Shown here: piece by piece, positions 1 to 64,000 of the stretch | Position numbering within the stretch: the stretch's first letter is position 1 | Layout: each line of letters begins with the position of its first letter | From: Zingiber officinale | Taxonomy: Eukaryota > Streptophyta > Magnoliopsida > Zingiberales > Zingiberaceae | Length of the DNA stretch: 64,000 nucleotides | Assembly (NCBI RefSeq): GCF_018446385.1 | Contig: NC_055989.1 | Location: forward strand, 132,335,004 to 132,399,003 | Direction: 5' to 3' | Notes under the pieces: model-generated | Database searches by the model: none | What the model was told of the DNA's origin: nothing | What the model saw: only the letters and a program-made list of their open reading frames with translations | Made by a program: the position numbers and the translations under genes

Positions 1-1238
1 TTTCATTTTCTAATTTAATTTTGTCGAATTCTTCTATTGGACAAGATTTAGCTAATATTATTTTCAAATTCTTAATTTCTTTTTCTAATTTACAGTAATC
101 CTTAGTTAACAATTTAATAAATTTAAATAGTTTATCGGGAGAAAGAGATCGTACCTGACTTACCTTGTCGATCTTGTTGTCCGTTTCTCCCCCTGAATTG
201 TTGCTATCTTCCGACGTAGCTCCCCCTTCATCGATGCTCTCAATGCTCATTTCGGAAGAGCTTAACTCGCAGTCGTCATCTTGATGACTTGCCATTAGTG
301 CAAGTCCGGAGAAGGCTTCGACTTCCGATTCGGACGTCGTATCGTCCCACATCGCTTTTAATGCCTTGCGTTTTTGAACAGACTTCTTACCTTTATCCGT
401 GTCCTTATTCCTCAGCTTGGGGCAGTTGTCCTTGACATGCCCTTCTTCGTTGCAGTGGTAGCAGCGGATCGTCCTTGTCTTTCTACCCTGCGGATGATTA
501 GTTTTTCTAGAATTACATGACTTCTTAAATCGTCTTACCATCATTACCATTTCCTTGTCGTCAAGAGAGTACTCTGACTTAGGTTCGTCTCTCGATACTT
601 TGAGGGTGATGTTGTACTTGGGCTCCTTCGTACCTGGACATCTTGATTCATGCACTTCAAATGTGGAAAAGAATTCTTCTAATGTAATTTTTTCTAAATC
701 TTTCGAAATATAAAAGGCATCTACTAGTGATGCCCATTTTGTAATTCTAGGAAATGAATTGAGGGTGTACCTTAGCGAATCTCGGTTGCTTACCTTTTCT
801 CCGAGATTCGAGAGTCCGGTGATGATTTCCTTAATTCTTGAGTGCAGATGCGCAACTGTCTCGTCTTCCCCAAGTCACAGGCTGGTGAGCTGGTTGCGGA
901 GTAAATCTCGTTTCGCGAGCTTAGCTTCGGACATTCCTTCATGCAGCTCAAGGAACTTCTCCCAAAGTTCTTTCGCGGAGTCGTAGTTACCGATCCGGTT
1001 GACTTCTTGTGGCGGAAGAACGGTTAGTAGATGCTACTCCGCTTTGTCGTTTACCACGTAGTCGGCCTGCTCCTTCTTCATCCAGTGGTATTTCTCCTTA
1101 CCTTCTGGTGCTGTAAAATCAAATTCCAAAATTAACATTAAATCAAAATCGGTTTTAAAAAAAATACCTGCATTTGCTTTTTCCAGCTAGCGAATTCCTC
1201 TTCAAACTTTGGCGGGTAGATGCTTGGTACGACCATTA
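1..1238 (-). pseudogene. Decayed Ty1/copia gag, truncated by window start
   Basis: Reading the minus strand from an ATG at 1236-1238 gives a gag beginning MVVPSIYPPKFEEEFASWKK, followed by a UBN2-type gag body and a CCHC zinc knuckle at about 433-477 (C-x2-C-x4-H-x4-C, with CYHCNEEGHVKDNC readable). An acidic Ser-rich stretch and a Lys/Glu coiled-coil-like tail then run off the window edge. At least two in-frame stops break it, near 889 (TGA) and near 1037 (TAG), so it is a pseudogene. The knuckle packages genomic RNA in this family. The same gag family occurs on the plus strand at 28192-29297, where the knuckle histidine is lost. No pol is visible in this part. The assignment to copia gag is secure; the clade is inferred. 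Confidence 0.8.
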
Positions 1239-1640
1239 TTTCGTTGCTTCGTTCGGCGGTTATGTTGGTGAAATCGACCTCCAAGGTTTTAATATCCGAT
1301 AAATATGTTTAAGTATGTTTAAGTATGGAGCTTGATCTAGGGATGTCCTAGTTGTAAGCTAGGCAAGGGAAGTCCTAGTTGGAAGCTAGGCAAGGGAAAT
1401 CTTGGTAAATCGTGGAAGCCAGGTGGATAGGTTTGGAGGACCATATCCCTAGGTAGCCGAATACTGAGGTAAGGGAAATCTCGGTATATCGTAGAAGCCA
1501 GGTGGATAGGTCTGGAGGACCTGATCCCTGGGTACCCGAATATTGAGTCTTGGTGAGTGAAGCCAAGTGGTGAAAAACCTAGGGAGAGATAACCTTAGGT
1601 AACGAGAAGTCTTGGAGGAGTGAACTCCATGTTGGTTGCT
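1239..1640 (-). repeat. LTR-like remnant with short dyad modules
   Basis: No gene. The stretch 1335-1575 carries iterated phrases such as CCTAGTTGTAAGCTAGG and two copies of a roughly 75-bp block (about 1402-1476 and 1477-1555) containing gaagccaggtggataggt. These resemble the modules in the LTRs at 6340-6600 and 32850-33130. I could not find an LTR border or a primer-binding site next to the gag at 1238. Confidence 0.5.
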
Positions 1641-4056
1641 ACACCTGGATTCCGTTCTGTTTCCCCTGTACAAAAATTTGTACAAGCACAGAACTTAACC
1701 TAGCTACCCATGTGCTCTACTGAAGTTAAACTTGGATTGCAAACGATGCTTAACATTATTAATCCAAGTTGCTCTTCAGAAGTTAAACTTGGATTGGAAA
1801 CGATACTTAACCTTTTTACTCCAAGTTTAACCGATGTGATCTTCCTAAGTTAAATCATATTACAGAAGTTGATAAAATATCTATTTAAAAGATTAGCTTC
1901 CAGGTTAAACATGGCGAGACACTAGGTCTTCTTGGTTATGGGATCATCCACCACTTCCTAGACAAAGTCTACAAAGTCTTTCAAAGAAATTGGATATTTA
2001 ACTTCTTACAGTAACCCTAGGTTTAACTACAGAGACCACAATAGAAACACAAGATCGAAATGCAAAATTGAAATACAAAATTGATAGCACGAAATCGAAA
2101 CATAAAATCGCCAGCCTCTTGTGTTGGTGTTTCAGAATCCATGCAAAGAAAACTAACTAATTAATTCGAAGCGGAAACCATTAATTAGTTATACCTTTCT
2201 TTGTAGCTAAAGACCTCTTGATCTTCTGTTGTATTCATCTCCTCCTCTTGGGCGTCATGTGGGCGACGATTTACCAAGATGGAATCCACCCGGAACCACT
2301 TCTTCTTTTCCAAGACTCTCAAGCCACCAAGTGATGCCAAAATAGGAAATTTCCTTCTCTTCTTCTTCCCCTCCAAGCAACCGGCCACCTAGGTACTTCT
2401 TGTCTTCTCCTTCTTCTTCTTCAAGCTCCGGCCTTAGAAGGAAGAAAAGGAGGAAGAAGAGAATATAGATGCCGCCGGCCTTAAGGGAAGAGAGAAAGAG
2501 AGGGCCGGCCACAAGCAAGGAGAAGAGGAGAATAATAATATGTGTTACACCATAAGGCATCACCTCCTCTTCTTTTATAATCCTTGCTCATGGCAAAAAA
2601 GGAAAGTTTTAAACATAATTAGAACTTCCTTATTTGTGGCCTCCCTTTAAAAAAGAAAATTTTAACAACAATTAAAATCTCTCTCTTTTAAATTTACTAC
2701 TGCACATGGCAACAAAAGGAAAGTTTTAAAATTAATCTCTCTCTTTTAAATCATGTAGACATCTAAAAAAAGGAAAGATTAAAATTAAAACTTCTCTTTT
2801 AAATCATGGTTACAAAAAAAAACTTTTATCAAAAATTAAAATCTCTCTTTTAAACTACAAATAAAGAAAGATTTTAATAAAATTAAAATCTCTCTTTAAT
2901 CCTTTGTAGATAGCTATAAAAGGAAAGACTTTAAAATTTTAAAACTCTCTTTTAAAACCATGAGGATTGCTATAAAAGGAAAGTTTTTAACACAAAATTA
3001 AAAAATCCCTTTTATCCTTATGTGGTCGGCCCCTAGCTTGGACACCAAGCTTGGTCGGTCACTACTTGGCTCCAAATTAATGCTTGGTCAACCCCCCTTG
3101 CTCCAAGCAAGGATGCATCCGACCTATTACTTAGGTAAGAAGTGGACTTTATGGATACAAAGTTTTATAGAGGCTACAATAGGGACCGAGAGAAGAAATT
3201 AGTTTTGGTCTCCTGATGAGCTTGAACTTCCTGTGTTTGCCCCGAACACCCAACTCAAGTTCATCAATAATAACTCATACCACTAAAGAGCTACCACACC
3301 AATCCCAAATTATATTATGGGATCATTCTTATTATGAGTGCATTAATCTCCCTGTGTTTAAGATATTGAATGTCCACTAATTAAATGAGTTACTGACAAC
3401 TCACTTAATTAATATCTAGCTCCAAGAGTAGTACCACTTAACTTCATTATCATGCCGGACAAAGTCCACCTGCAGGGTTTACATGGCAATTCTTATGAGC
3501 TCCTCTAGGGGACATCATCAACCTAGATTACTAGGACACAGTTTCCTTCTATAATTAACAACACACTATATAAATAATAGCATTTCCCAACTTATCGGAC
3601 TTATTGATTTAACGAACTAAATCTCACGCATTGATAAATTAAAGAAATTACTAGGATACGTGCTTGTTATTATATCGGGATTAAGAGTACGCACATCCAT
3701 AATAATAGAGGTTTTGTTATTTTATGTAGTTAGTATAAAAAGGAACAACCCCAAATGGTCCTGCTCAATACATACATAGTGTACTAGTGTAATTTTATAG
3801 TTAAGATAAACTAATACCAAATTATACTACAACCATTCCAATGGTTTGTCTCATTCCATCTTGGTTGTGAGCTACTATTTATAATTTATAAGGAATTGAT
3901 AACATGATCTTCTGTGTGGCACCACACACCATGTTATCTACAATATAAATTAAATGGATAACTACATCTAACATAAATGTAGACATTTGACCAATGTGAT
4001 TCTTATTTCAAAATAAATGTTTACAAAAAGCTAGGATTTTAGTATACATCCTAACA
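1641..4056 (-). mobile_element. Long LTR J1 of a copia-like element, minus orientation
   Basis: Read on the minus strand, this begins TGTTAGGATGTATAC at 4056 and ends near a self-complementary TTGTACAAATTTTTGTAC motif at about 1665-1685. Its lower part (about 1650-3060) matches the plus-strand segment 4405-5340 in inverted orientation: both hold a TATA box, a G/A-rich leader, the phrase ending in GTATAACTA, a block about cgaggcagtggtggatgatc, and the TTGTACAAA dyad. That shared order identifies two copies of one LTR head to head. The upper part, 3214-4056, is found once. It could be the U3 of J1 or a separate insertion. No coding capacity was recognised. Confidence 0.6.
2572..2579 (-). promoter_or_regulatory. 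TATA box of LTR J1
   Basis: TATAAAAG on the minus strand. The equivalent motif sits at the matching place in the inverted partner LTR at 4560-4567, with a purine-rich leader following in both. Confidence 0.5.
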
Positions 4057-5344
4057 CTCCAAGCAAGGTTGATCGGATGGTTTCAGGCCACATGGTTTAA
4101 AAGAAAGTTTAAAAGTTTTAAAACTTTTCTTTTTTAACCATCCTCATGGTTGTTGAAAAAAAGGAAGGGAGTTTTAAATTTGAAACTTTCTATTTTTGTA
4201 ACCATGTTAAAAAAGGAAATTTTAGAAGAGAAGTTTTAAATTTTAAAACTTGGTTTTAATTTTTAAAACTTGGTTTTAATTTTTAAAACTTTCATTTTTC
4301 AACATCCACATTAGGAAATTAAAAGAGAGCTTGTAAAATTTTATAATAGCTTTCCTTCTTTGCTTATAAAATTTTTTACAAGATTATTTTCTTCCTTTAA
4401 AGGGCCGGCCACCCTTGCTTGGTGCCCAAGCAAGGGGTCGGCCAATCAATGATTGAATCAATCAAGAGAAAAAAAGGAAAAATAAAAGGGGAAAAGGAAA
4501 AACAAGAGGAAAATTTTAATTTTTGTAAAAATCTTTCCTTATTTGCCTTGGGCAAGTATTATAAAAGAAGGGGAGGAGAGGCCTCATGAGATATCAATTC
4601 TTATTCTCTTGTTGAAGCTCCCTCTTATGGTCGGCCCTCTCTCCCTTCCCTTTCCCCTTGCTCTCTTTTGTTCCTTGGTGGTGGTGGTGGACGAATACTA
4701 GAGAAGGAGGAGGAGCTTTGCGTGGTGTTCATCTTGGAGGATCGTCGCTCACACAACGTCCAAGAGGAGGCGAGGAATACGACAGAAAATCTCGAGGTTA
4801 TTAGCATACAAAGAAGAGGTATAACTAGTAATTATTTTCCGCATCATGCTAGTCCTTCTTTGTATGAATTCCAAACACAAGAGGCATATGATTCTAGAGT
4901 TTCGGATTTGTTTCGAAGTTGTGTTTCTTTTGTTTTGTTTTTCGGATTTGTGATTCGATTGTTCTTTTCGATTAAACCTAATATTATTTTAGGAAATTAA
5001 ATATTGAATTTCTATTAAAGGCTTTGTCGAGGCAGTGGTGGATGATCTCATACCCAAGAAGGCCTAGTGTCTCGCCATATTTGACCTGTGAGCCGATTTT
5101 AGAAATAAATATTTAATCAACTTTATAACATAGGTGGATTTGGATCAATAGTGTTAAGTTCCGCTTGTGATCCAAATCTAAACCATTAAGAACAGATAAG
5201 TTAAATTTAGAATCAATAATGTTAAGTTCCGTTTGCGATTCCTAATTTAATTTCTAAAGAACACAATAGGTTGTTTAGGAAAGGTTCGACACTTGTACAA
5301 AATTTTTGTACAGTGGAACCGGTACGATCTTTCTAGGACCAACC
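4057..5344 (+). mobile_element. LTR J2, plus-strand partner of J1
   Basis: From about 4405 to 5340 this matches J1 in opposite orientation: ggccggccaccc..., TATA at 4560-4567, leader about 4625-4840, the block gaggcagtggtggatgatc at 5027-5047, and a TTGTACAAAATTTTTGTAC dyad at about 5295-5315 followed by a ggaaccggtacgatc end. Its 5' side (4057-4400) is AT-rich with repeated aaaacttggttttaa, and has no clear LTR start, so J2 looks 5'-truncated at the junction with J1. The 3' side passes at about 5345 into the tail of a different element (A). The apparent protein reading frames in 4668-5000 overlap the leader and are not recognised. Confidence 0.55.
4560..4567 (+). promoter_or_regulatory. TATA box of LTR J2
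   Basis: TATAAAAG, preceded by ggcaagtat and followed by a G/A-rich leader, in register with the TATA box of J1. Confidence 0.5.
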
Positions 5345-6079
5345 AACAGTTTTCATGATGAAAATAAGGAGAAATGGTTAAGGAACTCTAGGTCGAAGTT
5401 TAGGATGAGGTTAGTTTCAATATTATTTTTTTAAAAACCTCAAAACTTCAAGTTTTGGCTTTCCTAAAGGTTTAGGGATTCCAAGTCATTGTTGGTGCAT
5501 TGATAGAAGTTTGGAGTATGTCTTTAGGGGGAGTCGCTTTTTAAGGACATGAAAATTAATTTTTTTCAAACACCATGGAAGGTGGTTAACCTTCGTTAAA
5601 GTAAATACTCAAGGTTGAGCATTTAAAAATAGTAGAGAGTGGATATCTTCATTATTTAGTTGTGGATGCTCTAGGATGAGCATTATGAAGTGGATCAATG
5701 TTCAAGGGTGAGCATTGGATACAATGAAGGGTATGAGACATTCATTGTTGGAATGATGAATGCTCTAGGATGAGCATTGTGACGTGGTTAATGCTCAAGG
5801 GTGAGCATTGAAGACAATGAAGGGTATGGGACCTTCATTGTGGTGTTGTGAACAACGAGTGAAGTTGTGAACAACATGTGAGTAACTCTTTAGGAGGAGA
5901 ATTTTTTATGTGTGTCAAAGGGGGTGAATGTAGGGTTTAAGTTAGACCTTCATTACCTAAAGAGGGAGTTTGCCTTTAGGAAAGGAAGAGAATGAAGGAA
6001 ACCCTCATTCATGCTTTGGCATGAAGGGAAGTTGAGACTATGGGATTAGCCTAACTTAAAAATATTGTCAAACATCAAA
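5345..6079 (+). mobile_element. 3' internal tail of element A (non-coding)
   Basis: This stretch begins ttttcatgatgaaaataagg and aligns by eye with 37705-38470, the tail of gag-only element G. It has no pol. It carries several copies of a dyad such as AATGCTCAAGGGTGAGCATT (near 5800) and its variants, spaced about 60-110 bp apart between 5620 and 5840. It ends at a polypurine tract immediately before an LTR. Confidence 0.65.
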
Positions 6080-6090
6080 ATGAGGGAGAT
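6080..6090 (+). promoter_or_regulatory. Polypurine tract of element A
   Basis: tgagggagat lies directly 5' of the LTR start TGTTGGTGTAATATC. In LTR elements this tract primes plus-strand DNA synthesis. Confidence 0.7.
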
Positions 6091-7049
6091 TGTTGGTGTA
6101 ATATCCCCTGGGTCAAGTTGACCAGGTTGACTAAACTTGAGTTGACTCAAACTTGAGTCTTGATTTTTGGGTTTTGATGTTTGACAATATGTGAAGATTA
6201 TAGGTGCAATCGTCCGATTGGGGAGATTGTTGGAGCAATTCTCCTCTGGTCAAGGTTTGACCAGTTAAATGTGAAGAAGTCAAGTAGGTTAAGGTTGACC
6301 GGATACTTGACTGGGAAGTCCTAACTGGATGTTAGGCAGTTGGGAAAATCCTGGTGAGTGAAGCCAGGTGAAAGTCCTGGTGAGTGAAACTAGGCAGTTG
6401 AAAATCCTAGTGAGTGAAGCCAGACAGATGAAAGTCCTGGTGAGTGAAGCCAAGCAGTTGAAAATCCTAGTGGTTAGGTGAATGTCCTGGTGAGTGAAGC
6501 CAGGCAGATGGAAAGTCTTGGTGAGTGAAGACAGGTAGATGGAAAGTCCTAGTGAGTGAAGCTAGGCAGGTGGAAAGACCTGGTGAGTAAAACCAAGCAC
6601 GTGCAATCCAGGTGGGTCAAGGTTAACTAGACACCTGGTGTTGGGAAGTCTAAGTAGGTCAAAGGATTGATTGGATATTTGGCACAAGGAAACCCAGATA
6701 GGTTAAGCATAACCAGACATCTGGTAGATGGTAAGTCCAAGTGGGTTAAGGTTGACTGGTCACTTAGCACAAGGAGAAAAGTCCAAGTAGGTCAAAGGAT
6801 TAACCAGACACTTGGTGAAGAAGTCCTAGCAGGTCAAGGTTGACCGAATGCTAGGCATGAGGAATTCCAACAGGTCACAATTGACCGGATGTTGGATTTA
6901 GGAACCCTCGAGCTTGAGTTAAGCAAGTCAAGGGTGGGCAATCGATGAACCAATCGATTTAACCGAAGCCCAATCGATCAGTCGATCGATTGGGAGAGTG
7001 CTGCTATAAACAATAGCTCAATCGATCGGTCGAGTGTTTATCGCAAGCA
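6091..7049 (+). mobile_element. 3' LTR of element A, left part (split by element B)
   Basis: Starts TGTTGGTG after a polypurine tract and resembles the LTRs of G (32662, 38486) and the solo LTR H. It contains modules CCTGGTGAGTGAAGCCAGG and CCAAGT...ACTTGG (6340-6900), then ATCGATCG palindromes (6945-7035). Near 6215-6290 there is an extra ggggagattgttggagcaa segment that looks like a second polypurine-tract/LTR-start. At 7050 the LTR is interrupted by element B and resumes at 26805. Confidence 0.8.
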
Positions 7050-7054
7050 CATAA
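7050..7054. repeat. Target-site duplication of element B, left
   Basis: cataa, identical to 26800-26804 on the far side of element B. Five bases is the usual length for copia integration. Confidence 0.9.
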
Positions 7055-7502
7055 TGTTGGATCGTGATCATTCAATAGAGGGGGGGGGGGGTGAATATCG
7101 ATTTAAAATTATCGAGAGTTCGCAGCGGAAAAAGTAAAGTAAGGAGAGATGACACAAGTAATTTTTACTTGGTTGAGAGCCTGTGTCGACTCCTACTCCA
7201 AGGCCCGCACAAAAGGGTGCTTTCGGTGGATAATCACTAATAATTCAAAATGAGAATTACAACGACAGCACAGGAATTATTAGAAAAGAAATGCCGACAA
7301 TTATAAAAACTAAGACAGAAAGAGAAAGAGCGTTGTCGGTGAGATTTTGGCAGCGTCGTAGGAGCGCTGAAGATCTGATTATGAGTTGTTGTGAGAGCTC
7401 TGCCTTTGGCCCTCCTTATATAAGAGGCTCGGGGTGCCTGGAACCTTCAGGGTGCCTTGGCCATGACGTAGTTGACCCAAACAGGAGGCTCCACGTGGCG
7501 AC
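7055..7502 (-). mobile_element. 3' LTR of element B, distal part
   Basis: Matches 25699-26155 of the 5' LTR almost base for base (tgttggatcgtgatc versus tgttagatcatgatc; then the run of Gs and gtgaatatcgatttaaa). It stops at gtggcgac, where element C has inserted, and resumes at 17206. Confidence 0.88.
7498..7502. repeat. Target-site duplication of element C, left
   Basis: gcgac, repeated exactly at 17201-17205. The uninterrupted 5' LTR of B reads cacgtggcgacgacgcg at about 26135-26152, with a single copy at this point, which serves as the empty site. Confidence 0.95.
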
Positions 7503-8649
7503 TGTAACAACCCACCCTTCTTACTTCTACTCTCTAAGGGTGATCATTACCTAACTCCTACTCTACTTACTAGTGTCACTTATGCTATTATTAGTGACAC
7601 TTAGATTTATCACGGTTCAGAGAAATTCCTACCGAAAAATTTCGGCAAAATCTCCCCTGTACCGGTGACCAAATCTATAATACACAAGATATATATACAC
7701 AGCCACATGCGGCTGGATCACAATTTATTCACAACCACGCAGTAATAAATCATATCATAATCAAAAACTAATCTAGCAATATGAACTAAACTCAATCTCC
7801 CAGAATGAAGCATAATAAGCTACAATGCACATCAAACTCAATCATAACTCATAATTTCATAACAGAAATAAGGAAAATGAACTAGACATAAACTCTAAAT
7901 AAATAAGTCTTGCTAGTCCCCTCTGGACCTCTCCATAGTTCAGTCACCACACACATCCATCATCACCACCACCCTGTCGCCTCCCTTCATATCTTAGCTT
8001 TTCCTTTATCTGCGGTAGGAGGAAAAAAAAGAATAAGCGAAAACGCTTAGTAAGTACTAATCTATCTCACAAAACTCGAAATGCATAAATGTAATGCAAT
8101 AATACTGAAACTGAAATGCTAAAGCAAATCGGCATGTGCTCATGGTATACAGAAAATGAAACTGAATACTAAACATGCTCACTATCTAACAGGATAATAA
8201 GAAATGAACACTGTAAGCTTAGAATTAAAGAAACTAACTTTTTATTTATTCTAAGCATAAAACTTATTATATTTTCTTATATCCTTGTAATAGAAATTAA
8301 TCTTTTAATTTCTATCTTTTACTTTCTTCTTCTTTCTTTCTTTCTTTCTTTACTTAACTTTTCTTTTCTTTGGTTTTCTTTTCTTGGGCCCAGGCCTAGT
8401 ACCAACTCATGCGCGTTCCCTAATAGGTTGGGGTTGCGAGCCACCAATCCTAAAAGAGCAGACCTCGGTCTACCAGGGCCAAGACCTCGGAAATGGTCAC
8501 ATGGATTTGTTTAACGACAAGCTCTTGGATGTCGGGTACTAGCCTCTTGCTTGACTTACTTTTTATCTTTCTTATTCTTTTATCTTCCTTATTATCTTTT
8601 ATTAAAGATTGTGGGAGTCCTTTAAATATACTTAACAAGTATGGGTGTA

Positions 8650-9260
8650 TAATCAACTAACCATGCTATATAACAGAATAAAACAAGTAACTTAAAGCTT
8701 ACTGATCATGCTATAAGCTAAACTAAAGAAAGCAATTTAAAGCCTTTGAATCATACGGTGAAAACATGGCAAAGGATGCTATTTTAGTGCTTCTAAACAT
8801 GCTGTAAAATCAAGTATAGAATGATTCTAATCATGCTATAAATAAAGCAAAAGGAAGCTAACTTTGGGGCTTTCTAAGTATGCTGTAATAAAAGCAATAT
8901 ATGTAACTCTACACTTTCTATCATGCTGTAGAAACAGAGCATGGAATGCTACTTTAAGGGCTTCTAAACCTGCTATTAAAACATGACAAAGAATACTACT
9001 TTAAGGCCTTTAAACATGCTATACAAAATAAGGTAATATGCTACTTTAAACTTCTTAAACATGCTATAAACGAAGCGTAAAGGAAACTAATTTGATCTTG
9101 CTAATCATGCTACAAAATAGAGCAAAAGGAAGCTAATTTTGGACTTTCTAAACATGCTGGATAGGGTAGCAAAAGAATGCGACTTTAAGCTTTCTAACAT
9201 GCTGTAAATAGAGCAAAAGAATACAACTTTAAGCTTCTTAAACATGCTGTCCAAAAACTA
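8650..9260 (-). repeat. Degenerate tandem repeat inside LTR of element C
   Basis: More than ten imperfect copies of a 45-60-bp phrase centred on aaacatgctgtaaa...aagctactttaa, each with catgct as the constant core. The same array is at 15557-16160 in the 5' LTR. Confidence 0.7.
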
Positions 9261-9999
9261 AATCCCTAATCAACTTTGATTCTATACCACATGACCTGAA
9301 AGCAAGGAAGGAAACTATAACAGAATATAGAGCTCAGACTGTATACTAATGCTTGCAAGAACTAATCTAGGAACTAGCATAGATGGTTGGAAACTAAAAT
9401 GAAACCCAACGAAAATCCATCTGATGCAAATTCGACAAACTGTCAAGCTACACGATCCAGTTGCAACCCAATGGTAGGAAACATAAATCTGTACAACATG
9501 CTTTAAATTCCAACATAAAGAATCTAACATCTCTAATAGGCAATTCATACAAATGGAATGGAAGGGAAACCTTAGCAATTCGGCTAGGTCCACAGAGCAT
9601 GGAGAGAAAAGCCCTAGCATATGATTTCACTCGGCACAACTAAATCCGAAAGCAAGGAAACGAAATCCAAAGATTCGGAGCAACTCCTACCACAGGTGAG
9701 TAGTACTTACCCTTGATTGCTTGGACTTACAACCGAGAAGAAAGAAGGGTCGGCTAGGGTTCCGGGTGGAGCTCGAAATCTCGGTCCCTTCTCGTCCGTG
9801 CGTTCACCTTGCCGAGAGAAGCTCGGATGTGTGCCGAACCCTCGGAGGGAGAAGCTCGCCGACCGCCAGAGTTAAGCCCTAAGCCGGCTTTCTTCGTTTC
9901 CGCCGCGAGAGGAGAAGAATCGCGCCGTCGCGAGGGAGAAGGAGAAGAAAGATTTCGGAAGAAAATGTTGGGTTTTTGAAAAATCCAAAACCTAATTCC

Positions 10000-10012
10000 C
10001 TTTTATATATAA
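10000..10012 (-). promoter_or_regulatory. TATA box in 3' LTR of element C
   Basis: On the minus strand TATATATAAAAGG, about 300 bp inside the LTR start at 10315. Same as 16895-16906 in the 5' LTR. Confidence 0.55.
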
Positions 10013-10315
10013 GGGTTTTATTCCAAACTATACTATATCCCTAATTCTCTCTATATAGGGTTAACAGAAATCTCCTAGCTTAGTTGGTCAGGCCGGTTTT
10101 GGCTTGGGTCAGTCCGACCCGAGGTCCCGGGTTCAAACCTCGCTTCCAACGCTTTTTGCCTAACTTCTTTGGTTTTGTAAAAATGCTAAACGCCCTCCAA
10201 AAATTATGCAAAAATACTCTAAAAATTTCTAAAAATCTCTAGAATATTTTAAAAGTATTTTCAAATATCTTTATGGACATTTGAAACTCAGAATAGGGAA
10301 AATTGGGTCGTTACA

Positions 10316-10327
10316 ATCCCCCATACC
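10316..10327 (-). promoter_or_regulatory. Polypurine tract of element C
   Basis: atcccccatacc on the plus strand, so a G-rich purine tract on the minus strand directly beside the 3' LTR. It is the expected plus-strand primer. Confidence 0.75.
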
Positions 10328-10350
10328 TTATAAAAAGTTCGTCCTCGAAC

Positions 10351-10850
10351 TTAGAATAGTTCTGGATACTTTTGTCTCATACTGTCCTCCCGCTCCGAAG
10401 TGACTTCCTCGTACTTCTGGTTCTGCCAGATGACCTTCACTAGTGGTACTTCTTTATTTCTTAATCTCTTAACTACTCTGTCCACTATCTGTGTAGGTCT
10501 GCTCTCATAACTAAGATCCTCTTGGATCTGCACTGACTGAGGCTGAATCACTTGGCTCGGGTCGTGGAGACACTTCTTTAGCATGGAGACATGAAATACA
10601 TTGTGTATTGTTGACATGTCTTGTGGTAAGTCCAGCCTGTAAGCTACTTTCCCAATCCTCTCTATGATCAGGTAAGGTCCTGCATAGCGAGGACTTAATT
10701 TGCCCTTCTTGGCAAATCTCATCACTCCATTCATAGGAGCGACCTTGAGGAAGACTGAATCTCCTACTTGGAATTCCAATGGCCTACGGCGTGTGTCAGC
10801 ATAACTCTTCTGTCTACTCTGGGCAGTCTCAATTCTCTGTCTGAATACCC
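10351..10850 (-). pseudogene. Element C integrase C-terminus (GPY/F) and chromodomain-like tail, frameshifted from pol
   Basis: On the minus strand an open frame of 142 codons from 10779 contains the integrase C-terminal motif GPYLIIERIGKVAYRLDLP, then FHVSMLKKC, then a chromodomain-like region (roughly residues 85-142) ending YPELF. The GPY/F module and the chromodomain help choose integration sites in chromoviruses. The frame continues upstream without an ATG to about 10850, where a frameshift separates it from the main pol frame. One position where the family usually has an aromatic residue (TWE) reads TSE here, so chromatin binding may be impaired; that comparison is from general family knowledge. 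Confidence 0.75.
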
Positions 10851-12472
10851 AGCTCTACTTCCATTTCTTTTCTCTCTCCTGCTTCTTGCCAGCATATGGG
10901 TGATCTGCATTTCCTGCCATATAGTGCCTCATAAGGTGCCATCTTGATGGTGGCCTGATAGCTATTGTTGTAAGCGAATTCATCTAAGCACAAATACTTG
11001 CACCAACTTCCTTTGAAATCTAGCGCACAAGCTCTGAGCATGTCTTCTAAAATCTGATTCACTCGCTCTGTCTGTCCATCAGTCTGTGGATGGAAAGCTG
11101 TGCTGAACTTGAGTTTGGTGCCTAGTGCATTCTGAACGCACTCCCAAAAGTGTGAGGTGAAGCGCCCATCTCGATCAGAAACGATAGATTTAGGAACTCC
11201 ATGAAGTCTGACTACCTCTTTAACATATAGCTGGGCCAACTGCTCTATGGAGTGGGACACCTTGATGGCTAGGAAGTGAGCAGACTTGGTCAATTGGTCT
11301 ACTATTACCCATATCGCATCATATCCACTGGTGGTTCTTGGAAGACATGTTATGAAGTCCATGGATATGTCTTCCCATTTCCATTCTGGTATTGGGAGAG
11401 GCTGAAGAACTCCTCCTGGTCTCTGGTGCTCTGCTTTGACTCTCTGGCATGTCAAGCAGGTACTGACATATTTAGCAACGTCTCTTTTAAGTCCTGACCA
11501 CCAGAACCTCTGTTTCACATCTTGGTACATCTTGGAAGAACCAGGATGCATGGAATATGGTGTACTGTGAGCTTCTTCTAAGATCTTCTTCCTCAGTTCT
11601 TCATCATGGGGCACGCAAATGCGACTCCCTTGATAAAGAATTCCGCTATCTGTTACTCTAAACTCTGAGTTGTCTTCTTTCTGTATCCCCTGCTTGATCT
11701 TCTGGATGTCCGGATCTTCACTTTGCTTTCTCTGTATCTCCACAAGCAATGTAGACTCTAAGGTCAATGCAGAGAGCTGTCCTTCGATAATTTCAAGTCC
11801 AAAATCTGACAACTCCTTCTGCAGTGGCAGGGCTAGTGATGACAAAGACATCAGTGATGCACTAGATTTTCTGCTGAGTGCATCTGCCACTTTATTAGCT
11901 TTGCTTGGGTGGTAGAGAATTTCACAGTCGTAATCTTTGACCAACTCCAGCCACCTGCGCTGTCTCATATTTAAGTCCTTCTGAGTGAAGAAGTACTTAA
12001 GACTCTGATGATCTGTGAAGATTCTACATTGAACTCTATACAAATAATGTCGCCAGAGTTTAAGTGCAAAAACCACAGCTGCCAGCTCAAAATCATGAGT
12101 AGGATAGTTCTTCTCATAATCTTTGAGTTGTCTGGAAGCATAAGCTATGACTTTTCCTTCTTGCATGAGTACAGCTCCTAAGCCCATCTTGGAAGCATCA
12201 CTATAGATGTCGAAACTCTTGTCGCTCTGTGGAACAGTCAGAATGGGAGCACTGATCAATCTCTTCTTTAGCTCTTGGAAACTCTGCTCACATTTATCTG
12301 ACCATTCGAATCTCTTGTTCTTTCTGGTGAGGGCTGTTAGTGGAGAGGCTATCCGGGAAAAGTCCTCCACGAACTTCCTGTAGTACCCAGCTAAACCAAG
12401 GAAGCTTCTGATCTCCCTGGCGTTCTTGGGTCTATGCCAGTTGTTGACCGCCTCTATTTTGGTTGGGTCCAC
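10829..12472 (-). pseudogene. Element C pol: RT end, RNase H and integrase core
   Basis: A long open stretch (547 codons) that is a piece of pol, not a free-standing gene. In order: the end of RT and connection (residues 1-60), RNase H with [16 protein letters not shown] (about 85-100) and the downstream [11 protein letters not shown], an integrase HHCC zinc finger (H...H then CLTCQRVK, about 300-345), and the integrase core with acidic residues in [17 protein letters not shown] and the Glu of [10 protein letters not shown] (about 370-480). All three core acids are present. It joins upstream RT sequence only across a frameshift near 12480-12490 (a run of seven As on the minus strand) and downstream sequence across another near 10850. 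Integrase inserts the cDNA; RNase H removes template RNA. Confidence 0.88.
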
Positions 12473-13240
12473 TTGAATACCTTTTTTTAGAAATTATGTG
12501 ACCTAGAAATGTCACTTGATCTAACCAGAACTCGCACTTTGAGAATTTAGCATAAAGCTGCTTCTACTGGGTCTGCAGTACTATTCTCAAGTGTGTGCTG
12601 CTCCTCTGGGGTCCTTGAATAGACTAGAATGTCGTCGATGAATCCGATGACAAATTTGTCAAAGTATTCTCTGAACACTCTGTTCATTAAGTCCATGAAG
12701 ACTGCTGGTGCATTAGTCACACCAAAAGGCATGACTACAAACTCGTAGTGACCATAGCTGGTCCTGAACACCGTTCTGGGTATATCTCTTTCTTTCACCT
12801 TCAGCTGATGGTACCCAGAGCGCAGGTCTATCTTTGAGAACACTGTTGCTCCTCTTTACTGATCAAATAAGTCGTCGATCCTGGGAAGGGGGTACTTGTT
12901 CTTAATTGCTACTTTGCTCAGCGTTCTGAAATCTATGCACATTAGCACGGATCCGTCTTTCTTCTTAACGAACAACTCTGGAGCTCCCTGAGGTGAATGA
13001 CTAGGGCGAATAAAGCCTTTGTCAAGTAACTCCTGTAGTTGTTCTTGTAACTCCTTCAGCTCTGCTGGAGACATGCGATACGGAGCTTTTGAAATTGGAC
13101 CGGTTCCAGGAACCAATTCAATCTCAAATTCCACCTCTCTGTTGGGAGGTAGTCCAGGTAGATCTGTTGGGAATACCTCGGGATATTCACAGACCACCCG
13201 AACCCCCTCTTTCTTACCTTCTTTCTGTTCTTCTACACTT
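12473..13240 (-). pseudogene. Element C reverse transcriptase, broken by stops
   Basis: Minus-strand frames carry [22 protein letters not shown], the finger motif [39 protein letters not shown], then [27 protein letters not shown] and the catalytic FIDDILVYS (about 12620-12645). The two catalytic Asp of FIDD are intact. A stop follows DLFDQ at about 12856-12858, a second stop lies near 12565, and a frameshift follows at about 12485. The enzyme copies RNA into cDNA. Upstream, where the aspartic protease should be, the frame leads directly into broken gag. Confidence 0.85.
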
Positions 13241-14103
13241 ACTTGACTGGGGCTCCGGACTCCCTACTGTCTTGTCTTCTATCTTGACTGGCTTGTGTTG
13301 CGTTTGTTGTGCCTTGTTGCTGTTCAGATAGTGCTCACTAATGCCCTGCTGACCAGCTCTTCACCAATCTATGGTCGGTGAGTTTCACTACTCACTTTAG
13401 GTGCTATTTCTGGTCTCAGCATTAGGAGCATCAATCTGACTCGTTCTTTCACTGTACTTACTAACTCTAGGCATAGGTGAGCTAGCTTGTTAAATCTTTT
13501 GACCGCTTCTTCTACTGGTAGGTCACCTTGTCTGAATTCCATAAGCTCCTCATACTACTTATTAGTGATCCGTTGACGGGAGACTTCTTCGTAAAACTCT
13601 GTCTCGAAGTCAACCCAACTCATCTGGTTGACTGCTCTCTTACTCTTAACTCGCTCCCATCACATACAAGCATCTCCAGATAGGCAGAAAGAGGCGCACT
13701 TGCCCTTCTCGACTTCTGGCCAGTCAAGAAGCTCCATAGTGCTCTCTAGTGTTTTAAACCAAGCCTGGGCATCCCAGGGCTCAATCGTGCCTGAGAAGCT
13801 CTCTGGTTTCAGCTTCAGTCACTGTATAAGACAAGCTTCTGGTCTCTGGGGTGCTGTGACGGCTCCCTGGGTAGCTGGTGGAGTCTCAATTACCACTGGA
13901 GCCTCTGAAGTGACAGCTGGAGGAGGGGGAGGAACTGCTGGCTGGTTTGCCATCAGATTGGCAATCACTTGCTGCTGTTCTACTACTTGTCTCTGGAGTT
14001 AGACAACAACTTCAGAGAGATTGGGCTCAGTTGATCTGAGCTCTTCGTTCTCCTGATCTTGGTTGTCAGTACCAGCGGTACGAGGACGTCCTCTTCTTGA
14101 CAT
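13241..14103 (-). pseudogene. Element C gag, with stops; knuckle and protease missing
   Basis: From an ATG at 14101-14103 the minus strand begins MSRRGRPRTAG and runs through a Pro/Gln-rich region into a retrotransposon gag (body with FKTLESTMELLDWPE, YEEVSRQRITNK, FRQGDLPVEEAVKRF). Stops interrupt it near 14000, 13820, 13668 and 13556. After CLELVSTVKERVRLMLL the family normally has a CCHC knuckle and then an aspartic protease. Here only about 250 bp of degraded, stop-rich sequence precedes the RT, so both appear deleted. This gag gives the element no working capsid or protease. Confidence 0.8.
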
Positions 14104-14385
14104 CAAGTCAGGCAGAGGAAAAAAAACTTAAAATTATCACTATACTTTCAACACCTATGAGTAGGTACTTCTAAACATTTCTCTATCCTTTCTAAACATA
14201 CATAAATATGAATAAAGAAAGGGAAACTAAATCTTCTATCTTACTTTAGTACTCAAAAAAAACAAGTACTCTATACTGCAGTTAATAATAAAGAAAGCAG
14301 GATAAAGAAAGGATTTAAATACTTTCTACCTTGAAGACGGCGAGGATGATGCTGATGTGTGTGTGATGCTGGAGAATGGAACACT
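14104..14385 (-). other. Element C untranslated leader
   Basis: Between the primer-binding site and gag. A/T-rich, no reading frame of note. Confidence 0.6.
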
Positions 14386-14397
14386 GCTCTGATACCA
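14386..14397 (-). promoter_or_regulatory. Primer-binding site of element C
   Basis: TGGTATCAGAGC on the minus strand, complementary to the 3' end of plant initiator tRNA-Met, two bases from the 5' LTR end at 14400. Confidence 0.9.
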
Positions 14398-16611
14398 ACT
14401 GTAACAACCCACCCTTCTTACTTCTACTCTCTAAGGGTGATCATTACCTAACTCCTACTCTACTTACTAGTGTCACTTATGCTATTATTAGCGACACTTA
14501 GATTTATCACGGTTCAGAGAAATTCCTACCGAAAAATTTCGGCAGAATCTCCCCTGTACCGGTGACCAAATCTATAATACACAAGATATATATACACAGC
14601 CACATGCGGCTGGATCACAATTTATTCACAACCACGCAGTAATAAATCATATCATAATCAAAAACTAATCTAGCAACATGAACTAAACTCAATCTCCCAG
14701 AATGAAGCATAATAAGCTACAATGCACATCAAACTCAATCATAACTCATAATTTCATAACAGAAATAAGGAAAATGAACTAGACATAAACTCTAAATAAA
14801 TAAGTCTTGCTAGTCCCCTCTGGACCTCTCCATAGTTTAGTCACCACACACATCCATCATCACCACCACCCTGTCGCCTCCCTTCATATCTTAGCTTTTC
14901 CTTTATCTGCGGTAGGAGGAAAAAAAAAGAAAAGTATCTATAAGCGAAAACGCTTAGTAAGTACTAATCTATCTCACAAAACTCGAAATGCATAAATGTA
15001 ATGCAATAATACTGAAACTGAAATGCTAAAGCAAATCGGCATGTGCTCATGGTATACAGAAAATGAAACTGAATACTAAACATGCTCACTATCTAACAGG
15101 ATAATAAGAAATGAACACTGTAAGCTTAGAATTAAAGAAACTAACTTTTTATTTATTCTAAGCATAAAACTTATTATATTTTCTTATATCCTTGTAATAG
15201 AAATTAATCTTTTAATTTCTATCTTTTACTTTCTTCTTCTTTCTTTCTTTCTTTCTTTACTTAACTTTTCTTTTCTTTGGTTTTCTTTTCTTGGGCCCAG
15301 GCCTAGTACCAACTCATGCGCGTTCCCTAATAGGTTGGGGTTGCGAGCCACCAATCCTAAAAGAGCAGACCTCGGTCTACCAGGGCCAAGACCTCGGAAA
15401 TGGTCACCTGGATTTGTTTAACGACAAGCTCTTGGATGTCGGGTACTAGCCTCTTGCTTGACTTACTTTTTATCTTTCTTATTCTTTTATCTTCCTTATT
15501 ATCTTTTATTAAAGATTGTGGGAGTCCTTTAAATATACTTAACAAGTATGGGTGTATAATCAACTAATCATACTATATAACAGAATAAAACAAGTAACTT
15601 AAAGCTTACTGATCATGCTATAAGCTAAACTAAAGAAAGCAATTTAAAGCCTTTGAATCATACGGTGAAAACATGGCAAAGGATGCTATTTTAGTGCTTC
15701 TAAACATGCTGTAAAATCAAGTATAGAATGATTCTAATCATGCTATAAATAAAGCAAAAGGAAGCTAACTTTGGGGCTTTCTAAGTATGCTGTAATAAAA
15801 GCAATATATGTAACTCTACACTTTCTATCATGCTGTAGAAACAGAGCATGGAATGCTACTTTAAGGGCTTCTAAACCTGCTATTAAAACATGACAAAGAA
15901 TACTACTTTAAGGCCTTTAAACATGCTATACAAAATAAGGTAATATGCTACTTTAAACTTCTTGAACATGCTATAAACGAAGCGTAAAGGAAACTAATTT
16001 GATCTTGCTAATCATGCTACAAAATAGAGCAAAAGGAAGCTAATTTTGGACTTTCTAAACATGCTGGATAGGGTAGCAAAAGAATGCGACTTTAAGCTTT
16101 CTAACATGCTGTAAATAGAGCAAAAGAATACAACTTTAAGCTTCTTAAACATGCTGTCCAAAAACTAAATCCCTAATCAACTTTGATTCTATACCACATG
16201 ACCTGAAAGCAAGGAAGGAAACTATAACAGAATATAGAGCTCAGACTGTATACTAATGCTTGCAAGAACTAATCTAGGAACTAGCATAGATGGTTGGAAA
16301 CTAAAATGAAACCCAACGAAAATCCATCTGATGCAAATTCGACAAACTGTCAAGCTACACGATCCAGTTGCAACCCAATGGTAGGAAACATAAATCTGTA
16401 CAGCATGCTTTAAATTCCAACATAAAGAATCTAACATCTCTAATAGGCAATTCATACAAATGGAATGGAAGGGAAACCTTAGCAATTCGGCTAGGTCCAC
16501 AGAGCATGGAGAGAAAAGCCCTAGCATATGATTTCACTCGGCACAACTAAATCCGAAAGCAAGGAAACGAAATCCAAAGATTCGGAGCAACTCCTACCAC
16601 AGGTGAGTAGT

Positions 16612-16617
16612 ACTTAC
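16612..16617 (-). promoter_or_regulatory. Possible 5' splice site in 5' LTR of element C
   Basis: CAAGG then GTAAGT on the minus strand, about 280 nt downstream of the TATA box; the equivalent in the other LTR is 9705-9710. Pyrimidine-plus-AG sequences such as ctatttacag occur downstream. Splicing here is inference only. Confidence 0.3.
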
Positions 16618-16894
16618 CCTTGATTGCTTGGACTTGCAACCGAGAAGAAAGAAGGGTCGGCTAGGGTTCCGGGTGGAGCTCGAAATCTCGGTCCCTTCTC
16701 GTCCGTGCGTTCACCTTGCCGAGAGAAGCTCGGATGTGTGCCGAACCCTCGGAGGGAGAAGCTCGCCGACCGCCGGAGTTAAGCCCTAAGCCGGCTTTCT
16801 TCGTTTCCGCCGCGAGAGGATGTCGCGAGGGAGAAGGAGAAGAAAGATTTCGGGAGAAAATGTTGGGTTTTTGGAAAATCCAAAACCTAATTCC

Positions 16895-16906
16895 CTTTTA
16901 TATATA
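16895..16906 (-). promoter_or_regulatory. TATA box in 5' LTR of element C
   Basis: TATATATAAAAG on the minus strand at the expected place for the element promoter. Confidence 0.6.
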
Positions 16907-17200
16907 AGGGTTTTATTCCAAACTATACTATATCCCTAATTCTCTCTATATAGGGTTAACAGAAATCTCCTAGCTTAGTTGGTCAGGCCGGTTTTGGCTT
17001 GGGTCAGTCCGACCCGAGGTCCCGGGTTCAAACCTCGCTTCCAACGCTTTTTGCCTAACTTCTTTGGTTTTATAAAAATGCTAAACGCCCTCCAAAAATT
17101 ACGTAAAAATACTCTAAAAATCTCTAGAATATTTTAAAAGTATTTTCAAATATCTTTATGGACATTTGAAACTCAGAATAGGGAAAATTGGGTCGTTACA

Positions 17201-17205
17201 GCGAC
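17201..17205. repeat. Target-site duplication of element C, right
   Basis: gcgac, matching 7498-7502. Confidence 0.95.
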
Positions 17206-17824
17206 GACGCGAAGATGATAGAATTTGCCTCCGGGGGCCCGGTTACCTCCCGGGCGCCCGGACCTAAGTTTTCCAGCAGACTCCTTCCTATAAGAAAAAC
17301 TTTAGTTTGAGACAATTATACCCTGCAACAGATTGTTAGCACAATTTTATAGATAAGAAAAATAGTAATTAGATTCTGTCTCTTCGAGACCGGAATCTAG
17401 TCAAGATCTCGACTTAGAGTTCCGAGATGGTTCTAAGTCGAATCAGCGCCTAAGTTCCCTTCCCAGGAACGCGTCCTCACAGTCACTCCCCTCCAGTGAC
17501 TTACCTCCACTTACCTGCCAGACGTCCGGTCAGCCCTTCAACTCGTCTGGGCTTCGTGCCAGCTATCCGGTCAACCCGTCGACCTAGTTGGACTTCGTGT
17601 CAAACGTCCGGTCAGCCCGTCGACTCGTTTGGACTTCGTGCCAGCTATCCGGTCGACCCGTTGACCTAGCTGGCCTTCGTGCCAGACATTCGGTCAGCCC
17701 GTCGACCTATCTGGACTTCCCCTGCACACTCGGTCTGAGTGTTAGACCAACAGCAAAACTAACTTAACCTATTTTGTCATTCATCAAAACCTTGGTTCGA
17801 CCGTTAATGCTAACCGCACCAACA
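17206..17824 (-). mobile_element. 3' LTR of element B, proximal part with hairpin array
   Basis: Continues from 7502 across element C and ends at ccgcaccaaca next to a polypurine tract. It contains G+C-rich palindromic cccgggcgcccgg near 17250, and at 17510-17735 five units of about 59 bp. Each is a dyad: CCAGACG with CGTCTGG, CCAGCTA with TAGTTGG, CAAACG with CGTTTG, CCAGCTA with TAGCTGG, CCAGACA with ATCTGG. The interior tccggtcagcccgtcgac is nearly constant. Confidence 0.88.
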
Positions 17825-17838
17825 ATCTCCCCCTTTTT
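17825..17838 (-). promoter_or_regulatory. Polypurine tract of element B
   Basis: On the minus strand AAAAAGGGGGAGAT, directly 5' of the 3' LTR. Confidence 0.85.
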
Positions 17839-19120
17839 GATTGAATGACAACTTGGTTAAGTTAGTGTAAAATGCAAGTAAAACAAGCATTAACAGATTT
17901 TTAAGTTAGTTTTTATTTTCAATTTTGTTTTAGCTAACTTAACCACCTAACCCTCCCCATTTGACATTCATCAAAAATAAACATTGATCTAAAATACAAA
18001 ATCTTTACAAAAAGAATGTAGATATAAATCAGATCGACTCAGGGGAGTTAAATTAAATAATTTACTCTAAAAAGTATCTCTTAACCTTTTCAAAAAGAAA
18101 AATAGTTTTGAAGGAATAATTTTTAACAAGCTTTAGCTAGATTTGAAAAAAATGATTAAGTTAGAAAGATAATATATTTATTAAAGAAAAAATTAACCAA
18201 ATTTTCAAAACCTTTAAAACATAAGTTTTATAAAGGAAATTTTACAAGAGTAAAATTTTCAAAATAATTTTGTAGGTTGAAAAGATTCAAGTTTTAAGGA
18301 AAACTATTTTGAAGGAAAACTTAGTTTGTAAAAAGTTTTCAAAATCCAACTAAGTAAAATCAGGTTTTGAAATATCCAATTTTTAAAAACTAACTTTGTA
18401 AAGGTTTAGCTTTTAAATCAGATTTTCAATATTAAGTGAACTCTATTTTCAATTTTTAAACACTAAGTTAAAAGTAATCTTTAAATTTCCAATTTCCAAA
18501 AACTTAGTTCGTAAAATTTAATTTTCAACAAAAAATTTAACTAAGATAGATCCAATTTTCAAGTTTAATTTTTAAAACCAAAAAAAACTTTTAAGATTAA
18601 AAAAACGAACTAAGTTTTGTAAAAGTTAGTTTCAAAATGTTTTTAAGAAAACTTTAATTTTAAAAAAATTAATTTCTCCCCCTGAACCTGATATACAAAA
18701 TCTGTCTAACTAGTTAGCTACTTACTGACTATTCAGAGGATAACAGCTTTCACTTGGTTAGTCAAGTTAAGTCTAAGCATCAGTTAGTGTTTGGCTACAC
18801 TGAATGACTTAATTTGATTAATATTTGTTTGGTATTTAACACCCAGACTTATATTGATGTATTGACATAAGCATCTTAAGTCCAGGCAATCTGCCTATAC
18901 ATCTCACCCCTTTCTATGTTTGGCAATCACAAACAAGGGAATCCTAGGGTGTTGGTGAGATGCTCAAGTACTAGCCCTAGGGGAACATGATTTCTAAGGA
19001 ATTATTCTAATCTAAGGCTAAAACCTTTTTGAAATTCTAAAAATAAGAAATTTTGAAAACATAAAAATATTTTACCTTAGAATTTGAAAATGCCTATTTT
19101 TGAAAACAATTTCAAAATTC
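17839..19120 (-). other. Element B 3' non-coding region
   Basis: About 1.28 kb of A/T-rich sequence between the RNase H stop and the polypurine tract, with many attttcaaaa-like words. I see no reading frame that resembles a third gene or an envelope-like product. Confidence 0.6.
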
Positions 19121-19870
19121 CTAATCTATTAGGCACATCTCTAATTTTCTACGTAGATTACTAAATTCACTTTCAGGGAGGGGTTTAGTAAATATGTCAG
19201 CTAAATTAGACTTTGACTCAATATACTTGAGTTCAATGTCTCTTTTAGTGACATGATCCCTGATAAAGTGATGCCTAATTTCAATGTGTTTGGTCCTGGA
19301 ATGATGCACTGGATTTTTTGTTAAATTAATTGAACTAATATTGTCAATTAACACTTTTACATTTGTAAGGTTTAAGTTAAAATCTTTTAAAGTGTGCACC
19401 ATCCATAATAATTGTGCAACGTATTCTCCTATGGCTATATATTCTGACTCAGTTGTAGATAGCACAACACAGTGTTGCTTTCTACTAAACCAGCTAACAA
19501 GTGATGAACCTAGAAGTTGACAACCACCACTTGTGCTATTGCGGTCTAATTTGTACCCAGCATAATCTGAGTCAGAATACCCTATTAATTCAAAATTGTT
19601 AGTTCTAGGATACTAAATACCTACATTTGTTGTTCCTTTAAGGTATCTAAAGATTCTTTTAACTTGAGTTAAATGTGATTCCTTAGCGCAAGTTTGGTAT
19701 CTAGCGCACATACTAACTGCAAATAAAATATTGGGTCGACTTGCAGTTAAGTATAGTAGGCTACCTATGGCACTCCTATAATATTTTAAGTCAACCGGTT
19801 TTCCATTTGGGTCATTATCTAGGATTGTGTTCATGACCATAGGCGTTTTTATCTCTTTGGTATTTTCCAT
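19121..19870 (-). pseudogene. Element B: end of RT and RNase H
   Basis: On the minus strand [32 protein letters not shown] and VKRIFRYLKGTTNVGI are the copia RT/connection tail. A stop at about 19614-19616 then interrupts. Reading on, the RNase H includes YSDSDYAGYK (the catalytic Asp region), STSGGCQLLGSSLVSW, LSTTESEYIA and the end DIFTKPLP, closing near 19121. RNase H degrades the RNA strand during cDNA synthesis. The frame is displaced from the main RT at about 19870. Confidence 0.85.
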
Positions 19871-21219
19871 TCTGAATTTTTAAGTAATTCTTTAGTGTAT
19901 TTTTGTTGATAGATATAGTTTCCTTCATTTGTTTGTTTGATTTGTAATCCTAAAAAACAAGTTAGTTTTCCTACTAAACTCATTTCAAATTCTTGTTCCA
20001 TTAGATTTGTGAATTCATCTAAAAATTCTGAATTTGTTGACCCAAAGATGATATAATCTACATAGATTTGGGCTATGAAAATATCCTTTTGTATTAACTT
20101 AACGAAAAGGGTTGGGGCAATTTGACCTTGGTTGAACCCTTTAGAAATTAGGTACGAAGTAAGTCTTTCATACCATGCCCTAGGGGCTTGCTTAAGTCCA
20201 TATAAAGCCTTCTTTAATTTAAAGACATAATCAGGGTATTCTAGATTTTCAAACCCAGGCGGTTGTCCTACATAGACTTCTTCCTTTATCAATCCATTTA
20301 GGAAGGCTGACTTAACGTCCATTTGGTATAGCCTGAACCCTTTGTGGGTTGCATAACTAAGTAACATTCTAATGGACTCTAGTCTAGCGACTGGGGCATA
20401 CGTTTCATCATAGTCAAGTCCTTCTACTTGACTTAACCCTTTAGCAACTAGTCTAGCTTTATTTATTGTGATTTCCCCAGTTTCACTTAATTTATTTCTA
20501 AATACCCATTTTGTTTCTATTATCTTTTTATTTTCGGGTGGTGGCACTAAATCCCAAACCTCATTTCTTTCAAATTGGACTAGTTCTTCTTGCATGGCAA
20601 TTACCCAGTCTGGGTCAAGTAATGATTCAGCCACTATTTTAGGTTCAAATTTTGAAATTAATGAAATTTGACTTAGGTTTCTAAAGGATGACCTAGTCTG
20701 AACCTTTAGATCTGGGTCACCAATTATTTGACTAGTTGGATGATTTGGGTTGACTCTAATGGTTCTAGGAGGTTGACTCTCTTGAGGTTGTTCTTCCTCT
20801 TCGTGATCTAGAAATTGATTGGTTCCCTCAGAATTAGTATTTTCTTGAATGAACTCAATTGGTTGAAGTTGGGTTTGTTCTTGGTTTTGTTTGGATTTTT
20901 CAAATTTGACATTAGTAGTTTCTTCAATTCTTAAGGTAACCTTATTATAAACTCTGTGACCTCTACTATTTAGGGAGTATCCTACAAAAATTTCATTTTC
21001 TACTTTAGATGTGAATTTTCCTAAGTGTTCTCTTGTATTTAAGATAAAGGTTGGGCACCCAAATACCTTAAAGTATTTTATATTGGGTTGTTTATTATAA
21101 TAGAGTTCAAAATAGGTTTTATTATGTGTTTTATTTAATGTTGTTCTATTTTGCACGTAGCAGGCTGTACTAACAGCTTCTGCCCAAAAGTACTTAGGTA
21201 TGTTGTATTCATTTAGCAT
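19849..21219 (-). pseudogene. Element B: integrase C-terminal part and reverse transcriptase
   Basis: An open stretch of 456 codons. It starts in the integrase ([26 protein letters not shown]), continues through a variable linker (about residues 120-200) and the copia [98 protein letters not shown]. The active site, usually YVDD, reads YVDYIIFG near 20049-20072: the second catalytic Asp is Tyr. That change alone should abolish polymerisation. It is neither preceded by a start in its own frame nor continuous with the protease, so it is a fragment of a polyprotein. Confidence 0.9.
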
Positions 21220-21818
21220 TGTTCTAGATGCTTCAAGCAGAGTCCTATTTTTTTTTTTCTACAATTCCATTTTGTTAGGGAGTTTTAGGACAGGAGAATT
21301 CGTGATGATAGCCGTTTTCGAGACAATATTTATTAAAGTTATGATTTTTAAATTCTCCCCATTTGTCACTTCTAATTCTTTTGATTTTAAGGTCTTTTTC
21401 ATTTTCAATTTGTTTACAAAAGTTTGTAAATATTTCAAAAGTTTCATCTTTATTTTTTAAGAATTTGACCCAAGTGAACCTAGAGTAGTCATCTACTATG
21501 ACTAGACAATATAAACTTCCATTTATTAATTTGACTCCATGGGAGTCAAATATATTTAGATGTAGAAGTTCTAATATAAAGTTGGTTTGTAAGTAGATTT
21601 TATCTGTTTACCTTGTTGACAAGCATTACATATGGTTGAGTCTAAGTTAGGTAACTTTGGTAAGCCTCTAACTAATCCATTTAATTTGCTTATATTTCTA
21701 AAATTTGTGTGTGACATTCTTCTATGCCATAACCAAGTTTCTTCTTTTTGTGTTAAATAACACTTAACTGAAGAAGTGGTTAAGTTAATTGCATAGATAT
21801 TGTCTTTTCTAAAGCCTT
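21220..21818 (-). pseudogene. Element B: GAG-pre-integrase and integrase N-terminal part
   Basis: Minus-strand frames carry WLWHRRMSHTNFRNISKL and CNACQQGKQ (the HHCC zinc-binding module), then VIVDDYSRFTWV and FCKQIENE, with the region of the second catalytic acid reading RSDKWGEF where the family has a G at the K position, and then [21 protein letters not shown] stop or shift before QNG and others near 21600 and 21835 break the frame. Integrase would join cDNA ends to host DNA. Confidence 0.8.
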
Positions 21819-22135
21819 TTAACTTATAGTAGGATTATCTAGATGTTTGATTAAGCATTCTGTAGATAAGAATTTAACCTTATACCTAGTGTCACACAAT
21901 TGACTTATACTTAGGAGATTATATTTAAAGTTTTCAACAAGTAAAACATTTGTAATAATAAAATCTATTTTTAATTCAATATTACCTATACCAATTACCT
22001 TGAGTTTGTCATTGTTTCCAAAGGCAACTATTCCTAGACTTTTGTAAGTAAGTTGGGTGAACTTGGTGTGATCTCCAGTCATATGCTTGGAGCAACCACT
22101 GTCCAAAATCCACCTGGTTACCTACAATAGGTAGG
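21819..22135 (-). pseudogene. Element B: aspartic protease region
   Basis: On the minus strand WILDSGCSKHMTGD is the copia protease active-site motif (DSG), near 22079-22120, followed by the flap-region sequence ending NLLSISQLCD. The stop at about 21835 separates it from the integrase. The protease cleaves the Gag-Pol polyprotein. Immediately upstream the sequence TATTGTAG then GTAACC could serve as a splice acceptor or be chance. Confidence 0.8.
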
Positions 22136-22189
22136 AATTAAAGTTAGTCTAATTTTATTCCTTTAAGATTATTTTCAAGGTTGATCATT

Positions 22190-23330
22190 TTATGTGAGAA
22201 TTTGTGTTAATTTTCAAGCAAACAGAATTAAGCTTTTAATTATAAAGGATTTTTTTAAAATTTAAGTTTGGTTTTAAAATAAATTTTTAGGTTAAAAAGA
22301 AAATTTAATTTTAATTTAAAAAAGATTTCAAGTTAAAAATAAATTTAAGTTTAATTTTAAAATATTTTTTAAAAAAAAATAATTAATTTTAAAATAAATT
22401 TTTAAGTTTGAAATAAATTTTTAAGTTTTAAAAACAATTAAGTTTAATTTTAAAATAAATTTTAAGTTTAAAATAAATTAAGTTTAATTTTAAAATGAAT
22501 TTTTAAGTTTTTTAAAAGAATTAAGTTTAAAATGAATTAAGTTTAATAAATTTTTAAGTTTTAAAAAATTAAGTTTAATTTTAAAATTAATTTTTAAGTT
22601 TAAAAAAAAATAAGTTTAATTTTAAAATTAATTTTTAAGTTTTTTTTTTTAAAAATTAAGTTTAATTTTAAAATGAATTTTTAAGTTTTAAAAAAAATAA
22701 GTTTAAATTTAAAATAAATTTTAAGTTTAAAATAAATTAAGTTTAATTTTAAAATGAATTTTTAAGTTAAAAAAAATTAAGTTTTAATTTAAAATAAATT
22801 TTTAAGTTAAAATGAATTTTTAAAATAAATTTTTAAGTTAAAATGAATTTTTAAAATAAATTTTTAATTAAAATGAATTTTTAAAATAAATTTTTAAGTT
22901 AAAATTAATTTTTAACATAAATTTTTTTAAATAAATTTTTAAAATAAAATTTTAAGTTAAAATGAATTTTTAAAATAAATTTTTAAGTTAAAATGAATTT
23001 AAAATAAATTTTTAAGTTAAAATAAATTTTTAAGTTAAAATAAATTTTTAAGTTAATATAAATTTAATTTTTAATTTAAAATAAATTTTTAAGTTAAAAT
23101 TAATTTTTAAAATAAAATTTTAAGTTAAATTGAATTTTTAAAATAATTTTTTAAGTTAAAATAAATTTTTAAAATAAATTTTTAAGTTAAAATGAATTTT
23201 TAACATAAATTTTTAAGTTACAATAAATTAAGTTTTAACTTTGATTTTAATTTAATTTTAATTTAATTTTAATTTTAATTTAATTTGATTTAATTTATTA
23301 TTTTAATTTTAATTTAATTGATTCCTTAGT
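22190..23330 (-). repeat. A/T-only low-complexity block between gag and pol of element B
   Basis: About 1.1 kb made almost wholly of variants of ttaagttttaaaataaattttt and aaaatgaatttttaaaataaa. No coding potential on either strand. It occupies the spacer between the gag tail and the protease, so a continuous Gag-Pol reading frame is impossible. Confidence 0.9.
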
Positions 23331-23894
23331 CATCTCACCCGATCTACGTTTTCAATCAGGGAATCCTATAATTTTTGTGAGATGAATTAGATTCAATTTT
23401 AGGGTTTGGTTTTAACTTTGTGTTAGATTTAGGTTTAACTTTGGGTTCAACAGATAGACATTCTCTGGATAAACTTCTGGGCTATGGTGAGTCACTTGGA
23501 CATCATTAGAGTAACCATGCCTTTGAGGTTTTCCAAATAGTCTTATCCACTGGACTTAGTACAAAACTTTGGTCTAACTGGTTAGGATCCATAAAGGGTA
23601 GCTTCGGTCAGTTCCACTTAGCCAAATGCACCAGGTCGAAGCCATATCTTCCTAGACATGCATAGACTAAGCTTCCCTGACGTACTATCATCCAAAACTT
23701 CACCAGTACCATTTTTCAAGTTAAACTTGAACCCCTTTCTAATTAGTCCTAAGTACCCTGCCGGGTAGATTAGTTTGGGCTACCCTTCCGGGTAGGTTAG
23801 TTTTGGAGGTGCTAGCTATTCTGGAGCCTCCCCCTAAATTATTGGCCTTTAATTTAATTTTTCTTTCTAAGTTTTTGATTTGAATTATTTGATT
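23331..23894 (-). pseudogene. Element B: degraded gag-pol spacer
   Basis: Minus-strand frames include TNLPGRVAQTNLPGRVLRTN near 23735-23795 and further stop-containing remnants, consistent with spacer sequence upstream of the protease. No intact product. Confidence 0.5.
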
Positions 23895-24164
23895 TTATAT
23901 AGTATATTTTTTTTCTTTAGGTATGTAGTATTGGTTAAGTCCTACTTGTGTGGTTAAGCACGCTTTCGGAACCCAAGCTTTATTTGTTGGTTTGTGTTGG
24001 GTTATTAATGATTTAAATATTTTATTTGGGCTTAACTTATAGCCAAGTCCGGTTTTATTGTAAATTATTTTTTGGTTATTTAAGATTAGATCTAAGTTCT
24101 TAGATCTTGTTGTGAATTTTTCTAACATATCTTTTAATTTGTTAATTTCTAATTTTAGTGTCAA
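23895..24164 (-). pseudogene. Element B: gag-spacer coiled-coil segment
   Basis: Open for 89 codons on the minus strand: MTLKLEINKLKDMLEKF (coiled-coil-like), then HKPTNKAWVPKACLT near the middle, a phrase common after gag in Sirevirus-like elements, as in the related copies at 29590 and 41520. It is part of the Gag polyprotein, displaced by a break from the upstream segment at 24209. Confidence 0.65.
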
Positions 24165-24208
24165 ATTTTCCTCCTCAAGTGTTAGATCTTGAGATGGATT
24201 ATTATTTG

Positions 24209-24427
24209 TTATTTGTTCCTTAGGTTTTGATTCTCCTCAAGGAGCAATTTGTTTTCATTTTCAGATTTAACTAATTTTCTATTTAAACCTGAAATAATTT
24301 TAAAAAACTTTCTATTTAAATTTAGGTATACCTCTTCGGGACCTTCGAAAATAAGTACGGACTCGTGGCTTGATTCAGGTTCAGACCCGTCTTCCGATTC
24401 GTCCTCCGACTCTTCTTCGCGGGCCAT
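24209..24427 (-). pseudogene. Element B: acidic gag-spacer segment
   Basis: MAREEESEDESEDGSEPESS followed by LNRKFFKIISGLNRKLVKSENENKLLLEEN: an acidic run and then a leucine/lysine/glutamate coiled-coil candidate. It lies directly downstream of the CCHC gag in transcriptional order and is best read as the gag C-terminal spacer. Confidence 0.65.
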
Positions 24428-24481
24428 CAGCGCGAGGTAACTCTGGTTCTTCTGATCTTCGTCCTCCGATTCTTCCGAAGA

Positions 24482-25426
24482 CTAGTCGTCCCACGTTGCT
24501 TTGAGGGCCTTCTTTTTGGTCGGCTTCGTTTTATCGTTCTTCAATCTTGGACACTCGTTCTTGTAGTGCCCCTTTTTGTTGCATCCGAAGCACGTTATGT
24601 TCCTCGGTTCAGTTGGAGTGTTGATCTTCTGCAGGTCCTTCTTGCTGAAGCTTTTCTTCCTCCTAGTGAACATTTTCCTTACCAGGTTCACCAGGTACTC
24701 TTCGTCTTCAGAATCCTGGTCAGAATCTTCTTCAAGTTCAAGCTTGTTCTTCTTTTCTTTGGAGGAACCTGCAAGCAAAGCAATACCTTTGACCCCGGTG
24801 TTAGTTTGCTCATGCAGTTCTAATTCACAGAAAAGTTCATCTAATTTTAGTTTAGATAAATTTTTAGAAATTTTGTAGGCATCCACGATGGATGCCCACA
24901 AACTATTGCGTGGAAATGTGTTTAACGCGTACCTTATCAGATCTCTGTTCTCCATCTGGTGGCCTATCACGTGAAGCCCGTTGAGGATATCTTTGATCCT
25001 CGCGTGAAGCTGACTTGCCTTTTCTCCTTCCTGCATTTTTATGTTAAATATTTTATTTAATAATAAATCACGTTTTGTTACCTTAGAGTCGCTGGTTCCT
25101 TCGTGCAGCTCGATTAGCTTGTCCCAGAGTTCTTTCACGTTCTGATGCGGTCCTACCCGGTTCAGCTCTTCCCTTGTTAGTCCGCATTGTAGCGTGTTGA
25201 TCACCTTGTTCTCCGTCGACGCTTTCTTCTTTATGTCTGACGTCCATTGTTCTGGATCAAGAAGATTTCCGAAGCTATCAATTGGTGGTCTGTAGGCTTT
25301 TGTGACGCTGAGCCATTGGTTGAAGTCCGTCTTTAGGTAGACCTCCATCTTTTTCTTCCAGTACGGAAAATCGTCCCCGTTGAATAGAGGAGGATGCATC
25401 GTACTGAAGCCTTCGATCTAAGACAT
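24482..25426 (-). pseudogene. Element B gag with CCHC zinc knuckle
   Basis: From an ATG at 25424-25426 the minus strand reads MS, then a stop, then IEGFSTMHPPLFNGDDF; an internal ATG at 25397-25399 opens 305 codons. The body (residues 1-210) is a UBN2-type copia gag with YWKKKMEVYLK, LWDKLIELHEGTSDSKVTKRDLL and LIRYALNTFPRNSLW. An acidic hinge follows, then CFGCNKKGHYKNEC, an intact CCHC knuckle (about residues 270-284). A stop after ATWDD ends the frame at 24482. Gag would form the particle and bind RNA. Except for the early stop the frame is intact, which suggests that the copy is not very old. Confidence 0.85.
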
Positions 25427-25684
25427 CCTACACACAAGAGAGAAGATAGACAAGCAAAGTCCCAAGACTTGGTCTTGGATTAGTAGTGCGGGAGGAAATA
25501 GAAATAATAGAGAAAAACTAAATTGGTGTTGCACCAATTTAGATTAACTACAACGAGAAAATATTTCCAAAAAGGTAATAATACCAGTTTGGAATTATGT
25601 GAAAAATTGAAAAGCCAAAAAAAAAATAAAAAAAATGTCACCCCCTTGTCTGACTGGTGGTTGCACCAAATCAGAGCGGTACCT
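25427..25684 (-). other. Element B untranslated leader
   Basis: Between the primer-binding site and gag. Contains an A-rich run near 25617-25635. No gene seen. Confidence 0.6.
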
Positions 25685-25696
25685 GCTCTGATACCA
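25685..25696 (-). promoter_or_regulatory. Primer-binding site of element B
   Basis: TGGTATCAGAGC on the minus strand, two bases from the 5' LTR edge at 25699; complementary to initiator tRNA-Met. Confidence 0.9.
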
Positions 25697-25698
25697 CT

Positions 25699-26799
25699 TG
25701 TTAGATCATGATCGTTCGATAGAGGGGGGAGGGGTGAATATCGATTTAAAATTATCGAGAGTTCGCAGCGGAAAAGGTAAAGTAAGGAGAGATGACACAA
25801 GTAATTTTTACTTGGTTCGAAACCTATGTCGACTCCTACTCCAAGGCCCGCACACAAGGGTGCTTTCGGTGGGCAATCATTAATAATTCGAAATGAGAAT
25901 TACAATGACAGTACAGGAATTATTAGAAAAGAAATGCCGACAATTATAAAAACTAAGACAGAAAGAGAAAGAGCCTTGTCGGTGAGCTTTTGGCAGCGTC
26001 GCAAGAGCGCTGAAGATCTGATTATGAGTTGTTGTGAGAGCTCCGTCTTTGACCCTCCTTATGTAGGAGGTTCGGGGCGCCTGGAACCTTCAGGGCGCCT
26101 CGACCATGACGTAGCAGACCCAACCAGGAGGCTCCACGTGGCGACGACGCGAAGAAGATAGAATTTGCCTCCGGGCGCTGGGTACCTCCCGGGCGACCTA
26201 ACCTCCGGGCGCCTGGGTACCTCCCGAGCGCCCGGACCCAAGTTTTCCAGCAGACTCCTTCCTGCAAGAAAAACTTTAGTCCGAGGCAATTATACCCTAC
26301 AACACAGATTGTTAGCACAATTTTATAGATAAGAAAAATAGTAATTAGATTTCGTCTCTCTGAGACCGGAATTTAGTCAAGATCTCGACTTAGAGTTCTG
26401 AGATGGTTCTAAGTTGGATCGGCGCCTAAGTTCCCTTACCGGGAACGCGTCCTCACAATCACTCCCCTCCAGTGACTTACCTCCACTTACCTGCCAGACG
26501 TCCAGTCAGCCCTTCGGCCCGTCTGGGCTTCGTGCAGATATCCGGTCAGCCCGTCGACCTAGCTGGACTTCGTGCCAAACGTCCGGTCAGCCCGTTGACC
26601 CGTTTGGACTTCGTGCCAGTTATCCGGTCGGCCTGTCGACCTAGCTGGGCTTCGTGCCAGACATCCAGTCAGCCCGTCGACCTGTCTGGACTTCTCCTGC
26701 ACACTCGGTCAAAGTGTTAGACCAACAGCAAAATTAACTTAACCTATTTTGTCATTCATCAAAACCTGGGTTCGACCGTTAGTGCTAACCGCACCAACA
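25699..26799 (-). mobile_element. 5' LTR of element B with hairpin array
   Basis: 1,101 bp, TGTTAGATC...CCGCACCAACA in plus view, matching 7055-7502 plus 17206-17824. It has an extra cctccgggcgcctgg segment near 26195-26225. The hairpin array is at about 26490-26700: arms CCAGACG with CGTCTGG, CAAACG with CGTTTG, CCAGACA with TGTCTGG, around a constant tccggtcagcccgtcgac core. Confidence 0.9.
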
Positions 26800-26804
26800 C
26801 ATAA
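26800..26804. repeat. Target-site duplication of element B, right
   Basis: cataa, matching 7050-7054. Confidence 0.9.
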
Positions 26805-27286
26805 TACAGCCTAATCTATCGGTCGATCGATTGGGGCTGGAAATCTCACCAACGCGAGAAAGGATGAATCGATCGAGCGATCGATTCAGGCCTTTTCCAA
26901 CGGAGCACAGAGGTGCTCTGAATCAATCAGTCAATCGATGCAAGCCTTCCCAATCGATTGGGATATGACTATTGCATAGGTAGCAAACTTTGGATGGTTG
27001 GGATGACACGGATCTCACGTGGCAATTGATTGGGAGCGAGCCTAATCGATTGGGAGCCCTAGAGGCGTAGTGTATAAAGCCATGGCAAGCTTTCTTCTCA
27101 GCAATTCTCTCAAGCCTTCTTCTAGCGCACGCGATTCTCCTCACCACACACCGTCGGACTTAGAGCTTGAAAGAGAGGTGTTGTTGCACTTTCCAAAGGG
27201 TCCAGAGGCATCTTATCAACAAGAGATCAAGCAGGAAGAAGTTATTCATTTGTATTCTTGTATTTTCCTCTTGCGTGTGTTGTATC
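26805..27286 (+). mobile_element. LTR of element A, right part
   Basis: Resumes the LTR broken at 7049, with ATCGATCG palindromes (26815-27060), then gtgtataaagcc at 27069-27080 as a TATA-like element, and a leader resembling 33810-33990 in the LTR of G. It is cut off at 27287 by the LTR of element D, so the 3' end of LTR A is not seen. Confidence 0.75.
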
Positions 27287-28134
27287 TATTGGTACCCCAA
27301 GGTTGTTTTGATGTGATCAAACAAGTTAAGTTAGGTCCTGTTGTGTTTAACCCTGTGTCTAAGTGTATAGGAACTTAGGAGCACAGGAAGTTAAGCAAAA
27401 GACGTAGCTAGAGAGAAGGACGGCACGGGAGAGAGCCGATGGGCTCGGTGCGTCTGAGGGGCGAGGTGTTGTGGAAGAGTACGCGGGTGGACAAGAAGGA
27501 GGCTGCAGCATTTCCGAGGGACGAGAAGCTAGAGTGGAAGATTGCTCGAGGAGAAGGTCGGAAGTTGGGTTCGGGTGAGCCCTATTCTGAATGGCTAAAA
27601 TCACCGAAGCAAGCGGAGCCAGAGCAGAAGGCCCGGACTGGAAAAGGTCAACATGGTTGACTTTCTTTGTCCGATCGCTCGAAACGGAGTTTTATCCGGA
27701 TCACGTTTGACTGCGATCCATTGCGAAGGGGATAAAATTTTATCCCCCTCCAAGTGCTTGGAATCCTTCCAGGTGCCCCGACCAAGGTAATAGATATAGC
27801 CTTGCTCCAAGAAGCTAAATACAATAAGCATCTTGAGAAACAACACTTGTACATTTCCAGTTTTCCATTTAGCTTTCTGTTTTTGTGTGATCATTGCTGT
27901 AAAGAGGCTTCTCCGCCTGAAGGATATATTAGTACGCTATACTTCCTTGGATTAACAACCTCTCCGGTTGTAACCAAGTAAAAAACTTCTATGCCTCTGT
28001 CTTTTGATTCCTTATTCTTTTTATGCAAGTATTTGTTAAGTTATAAGTTGAGGAAGGTATTTCTATTTTTATTTGTGCAGGGGATATTCACCCCCCCCCC
28101 CCTCCCCTCTAGTCGGCCGCTAAGGGTTCTAACA
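27287..28134 (+). mobile_element. 5' LTR of element D
   Basis: Starts TATTGGTACCCC (the usual TG changed to TA) and ends with ggttctaaca before a primer site. The same family forms the LTR at 30272, at 63287 and, inverted, at 40042-40969. A C-run of about 12 occurs near 28091. The reading frame at 27439-27660 lies in the LTR and recurs in the other copies with changes; I see no product. Confidence 0.8.
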
Positions 28135-28136
28135 AG

Positions 28137-28148
28137 TGGTATCAAAAC
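28137..28148 (+). promoter_or_regulatory. Primer-binding site of element D (degenerate)
   Basis: TGGTATCAAAAC, close to the initiator-tRNA-Met site TGGTATCAGAGC, two bases after the LTR. Confidence 0.75.
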
Positions 28149-28191
28149 TAGGATGCTTCAGGAGGACTAACAGCCGAACGAAGCACACGAG

Positions 28192-29297
28192 ATGGCCGGA
28201 CCAAGCGTCTACCCACCAAAGTTCGAGAGGGAGTTCGCGAGCAGGAAAAAGAGAATGGAGGTATTTTTCAAAATAGACTTCGATTTATTATTAATAATGG
28301 AATTTGGTTTTGAAGCGTCCAAAGGCAAGCAAAAGTATCAATGGACGAAGAAGGAATAAGCAGACTTCGTGGCAAATGGCAAAGCAGAGGTTCATATGCT
28401 GAGCGTCCTCCCACCATAAGAAGTCAACTGGATCAGAGCTTACAGATCTGCCAAGGAGCTTTGGGAAAAATTCCTGGAACTTCACGAAGGAACCTCGGAG
28501 GCGAAACTTGCGAGATAGGACTTACTTCGTAACCAGATCAACAACCTCCGATTAGAAGAAGATGAAACAATTTCACATCTTCACACGAGGATCAAGGAGC
28601 TCATCATCGGACTTTCGAATCTTTGAGAAAAGGTAAGCAACCGAGATTCTCTAAGGTACGCTCTTAATGCATTCCCTAAAAATACAAAATGGGCATCATT
28701 AGTAGATGTCTACTATATCTCTAAGGCTTTAGAATCTGTTACCTTAGAAGAATTATTTTCAACCTTTGAAGTCCATGAATCGAGATATGCAATTACAAAG
28801 AAGGAGCTAAAGCACGACATTACCCTTAAGGCAAAGATGGACGAACAAAGTTCAGAGTCCTCTCTCGACGACGACGAAACGGTAATGATGGTAAGACATT
28901 TTAAAAAGTTACTTAAATCTAGAAAGTCTAACCATCCACAGGGTAGAAAGAGAAGAACGATCAAATGCTACCACTGCAATGAAAAAGGGTATGTTAAAGA
29001 CAACTGCCCTAAGTTAAAAATCAACAAGAAGGGCAAAGGCAAGAACAAATACAAGACCCTAAAGGCGACGTGGAATGAAACGTCATCCGAATCAAAGGTC
29101 GAAGCCTTTTCCGGACTTGCGTTGATGGCAAGTCATCAAGAAGACGAACACAAAGAAAGCTCGTCCAAAATGAGCATCGAGAGCATCGATGAAGGGGGAG
29201 CATCAACAGAAGAAAGCAGCAATTCAGGGCGAGCTACGGACAACGAGATCGACAAGGTAAGTCAGGTACGATCTATTCCACCTAATAAGTTGTTTTA
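28192..29297 (+). pseudogene. Element D gag, zinc-knuckle His replaced by Tyr
   Basis: From ATG 28192 the frame reads MAGPSVYPPKFEREFAS, the same gag family as 1-1238. Stops follow at about 28357 and 28420, and later regions sit in a clean frame from 28837 to 29298 (153 codons). That part holds FKKLLKSRKSNHPQGRK, a knuckle CYHCNEKGYVKDNC in which the metal-binding His is Tyr, and an acidic Ser-rich tail (SSKMSIESIDEGGAS). The change GH to GY is a single base and should weaken zinc and RNA binding. No pol follows, so D is a gag-only, non-autonomous element even when intact. Confidence 0.82.
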
Positions 29298-30259
29298 ATG
29301 TATTAAATTATTAACTAAAGATTGTTGCAAACTTGAAAAAGAAAATAAAGAGTTGAAACTAATTCTAGTGAAATCTTGTCCATTAGAAAAATTCGACAAA
29401 ATAAAATCAAAAAATGATATTTTGAAAAAAGAAATAAAGAATTTGAAAAATCTTGCATGCTCATATAATACAAGTAGTAAAAAATTTAATGGTCTAAATT
29501 GATATTTTTATTACCACAAAGGACAAATTAGAAAATTTTCTCAGAAATATATACAAAAAAAATTTCTAGTTAACCCAGTTGGAAGAAACCTATATTGGGT
29601 TCCAAAACTTATCTAAATTAATGTTTAATTAGACTTAGGGCTTTCAGAAAGTACATTAAATATTTGATTTCATTATGAGGCTTTGTCTAGAAGTGGTTGA
29701 TGATCTAATAACCAAGAAGGCCTAGTGCCTCGCCACAGCCTAGAAGTCAATTAACGAAATAGAATGTTTAATTGACTAACTAATAAAATATTTAATTATA
29801 ATTAAAAAAAATACTTTAAATAGTTACTCATTTTTGTTAATCTTTTTAAACTTAAAAGTTTTTTTTTAATTATCTCTACAAAGTTAGTTTTTGCAAACTT
29901 AGAAAAATATTGATATTTTTTATGATATCAAAAAAAATTTAAATATTTTTCTAAGCGCTATCAAAATAATTTTCAAAAGTTTCAGAGTTTTTTCAAAAAC
30001 TTGATAAATTCTTTAAAATGTTGAAAATCAGTTTTAGAGTTTTTTTTTAAACTAAAAACTTTATTATTATTTTTTTAAAAAAGTAACCCTTAGATTTTTT
30101 TTTTACCCCATTTTTTATGTGATCAAAAGGAGGAGAAGGGAAGATTAAGTCTAAGGGAGGTAGCTTAACCTTTTAAAAAAATTTTGCACTTTAATTACAA
30201 AATTATTGCTTTTATTTTATGTTGATTTACCCTAACTTAACTTAAGTTGCTCACATCAA
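29298..30259 (+). other. Element D non-coding internal region
   Basis: Contains a short coiled-coil-like remnant (29310-29620, ending in gttccaaaactt), a block gaggctttgtctagaagtgg at 29682-29740 that is related to blocks at 1935-1985, 5021-5085 and 41375-41445, and then T-rich low-complexity DNA. No protease, integrase or reverse transcriptase. From 29621 on it is duplicated at 62621. Confidence 0.75.
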
Positions 30260-30271
30260 AAAGAGGGAGAT
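30260..30271 (+). promoter_or_regulatory. Polypurine tract of element D
   Basis: aaagagggagat directly 5' of TGTTGGTATCCC. Confidence 0.75.
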
Positions 30272-30783
30272 TGTTGGTATCCCAGGTTGTTTTGATGTGA
30301 TCAAATAAGTTAAGTTAGGTCCTGTTATGTTTAACTCTGTGTCTAAATGTGCAAAAACTTAGGAGCATAGGAAGTCGAGCAAAAGATGCAGCTAGGAAGA
30401 AAGATGGTACGGGAGAGAGCCGACGTGGTCGGCGCGTCTAAGGGATGAGGTGCTGCGGAAGAGTGCACCGGCGGACGAGAAGGAGGCCCGCAGTGTTTCT
30501 GAGGGACAAGAAACCGAAGTGGAAGCTTGCTCAAGGAGAAGGTCGGAAGCTGGGTTCGGGTGAGCCCTATTCCGGATCGTCGAAATCACCCAAGCAAGCA
30601 GAGCCAGAGCTGAAGACCCGGACCGAAGCAAGCAGAGCCAGAGCGGAAGGCTCGGACTGAAAAAAGTCAACATGGTTGACTTTATTGGTCCGGGCGCCCG
30701 GAACGGAGTTTTATCCGGATCGCGTTTGACTGCGATCCGTTGCGAAGGAGATAAAATTTTATCTCCCTTTAAGTGTCTAGAAC
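30272..30783 (+). mobile_element. 3' LTR of element D, truncated
   Basis: Matches the first ~500 bp of the 5' LTR (27287-27790) up to aagtgtctagaa, after which the sequence is unrelated. About 340 bp of LTR, including the end that should carry CA, is missing. The same truncation occurs in the copy at 63287. Confidence 0.75.
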
Positions 30784-31404
30784 ACTACCGTTGGATCGAT
30801 GAAGCCTAACCTAGGTATGCTGTGCAGATTGAGTCATTCCTACGTGGTTGTAGACTTGTAGTTGTAGCTTAAAGGTTTGATTTATTGTTATTGCTTCAAA
30901 TCTTGCTCATAAACCTTCAAAAACTTGTCCTTTTTAATAGAAGTGATCATTAGAAGTTCCTCAAGAATTCTTAACATAGATACTGATTTCTTTTTCTAAT
31001 AGAATTTGTCGTACTTGTTCAAGCTAGGTTTTGGCATGTTCGACTGAGTTGAGTAAACAAACATATAATGATTACTTCAAACTGAAGAGAAGTCATAGTT
31101 TTTATCTGAGAATTGTTCTTTGTCAACCAAGCTTGCTAAATTGAAGTTCTCGAAAGATGCAAAAAAAAAAAAAAATCTATAAAAGTCTACATCAAAAGTG
31201 ATTGCATGGTATCATCCATTTTGATCTCTTTAAATCTAGGACAATTATTTTCATGTCAAATCATTTTGCTAATTTTCCATGAGAAATTATTGACTTTGAT
31301 TTATAAGTGCTTGAACACCATAAATTGATTAGCACATGACGGATTGACGGAGACGTTGGGAGCAAATGTATTTATCTTTTATCATAATTGAACACCATAA
31401 ATTG
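30784..31404. other. Unassigned sequence shared with the window end
   Basis: No gene recognised. 30784-30987 is almost identical to 63796-64000, the last bases of the window. The rest is A/T-rich. Confidence 0.6.
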
Positions 31405-31612
31405 GGTCCCCTCGGATGGGTCTAGTAGCTAGCGCATAAGGTGTTGTCAAAATGAGATCTGGGGTTCGAATCTCGACAAAACCGAGATAAATGTCTCTCT
31501 TATGTGTTAGTCACTATTTCAAAGGCTAGTAGCCGCCCGTGATTTACCTCCTCCATGTTAACCTTGGGATGGATTGACGGGGTCACTGGGGACGAGCGTA
31601 TTCATCTTTTTT
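31405..31612 (+). mobile_element. tRNA-derived SINE, copy 1
   Basis: Begins gtcccctcggatgggtctag, with an A-box-like tagtagctagcgc and a B box GGTTCGAATCT at 31463-31473. The tRNA-unrelated body (tagtcactatttcaaaggct...) ends cgtattcatcttttttgcc. Same family as 55551-55762 and 58795-58987. SINEs are RNA polymerase III transcripts moved by LINE enzymes. Confidence 0.75.
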
Positions 31613-32661
31613 GCCATCTTGAACACCATAAATTGGATGATCTATCATTTGTAAGAACTCTAAATATAATTTTTTGAATTTTCTCTGATCTTCTATGTTG
31701 ATAATGGATAGCTAAACTCTCTTTGACCTAGCTAAAGTTCATCACATTTCTTTAGAAAAAGTTAGTTCATCATATTCATCTGTTTGCGTCCTTAAGTGTT
31801 GGTGCAGTGTCTATATCAGTGATTCTATATGGTGCAAGATTCATTTCGCCCCCTCCAATGGATGTATAATTTGATTGACAAAATGAATTCCTTGCCTTAG
31901 TTTTAGCAAGAAGCAATTTTTATATGAATGACAGTCTATTTATGGTTGCACTAACCAGCACTATGTGAATGTTTAACCGAGGTAGGAAACCCGAGATGTC
32001 TTTTAATCTAGGAATGAGAGTTGGAATTGCCTTTGCCCTATCATCACCGTCCCTTGTCGACGGTGGAACCCCTGTATGCAAAGAAAACTCTTCTACCATA
32101 CTAGAATCACATGTATAAAAATGCACGACTAAAATAAAAGGGGCGAGAAATTTACAATCACAATCAGGCAAAACATTGTTTTCCTTCAAGTGAATCCTGA
32201 AGCCTTGGGCTGGTATGGGATTCTGGATCCACGAACGAAACTCCAACCACCTTGATGCTCGGTGTGCAGATTTATACCACTAAGTGACCCACTGTTCGTA
32301 CTTGTACCAGTGGATCTCCGCTCGATCAAGAGACAATTTCTTGGCGATAAGGCCTACGAGATAGAAATGCCAAAGCTTAGCTATACAAATCTGAAACTAG
32401 GTAAGGTAACCCGATAAGCAGACCTGCAGGAGAGAAGGTGCACGGGAAGGAAGAAGCGTGGTGCTGTAGGAGCCGAGGATGAGGGACATCTTCGTCGTGA
32501 TCGCCCCTCTATGCTATAATTCCTGGATCCGCCACTAGGCACGCCGATGGAAGGGAGGTGGTGGAAGGTGGGGGCTGCAGCTAGGATCAGGGGAAGGGGC
32601 ATTGTTTGATCCAGTTTTCTTACGTTGCATCACAAGGGCCTTCAATGGATAATCGCCAAAG
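31613..32661. other. Unassigned region between SINE and element G
   Basis: The G+C content rises at 32380-32610. On the minus strand there are two open stretches: 32381-32602 (MPLPLILAAAPTFHHLPS...) and 31920-32246 (MEFRSWIQNPIPAQGF...). They could be exons of a host gene fragment, but I recognise no family and see no clear splice pattern linking them. Treat as unknown. Confidence 0.3.
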
Positions 32662-34302
32662 TGTTGGTGCAATATTCCCTAGGTCAAGGTTGACCGTGTT
32701 GACTGAGCTTGAATTGAGTCAAGCTCAAGTCTTCATGTTGTGGTTTCAATGTTTGACAATGCATGTAGTCAATACATGAAGATTGCAGGTGCAATTGTTC
32801 ATGTGTGAAGGAAAGTCAAGTAAGTCAAGGTTGACTAGATACTTGACGGGAAAATCCTGGTGAGTGAAGCCAGGTGAAAGTCCTAACTGGGAAGTTAGGC
32901 AATGGGAAATCCTAGTGAGTGAAGCTAGGTGAAAGTCCTGGTGAGTGAAGCTAGGCAGATGAAAGACCTAGTGAGTGAAGCTAGGCAGAAGGAAATCCTG
33001 GTGAGTGAAGCCAGGTGAATGACCTAGTGAGTGAAGCTAGGCAGAAGGAAATCCTGGTGAGTGAAGTCAGGTGAAAGACCTAGTGAGTGAAGCTAGGCAG
33101 AAGGAAGTCCTGGTGAGTGAAGCCAGGCACGAGGAAATCCAGATGGATCAAGGCTGATCGGACATCTGGTGTTGGAAAGACCAAGTAGGTCAAAGGGATT
33201 AATCGGATACTTGGCACGAGGAGGAAAGTCCAAGTAGGTCAAAGGGATTGACTGGATACTTGGCACGAGGAGAAAAGTCCAAGTGGGTCAAAGGGTTGAC
33301 CGGACACTTGGTGAGGGTGTCCCAGCAGGTCAAGGGTGACCGGATGCTAGGCACGATGAACTAACAGGTCATGGTTGACCAGATGTTGGTTTAGGAGGCT
33401 TTAGACTTGATTTTGGGAGAAATCATGACCTGGATTGATCAGCCGATCGATTGGCTCATGCACAATCGATCGGTCGATCGATTGGCTCATGCCCAATCGA
33501 TCGGCCGATCGATTGGGCGAGTCTTCACGACAAGCCTCCTCCCAATCGATCAGTGGATCGATTGGGACGAGTGCGCGATCGCACAGAACAGCGCTGGATC
33601 GATCGGTCGATCGATCCATAGCCCCCAATCGATCAGTGGATCGATTGGGAGCTGCGATTTCGTGCGATAAGCCCTAGATCGATCGGCTGATCGATCCAGG
33701 CAATTCCCGAGAGCACAGAGGCACTCTAGATCGATCAGCCGATCGATCCAAAGCCTCCCCGATCGATTGGGAGCAATCCAATAGATCGGGATCCGACCGT
33801 TGGCGCTGGATAAAGCCATTGGCGTGCGATTCCTTAAGTAGAGCTCGCACTGTTCACTCCCGATTTACACAGCAGCTTCTCCACAGCGTTCTTCCACTCT
33901 CACCGCCAGTTCTTGAAGGATCTTGGAGAGACATCCAAGTCAAGAGGTGTGACTACAACAAGAAGAAGAAGTTAGGGTTAGGGTTTTTATTGTACATCTT
34001 GTAAGCTTTTGTTTATCCTGTATTTCCCTTTCTTCTTCTTGTACTAAGAGTGTTGTAGGGCTTCTCCGCCTTTGGTAGTAACCATAAAGGAGTGTTATTC
34101 ATAGTGGAGGGTGTGTGAGTGCGTGGATCCTTGGATTAGTCACCTCTTGTGAGGTGGATACCAAGTAAATCCTTAGTGTTAGCGTTGTGTTTGTTTTCTT
34201 TGTATTTTCCGCTGCATATCTTTGATGAAACAAGCAACGAAGAGCACGATGAGTGCACCGAGCTATTCACCCCCCCCTCTAGCTACATAATCGGACCCAA
34301 CA
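32662..34302 (+). mobile_element. 5' LTR of element G, palindrome-rich
   Basis: 1,641 bp, TGTTGGTGCAATATT...GGACCCAACA. U3 carries CCTGGTGAGTGAAGCCAGG/CCTAGTGAGTGAAGCTAGG modules (32850-33130), CCAAGT...ACTTGG dyads (33139-33390) and ATCGATCG palindromes (33435-33790), including a 28-bp perfect palindrome at 33491-33518. R/U5 ends with a C-run near 34270. The TATA element is weak (ggataaagcc at about 33808). Confidence 0.88.
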
Positions 34303-34304
34303 AG

Positions 34305-34316
34305 TGGTATCAGAGC
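34305..34316 (+). promoter_or_regulatory. Primer-binding site of element G
   Basis: TGGTATCAGAGC, exact match to the initiator-tRNA-Met complement, two bases after the LTR. Confidence 0.92.
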
Positions 34317-34428
34317 AAGGTTGCTCTTCACCGGAATCATCGCCGGAAAGGGAAAAGAGCTAGAGGGTGAAGAAGTTGGAGCAAAATTCTTCAAGTCAAA
34401 GATTTTATCAAGCTCAACTTCAATGGAA

Positions 34429-36221
34429 TTCCAAGATGGGCTTGGATTTGATATAAGGGTGCCTCCATCATTTACTTCAACAAGCTTCGATCTTTGGAAA
34501 TCAAGGATCGAGATTTCTTGATGATGGAGATAGAGCAATGGTTTGCTCTAATGGAAGGATTCGAAGCTCCAACAAATTCCAAGGGAAAAGTACTCAAGAG
34601 GAGCAAGTGGAGCCAAGAACAAATCCAAAGATGTGAGGCCAATGACAAAGTGACCAAGCTTTTGGTCAATTTATTGCCAAGCAACATCTTGGAGCAAATT
34701 GGAGATTTTGAAGATGCCAAAGAGCTATGGAGCAAATTGGCAAAGATTTATGAGATCCCCTCCACTGTACCAAGCCAAGAAAAATCCAAAGAGGGTGACT
34801 CATTGGAGCAAGATCAAGAGGAGGAGGATTCCGAAGGTGAGAGATGCTCATCTTCCGAAGAAGAAGTCCAAGAAGCTTCATCTTCAAAGGAATTCAATAA
34901 AAATGGCAAAGAGAGAGCATACTCTTTGTTCCATATACAAGACGAAGATGAAGAAGCCTCCACCTCTAGGATTGAGGGGGAGCAACTTTCATTGACACCG
35001 GATCAAGAAGAAGGAGAAGTCTCCACATCTGGGTCAAGAGGAGAAGAGGATGAAGAAGCTTCCACCTCCACAAGACAAGTCAAATCTACTGGAGGAGTAT
35101 CACTTTCGGATCAAGAGGAAGCCTCTACCTCCGGATCCAAAGGAGAAGATGTCATCCCTACACGTGAAGGTATAGCTAGTTCAATTAAAAATAAAAATCA
35201 CATTATATGTTTTGAGTGTAGGGGAAAAGGGCATTACAAGAGCAAGTGTCCCAAATTGGCCAAGGAGAAGAGCCAAGTGGCACTAAAGGGCAAGGTGAAG
35301 CCTAAGGAGACCATCCCCAGAACAAAGAAGAGCAAGGAGCACATTGTGTGCTTCTCTTGCAATCAAAAGGGACATTACCGGAGTCAATGTCCCAAGGGGA
35401 AGAAAGCGGTCAAGGCTCTTGGAGGAAGCACAAGTCAAGGGGGAGCCTCCAAGGTAAAAAGAAAGGTATCATTTATTGAGCCTACTCCTTTAAATAATGG
35501 TAAAAAGCATGCTAATTCAAGTTTGTATCATTTTAATGCTATTTACCATGAAAATAGAAAGCATGATAGCATTAAAGAAAAATATATAGCTCTTCATGCT
35601 AAAACTACCACACCTAGGATTAGGAAGGTAGATGAAAATCTAGACAAGAAAACTAAGGGTTTTAGTTATAGGTCTAGAAATAAAAATGCTCATGCATTTA
35701 ATGAAAAATCAAAAACTAAGGATTTAATGATAGAAAATCAAGTCTTAAGGTCAAGGCTTGATAAAATGAAAAAGACCCTAAAAAGGAAGGAAAATATCCT
35801 AAAAGGGCAAAATAAGCAAAACCTAGGTCTAGGAGTACAACAAGGGGCATCCAAGGGCCATAGAGGTTTGGGATACAAACCTAAGGCTAAGAAGGATGTA
35901 ATCTCTTACCATAGGGTTCCATATAGTTATGGAACCAACGCTAGGTCAAGTGATCAAGTTAAAAATACAAGGGAAGTTATCCCTAGAAGTATTTTTGCAA
36001 CAAACGTGACTAAGACTTCTAAGAAGTCTAAGAAAGTCACTAACAAGGTCACAAGGGAGGCAATCCCTAGGGTTGACCTAGAAAAAGTGACCAAGGCTTC
36101 TATGAAGCCTAACAAGGTCACTAGGAAGGTATCTAGGGAGGTTATCCCTAGTGAGTACCTAGAGCACCCACGGAGCACCAATAGGTTTTGGGTTCCTAAG
36201 AGCATTTTCTCTACCCCTTAG
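34429..36221 (+). pseudogene. Element G gag with two CCHC zinc knuckles, one frameshift
   Basis: The natural start is probably ATG 34429 (MEFQDGLGFDIRVPPSF, to FDLWKSRIE), which meets a frameshift near 34510. The next frame opens at ATG 34521 and runs 566 codons to the TAG at 36219. Its parts are a gag helical body (WFALMEGFEAP, LPSNILEQIGDFEDAKELW), a long acidic Ser/Glu-rich repeat (about 100-230, with EEASTS repeated), two zinc knuckles CFECRGKGHYKSKC and CFSCNQKGHYRSQC (about 238-252 and 286-300), and a basic Lys-rich tail with repeated REVIPR phrases ending WVPKSIFSTP. Apart from the one shift the frame is intact over 1.7 kb. No pol domain occurs before the 3' LTR, so the element encodes gag only. 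Confidence 0.85.
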
Positions 36222-38472
36222 ATGGGTTAGAGAGTGTCAACTCCGATTAGAAGGGTAGCTAACCCAACTTTGATGAAGTTGGCACTCGGAGAGCATTTTC
36301 AAGGTTATTATTAACCTTTGAAAATGATAAGGGTTATATGTTTACTCTTGGAAAGAGTAAGATGTGTCACATTTTGAGAAATTGGATGATATTTTAAGTG
36401 ACACAAATTGGGAAAATCATAAGAACTACCAAGTTGGGATTTTGGTATGTTCTTAGGAAATTAAAGGCAATTTATGCCTTAACTCAGATGATTACTCCTT
36501 GAAGGAGTAAATTGTGCCAAAATTTGAGGAATATGTTTAATTTAAATTGGCACAAAATTAGGAAAAGCAAATGAAATGTCAAAATTGGGTTTTGGCATTT
36601 TCTTGGGAAATAGTGGGCAATATAGGTTTATTTTTAATCTAGCTAAGGTTTTAGGATACTTAGATAGGTAATCTAGGTATATTTTATTTATGTTAAAACT
36701 TGTCATGCTTTGTTTGCCCATCATATGTCATAACATCATATTTATTTAGCTATTTTTACATTCATATTTTAGTATGAAAAACACAAAATACCATACCATG
36801 TCATGTCATACATACATCATGTAGTTATAGAAATTTTCTTTTGAAAATTATTTCTTTTTGATGTATGTCATAACATCATCATGCATTATTTTATTTCCTT
36901 GTAAATTAAGGACTAATGGCATTTATTAACAAGTAACATCCTTGGTGGATGTTTACAACTCAAAATGCCTAGATAGATATGCATGATCCCTAGATTAGGG
37001 CAAAACCAAAGTTTACATCTCACTAAAGAACTATAAGGTGACTTGTATGTGTTTTAGTACACATTAGATACAAGTGAGATGTTACAATGATGAACAAAAC
37101 TCAAGATGTTGATTTAGTGCATTCTTTTGAGTTTTAGATTCATCAAAACACATAGTTATGTATTTTCCAATCATTGGGAAAGCTAATGTACAAGTCATGT
37201 GCATTGAGGCCAAGGAACATAGTTGGATATTGGTTTTGAAAATCATTTTAAATGCTTTTGGAAAACCTTGATGAAGACTATCTTTTGATAGTGATCATCA
37301 TTGAAGAGTTAGACACAAACTTGAAGAAAACACTAAAGTTTTTACAAGTTTTCATGTTTGTGTCCATCTTTGAAAATATGATATATTTTCTTAGAAAACT
37401 ATTTTTCCATGATAATATGTGCCCTAAATAATGTCTACAATAATTTGTATGATTTTTAGAATTTTGTAGATTTTTCTAGGGGTTTCTGAAATTGACTGAA
37501 ATGGAATTTTAGTTTTTTCAGAGCTTCAATCGATCACCCGATCGATTGAACGGTCTCAATCGATCGGGCGATCGATTGGGACCCAACTCCAATCGATTGG
37601 GAATGCTGATTTTGGCTGGGAAAGCTTATTTTCAGTATTCTAAACCATCTTTAGTCTAGGTAACCATTCCTTACCCCTCAAAATATATTTGTATACATTT
37701 AGGGGGAGTTTTCATGTTGAAAATAAGAATGGATTGGTTAAGGAAGACTAAATAGAGGTTTAGGTTGAGGTTTGGTTTCAATATTGAATTTATGAACCTC
37801 AAAACTTCTAAATTTGGGTTCCTAAAGTTTTAGGGATTCCAAGTCATTGTTGGTGCAATGACAGAAGTTATCTGCATGTTTTTAGGGGGAGTTATTCTTT
37901 AAGGACATGAAAATCTAATTTTCATACACCTTGGAAGGTGGTTAACCTTCTGTCGTGAAAATGCTCAAGGTTGGGCATTTGACTACAATAGAGAGTGGAT
38001 ATCTTCATTGTTCAAGTGGTGCATGCTCATGGATGAGCATGTGATAATAATGAAGGGTATGAGACCTTCATTTGAATCGTGTGTGACCATAGCAAGTGGC
38101 TCTGACACAACAAGTGGAATCATGTGTGAATACAACAAGTGAATATACCAAGTGGTATATGCTCAAGGATGAGCGTTGAGAATAATGAAGGGTATGGGAT
38201 CTTCATTATTGTGTTGTGAGCAATGAGTGAAGTTGTAAACAACGAAGGGTAACTCTGCAGGAGGAGAGTTTGCCCAAAAACTGGGAATGAATTTGATGTG
38301 TGCCGATAGGGGGAGAATGAAGATTTTAAGTTAGACCTTCATTATCTAAGAGGGAGTTTGCCCTCTTAGAGGGAGAATGTAGGGTTTAACTTATGTCTTC
38401 TTTACCTAGTGGCATGAAGAAGGTTGAGGCTATGGGATTAGCCTAACTTAAAGAAGGTATTGTCAAACATCA
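36222..38472 (+). other. Element G non-coding internal region
   Basis: 2.25 kb without protease, integrase or polymerase. The first part repeats a phrase of the form aaaattggcacaaa...tgggttttggcatttt with spacing of 100-150 bp (36360-36620). ATCGATCG-type palindromes appear at 37528-37605. From 37705 it matches the tail of element A, and dyads AATGCTCA...TGAGCAT recur at 37960-38200. Confidence 0.8.
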
Positions 38473-38485
38473 AAAAGGGGGAGAT
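38473..38485 (+). promoter_or_regulatory. Polypurine tract of element G
   Basis: aaaagggggagat directly before the 3' LTR start TGTTGGTGC. Confidence 0.85.
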
Positions 38486-40041
38486 TGTTGGTGCAATATT
38501 CCCCAGGTCAAGGTTGACCGTGTGAATTGAGTCAAGCTTGAGTCTTGATGTTATGATTTCGATGTTTGACAATACATGTAGTCAATGCATGAAGATTGCA
38601 GGTGCAATTGTTCATGTGTGAAGGAGAGTCAAGTAGGTCAAGGTTGACTGGATACTTGACGGGAAAATGCTGGTGAGTAAAGTCAGGTGAAAGTCCTAAC
38701 TGGGAAGTTAGGCAATGGGAAATCCTAGTGAGTGAAGCTAGGTGAAAGTCCTGGTGAGTGAAGCCAGGCAGATGAAAGACCTAGTGAGTGAAGCTAGGCA
38801 GAAGGAAATCCTGATGAGTGAAGCCAGGTGAAAGACCTAGTGAGTGAAGCTAGGCAGAAGGAAGTCCTGGTGAGTGAAGCCAGGCACGAGGAAATCCAGA
38901 TGGATCAAGGCTGATCGGACATCTGGTGTTGGAAAGACCAAGTAGGTCAAAGGGATTGACCAGATACTTGGCACGAGGAGGAAAGTCCAAGTAGGTCAAA
39001 GGGATTGACCGGATACTTGGCACGAGGAGGAAAGTCCAAGTAGGTCAAAGGGATTGATCGGATACTTGGCACGAGGAGAAAAGTCCAAGTGGGTCAAAGG
39101 GTTGACCGGACACTTGGTGAGCGTGTCCCAACAGGTCAAGGGTGACCGGATGCTAGGCATGATGAACTAACAGGTCATGGTTGACCAGATGTTGGTTTAG
39201 GAGGCTTTAGACGTGATTTTGGGAGAAATCATGACCTGGATTGATCAGCCGATCGATTGGCTCATGCCCAATCGATCGGTCGATCGATTGGGTGAGTCTT
39301 CGCGACAAGCCTCCTCCCAATCGATCAGTGGATCGATTGGGATGAGTGCGCGATCGCACAGAACAGCGCTGGATCGATCGGTCGATCGATCCATAGCCCC
39401 CAATCGATCAGTGGATCGATTGGAAGCTGTGATTTCGCGCGATAAGCCCTAGATCGATCGACCGATCGATCCAAGCAATTCCCGAGAGCACAGAGGCACT
39501 CTGGATTGATCAGTCGATCGATCCAAAGCCTCCCCGATCGATTGGGAGCAATCCAATCGATCGGGATCCGACCGTTGGCGCTGGATAAAGCCGTTGGCGT
39601 GCGATTCCTTTGGTAGAGCTCGCACTGTTCACTCCCGATTTACACAGCAGCTTCTCCACAGCGTTCTTCCACTCTCACCGTTAGTTCTTGAAGGATCTTG
39701 GAGAGACATCCAAGTCAAGAGGTGTGACTACAACAAGAAGAAGAAGTTAGGGTTAGGGTTTTTATTGTACATCTTGTAAGCTTTTGTTTATCCTGTATTT
39801 CCCTTTCTTCTTCTTGTACTAAGAGTGTTGTAGGGCTTCTCCGCCTTTGGTAGTAACCATAAAGGAGTGTTATTCATAGTGGAGGGTGTGTGAGTGCGTG
39901 GATCCTTGGATTAGTCACCTCTTGTGAGGTGGATACCAAGTAAATCCTTAGTGTTAGCGTTGTGTTTATTTTCTTTGTATTTTCCGCTGCATATCTTTGA
40001 TGAAACAAGCAACGAAGAGCACGATGAGTGCACCGAGCTAT
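38486..40041 (+). mobile_element. 3' LTR of element G, 3' end lost
   Basis: Closely matches 32662-34262. It differs by small indels in the module arrays (for example one fewer ATCGATCG unit after 39240 and one more CCAAGTA dyad near 38935-39075). It stops at caccgagctatt, exactly where the LTR at 34262 continues into a C-run, and is followed by inverted LTR E. Confidence 0.87.
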
Positions 40042-40969
40042 TTGTAGGTCCCTTTGGAGGCCGGCAAGAGGGGAGGGGTGAATTGGCCTACAAAATAAAA
40101 CCAAAAACCCTTCTCGGATATTCAACTAATTTAAAAGAACTTGTAATTAAAAAGGCAGAGACTAATTAAAACAGAAAATAGACACAGAGGAATTACTTGG
40201 TTTGCAATCAGAGGATTGCTAATCCAAGGCAAAGAAGGCGCACTAATTGATTCTCCTCTGGGCGGAGTAGCCTCTTACAGCGTTGAAAGCACAGAAAGAA
40301 ATAACACAAATGAAAGCGCTGGATTACAAGTAGTTTTTTTTCATTGATCATTGCTTCTGGACCAAGGCTATATTTATAGTCTTGGTCCGGGCGCCTGGAA
40401 GGGTTCCGGGCGCCCCCGGGGGGATAAACTTTATCCCCCAACGGTCAGATTACGAAAATCGCGATCTTAGTCAAAATCATGCTCCGGGTGCCCGGAAGCA
40501 TTCCCGGTGCCCCGTACAGCTCCGGGCGCCCGAAATGGTTCCGGGCACCCCGGAGCAAAAAGTCAACTGCGGTTGACTTTTTGTCCGGGATCACTTCTCC
40601 GTCAAGTCCCAGTCTCGGTCCGGGTCTGTTCGCTCCGGCTCCGCTAGCTTGGGTGATCTCGGCCTTCCGGAATAGGGCTCACCCGAACCCATGTTCCGGC
40701 CTTCTCCTCGAGCAACCTTCCTTCCCGGTTTCTCGTCCCTCGAGCGTCGCGCACGCTCTTCTCGTTCACCGGTGTACTCTTCCGCGGACACCTCGTCCCT
40801 TAGACGCACCGAGCCCGTCGGCTCTCTCCCGTGCCGTCCTTCTCGCTAGCCGCGTCTTCCGCTCGACTTCCTGTGTTCCTAAGCTCCTGCACACTTAGAC
40901 ACAAGGGTTAAACAAACGCAGGACCTAACTTAGCTTGTTTGATCACATCAAAACACCTTGGGGTTCCAA
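40042..40969 (-). mobile_element. LTR E, minus strand, same family as element D
   Basis: On the minus strand TGTTGGAACCCC at 40969 to GGGACCTACA at 40042, 928 bp. It contains a TATA-like ACTATAAATATAG near 40369-40382 and repeated ccgggcgcccgg-type palindromes (40385-40550). The reading frame on either strand at 40479-40898 is LTR sequence. It follows the 3' LTR of G at the breakpoint and is adjoined on its right by its own polypurine tract, so it is the 3' LTR of an element that was otherwise lost. Confidence 0.82.
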
Positions 40970-40984
40970 CAATCTCCCCCTTTT
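40970..40984 (-). promoter_or_regulatory. Polypurine tract of element E
   Basis: On the minus strand AAAAAGGGGGAGAT, directly beside LTR E. Confidence 0.8.
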
Positions 40985-41825
40985 TGATGTGAGCAACCCA
41001 AGTTAAGTTAGGGTAACCATATGCAATAAAAACAATTTATATTAAAATAAGTTCAAATATTTTTCAATTGAAAAATTATATAGTACCTCCCCCTAGACAA
41101 AAAAATTCTAAGTGAATATTCATAAGAAACAATTCTAAGTCAATTTTTTTTTTTAAATGATAAGGCAATTTTAAAAAAATAAGTTAACTTTTAAAAAAAT
41201 TCTAAGTCAATTTTCATGAAAATTTCTAAGATAATAAAAAATTTCTAAGTTAAGTTAGAAAGTTTTTAACTATTTTCTAACACAAATTGAATAACTCTTT
41301 TAAAGCATTAAGTAATTTAAATTAATGCTTTTTCAGTTAGTAAATTAAACTTTTCATTTCGATAGTTGGCTTCCAGGTCGTGGCGAGGCACTAGGCCTTC
41401 TTGGTTATTGGAGCAACAACCACTTCCTTAGACAAAGCCTCATAAAGAAATTAGTTGTTTAATTTCCTTGTTGAAAATGCTAAGTCTGACTTTAATTTAA
41501 GTTAAACAGGTTTTTGGAATCCAGTAAAGGTTCCTACCTACAAGATTAACCAAGTATCTCCTAGGTATATAGATTTTTGATATATTTCTAATTTGACTTT
41601 GATGAAATCTATAATACCAATTTAAATTTCTAAAAGTAAGAATATTTGAACCATTAGATTTTTTCAATCTTTCTATTTCTTCTTTTAGTTTTTCATTTTC
41701 AATTTTCAATTTTCAAAATCCTCTATAAGACATGATTTTGCCAAAATTCTCTTTGTTTCTAAAATTTCATTTTCTAATTTGGCATTTTTATTTTCTAATT
41801 TATACATGGATTTAGTCATAGCCAA
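40985..41825 (-). pseudogene. Element E internal remnant, gag tail
   Basis: On the minus strand, a coiled-coil segment (MTKSMYKLENKNAKLENEIL; then MKIENEKLKEEIERLKKS) and a tail with NLVGRNLYWIPKTCLT match the gag tail of element D at 29300-29620. Between this and LTR E lies the shared block aggcactaggccttcttgg (41390-41410) and T-rich DNA. The remnant breaks off at about 41825; the 5' half of the element, with 5' LTR, is gone. Confidence 0.7.
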
Positions 41826-42404
41826 CACAAAGATCCATTCATGGACGAAGGAGGAGTCGTATGAAGTGTTGGAGCATGGATGGCTGCCGGAGTTCCATAG
41901 CATCACAGAGCAGCGAGAGGGATCAGATTTGGCGACCTTTAGTGGTCGTTGAGCTAGGTCGAGACCGAAAGAGGAGCGAAGCGCATGTTGGATCCCCAGT
42001 CCCCACACTGATTTGGCGTCGAGCATCGATACCGAATTATCGCAGATGGCCGAGACACGGGAGGATGCATGTATTGTGGATTACTGGTGGGAGACACCCG
42101 AACTGACGATAGTATGGGCAATGACAAAGCGTATGAATGTGTGAAATCTATGTGAGAGATACACGACTTTGACGGATATACGATTGAGTTGGATTTGTGA
42201 TGAATTTTACTGTGATGTAGATTGATGTACCTAGGCGTACACCAACCCTATACGATAATCGAATTTCCACAACTGATTCGGCAGTTGTCTGGAAATAAAG
42301 TATTTGGGATCATTTGTACTTTTTGCCTGCACGGTATTTTTTTGGTAATCTATTTACCTATTCGTCAAAAAAATAATAATAATAATAAATCATCACTTGC
42401 TCAA
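41826..42404. other. Unassigned sequence between element E and the carbonic anhydrase pseudogene
   Basis: Nothing recognised. A G-rich, gene-like composition at 41840-42100 includes open frames on both strands, none with a known domain. An aataataataataata run occurs near 42371. Confidence 0.4.
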
Positions 42405-42706
42405 TTCAATTGTATTTCTTCTCATTTTCACGATATATGAAGGATTAATTCGATCACTTCTCATTTATTCATCGAATACAAATTTAAAAAAAATACAAAG
42501 AAAAATACACCCATCAAATCATCAATTTCCTTTTCGCCGTGGATGAAACAAACCGATTCCCCTATTGTCGATCTCCTATATTGGCATTGCATTCATCGAC
42601 GTGTCCTACAAGTGAATTTAATAATTCTTAATTACTTTATCAAATAATGATTAAAAACTTATTACTTACATCGTTAACAGTTTCTCTCAGTCGTCGTACT
42701 TGTTCC

Positions 42707-43233
42707 TAGCGATGTAAATGAATCAAATGATTCGCGTGTTATTTAGAGTTTGGTTCGATAAAAAATTCGTTCGAGTTCGTTCGTTTATCTTATCAAGCCG
42801 AGCTCGAATTTGAGCCTGATTTCAAGCTCGACGGTTTTATTGAACCGAGCTCGAGCTTAAGAATATTCGGCTCGTGAACTCACGAACATGTTCGTTTGTC
42901 GGCTCACGAGTAAAAAAAAACAAACCTTAAAACGAGCCTTAAATCGAGCCAAAAAAATGAGTTTTCAAACAAGCTTTAAAATGAGCCAAAAAATGAGTTC
43001 TAGAATGAGCCCGAGCTTGCTTAACGAATTAGGCTCGTTAACTATGATAATCGAGCTAATAACGAGCTGAGCTCGAACTGTTTACGAATTTGATAATTCC
43101 AAAGCGAGCCGAGCTCGAGCCTTGTAATAAAAGTTCGATTCAAGTTCGAGCCCGAATATAACTTAAACGAGTTGAGCTCGAGCCTAATATTGTTCGGTTC
43201 GGTTTGGTTCGGCTCGATTCGTTTACATCCCTA
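42707..43233. mobile_element. hAT-type MITE in exon 6 of the pseudogene
   Basis: Ends TAGCGATGTAAATGAATC (left) and, inverted, TAGGGATGTAAACGAATC (right), flanked by 8-bp duplications cttgttcc (42699-42706) and cttattcc (43234-43241) with one mismatch. The interior is rich in gagctcgagc/gctcgagctc and codes for nothing. The 8-bp duplication and terminal inverted repeats fit the hAT superfamily. Confidence 0.85.
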
Positions 43234-43623
43234 CTTATTCCTTTGACACTGTTCTAACCTGCAAAACCACAACCATCCTTACTAATTAACCTCAATACAT
43301 CCATAAAGACTAAACTCTGATCCAAACCTTATAACTTATCTATGATAAAACCAATGATTTTCGACTAACCTTATTAATGATGGTGCAAACTACACCTTTA
43401 AGTAGTGCAAGCTGGTGTGGTTAAAGAGCCCATGTATCTATTGTACTGTCTTCTCCCTCTCTTTATATCCCTTGAATCCACCAGGCCCACCTCTTCCTCT
43501 GCTTCATATTTGTCTTTGGTCATATAGATATATCTCTCCATCTGCATCAAGAAATTTATTTAAATTTTGAGAGATATTTTAATAGTATTTCAGTTATATA
43601 CGCCCGAGGTGTTATTCTGAGCA

Positions 43624-43628
43624 CCGTG
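43624..43628. repeat. Target-site duplication of solo LTR H, left
   Basis: ccgtg, repeated exactly at 45122-45126. Confidence 0.9.
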
Positions 43629-45121
43629 TGTTAGGACCAAAAGTAGCTAGAGGGGGGGGGTGAATAGCTCGTCGCGTTCTCTCGGTGCTCGGCGGTGCTT
43701 GTTTCTTCAGAGATGTGCAGCGGAAATACAAAGAAACAATCACACAACGCTAACACAGTTGGTTTACTTGGTATCCACCTCACAAGAGGTGACTAGTCCA
43801 AGGATCCACACCACGCACGCACCCTCCACTATGAAAACACTCCTTTTCGGTAACTACCGAGGGTGGAGAAACCCTACAAGACTCTCAGTACAAGAAGAAA
43901 GGAAAGGGAAACAAAATACAAGCGCAAAGCTTACAATGAGTACAGAAAACCCTAACCCTAGCTTCTCTTCTGGCCTTTGATCCGCCTCTTGACTTGGAAA
44001 GCTTCCAAGATCCTTCAAGAACTGGCGATCTGATCTTTGAGAGCGCTGTGGAGGAGTTGGCGAGAGATCTGGAGTGAATCAGAGAAGAGGTGCCGAAGGA
44101 AATGAACGCCTGCGGCTTAAATCGACGCTAACGGTCAAATCCCGATCGATTCGAATGTTCCCAATCGATCGGGGAGGCTTTGGATCGATCCACGGATAGA
44201 TCCAGAGCGCCTCTGTGCTCTGGGAAAAATGCCTGGATCGATCCACGGATCGATCCAACGCTTATCGCGCGAAGCAGCATCGTCCCGATCGATTCACTGA
44301 TCGATTGGGACATCTGGATCGATCCACGGATCGATCCAGAGGCTCTCTGTTCGCTAGAAAAAGGCCTGGATCGATCCACTGATCGATCCAGATCCTGGAT
44401 CGATCCACTGATCGATTCAACACTTGGTTTTTGCCCAAAACCAAGTTCCAAGCCTCTCAAACCAACATCCGGTCAACCTTGACCTGTTGGTACATCATGC
44501 CTAGCATCTGGTCACTCCTTTGACCTGCTAGGACTTCCCACCAAGTGTCTGGTCAATCCCTTTGACCCACTTGGACTTTTCTATTCATGCCAAGTATCTG
44601 GTCACTCCCTTGACCTACTTGGACTTCCATCAGATGTCTGGTCAATCCCTTTGACCTATCTGTATTTCCTCGTGCCAAGTATCCAGTCAATCCTTTGACC
44701 TACTTGGACTTCCCACCACCAGATGTCCGATCATCCTTGATCCATCTGGATTTTTCCTTGCCTGGCTTCACTCACCAGGACTTTCACCTAGCTTCACTCA
44801 CTAGGGTTTTCTATCTGCCTAGCTTCACTCACTAGGTCTTTCACCTGGCTTCACTCACCAGGACTTTCACCTAGCTTCACTCACTAGGGTTTTCCATCTG
44901 CCTAGCTTCACTCACTAGGACTTTCCTTCTGCCTGGCTTCACTCACCAGGACTTCCATTCTACCTAACATCCCAGTTAGGACTTCCCAGTCAAGCATCCG
45001 GTCAACCTTGACCTACTTGACTCTTCCTCAATCAAATTCTTATTGTCAAACATCTAAACTCAAACCAAGACTCAGCTTGGTCAACCAGGTCAACCTTGAC
45101 CTGAGGGATGTTGCACCAACA
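43629..45121 (-). mobile_element. Solo LTR H, minus strand
   Basis: 1,493 bp, TGTTAGGACC...TTGCACCAACA in plus view, related to the LTRs of A and G, bounded by ccgtg duplications and lying in intron 4 of the pseudogene. On the plus strand it shows CCTGGCTTCACTCACCAGG and CCTAGCTTCACTCACTAGG modules (44760-44970), CCAAGT...ACTTGG and CAGATG...ATCTG dyads (44480-44760), and GGATCGATCC-type palindromes (44150-44420). A solo LTR arises by recombination between the two LTRs of a full element. Confidence 0.92.
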
Positions 45122-45126
45122 CCGTG
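45122..45126. repeat. Target-site duplication of solo LTR H, right
   Basis: ccgtg, matching 43624-43628. Confidence 0.9.
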
Positions 45127-45997
45127 GGCACCTAGCATGGACGCCTGAGTGCAGTCAGGTGCCCGAATCACTTACGGCAGCCCTGCATGAACTCAAGTGT
45201 CCATACTGGGCCCACACGGTGGGTGCCCAACATAAGATGAAGGACCTTGGCGAGGAAGGGTTCACCGCGGCCGAGGGTGTAGAGAATGGCGATGCACCTG
45301 CGCCCGTTGAGGGTGTGCTCCGACGGCGAGTTCCAATGCAGCTACTTCACAATTAAACGTACTTGCTCCCGTCGATCCGCACACTTCCAGCGCTGCCTTC
45401 GAACATGAGTTGCCAGATTGAAGATTCAGGATCAAAATCGTATCATTCTCTTTTTGGCGTAACCAAAGTCGATTTTTTTTCATCGGATCACTCACCAAGA
45501 TGTCGTGGTCGCCATTTTGTAGCACGCAATGACGGGGCGGTAGGAACGGCGGAGGAGGCCCAGGAGGGGCAAAACCTGGACGCGCTCATGGGAGAGGTCC
45601 ACCGGCGACTGCATTCGGCCTTTGCAGCAGGCCGTCCACCCCCAGTGCTCTGGCCCCACCTCTCTCCCTTTCTGATAGCTGAACTCCATCTTGTCATCTG
45701 CAATCAAGGTTTTGATTATAAATCCACATCAAGTTCAAATTTTTTAAGCGTGAATTAAGCTTGCTCACGTAACGACTTCTTGAGAGCTTGCGATGTGAGA
45801 TTGCAGGAGGAGGACGAACAGGACAAGGAAAGCAGAGAGGCTCGTGAGTCTGATGTTGTGATCCGCCATTGATGACTGATATTTTAGCTCCTGAATGAAA
45901 AAGAAGAAGACGCATACATATGTACAGATCAGCGGGAATGAAGAGAGCTAGTGAACAAAAAAAGTAGCAAGCAGGGAGATTACTATCTTTCTTTTTG

Positions 45998-46002
45998 CAC
46001 AT
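45998..46002. repeat. Target-site duplication of solo LTR K, left
   Basis: cacat, repeated at 46922-46926. The paralogous locus reads tttttgcacatgattt at about 53393-53408 with one copy. Confidence 0.88.
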
Positions 46003-46921
46003 TGATCATGTCCGAGAATGAAGAAGTGGTAGACTTGAAACGTGGTTTTACGGTTGACTGGATGAAGACTCCTCACTATCTTATAAAATCAGGAGCGTTA
46101 GTGTCAAGTCAGAAAAGGGTTTCCGACGTTGGTCCTCCGACGCTCAAGTCAATCCTCGGCTCTGTGGAGAAAAATAGTAGAAATGAACAGTGGCCTAGAG
46201 CGTGTAGAATAACAAGTATCGCATATCTTCGCTTGTAAATAGATCTCTCCTTTTATATTATCATTGAAATGTCTGTGCACGTATCTTAAAATATATGTAC
46301 GTTTTCCAAAACGTTATAATAAAAGATAGGTCAAAAAATGTCCTTGACACATTTTCTTAAGTGAACACGCAAATCTCTGACATGACAAACTAAAAGCTTC
46401 TAAAGTACTATTTGCTTGCTAGACATTCTCTGCTGTTGGCGGCACAAACTTCCAAAAGAGCACGACAAGAAATATATGTGCGTCCCGCTATAGGCCAATC
46501 GAATTCCGCTCGACCAAGACGTCGTCAGTTCGACCATATTGTATGGAGCTATCGTTGGTTCTTCACTCGACCTTACTGTTGTCGGAGAGAAGTATTGCAT
46601 TTGATCGGATATGAGGTCTGATTGGCCAAGAAGGTGGTCCGGGTAACTTAGCGTTCGGCTCATAAACTCAACTGCAGGTTGTGAAGGGTTGTCGTCCAAA
46701 TGGTTCGGTCGACCTTTTACGTCCGACCTGTTCCGATGGCCCAGTCGGCCTTTCACGTCCGGCCGACTTTGCTGGTCCACTCAGCTAACTTTGCCTAATC
46801 TGCACTCTACGGTCTTGTAATCCACCTGATCCTGTGATTCTGACCATCTGACTTTGACCTTCATATCAGCCCGTCTTTATTGCTTTAATCCATTTTAGGG
46901 GTCATCTTCATCACTTTATCA
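46003..46921. mobile_element. Solo LTR K, about 130 bp upstream of the carbonic anhydrase pseudogene
   Basis: 919 bp, TGATCATGTCC...CACTTTATCA, bounded by cacat. It is absent from the paralogue, which has the uninterrupted site. It contains cttataaaatcagg near 46079 and ccttttatattatc near 46250 as possible TATA signals, and cggacgtgaaaggccgac-type repeats (46690-46770). Family not recognised; probably gypsy-like from overall look. Orientation not determined. Confidence 0.8.
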
Positions 46922-46926
46922 CACAT

Positions 46927-47420
46927 GATTTCTTTTTATATATTTTTTTATGGGATGCATTAGATTTTTTGATGGTAAAAAGAGAATACACTCGCCCAGT
47001 GAGATTTCTTGATTGCACAGCGAGGGTAAGAATATATACTTACATATAAAACTGCTGGATGAGTTGTTCTTGCACTAGGAAAGACAACATGCACATTTAT
47101 TCGTTTTTTTTTTCTCTCCTTTTTTATTTTCTTTATAATATATTCAATTTTAATTAATCATTTCCCTTCTAAGCCTCCAAACAAACTATCACACACAATG
47201 CTATAATTATAAATTATCTTATGGAAAGATATTATAATTAATGTGGACGGTTGCTGTTTCGATCAAATAACGTGGATAGTCAAGTCATGGTCACCGATCA
47301 ACGAATGATTTAACTCACACATTCACCAATGCTTGTTGGTGCAAATGATGAAGAAGTCTTGAAACGCACTTCAACAGAGGGTTACACTAGTGTCGGAGAG
47401 ATCCTGATAAGCACTTCAAC
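46927..47420. repeat. Upstream flank of the carbonic anhydrase block, shared with 53403-53698, 55167-55290 and 56644-56887
   Basis: This includes taaaactgctgg, gttgttcttgc and aattaatgtgg phrases found at 53484-53690 and 56644-56870, and continues at 47283 into aactcacacattcacc..., the sequence found after solo LTR L at 55167. So this copy preserves the site without LTR L. Confidence 0.8.
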
Positions 47421-48340
47421 ACTCAAGTTAGAATTTACTTGAGATGATACGCAAGAAAAAGAAAGAAGATGGAGAAGGAGAAAATAACCCAGTGGGGTCA
47501 TAGAAAAGTTTGGATACCTTTCCATTACCTTCATAAGTGTTTATATAACTGTTAAAAGAGCATTTTTCATGTTAGCTATTGCCAAGCATGCTCCTCCATC
47601 TTCCTTTTATGAGCCAACCAAATGGATCAAATCCGACAACCATTAGTTGACTTGTTATTTACTAAGCGTCACGTGTTTGGAGAGAAGCATCTAGAAGACC
47701 AAATCTGATAACCCTATAATCGCTTCTCCATTCATCTAGGAACACTGTTCTGGAGTATTTGCAGAGAAATAATTCTCAATAATGGGATGGTTGCATGACC
47801 TCCCTACTCACATGCCATAGGCCACGTAGAGTGTGTGCCTGATCTAAGAATGAGAGAATAAGGCATTGAGGTTGGTGTTGAGTGGCCTTGAAATTAAAGT
47901 AAATGAAGTCAACGACTAAGGCCGACGCATAGGTGGTGCTAGGATCTTAGACTAACCCGGAGTAGATGTCGACTACTAAGGCCAAAACATAGGTGGTGTT
48001 GGGATCTGACATTGAGACCTAGAAGATGTTAGTGACTGGGTTAAGCCATTTGAGACTAAGAATTAGCGGATGCCGGTGACTAGGTTGATCCATCTGAGAC
48101 TGAGACCTGGAGGGTATCATTGATTGGGCCAAGCTAGGTAGATAGTGCTGGGATCTAAGACTGAGACTCAAGGGGTGTCGACAACTGGGCCCGAAATAGG
48201 TAGATGCTGCATAATATGAGACTGAGACCTGGAGAGTACTGTCGGTGACTGAGGCCGGATTGGGGTTAGGATCAGGAGCTGAGATAGGTGTCATTGTAGC
48301 TGACTTGTACCTAACCAAACTTAAATCCCTGGGATGAGCT
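47421..48340. repeat. Unassigned repeat with degenerate tandem modules
   Basis: From 47880 to 48260 a phrase of about 60 bp (gagactgagacctggag...gtcggtgactgagg) recurs with much variation. This resembles LTR module arrays elsewhere here, but I found no borders or duplication. No gene. Confidence 0.4.
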
Positions 48341-48530
48341 TACTAATAGAGTTGTCAAACGGGCCAACCCACGGTAGGATGGGTCAACTCACCAAAAACC
48401 CAACATCTGGCGGGGCGAGCCGACCCACCATCCCGACGGACTATAAAATCTCCAATCCGACCTAACTCAAGGCGAGTTATGGGTTAGGCGGATCAACCTA
48501 CGGGCCTATAAAAAAAATAAAAAACAACCG
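48341..48530. mobile_element. Possible MITE end
   Basis: tagagttgtcaaacgggcca followed by cgagccgacccacc and similar GGGC/GCCC words, a style common in hAT-type MITEs. No matching inverted end was found close by; ggccgacccgtacccgg at 51372-51388 might be a relic. Confidence 0.35.
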
Positions 48531-48565
48531 ATCAATGAAAAATGATCACTCCTAACAGATAAGCT

Positions 48566-48727
48566 TACTGAGTTTGATTGCGACGGCAAGATCCTGGCCA
48601 TAGGATGCAGCCACTCCTTCCTCACAGCAGTCAGCAATCTGCTGGTTGTAAGGGACCCCTTGGACTCTGGGAGCAGGTCCATCACGGTCGAAGTTCGCTT
48701 GCAACACAGCAGCATTAAGGGATATTC
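48566..48727 (+). pseudogene. Coding-like fragment of unknown origin
   Basis: A plus-strand frame reads LTEFDCDGKILAIGCSHSF then LTAVSNLLVVRDPLDSGSRS and VEVRLQHSSIKGYSYVP before a stop. The balanced amino-acid use and G+C-rich codons differ from the flanking A/T-rich DNA, so it could be an exon carried by a transposon. It has no start and no domain that I recognise. The opposite strand is also open over most of this stretch. Confidence 0.3.
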
Positions 48728-49391
48728 ATATGTCCCTTGAACTTAGTGCAATCTCCTAACCTGGTAACTCTTTGGTATGTGGTCTAAGTAGTGAGCACCC
48801 ACCACACATTGTTAGTAACTTTGCTAATTTTACTTCTTATTGAAGTTTCATTCTATTTTTAGTTTATTTAGAAAATTGAATTACAAAAAGGACTAGATTG
48901 ATACTAAGTACTAACCACCGATCAAGATAAAGATGAAAAAAAATCGATCAACATGAAAAACACCAAATCACATGTTTCCAAATTCCAAATTTCCAAAGAA
49001 GACTCCATATTCATAACCCATATTCTTCACTCTTCAATGACTACAAGACTTAGACTATAACACATAATAATTAAAAGTTAAGATTTAAGAGATTACATAG
49101 CAATAACCAAAGTACCAAACACACCATAATACTAACACATAAAATTAAAAGTTATGACCTAAGAGATTACATAGCAATAACCGAAGTACCAAACACGCTA
49201 TGACACTAGTCACTACGTAGTAGTTAAAAACATAAAATAAAATTGAAATGGAAAGTTCAATATCTCTAATACTCTCTGAATGAAGGAACTTAAACAAATA
49301 ATATAATATTTTTTAAATTTCATCAATAACATCATCCCGATCAAAATCTTCTCCTTTATCTCCTTTTTCTTCATCGATATCCTCTTCTAGA

Positions 49392-50258
49392 GTATTTGAT
49401 TCTTGCATAGATAATGATATTTTGATACTTGTATTGTCTTCATTAAAAAAAATATAAAATAATAATAAACTAATATATCAACTAAGTCAAGAACATAACT
49501 AAAATAAATAAAATTACCAATAGCATAACCATGTAGCCCATTGCGAATGCAAATAAGAGCTTGCACTTTTTCATAAAGGGTGCAACTTCTATACTTGATA
49601 AGCACACGAGCACCAATGGAAAAAGCTAATTATGATGCGACAGTAGTTATAGGAATAGCTAAAACATCACATGTCATTAGTGCAAGAGTTGGATACCGAT
49701 GCTTTTGATTCTTCCAATGCACCAAAATATCCAAATCTTGATAATATACAAATTCAAGTTTTGACTCCTCCAAATGAAGATCCAATTGAGATTTTCCAAC
49801 ACTTGTAATTGTTTGGCTCTCATATGTCATCATTTCCTATATTAATTGGAATAGTAGTGACAAAAAATATAGAGAATACAAGAAAAAAATATTAGAGTAC
49901 TTACATCAAAGATTCTTTTGTTCTTTCATTTAACTACAACACTTTGCGAAAGTGTATGTGTGGTAGAAGATTGTGGTTGTGAAGAACTTGTCTAGTTAGT
50001 ATCAGAATACTGGTCAAAAAGCTTATACAATTTTGTCTTCATAAGATCCATCTTCTTTTTGCATTTAAGAGAATCACTTTCAACCTTTGAATAAAAAAAC
50101 TCCAACATTGACCGTGAATAAAAAAACTCTTCATAAGATCCATATTCCAAAAATACTTTCTCTCTCATCATACTTTCTCTCTCCTTAAACTTTTCCATTG
50201 CACTCTCTTCCTTCTTTTTTCTCATCATACTTTCTCTCTCTTCAATCTCTCCCATCAC
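49392..50258 (-). pseudogene. hAT transposase C-terminal remnant
   Basis: Minus-strand segments in order: an upstream part ending in KMDLMKTKLYKLFDQYSDTN (49992-50258; the N-terminal half is a simple MMREKE-type repeat), then LDILVHWKNQKHRYPTLALM, CDVLAIPITTVAS (49630-49833), a stop where the family has SE, and [29 protein letters not shown] (49500-49630). The latter is the hAT dimerisation domain. The transposase would excise and insert hAT elements; here stops and an A/T-rich 3' end show decay. Possible partner of the MITE at 42707, but not proven. Confidence 0.75.
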
Positions 50259-50261
50259 ACT

Positions 50262-50835
50262 CTCTTGTCTCTTTTTTTCTCATCACACTTTCGTTTTTTT
50301 TTTTCCTTCGACCCTCAGTCACCTATCCTGCCCAGCATTAACCGTGATTTACTCCCTCTGGAATCTTGTGGGGCCAGGGCCAGGGGGCCGCTAGGGTGGT
50401 GGTTCCACCTTTTGCCACACTCCCTCCTTTTTTTTTCCTCAACACACTTTCTCTCTTCTCAATCTCTCCCATCACACTCACTATTTTCTTTTTTTCTCAT
50501 CACACTTTCTCTCTCATCATAATTTCTCTTTCATCATACTTTCTCTATCCTCAATTTCTCTCATCACACACTCTCTCCTCATTTTTTCTCATTACATTTT
50601 CTCTCTCATTCATCCTCTCCCATCATATTTTTTCTCTCATCTTCTCTCATCATGCTCTCTCTTATCACACTCTCTTTTCTCATTTTCTCTTATCACATTT
50701 TCTCTCTCTTCATTCTTTCTCATTACACTTTCTCTCGTATCATACTTTCTCTCTCATCATACTTTCTCTCTCATCATTCCATCATATTTTTCTCTCACAT
50801 TCATCTTTCTCTCACATCTAATTTTTTTCTCTTAT
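50262..50835 (+). repeat. Pyrimidine-rich low-complexity tract
   Basis: Built of ttctctcatcacactttctc words, with long open frames that are only a by-product of the composition. Related tracts lie at 55755-56120 and 58985-59312. At about 50325-50430 it contains a SINE-end-like phrase (ccgtgatttactcc...ccttttgcca). Confidence 0.85.
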
Positions 50836-51460
50836 TTTGCTTTAAAGGTAAAAAATGAAATTTTGATCTATTCCGATAGAAAATATGCATCTAACCAAAC
50901 ATTACTTTTAAGAGTGATATTTATACTCATACTCATTCTCATTTCACAATATAATTATTTTTATTCTGATTTCTATTCCTAGAAAAGAAACAAACGCCCT
51001 CTCAATTTAGTTCCTCTCCCTTCACCTATCGAAGCATATTTTCTGAAGAATATAAATACATGTATGTTATATTGTCATCTTCTATTTTTTTAAAAAATAT
51101 GTATTTTTTTATAAAATAAAAATAAAAAAATACGTAAATGAAACGTAACCTAAATATTTCTCTTTCTCTTCCTTCCATTAATAAATTTTCAATCATCTCA
51201 TCCGAATAAACCGAATAAAGGGTTAATTTGATATTTTTTCCAATTTTTTTTGTTTTTTTTTAGAATTTTACTCTCTGCATCGATCGACGTGATTAATTTT
51301 AAAAGATAATTAACCTTTTAAAAAATGAAAAGATTTTTTTTATTTTTTTCAAATGCCAATGCTTTAATCCAGGCCGACCCGTACCCGGCCAAACATTTAG
51401 GCGGGTCGGATCGTATTCAAACGAACGGTTCCACCACCACCTGACTCCAATTCACGTGGT
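50836..51460. other. A/T-rich intergenic DNA downstream of the carbonic anhydrase gene
   Basis: No gene. 50890-50960 (catactcattctcatttc) is an inverted relative of the gggtatgagtatgag segment at 55300-55330 and 58550-58570, suggesting a short repeat family in both orientations. Confidence 0.5.
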
Positions 51461-51525
51461 CTCACTTCAATTGTATTCCTTCTCATTTTCGACCTATAGA
51501 GAATTAATTCCACCACTTATTCTTA

Positions 51526-51531
51526 TTTATT
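51526..51531 (-). terminator. Polyadenylation signal candidate of the carbonic anhydrase gene
   Basis: AATAAA on the minus strand, about 47 nt after the stop codon at 51578-51580. Confidence 0.4.
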
Positions 51532-51577
51532 CATCGAATAAAAACAAGAAAAAAAAACAAAAATAAAAATACACCCA

Positions 51578-53260
51578 TCAAATCATCAATTTTATTGTTT
51601 CTGCGGGACGAAATAAACCTATTCGCCTATCGTTGATCTCCTGCACTGGCCTTGCATTCATCGACGCGTCCTGCAAGGGATATTTAATAATCCTTAATTA
51701 CTTTATCAAATAATGATTAAAAAAAAGTATTACTTAGTATTACTTACATCGCGAACAGCTTCGCTCAGAAGTCTTAATTGTTCGCTTGATACTGTTCTAA
51801 CCTGCAAAATCACAACCACCCTTACTAATTAAACTCAGAGCCTTAAATATAAAATTAAAATAGATAGAGATTAAAATCTAATAGGATATACGTCAGTTCT
51901 CTAAATATAAAATTTTATTTTTTAAATATTAAAATATTATTTAATTTAGAAGAGAGAAAAAAATAAAAGGAATAAATTAAATAAAAAAAATAGATATTAC
52001 ATAAGAAAGAAAAAAAAATATTGATATTATAAATTATATAGAAATTGATATATTTTATAGTGAAAAATAGATATTTAAATTTAATAAATTAATTTTACTA
52101 CTTAAAAATTTTTAATTTTAAATAGAAAATCTGAGTAATATTCATCAATTTTTTACTTTTTTTTTTACTAACCTCATTGATAATGGTCCAAACTACACCT
52201 TCAGTGCAAGGGGGTGTGGTTAAAGAGCCCGTGTATCTGTAGTACTGATTGCTCCCTATCTCTATCTCGCTTGGATCCACCATGCCCACCGCTTCCTCTA
52301 CTTCATATCTGTCTTTGACCATATCGATGTATTTCTCCATCTGCATCAAGAAATTTACTTAAAATTTAAGAGATATTTTAATAGTTTTTCAGTTATCCCT
52401 GGGTGTTAGGCTGCTGAGTGCAGTCGGGTGCCCGGATCAATTCCAGACGCCCTTCATGCACTCAGCGCCCATCGTAACCAAACCGTATATATGTGAATGA
52501 AGGACCTTGGCAAGGAAGGGTTCACTGGGGCCGAGGGTGTAGAGAATGCCGACGACGGCATTGCGGTTGTCGGCGCTCTGATGAACCATGTGGAGCTCCA
52601 TATCGAACCTGCGAAAAGATTGCTCAGATTTGTTGAATTCGAAGAGTTTGGAGATGAAGGGAGGGGGATCGACGCACCTGCGTCCGTTGATGGTGTGCTC
52701 CGTCGGCAAGTGCCAGTGCAGCTGCTTCAGAGCGTAGTCGATTCCGTCGATCTGCACACCTCCAACGTTGCCTTCGAACCGGAGCTGCCAGATTGAAAAA
52801 TTCAGGATCAAAATCGCATCTTTCTCTTTTTGGCGTGGCCAAAATCGATTTTTTTTTTTTCATGGATCACTGACCATGATGTCGTGGCCGCGGTTTTTGA
52901 GCACGGTAGTGACAGGGCGGTAGGAACTGCGGAGGAAGCCCAGGAGGGGCAGAACCTCGACGCGATCGTCAGAGAGGTCCACAGGCGACTGCATCCGGCC
53001 TTGACCGCAGGCCGCCCACTCCTTGTGGACGCGCCCCCAGTTCTCCGGCCCCAACTCACTCCCTTTCTGGTAGCCGAACTCCATGTTGTCAGCTGCAATC
53101 AAGCTTTTGATCATAAATCCACATCAAGTTCAAATTTTTAAGCCGTGAAGTTTGCTCACGTACCGACTGGTTGAGAGATTGCGATGTGAGATTGCAGGAG
53201 GAGGACGAACAGGACAAGGAAAGCAGAGAGGGTCGTGAGTCTGATGTTGTGATCCGCCAT
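51578..53260 (-). CDS. Alpha-type carbonic anhydrase, secreted, seven exons, apparently intact
   Basis: Hydrates CO2 to bicarbonate and H+. Exons on the minus strand: 53164-53260, 52875-53092, 52678-52784, 52506-52608, 52173-52340, 51748-51801, 51578-51670. Introns run GT to AG and phases agree, giving 279 residues, the usual alpha-CA length. Start: ATG 53258-53260, opening a signal peptide (about 1-29; LSAFLVLFVLLLQSHIA), so an apoplastic, plastid-via-ER or vacuolar site is likely. Catalytic residues by comparison with the family: zinc ligands His128, His130 (LHWH) and His147 (ELHMVH), Glu134, Glu145, Thr216 (GSLTTPPC), proton-shuttle His102, disulphide Cys61-Cys220. The fourth intron donor, AAG/GTCCTT, is weak but conserved in the pseudogene. 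Dioscorin-like storage proteins are in the same family; the complete active site argues for an enzyme. Confidence 0.9.
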
Positions 53261-53486
53261 TGATGACCGATTTTTTTGCACAAGAACGAAGAAGAAGACG
53301 CATAAATATATGTAGAGATCAGCGGGAATGAAGAGAGAAAGTGAATCAAAAAAAGTAGCAAGCTAAGCAAGGGATCCGAGATTACTATCTTTCTTTTTGC
53401 ACATGATTTATTTCTATATATTTTTTTTATGGGATGCGTAGATTTCTTGCTTGCACAGCGAGTGCAGTAAGAATATTTACTTACAT
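53261..53486. other. Upstream region of the carbonic anhydrase gene
   Basis: Matches 45870-45997 plus 46927-47050 of the pseudogene locus, with the empty site for LTR K at about 53399-53403. No other gene. Confidence 0.7.
53300..53311 (-). promoter_or_regulatory. TATA box of the carbonic anhydrase gene
   Basis: TATATTTATG on the minus strand, about 45 nt upstream of the ATG. The pseudogene paralogue has the same place altered to ATATGTATG. Confidence 0.5.
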
Positions 53487-53693
53487 ATAAAACTGCTGGA
53501 CGTTGTTCTTGCGCTGGGAAAGACAACCATTACATGCACATTTATTCCTTTTTTTTTGTCCTTTTTTTTTATACATTAAATTTTAATTAATTATTTCCTA
53601 TAATTACGAATGCTATTACGGGAAGATATTGTAATTAATGTGGTTGCTTACTGTTTCAGTCAAATAACATAGATAGCCAAGGCTTAGTCATTG

Positions 53694-53698
53694 GTGGT
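53694..53698. repeat. Target-site duplication of solo LTR L, left
   Basis: gtggt, repeated at 55167-55171. In unit 2 the left copy is kept (56883-56887) and the right copy has mutated to atggt. Confidence 0.8.
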
Positions 53699-55166
53699 TG
53701 ATCCCGGCCCGTCCGGAAGTTGAGTCGGACAGAGGTTGACCGTGTTGTCCTCGTTGTTGACGGAAAGTCGCGGAGACGCCTTGTTGACTTGGCGCCTACC
53801 GGAAAGGTTCTTACGGGTGAGTGACGAGGGGTGATGACGGAGACGATGAGGCGAGGGTCTCCTGCGCACACTTAGACAAACACCCAGGTCGTTAGAGACC
53901 AAGAATCAGGGAAAAAGTCCCCGGGTCAGATTCTCCGATGCTTAAGTCAGATACTTTTTCCCCGGAAGTACAGTGAAACGAAAGGACGAAAAGTAAAGAA
54001 CGAAATGTGAAAAGATGAGTGAGTGTACCTGCGTAGAGACAAAGCCTCCCTTTTTATATGACAGTGGGTACTTCTGGAGTCTGACGAGTGTCAGGGAATG
54101 TCGGGTGTCAGGATTTGTCTGGCGGTGAATGACACATGGCATCTTCCTATAGGTCTAAGGAGGGATCGGTGGGCAATGAGTCCTAGACCGTTAGCATGTT
54201 CCCTGACATGCAGTGATTATTCTCTGACGGGTTATTACGATTCCCTAACTTGATTGTCGTATAGTGTATGCTCGCCCCAGTCAGTTAACCTTAGACTGGG
54301 TCCTCGTACCTGTAAATCTTGACTTGTAGGCATAGACCTGCATCCCTGGCGCATTCCCTGGCTTGTGTTTGTTGTCCCGTAAATCCAGATATGTACGTCC
54401 AGACCTGCATTTGTCATTCGGTCAATCCCGATAAATCTAGACCTGCGCCTACCGCCCTGCCAATCTAGGCCTTCGCTTGTCGTTCCTTAAGTCTCGTCCC
54501 GTACACACGACCCTGCTCCGTATTTTATCCTGTAAGTCCTGAATCGTACGTCCTGGCCCACGTATCCTGTTTTGCATGTCTCGCCCTGTAAATCCCGACC
54601 GGTAAACTTTAGTCCGCTTACCCTGAACTGTACCTCCTGGTCCGTATGTTTGGCTCTACATGTATTATCCTGTGAGTCCTGACCTGTACGTCCTGGTCCA
54701 TATATCCTGTTCTGCATGTCTTCCTGTATCTTGTAAGTCATGACCTGTAAGCCTTAGTCCATCTATCCTGACTTGTATGTCCTGGTCCGTATATCATGAT
54801 CTGTACATCCTGGTTCGTATATCCTGACCTATACATCTTGGTCTGTGTCTCCTGTTCTGCCTGTCTTACCCTGTGAGTTTTGACATGTATCCTGTAAGTC
54901 CTGACATGTACGTCTTACCTTTTGAGTTCTTACTCGCCATGTAGGCCTAACCCCTGAATGTCACTTATGCCCGACCTAGACCGTCCTGTAATCTGGACAT
55001 TTAACCACCATGTCGGGCGAACTTTTGACCACCACGTAGGCTTGACTTCTGATCGCCTCATGGGCTTGACTTCTGATCGCCTCGTGAGCTTGACCTTTGA
55101 CTGTCATATGGGCTTGACTTCTGACCACGTCCGCTATCCGACACCTCTATCATGCACCGTATCACA
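53699..55166. mobile_element. Solo LTR L, copy in unit 1
   Basis: 1,468 bp, TGATCCCGGCC...ACCGTATCACA, between gtggt duplications. It is absent from the related flank at 47280. The interior (54270-54950) is a degenerate minisatellite of gtcctgacctgtacgtcctgg-like units; 54960-55140 has repeated gggcttgacttctgacc. It encodes nothing credible. Family not identified. Confidence 0.82.
54270..54950. repeat. Degenerate minisatellite inside LTR L
   Basis: About 25 imperfect copies of a phrase of about 25 bp built on cctgacctgtacgtcctggt and tatcctg. Open frames in it are composition effects. Present also at 57480-58135. Confidence 0.75.
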
Positions 55167-55550
55167 GTGGTCAATGGACGATTCAACTCACACATTCACT
55201 GAAGATTGTTGGTGTGGATGACGAAGAAGCCTTGACGTACTTCATCAGAGGGTTAGACCGGCGTTGAGGAGATCCTGGAAGCCACTCAGACATACATAGG
55301 CATGGGTATGAGTATGAGTATGAAAATGGAGAATTGGATTCATTTTAAACTTTGTGTTTGGTTGATGAAAATAAAATCAAAATTTTGGAATGAAAGCTAA
55401 AAATTTGGATAATGATGAAACTCATCTCCGATGTAAATAAAAATAAAAATTAAGTTTTAGACGAAAATATTCTTAATATATTTGTTCAATTTTTCTTTCA
55501 AATTACTTTCCCTCTTATTATTTTCTCTCATCATACTTTCTTTATTCTAA

Positions 55551-55762
55551 GTTCCCTCGGGACAGTCTAGTGGCTAGTGCATGAGGTGTTGCCACCATGA
55601 GATCTGGGGTTCAAATCTCGGTAAAACCAATGTAAATGCCTCTCTTATGTGTGCTAGTCACTATTCCAAATGCTAGTAGTCGCCCGTTATTTACCTACTT
55701 CATGTTAGCCCTGGTACGGGTTGGCGGAGGCGTTGGTGGCGAGCGTATTCGCCTTTTGCCAC
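55551..55762 (+). mobile_element. tRNA-derived SINE, copy 2
   Basis: gttccctcgggacagtctag, A-box-like tagtggctagtgc, B box GGTTCAAATCT at 55608-55618, body tgtgctagtcactattccaa..., end cgtattcgccttttgcc. Followed by the pyrimidine tract. Confidence 0.78.
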
Positions 55763-56120
55763 CATACTTTTTTTATTCTCATTATCTCATCACACTTTCT
55801 CTCTTATCAAATTTTCTCTCTCCTCATTTTCTCTCATCACACGCTCTCTCTTCTCATTTTCTCTCATTATACTCTCATTCTTTATTCTCTTCCATCATAC
55901 TTTCATTTTCATTAGACTTTCTCTCTCTTCATCCTTTCTACTCATGCTTTCAATCTCACCATACACTCTTTTCTTATTTTTTTTCTCATTACACTTTTTC
56001 TTTCATTATACTTTCTTTCTCTTCAATCTTTTTCATCATTCTCTCTCATCATTATTTATCTCTAATCATAATTTTTCTTTCCTCAAGTTCTCCTATCAGA
56101 CTCTCTCCTCATTCCCTTTT
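55755..56120 (+). repeat. Pyrimidine-rich tract, unit 1
   Basis: ttctctcatcacac-type words, as at 50262-50835. The long open frames here are not genes. Confidence 0.85.
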
Positions 56121-56207
56121 AAGTGAGCCATTGGTTTGACTTATTATAGACATTTAAAAGAGAGATCTGCGAAGGCAACTATTGGCCTAATTAACATGAT
56201 CTACAAA

Positions 56208-56643
56208 CACTATAATCAAGATTACCGATGAAAATATCCGCCGGTATTTCGTCAGTATTTAATATTTTCAACGGATTTTCGACAGAATTATAGGTGTCGG
56301 AAGCTGATTTGTCGGAAACGGGATTATCGACGGAATAGCGTATTCTGTCGGTAAAATTCTACCGACTGAAAATCAGTCTGTCGGTAATAACGTCAGAACA
56401 GTAGAATGGAATCGTCGCAAAATACCGACGAAAACACAGGTTCCGTCGATATTTATCGACGAAAAAGTCGCTTCCGTCGGTAAATCCCAACGGAATACGA
56501 GTTCCGTCGGCAAATCCCAACGGAATACGAGTTCCGTCGGCAATTTAACGGAATAAATCGTTGGTAACTTTTTCGATAATTTCCGATGGAAGTTAGTTTC
56601 CGTCGGTAATCCATCGGTAAAGGAAAAAAAATTGACAGAACCA
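56208..56643. mobile_element. CACTA element end, truncated copy in unit 1
   Basis: cactataatcaagattaccg, then subterminal repeats of ccgtcggtaa and ttccgtcgg in both orientations (56235-56620), ending at the duplication joint. The CACTAC terminus seen in unit 2 has lost caaaaa here. Confidence 0.75.
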
Positions 56644-56887
56644 TATAAAATTGCTGGATGAGTTGTTCTTGCGCTGGGAAAGACAACCATTACATGCATA
56701 ATTATTTTTTTTTTGTCCTTTTTTTTGTACATTAAATTTTAAATAATTATTTCCCCTCTAAGCCTCCAAACAACACACAATGCTAGCTATAATTACGAAT
56801 GGTATTACGGGAAGATATTGTAATTAATGTGGATGATTTCTGTTTCAGTCAAATAACATAGATAGTCCAGGCTTAGTCATTGGTGGT

Positions 56888-58409
56888 TTACCTCGTCCGG
56901 AAGTTGAGTCGGACAGAGGTTGATCGTGTTGTCCCCGCTGTTGACGGAAAGTCGCAGAGACGCCTTGTTGACCTAGCGTCTACTGGAAAAGTTCTCACGG
57001 GTGAGTGATGAGGGGTGATGACGGAGACGATGAGGCGAGGGTCTCCTGCACACACTTAGACAAGCACCCAGGTCGTTAAAGACCAAGAACCAGGGAAAAA
57101 GTCTCCGGGTCAGGCCCTCCGACGCTCAAGATAGGTACTTTTTCCCAGAAGTACAGTGAAACGAAATGACGAAAAGTAAAGAACGAAATGTGAAAAGATG
57201 AGTGAGTGTACCTGTGTAGAGACAAAGCCTCCCTTTTTATATGGCAGTGGGTACTTCTGGAGTCTGACAAGTATCAGGGAATGTCGGGTGTCAGGATTTG
57301 TCTGGCGGTGAATGACACATGGCATCTTCCTATATGTCTAAGGAGGGATCGGTGGGCAATGAGCCCTAGACTGTTAGCATATTCCCTGACATGCAGTGAT
57401 TATTCTCTGACGGGTTGTTACGATTCCCTAACTTGATTGTAGTATAGTGTATGCTCGCCCCGGTCTGTTAACCTTAGATTGAGTCCTCGTACCTACAAAT
57501 CTTGACCTGCAGGCACAGACCTGCATTCCCTGACGCATTCCTTGGTTTGTGTTTGTTGTCCCGTAAATCCAGATCTGTACGTCTAGACCTACATTTGTCA
57601 TTCGGTCAATCTCGGTAGATCTAGACCTGCGCCTATCGCCCTGCCAATCTAGGCCTTCGCTTGCCGTTCCTTAAGTCTCGTCCCGTACGCACGACCCTGC
57701 TCCGTATTTTATCCTGTAAGTCCTGAATCGTACGTCCTGACCCACATATCCTATTTTGCATGTCTCACCCTGTAAATCCCGACCGGTAAACCTTAGTCCG
57801 CTTACCCTGAACTGTACGTCCTGGTTCGTATGTCTGGCTCTGCATGTCTTATCCTGTGAGTCATGACCTGTACGTCCTGGTCCGTATATCCTGTTCTGCA
57901 TGTCTTCCTGTGTCTTGTAAGTCCTGACCTGTAAGCCTTAGTCTGGCTATCCTGACCTGTATGTCCTGGTCTGTATATCCTGACCTGTATGTTCTGGCCC
58001 GTATATCCTGACCTGTACATCCTGTCCTATACATCTTGGTCTGTGTCTCATGTTCTTCCTGTTTTACCCTGTGAGTTTTGACCTGTATCCTGTAAGTCCT
58101 GACCTGTATCCCGTAAGTCCTGACCTGTACGTCTTACCTTCCGAGTTCTTACTCGCCATGTAGGCCTAACTCCTGAATGCCACTTATGCCCGACTTGGAT
58201 CGTCCTATAATCTGGACATTTAACCACCACGTAGGGCGGGCTTTTGACCACCACGTAGGCTGGACATTTGACCATCACGTAGGTTTGACTTCTGACCGCC
58301 TCATGGGCTTGACTTTTGACCACCTCGTGAGCTTAACCTCTGACTGCCACATGGGCTTGACTTCTGACCACGTCCGCTATCCGACCCCTCTATCATGCAC
58401 CGTATCACA
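56888..58409. mobile_element. Solo LTR L, copy in unit 2
   Basis: About 1,522 bp, the duplicate of 53699-55166, with first bases changed to ttacctcg and an extra stretch of minisatellite near 57950-58110. It arrived by duplication, not by a second insertion. Confidence 0.8.
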
Positions 58410-58794
58410 ATGGTCAATGGACGATTCAACTCACACATTCACTGAAGATTGTTGGTGTGGATGACGAAGAAGCCTTGACGTACTTCATCGGAGGGTTAGA
58501 CTGGCGTTGAGGAGATCCTGGCAAGCCACTCAGACATACATAGGCATGGATATGAGTATGGGTATGAAAATGGAGAATTTGATTCATTTTAAACCTTGTG
58601 TTTGGTTGATGAAAATAAAATCAAAATTTTGGAATGAAAGCTAAAAATTTGGATAATGATGAAACTCATCTCCGATGTAAATAAAAATGAAAATTAAGTT
58701 TTAGACGAAAATATTCTTAATATATTTGTTTAATTTTTCTTTCAAATTACTTTCCTTCTCATTATTTTCTCTCATCATATTTTCTTTATTCTGA

Positions 58795-58987
58795 GTTCCC
58801 TCGGGAGAGTCTAGTTGCTAACGCATGAGGTGTTGCCACCATGAGATCTGGGATTCAAATCTCGACAAAACCAAGGTAAATACCTCCCTTATGTGTGCTA
58901 GTCAATATTCCAAAGGCTACTTCGTGTTAGCCCTGGTACGGGTTGGCGGAGACGTTGGTGGCGAGCGTATTCGCCTTTTGCCACCAT
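58795..58987 (+). mobile_element. tRNA-derived SINE, copy 3 (partly deleted)
   Basis: The duplicate of copy 2, lacking about 22 bp after caaaggct. B box reads GATTCAAATCT. Confidence 0.72.
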
Positions 58988-59312
58988 ACTTTTTTTATTC
59001 TCATTATCTCATCACACTTTCTCTCTTATCATATTTTCTCTCTCCTCATTTTCTCTCATCACACGCTCTCTCTTCTCATTTTCTCTCATTATACTCTTTC
59101 TCTTTATTCTCTTCTATCATACTTTCATTTTCATTAGACTTTCTCTCTCTTCATCCTTTCTACATATGCTTTCTATCTCACCATACACTCTTTTCTTATT
59201 TTGTTCTCATTACACTTTCTCTCTCATTATATTTTCTTTCTCTTCAATATATTTCATCATTCTCTCTCATCATAATTTCTCTTTCCTCAATTTCTCCTAT
59301 CAGACTCTCTCC
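58985..59312 (+). repeat. Pyrimidine-rich tract, unit 2
   Basis: The duplicate of 55755-56120. Confidence 0.85.
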
Positions 59313-59769
59313 TCATTCCCTTTTAAGTGAGCCATTGGTTTGACTTATTATAGACATTTAGAAGAGAGATCTGCAAAGGCAACTATTGGCCTAATTAACA
59401 TGATCTACAAACACTACAAAAATAATCAAGATTACCGATGAAAATATCCGTCGGTATTTAATATTTTCGACGGAATTATAGGTGTCGGAAGCTGATTTGT
59501 CGGAAACGGAATTATCGACGAAATAGCGTATTCTGTCGATAAAATTCTACCCACTGAAAATCAGCCCGTCGGTAATAACGCCGGAACAGTAGAATGGAAT
59601 CGTCGTAAAATACCGATGGAAACACAGGTTCCGTCGGTAAATCCCAACGGAATACGAGTTCCATCGGCAATTTATCGGAATAAATTGTTGGTAATTTTTT
59701 CGATAATTTCTGACGGAAGTTAGTTTCCGTCGGTAATCCATCGGTAAAGGAAAAAAAAATTGACAGAAC

Positions 59770-60429
59770 ATATCTGTTTTCTCGCTTTCCCTATTTACAA
59801 TTTTCAAATATCCAAAACCATTATAGATGATGGCATTATAATCCATTACATACAATCCACACATACAAAAATATAATCCACATACACATACATCATATAA
59901 CAATCACATACAAACAATCACACATATAAAATCCACACATAAAAATAAAATTTATACATCCTAACAATTCATTCTTCTTCATATAAACTTATAAGGACAA
60001 ATAAACTAACATTTATACTATAAAAAACAATCCAAATCATCTAAACTAAACAATTCTGCAGAATACAAATACAAATATCCATATATAAATCCAAGTTTAT
60101 AGAATACATATTGAATACAAGAAACAAGATAATAGCGAAATTTTACCAAAAGACAAACATCAAATGATCATGTTGATGTATAAATAAATATTTTTTTATA
60201 TATGTATAACAAATTTTATTTATAATAAAATGATACATGAACAGTAGAATGAGCATATGATGATGTGAAGAGTCAATATGTAAATAGAATTGAACATGAC
60301 TCCTGAAACACATAGTAATAAAATATTTAGAAATGAGCTTATTGTAATATCAAAACAGAATAAATATATTATCACGGTCTATATATGATAAATAAAAAAC
60401 TAAAGTGTAATTGAACAAACCAGTGTAGT
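59770..60429. other. A/T-rich interior of the CACTA remnant
   Basis: Runs of acacatacaaaaatataatcc-like sequence. No gene seen. Confidence 0.5.
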
Positions 60430-61680
60430 TGAGCATACCTCAGAAAAAGCTAATCATCATCGCCTGATGAATCTTGAAACTCCTATAACTCAAAACCATG
60501 TGATGCCTGGGTGAAATTTGCCATGATCGCTCGCATCTGAACCATGAGATCTTCATTACTCTTGTCATGTTCGGCTCTCTTCTTCTCCTCATCAACTCTC
60601 CACTGATCCATATCAGTCATCCTCTGATCCATTGATTTCAATTGAGTGCGCAGTTCTTGATTTTCACGTCTTAAAGACTACATCTCACTAGAAGAAGAGG
60701 AACTAGCACGACCTGCCGGATTTCTCAAACAATCAAATGCAACTTTGGCTTGAGAGCCAAGGTCATAGAGGGTAGAGTTTTTTGTCCTTCCACCGACAAC
60801 ATCATAATAAATCTCATTTAAAACATCGGTGGATAGAGACTGTGACTTTTCCCCCACTGCTAATGGCTGAGATGTCTGAGCCACCCTTTCTGTCATTTGT
60901 TGCTATATACAAAAATATAATAACAAATTTAATCAGTATTACTAAATACTAATCAAGATAGAAATAAACAAATGTAATAAAGTTAATAGTCTTACATGTA
61001 TAGTCTGAGATCGATAATCAACAAATGACCCATCCTTCTTCTTGTGGGTCTTGAGAAAGACCTCCATACATGTGGGTTGTCGAGCAAGCTCACGTTCCTA
61101 CATTCAAAATAGTTTTGGATAAAATTATACAAGATTGGTAATAAATACAAAGTTTGGATAATTATACTCACCAGATTCATGGTATCCTCAACAATAGATC
61201 TGGATCCTGGCGTATGTCGAGCGGTTCCAGTACTCGGGCCACCTGACTCTGTATTTCTAATTGTTTTTACCTTTTCAGCATTTTATTGCCACCTTTCTAT
61301 AGCCCAGGTGGTCGTCCATGCACTCCATATTGCATTAGAAATATACGAAGGTCTAGTGCCCTTCTTTCTCATATAATACATATAATCTCTGTACAGTTTG
61401 ACACAGTAAGTATTCTATGTAGCTTTAAATTGCTCTTCTTGCCCGTCCTCCCATGTATATCTTTCCTGCAATTATAAGTTAAACATTTAGTTTAAATGAA
61501 AACTATATTATAGAATATCAAATATATTAAATTTACTTACCACAAATTCATTATAATAAAATAGTTTCATCTCCTGGTCTACATGCCTCTATGTAGTACC
61601 AGACGTGCAAATTCATTCCTTGAATTTTCCTGTGATATATGTGGCAACTCGATGGCCATCAGGAGTGAACCTGCACAAAA
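60430..61680 (-). pseudogene. Plant transposase (Ptta/En/Spm, transposase_24 type) remnant
   Basis: Minus-strand pieces, in order from 61680: FTPDGHRVATYITGKFKE, RYTWEDGQEEQFKAT, YRDYMYYMRKKGTRPSYISN, AIWSAWTT, ESGGPSTGTARHTPGSRS, RELARQPTCMEVFLKTHKKK then DGSFVDYRSQT, and MTERVAQTSQPLAVGEK with a Ser-rich linker, ending in a Lys/Glu/Gln coiled-coil stretch and QASHGFEL near 60485. The pieces are separated by A/T-rich gaps (about 60900-60995, 61100-61165, 61470-61545) that could be introns, so the gene may be split rather than wholly decayed. Stops are present at least near 61407 and 61600. I assign the family from the GS(x)SxHTxGSRS and TH..KDGSFVD signatures. Confidence 0.7.
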
Positions 61681-61694
61681 TAATATAAAGTTAT

Positions 61695-62620
61695 TGTTGG
61701 GATCTTGACGTCTGCTAGAGGGGGGTGAATAGTGTCTCACCCAAATCGTCGCTTCCTATGCTTGTTAGTGCACAGCGGAAATACAAAACAAATCTAACAA
61801 ATAGGAAGCTAAACCCTAGAGGCAATAACCAAGACAATCAAACCTCTAACACGTTTATGTAATGTGGTTCGGAGATCACTTACTCCTACTCCACGGCTGT
61901 CCGTAAGGTAGACAATCCCGATCCGTCGGTGGATGACTTCCTGAAAAACCTCCGGCTATCTCAAGTAGCTCCTTGTGGGTGGAGAAACCTCGCCACAAAC
62001 TCGCACAAGCTCTTGATCACTCAAGAAGACCTTGGAGACTCTAATAAGGGTTAACTACCTCTATTTTCGTCAACCTCAACCAAGCTCCCAAGGCTTGGTT
62101 ATATAGGTCATGGGTTGAAAAATTCCGCCTACCAGTCGACTGCTAAAACCATCAGTAGACTGCCCTCTTATGGAGATTTGACCGTTACATCTCAACGGCT
62201 CGATACCAGTCGACTGATGAAACCACCAGTCGACTGCTACAGTAATGCTACAGTGTTGCTACAGTAACGTTACAGTAAAACCCTAATTCTAAGATTTTAC
62301 CCTCGAGTACATTCACTCAGCGCTCGTCCTCGCCCGACCAACCTAGACCTGGCCATATAGCCTCCTCCATCAGCCTTGCGTCCCTCGGATGTCTCCTCAT
62401 CCTTCACGTCTTACCTTCTGGAGCTTCCATCGGCCTTGTCATTGTTGTCGGGTCTTTCTTTGCCAAGAGGTCGAACCTCCGGGTCTTCGTTCATTGCCAA
62501 GTCACACTTGGACTTACGTTGCCAAGACTACCTACTTGAACTTACACCGCCAAGACTCATCCTTGGACTTTCCTCCTTTGCCAAGACTCATCCTTAGACT
62601 TACGTTGCCAAGACTACCTA
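61695..62620 (-). mobile_element. LTR I fragment, minus strand
   Basis: Left end TGTTGGGATCTTGACG then gaggggggtgaatag, the usual LTR 3' end seen in reverse (compare 43629 and 25699). Features: ccagtcgactgctaaaacc repeats (62130-62245), a TATA-like tatataacc near 62097, and ttgccaagactcatccttgg repeats (62460-62615). It stops at 62620 where a copy of element D begins, so its U3 start is lost. Confidence 0.65.
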
Positions 62621-64000
62621 ATGTTTAATTAGACTTAGGGCTTTCAGAAAGTACATTAAATATTTGATTTCATTATGAGGCTTTGTCTAGAAGTGATTGA
62701 TGATCTAATAACCAAGAAGGCCTAGTGCCTCGCCACAGCCTGGAAGTCAATTAACGAAATAGAATGTTTAATTGACTAACTAATAAAATATTTAATTATA
62801 ATTAAAAAAATACTTTAAATAGTTACTCATTTTTGTTAATCTTTTTAAACTTATAAATTTTAACTTAAAAGTTTTTTTAAATTATCTTTACAAAGTTAGT
62901 TTTTGCAAACTTAGAAAAATATTGATATTTTTTATGATATCAAAAAAATTTTAAATATTTTTCTAAGCGCTATCAAAATAATTTTCAAAAGTTTCAGAGT
63001 TTTTTCAAAAACTTAATAAATTCTTTAAAATGTTGAAAATCAGTTTTAGAGTTTTTTTTTAACTAAAAACTTTATTATTATTTTTTTTTTGAAAAAGTAA
63101 CCCTTAGATTTTTTTTTTGTACCCCATTTTTTATGTGATCAAAGGAGGAGAAGGGAAGATTAAGTCTAGGGGAGGTAGCTTAACCTTTTTAAAAATTTTT
63201 GCACTTTAATTACAAAATTATTGCTTTTATTTTATGTTGATTTACCCTAACTTAACTTAAGTTGCTCACATCAAAAAAGGAGAAATTGTTGGTATCACAG
63301 GTTATTTTGATGTGATCAAATAAGTTAAGTTAGGTCATGTTATGTTTAACTCTGTGTCTAAATGTGCAAAAACTTAGGAGCACAGGAAGTCGAACAAAAG
63401 ATGCAGCTAGCAAGAAAGATGGTACGGAAGAGAGCCGACGTGGTCGGTGCGTCTGAGGGATGAGGTGCTGCGGAAGAGTACACGGGCGGACGAGAAGGAG
63501 ACCCGCAGTGTTTCTGAGGGACGGGAAACCGGAGTGGAAGCTTGCTCGAGGAGAAGGTCGGAAGCTGGGTTCGGGTGAGCCCTATTCCGGATGGCCGAAA
63601 TCACCCAAGCAAGCAGAGCCGGAGCTGAAGACCCGGACCGAAGCAAGTAGAGCCGGAGCGGAAGGCTCGGACTGAAAAAAGTCAACATGGTTGACTTTCC
63701 TGGTCCGGGCGCCCGGAATGGAGTTTTATCCGGATCGCGTTTGACTGCAATTTGTTACGAAGGGGATAAAATTTTATCTCTCTTTAAGTGTCTGGAACAC
63801 TACCGTTGGATCGATGAAGCCTAACCTAGGTATGCTCTGCAGATTGAGTCATTCCTACATGGTTGTAGACTTGTAGTTGTAGCTTAAAGGTTTGATTTAT
63901 TGTTATTGCTTCAAATCTTGCTCATAAACCTTCAAAAACTTGTCCTTTTTAATAGAAGTGATCATTAGAAGTTCCTCAAGAATTCTTAACATAGATACTG
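62621..64000 (+). repeat. Second copy of the 3' half of element D and its flank
   Basis: Aligns from 29621 to about 30987 with few differences, including the internal tail, polypurine tract, truncated 3' LTR (63287 to about 63795) and about 205 bp of the sequence beyond the truncation. It continues past the window. Confidence 0.88.
63287..63795 (+). mobile_element. Truncated LTR in the second copy of element D
   Basis: TGTTGGTATCACAGG, truncated at the same base as 30783. It lies in the duplicated segment. Confidence 0.75.

Follow-up and report, generated by a model that had tools for sequence, protein, structure and literature searches.

What keeps the two arms of a palindrome complementary while their sequence changes? 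The question is raised by rows of dyads in the long terminal repeats (LTRs) of retrotransposons in the window, the whole 64,000-nucleotide stretch of Zingiber officinale DNA analysed here. A sequence-only reading of the window had claimed that the ability of these dyads to pair, and not the sequence of their arms, is preserved.

Retrotransposons of the window and their dyad arrays

The window is occupied by nested plant LTR retrotransposons (Table 1). Element G (32662 to about 40042) consists of a pair of LTRs and, between them, an internal part that contains a gag-like open reading frame. Element B (26799 down to 7055, minus strand) splits the 3' LTR of element A, with CATAA at both borders. 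The 3' LTR of B is itself split by another element, the 2.8-kb LTRs of which (7501-10315 and 14398-17200) are 98% alike. G and B show most of the marks of Sireviruses (Ty1/copia) that were tested, the exception being the gag match of G, which at 22.2 bits is below the cut-off of 27. The zinc knuckle of G is above the cut-off, and no pol-like open reading frame of at least 70 residues was seen in its internal part. Element B matches Retrotran_gag_2 (2.9e-13) and RVT_2 (5e-66). AGGGGGAG, the Sirevirus PPT octamer, stands immediately before AT and the TG of the 3' LTR at 38476-38483 in G (LTR from 38486) and at 17827-17834 on the minus strand in B (LTR from 17824); several copies of the octamer lie ahead of the G 3' LTR (37701, 37884, 38308, and 38476). 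The junction that follows the Sirevirus 5' LTR, CA/A(T or G)TGG and TATCAGAGC, is present as exact AGTGGTATCAGAGC at 34303-34316 in G and at 25685-25698 (minus) in B. Close to their LTR ends, G, H, and B each have a C-rich stretch, recognised by reading the sequence, that corresponds to the C-rich integrase signal of Sireviruses.

The reverse transcriptase of element B has no relative in viral_contigs. Among the 120 matches listed for this region (19849-21258, minus), the highest identity was to P0040, 73% over 64% of the query; P0040 is recorded as a 1.3-kb contig of Salmonella enterica, and is likely plant DNA within a bacterial assembly. Overlapping direct repeats occur inside element B (22209-23319, many repeats, 68-79% alike), and at 50408-50838 with copies near 55752-56114 and 58974-59318 (about 67-76% alike).

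The LTRs of A, G, and H contain three unrelated classes of dyads: long (L), short (S), and ATCGAT-type (Q). From the LTR start, the order is an armless W-box-like palindrome, unit L0, the S array, the L array, and the Q units. In the L unit, two 7-base arms enclose, in this order, GGTCAA, a loop, TTGACC, and GGA. The S unit has 5-base arms (CCTGG or CCTAG in G) around TGAGTGAAG, and the Q dyads of G have the form ATCGATC....GATCGAT. The 5' LTR of G holds nine S dyads, seven L dyads including L0, and eight Q-type dyads. Besides L0, its L units have five arm types, and those of H six. Element B has the L-unit plan in common with A, G, and H, with different arms. A Q-like dyad, CCCGATCGATT...AATCGATCGGG, is located outside the LTRs, at 37537-37568 in the internal part of G.

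Table 1. LTRs and dyad arrays of elements A, B, G, and H, in window positions
Feature	Position	Strand	Remarks
Element A, 3' LTR, first part	6228..7054	+	resumes past element B from about 26805
A, unit L0	6280..6310	+	
A, S array	6350..6597	+	decayed
A, L array L1-L7	6608..6896	+	
Element B, 3' LTR	from 17824	-	
B 3' LTR, L-type units	17518..17714	-	same five units as in the 5' LTR, with one-sided changes
Element B, 5' LTR	26799-25699	-	
B 5' LTR, five L-type units	26494..26689	-	arms CCAGACA, CCAGCTA, CCAAACG, CCAGCTA, CCAGACG
Element G, 5' LTR	32662..34302	+	repeat of 38486-40042; TGTTGG start; CA end before AGTGGTATCAGAGC at 34303
G 5' LTR, unit L0	32816..32846	+	arms TCAAGTA/TACTTGA
G 5' LTR, S array, 9 units	32856..33127	+	CCTGG or CCTAG arms around TGAGTGAAG
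CCTAACT...AGTTAGG dyad inside the S array	32882..32899	+	7-letter scan
G 5' LTR, L array	33139..33390	+	L1 33139-33169, L2 33181-33214, L3 33230-33263, L5 33279-33311, L6 33321-33351, L7 33360-33390
G 5' LTR, Q array	33430..33791	+	ends approximate
Element G, 3' LTR	38486..40042	+	LTR repeat, 3' end missing; AGGGGGAG at 38476-38483 and AT just before
G 3' LTR, unit L0	38629..38659	+	
G 3' LTR, S array, 7 units	38669..38884	+	
G 3' LTR, L array	38896..39196	+	one unit (L3b) beyond the 5' LTR set
G 3' LTR, Q array	39236..39566	+	ends approximate
Element H, solo LTR	43629..45121	-	flanked by CACGG (45122-45126 and 43624-43628, minus strand), as seen by reading the sequence
H, unit L0	44990..45020	-	
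H, S array, 7 units	44761..44950	-	every unit perfectly paired
H, L array L1-L7	44461..44749	-	
H, Q array	44141..44420	-	ends approximate

The seven dyads that the sequence-only reading had named are present. A scan for 7-letter arms recovered six of them, at 32882-32899, 33139-33169, 33181-33214, 33279-33311, 6608-6638, and 6825-6855. The seventh, CCAACA...TGTTGG at 6867-6895, has arms of six letters, was read in the sequence, and is extended by one more pairing base (6866-6896). The short modules with a paired G/A and C/T change were likewise found. The loop-side core had been described as nearly constant, which does not hold throughout, since B mostly has GGTCGAC...CTGACC, and the L1 units of G and H have GATCAA...TGATC.

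The two LTRs of G contain nine (5') and seven (3') S units, and the 3' LTR has one extra L unit; whole units were thus gained or lost in G after or during its last replication. In the 35 of 39 LTRs with L units found at no more than three core edits, the L order often consists of a CCAGATG-CCAAGTA block, present one to four times, followed by CCAAGTG, CCTAGCA, and ACCAACA. In the S arrays of 36 LTRs (L048-L104 and the window), types alternate above chance: 118 of 192 neighbours differ, compared with a mean of 94.3 and a maximum of 115 in 2,000 shuffles.

The core halves GGTCAA and TTGACC fit the W-box, TTGAC(C/T). In the first 740 bases of the LTR, this motif occurs 13-17 times in A, G, and H, compared with 1.3-1.5 times in shuffled sequences, and three times in B, compared with 0.8 (300 shuffles each). 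The core may plausibly act as a stress-inducible enhancer, as a candidate of the WRKY type. The distance between the core halves ranges from 2 to 5 bases, and in L1 of both G and H the two W-boxes are missing while the stem is still paired.

The statement of the sequence-only reading that palindromic LTR motifs are known in Sireviruses is borne out by Bousios et al. 2010 (PMC2829016). According to it, Sirevirus LTRs contain palindromic repeated motifs (RMs), one consensus motif per element, with a CGG-CCG core except in Tnd-1. As in the RMs, many dyads are clustered in the upper LTR, upstream of the TATA box, and the definition of an RM (at least eight palindromic copies per element, mostly in the upper LTR) applies to the 5' LTR of G. 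The RM of Tnd-1, ACAATCGATTGT, as given in that paper, resembles the Q class. Unlike the RMs described there, the S and L arms lack the CGG-CCG pairing core, and Q is based on ATCGAT. In contrast to the rule of one consensus per element, three classes coexist here, and their arms vary in matched pairs between neighbours.

Covariation of the arms

The L units were chosen by their core alone, ignoring the arms, which yielded 41 units in six LTRs. The sequence-only reading had proposed a covariation test against shuffled units; in it, 93.4% of the arm pairs were Watson-Crick, compared with 61.6% after shuffling of the right arms, and none of 20,000 shuffles reached the observed value. A structure tool applied to the aligned units gave a covariation score of 0.450 versus 0.241 (0 of 500 shuffles), and sliding the arms by one to three columns cut the pairing from 92.5% to 12-38%. 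The core alone gave weak values with the same tool, for example a covariation score that was reached by 16 of 500 shuffles. In an R-scape-like test (own script), in which substitutions were dealt randomly onto the branches of a tree of 37 distinct units among the 41, the six varying arm pairs ranked 1-6 of 406 column pairs. The E-values of the arm pairs were 0.0006-0.0073 over 13 tested pairs, and none of the core pairs was below 0.5.

A larger sample from the genome contained 182 units (core edits of at most 2, from 230) in 39 LTRs, so that the dyads are not confined to the window, and the absence from other copies of the family that would have told against the sequence-only reading did not occur. 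In this sample, 93.7% of the arm pairs were paired (shuffled mean 60.3%, maximum 65.3% in 5,000). With 92 distinct rows, the tree-aware test placed the same six arm pairs within the top eight. Taken over all 406 pairs, their E-values were only 0.46-1.34, and two non-pairs, (2,23) and (23,26), ranked first and third. The weak E-values are probably due to the small number of independent changes, many copies sharing few old ones.

When core matches with up to four edits were collected from genome stretches and the window, the 710 matches separated into 131 with all seven pairs, 44 with six, 11 with five, and 524 with four or fewer. Exact cores numbered 51, of which 40 had seven pairs, nine had six, one had five, and one had fewer. 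We read many of the low-pairing matches with a near-exact core as the armless palindrome of the LTR start or as units on the opposite strand. Pairing in the L class stops at about arm pair 7: positions 1-7 are far above the permuted values, pair 8 barely exceeds them (0.229, permuted maximum 0.226), and pairs 9-10 are inside the permuted range. The window alone contains 12 perfect L arm types. Counting states, these require at least nine paired changes, and the shortest tree that a heuristic search produced has 15.

The other classes behave in the same way. At 178 Q centres, the outer pairs 1-3 are paired in 82-94% of cases versus 39-65% when shuffled, pair 4 is no higher than its shuffles, and pair 5 is barely higher. 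Pair 2 of Q occurs in three Watson-Crick states (G:C 85, T:A 31, and C:G 30 of 178). Among 282 S modules in the sampled arrays, the states were G:C 143, A:T 104, G:T 14, A:C 6, and others 15. All three classes, L, S, and Q, have covarying arms.

The genome, counted over 3,090,333,446 bases in 211 contigs, contains 110,714 exact S modules with G:C, 99,394 with A:T, and 4,783 with A:C. By our own arithmetic, about 38,000 A:C modules would be expected under independence, even if the uncounted G:T form numbered 100,000. The same patterns read backwards were found 0 times each genome-wide. The LTR retrotransposon with these dyads is very abundant. The S patterns had no match in viral_contigs or genome_contigs. 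The B-type core had one match each in two viral and 44 genome records, the 44 being bacterial by title; these matches were taken as chance.

Timing and location of arm changes

Since the tree-aware test was weak in the larger sample, arm changes were mapped onto a tree made from sequence outside the dyads. The tree comprises 30 LTRs: in 31 of the 39, chain and flank were of sufficient length, and element A was subsequently omitted; the stretch before L0 was available in 21 of the 30. On this dyad-free tree, units L5-L7 switched 13 times between different Watson-Crick pairs, went from paired to mismatched 24 times, and returned twice. The two-sided changes are of five distinct kinds, at matching positions of the array, and two of the kinds are double transversions: C:G to T:A at pair 2 of L5, C:G to T:A and C:G to A:T at pair 2 of L6, and A:T to C:G at pair 1 and C:G to T:A at pair 6 of L7. 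Some of the 13 double changes, recurrences included, may reflect error or conflict in the tree, or exchange between copies.

The two LTRs of an element are equal at insertion. Automatic alignment of the G LTRs misplaced part of the array; therefore, arms were compared between units matched by label. In G and B, comparison of the two LTRs gave differences at 7 of the 84 arm pairs, all one-sided. The likely LTR pairs L062/L063 (K2P 0.025) and L101/L102 (0.028) have one arm difference, which is one-sided, and none, respectively. L069 and L070, located 12 kb apart with a K2P of 0.060 and possibly an LTR pair, have three arm differences, all one-sided. Between neighbouring units within an LTR (four LTRs), 52 differences were two-sided and paired, 6 were two-sided with not both units paired, and 17 were one-sided. 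Two-sided change between lineages, with one-sided change alone since insertion, makes it likely that the force operates in the replicating lineage rather than on resident DNA.

Half-changed states are present in several copies: CTAAGTG/CACTTGG beside CTAAGTG/CACTTAG, ACCAATA/TGTTGGT beside ACCAATA/TATTGGT, and TCAAGTA/TACTTGG beside TCAAGTA/TACTTGA. In each, the half-changed pair is T:G, which RNA hairpins tolerate. On the tree, the half-changed copies do not group as sisters with the fully changed copies, and thus show the persistence of such states, not that they were steps. One copy, L103 (C1:3008500-3009900), carries the hybrid CCAGATG/CACTTGG, in which two neighbouring units were likely fused within the core and pairing was broken.

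Divergence between elements was compared at L5-L7 in 27 of the 30 LTRs. It amounts to 9.6% in the arms, 6.6% in the core half-sites, 16.0% in the loop and bulge, 19.5% in the spacers, and 21.7-38.6% downstream. In three LTR pairs used as a control, there were few differences anywhere (arms 1 of 126, far downstream 12 of 408). The array is therefore likely to be constrained, as the arms and core half-sites diverge less than the loops, spacers, and downstream sequence. The claim that the ability to pair is kept stands, in that pairing was kept beyond unit duplication, with new paired types at matching array positions. Its other half, that the arm sequence is not kept, was too strong, as the arms of L5-L7 are also conserved by position between elements, with the mean difference given above.

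A general bias towards G.U pairs was considered and set aside, as the counts are mixed. The 1,410 S cells include 66 GU and 29 AC (9 versus 7 by kind), and the five outer pairs of the core have 21 GU and 7 AC; the innermost core pair adds nine AC and no GU, giving 21 versus 16. The L arms have no such lean, with 20 GU and 19 AC in one sample and 26 and 22 in another. On the tree, internal branches carry 5 GU and 2 AC, and terminal branches 3 and 7. Predicted folds give no single direction either. The S arrays of A, G, and H fold better in the sense than in the antisense strand by z-score, whereas the antisense strand is better in all four L arrays tested (H: -10.3 versus -4.8). Some of the predicted array folds pair one unit with another. 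The S cells, the internal branches, and the sense folds of the S arrays speak for RNA pairing; the L arms, the terminal branches, and the antisense folds of the L arrays speak against it.

Explanations for the maintenance of pairing

We favour, tentatively and with slightly less than even confidence, the explanation that the matched-pair arms of the upstream LTR dyad array are kept by selection for within-strand pairing, as predicted RNA hairpins. RNA pairing is, narrowly, the likeliest account, its main rivals being copying during reverse transcription and a constraint at the DNA level. The force would act in the generations that replicate through RNA, and pairing would be restored by a second change following a first. 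Because the array lies in U3, its transcript would carry a row of hairpins near the 3' end, which may serve stability, packaging, or dealings with small-RNA silencing. The GGTCAA...TTGACC core would give the same stretch of DNA a WRKY-type enhancer function. More speculatively, and doubtful in our view, the LTR may be an addressable row of RNA hairpins, in which each unit has its own arm code, neighbouring codes tend to differ and each arm can thereby recognise its partner, a new code originates when one arm changes and the other then changes to match, and three unrelated classes do so at once.

Template switching at quasipalindromes makes imperfect inverted repeats perfect. Arms may match without any need for pairing, if the nascent strand folds on a quasi-palindrome during reverse transcription and one arm is templated by the other, a process restricted to replication. 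We consider this somewhat unlikely as the explanation, and the data do not separate it from an RNA hairpin. It fits the timing, with two-sided change between lineages and one-sided change alone after insertion, and it fits the like behaviour of three unrelated dyad classes. It also fits the C:G to A:T double transversion between copies L058 and L072, the S and L arrays of which otherwise differ at few places. Templated mutation between imperfect inverted-repeat arms has likewise been described for quasipalindromes, in E. coli (PMC7202029); the process described there concerns DNA replication, whereas the timing here would need reverse transcription. Against copying, the half-changed states predate insertion, both members of likely LTR pairs carrying them (ACCAATA/TGTTGGT in L062 and L063, CTAAGTG/CACTTGG in L101 and L102), so there was no immediate correction. 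Moreover, the inverted repeat of the core is part of the same fold and nevertheless departs from symmetry mostly on one side, and copying alone leaves the conservation of arms by position unexplained. The symmetry might instead be kept in the DNA of the promoter, either because both half-sites are bound by a dimeric protein or because the dyads form cruciforms, which we regard as rather improbable. The enrichment of the W-box core halves in A, G, and H agrees with such a constraint, as do the antisense folds of the L arrays, which are as good as the sense ones, and the symmetry common among LTR regulatory boxes (PMC2829016). With a degenerate half-site, each arm would be free to vary on its own, but A:C and G:T combinations are seldom seen. 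The arms, while matched within a unit, differ between neighbours in a single LTR, which leaves no fixed arm sequence to be bound and fits a plain dimer site poorly. The variable core-half spacing and the paired L1 stems of G and H that have lost both W-boxes also speak against a protein site. The data make an ordinary dimeric protein site less likely.

It is very improbable that no pairing force exists and that a few old dyad types were merely spread by unit duplication and gene conversion. Growth by block repetition does occur in the arrays (CCAGATG-CCAAGTA up to four times), the S types alternate more than in shuffles, the S class by itself requires a single old paired change, and the tree-aware test of the larger sample is weak. 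Duplication copies existing types and makes no new paired ones; since new ones appear at matching positions on the dyad-free tree, duplication alone is insufficient, and the number of paired changes behind the 12 perfect arm types of the window is likewise at odds with it. The likely fusion in L103 breaks pairing, so exchange by itself scrambles arms. Simple duplication as the sole cause was rejected on the strength of the shuffle and state counts together with the two-sided changes on the dyad-free tree.

In maize Sireviruses, palindromes have been linked to small RNAs (Bousios et al. 2016, as cited in PMC10760457). Clusters of LTR palindromes, there with strong predicted RNA structure, are a feature shared with the ginger elements, whereas the maize motif quoted there is a fixed one, CACCGGACNNNGTCCGGTG. 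The main text of PMC10760457 does not mention covariation or compensation (the terms 'covari' and 'compensat' occur 0 times). Among the matches listed from the open PubMed Central literature, judged by title and the opening of the abstract, we found no description of covarying LTR dyads, in agreement with the sequence-only reading, which had held such an array not to be a standard description. Within that literature, palindromic Sirevirus LTR motifs are known, and arms covarying in matched pairs appear to be new.

Earlier work has interpreted LTR palindromes as regulatory sites or silencing triggers, and PMC10760457 raises the question of why elements retain a structure able to feed silencing. 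Arms that differ in matched pairs imply that pairing itself is maintained. With more than 200,000 exact S modules in one genome, these LTRs constitute a natural experiment on RNA structure versus DNA binding versus copying during reverse transcription.
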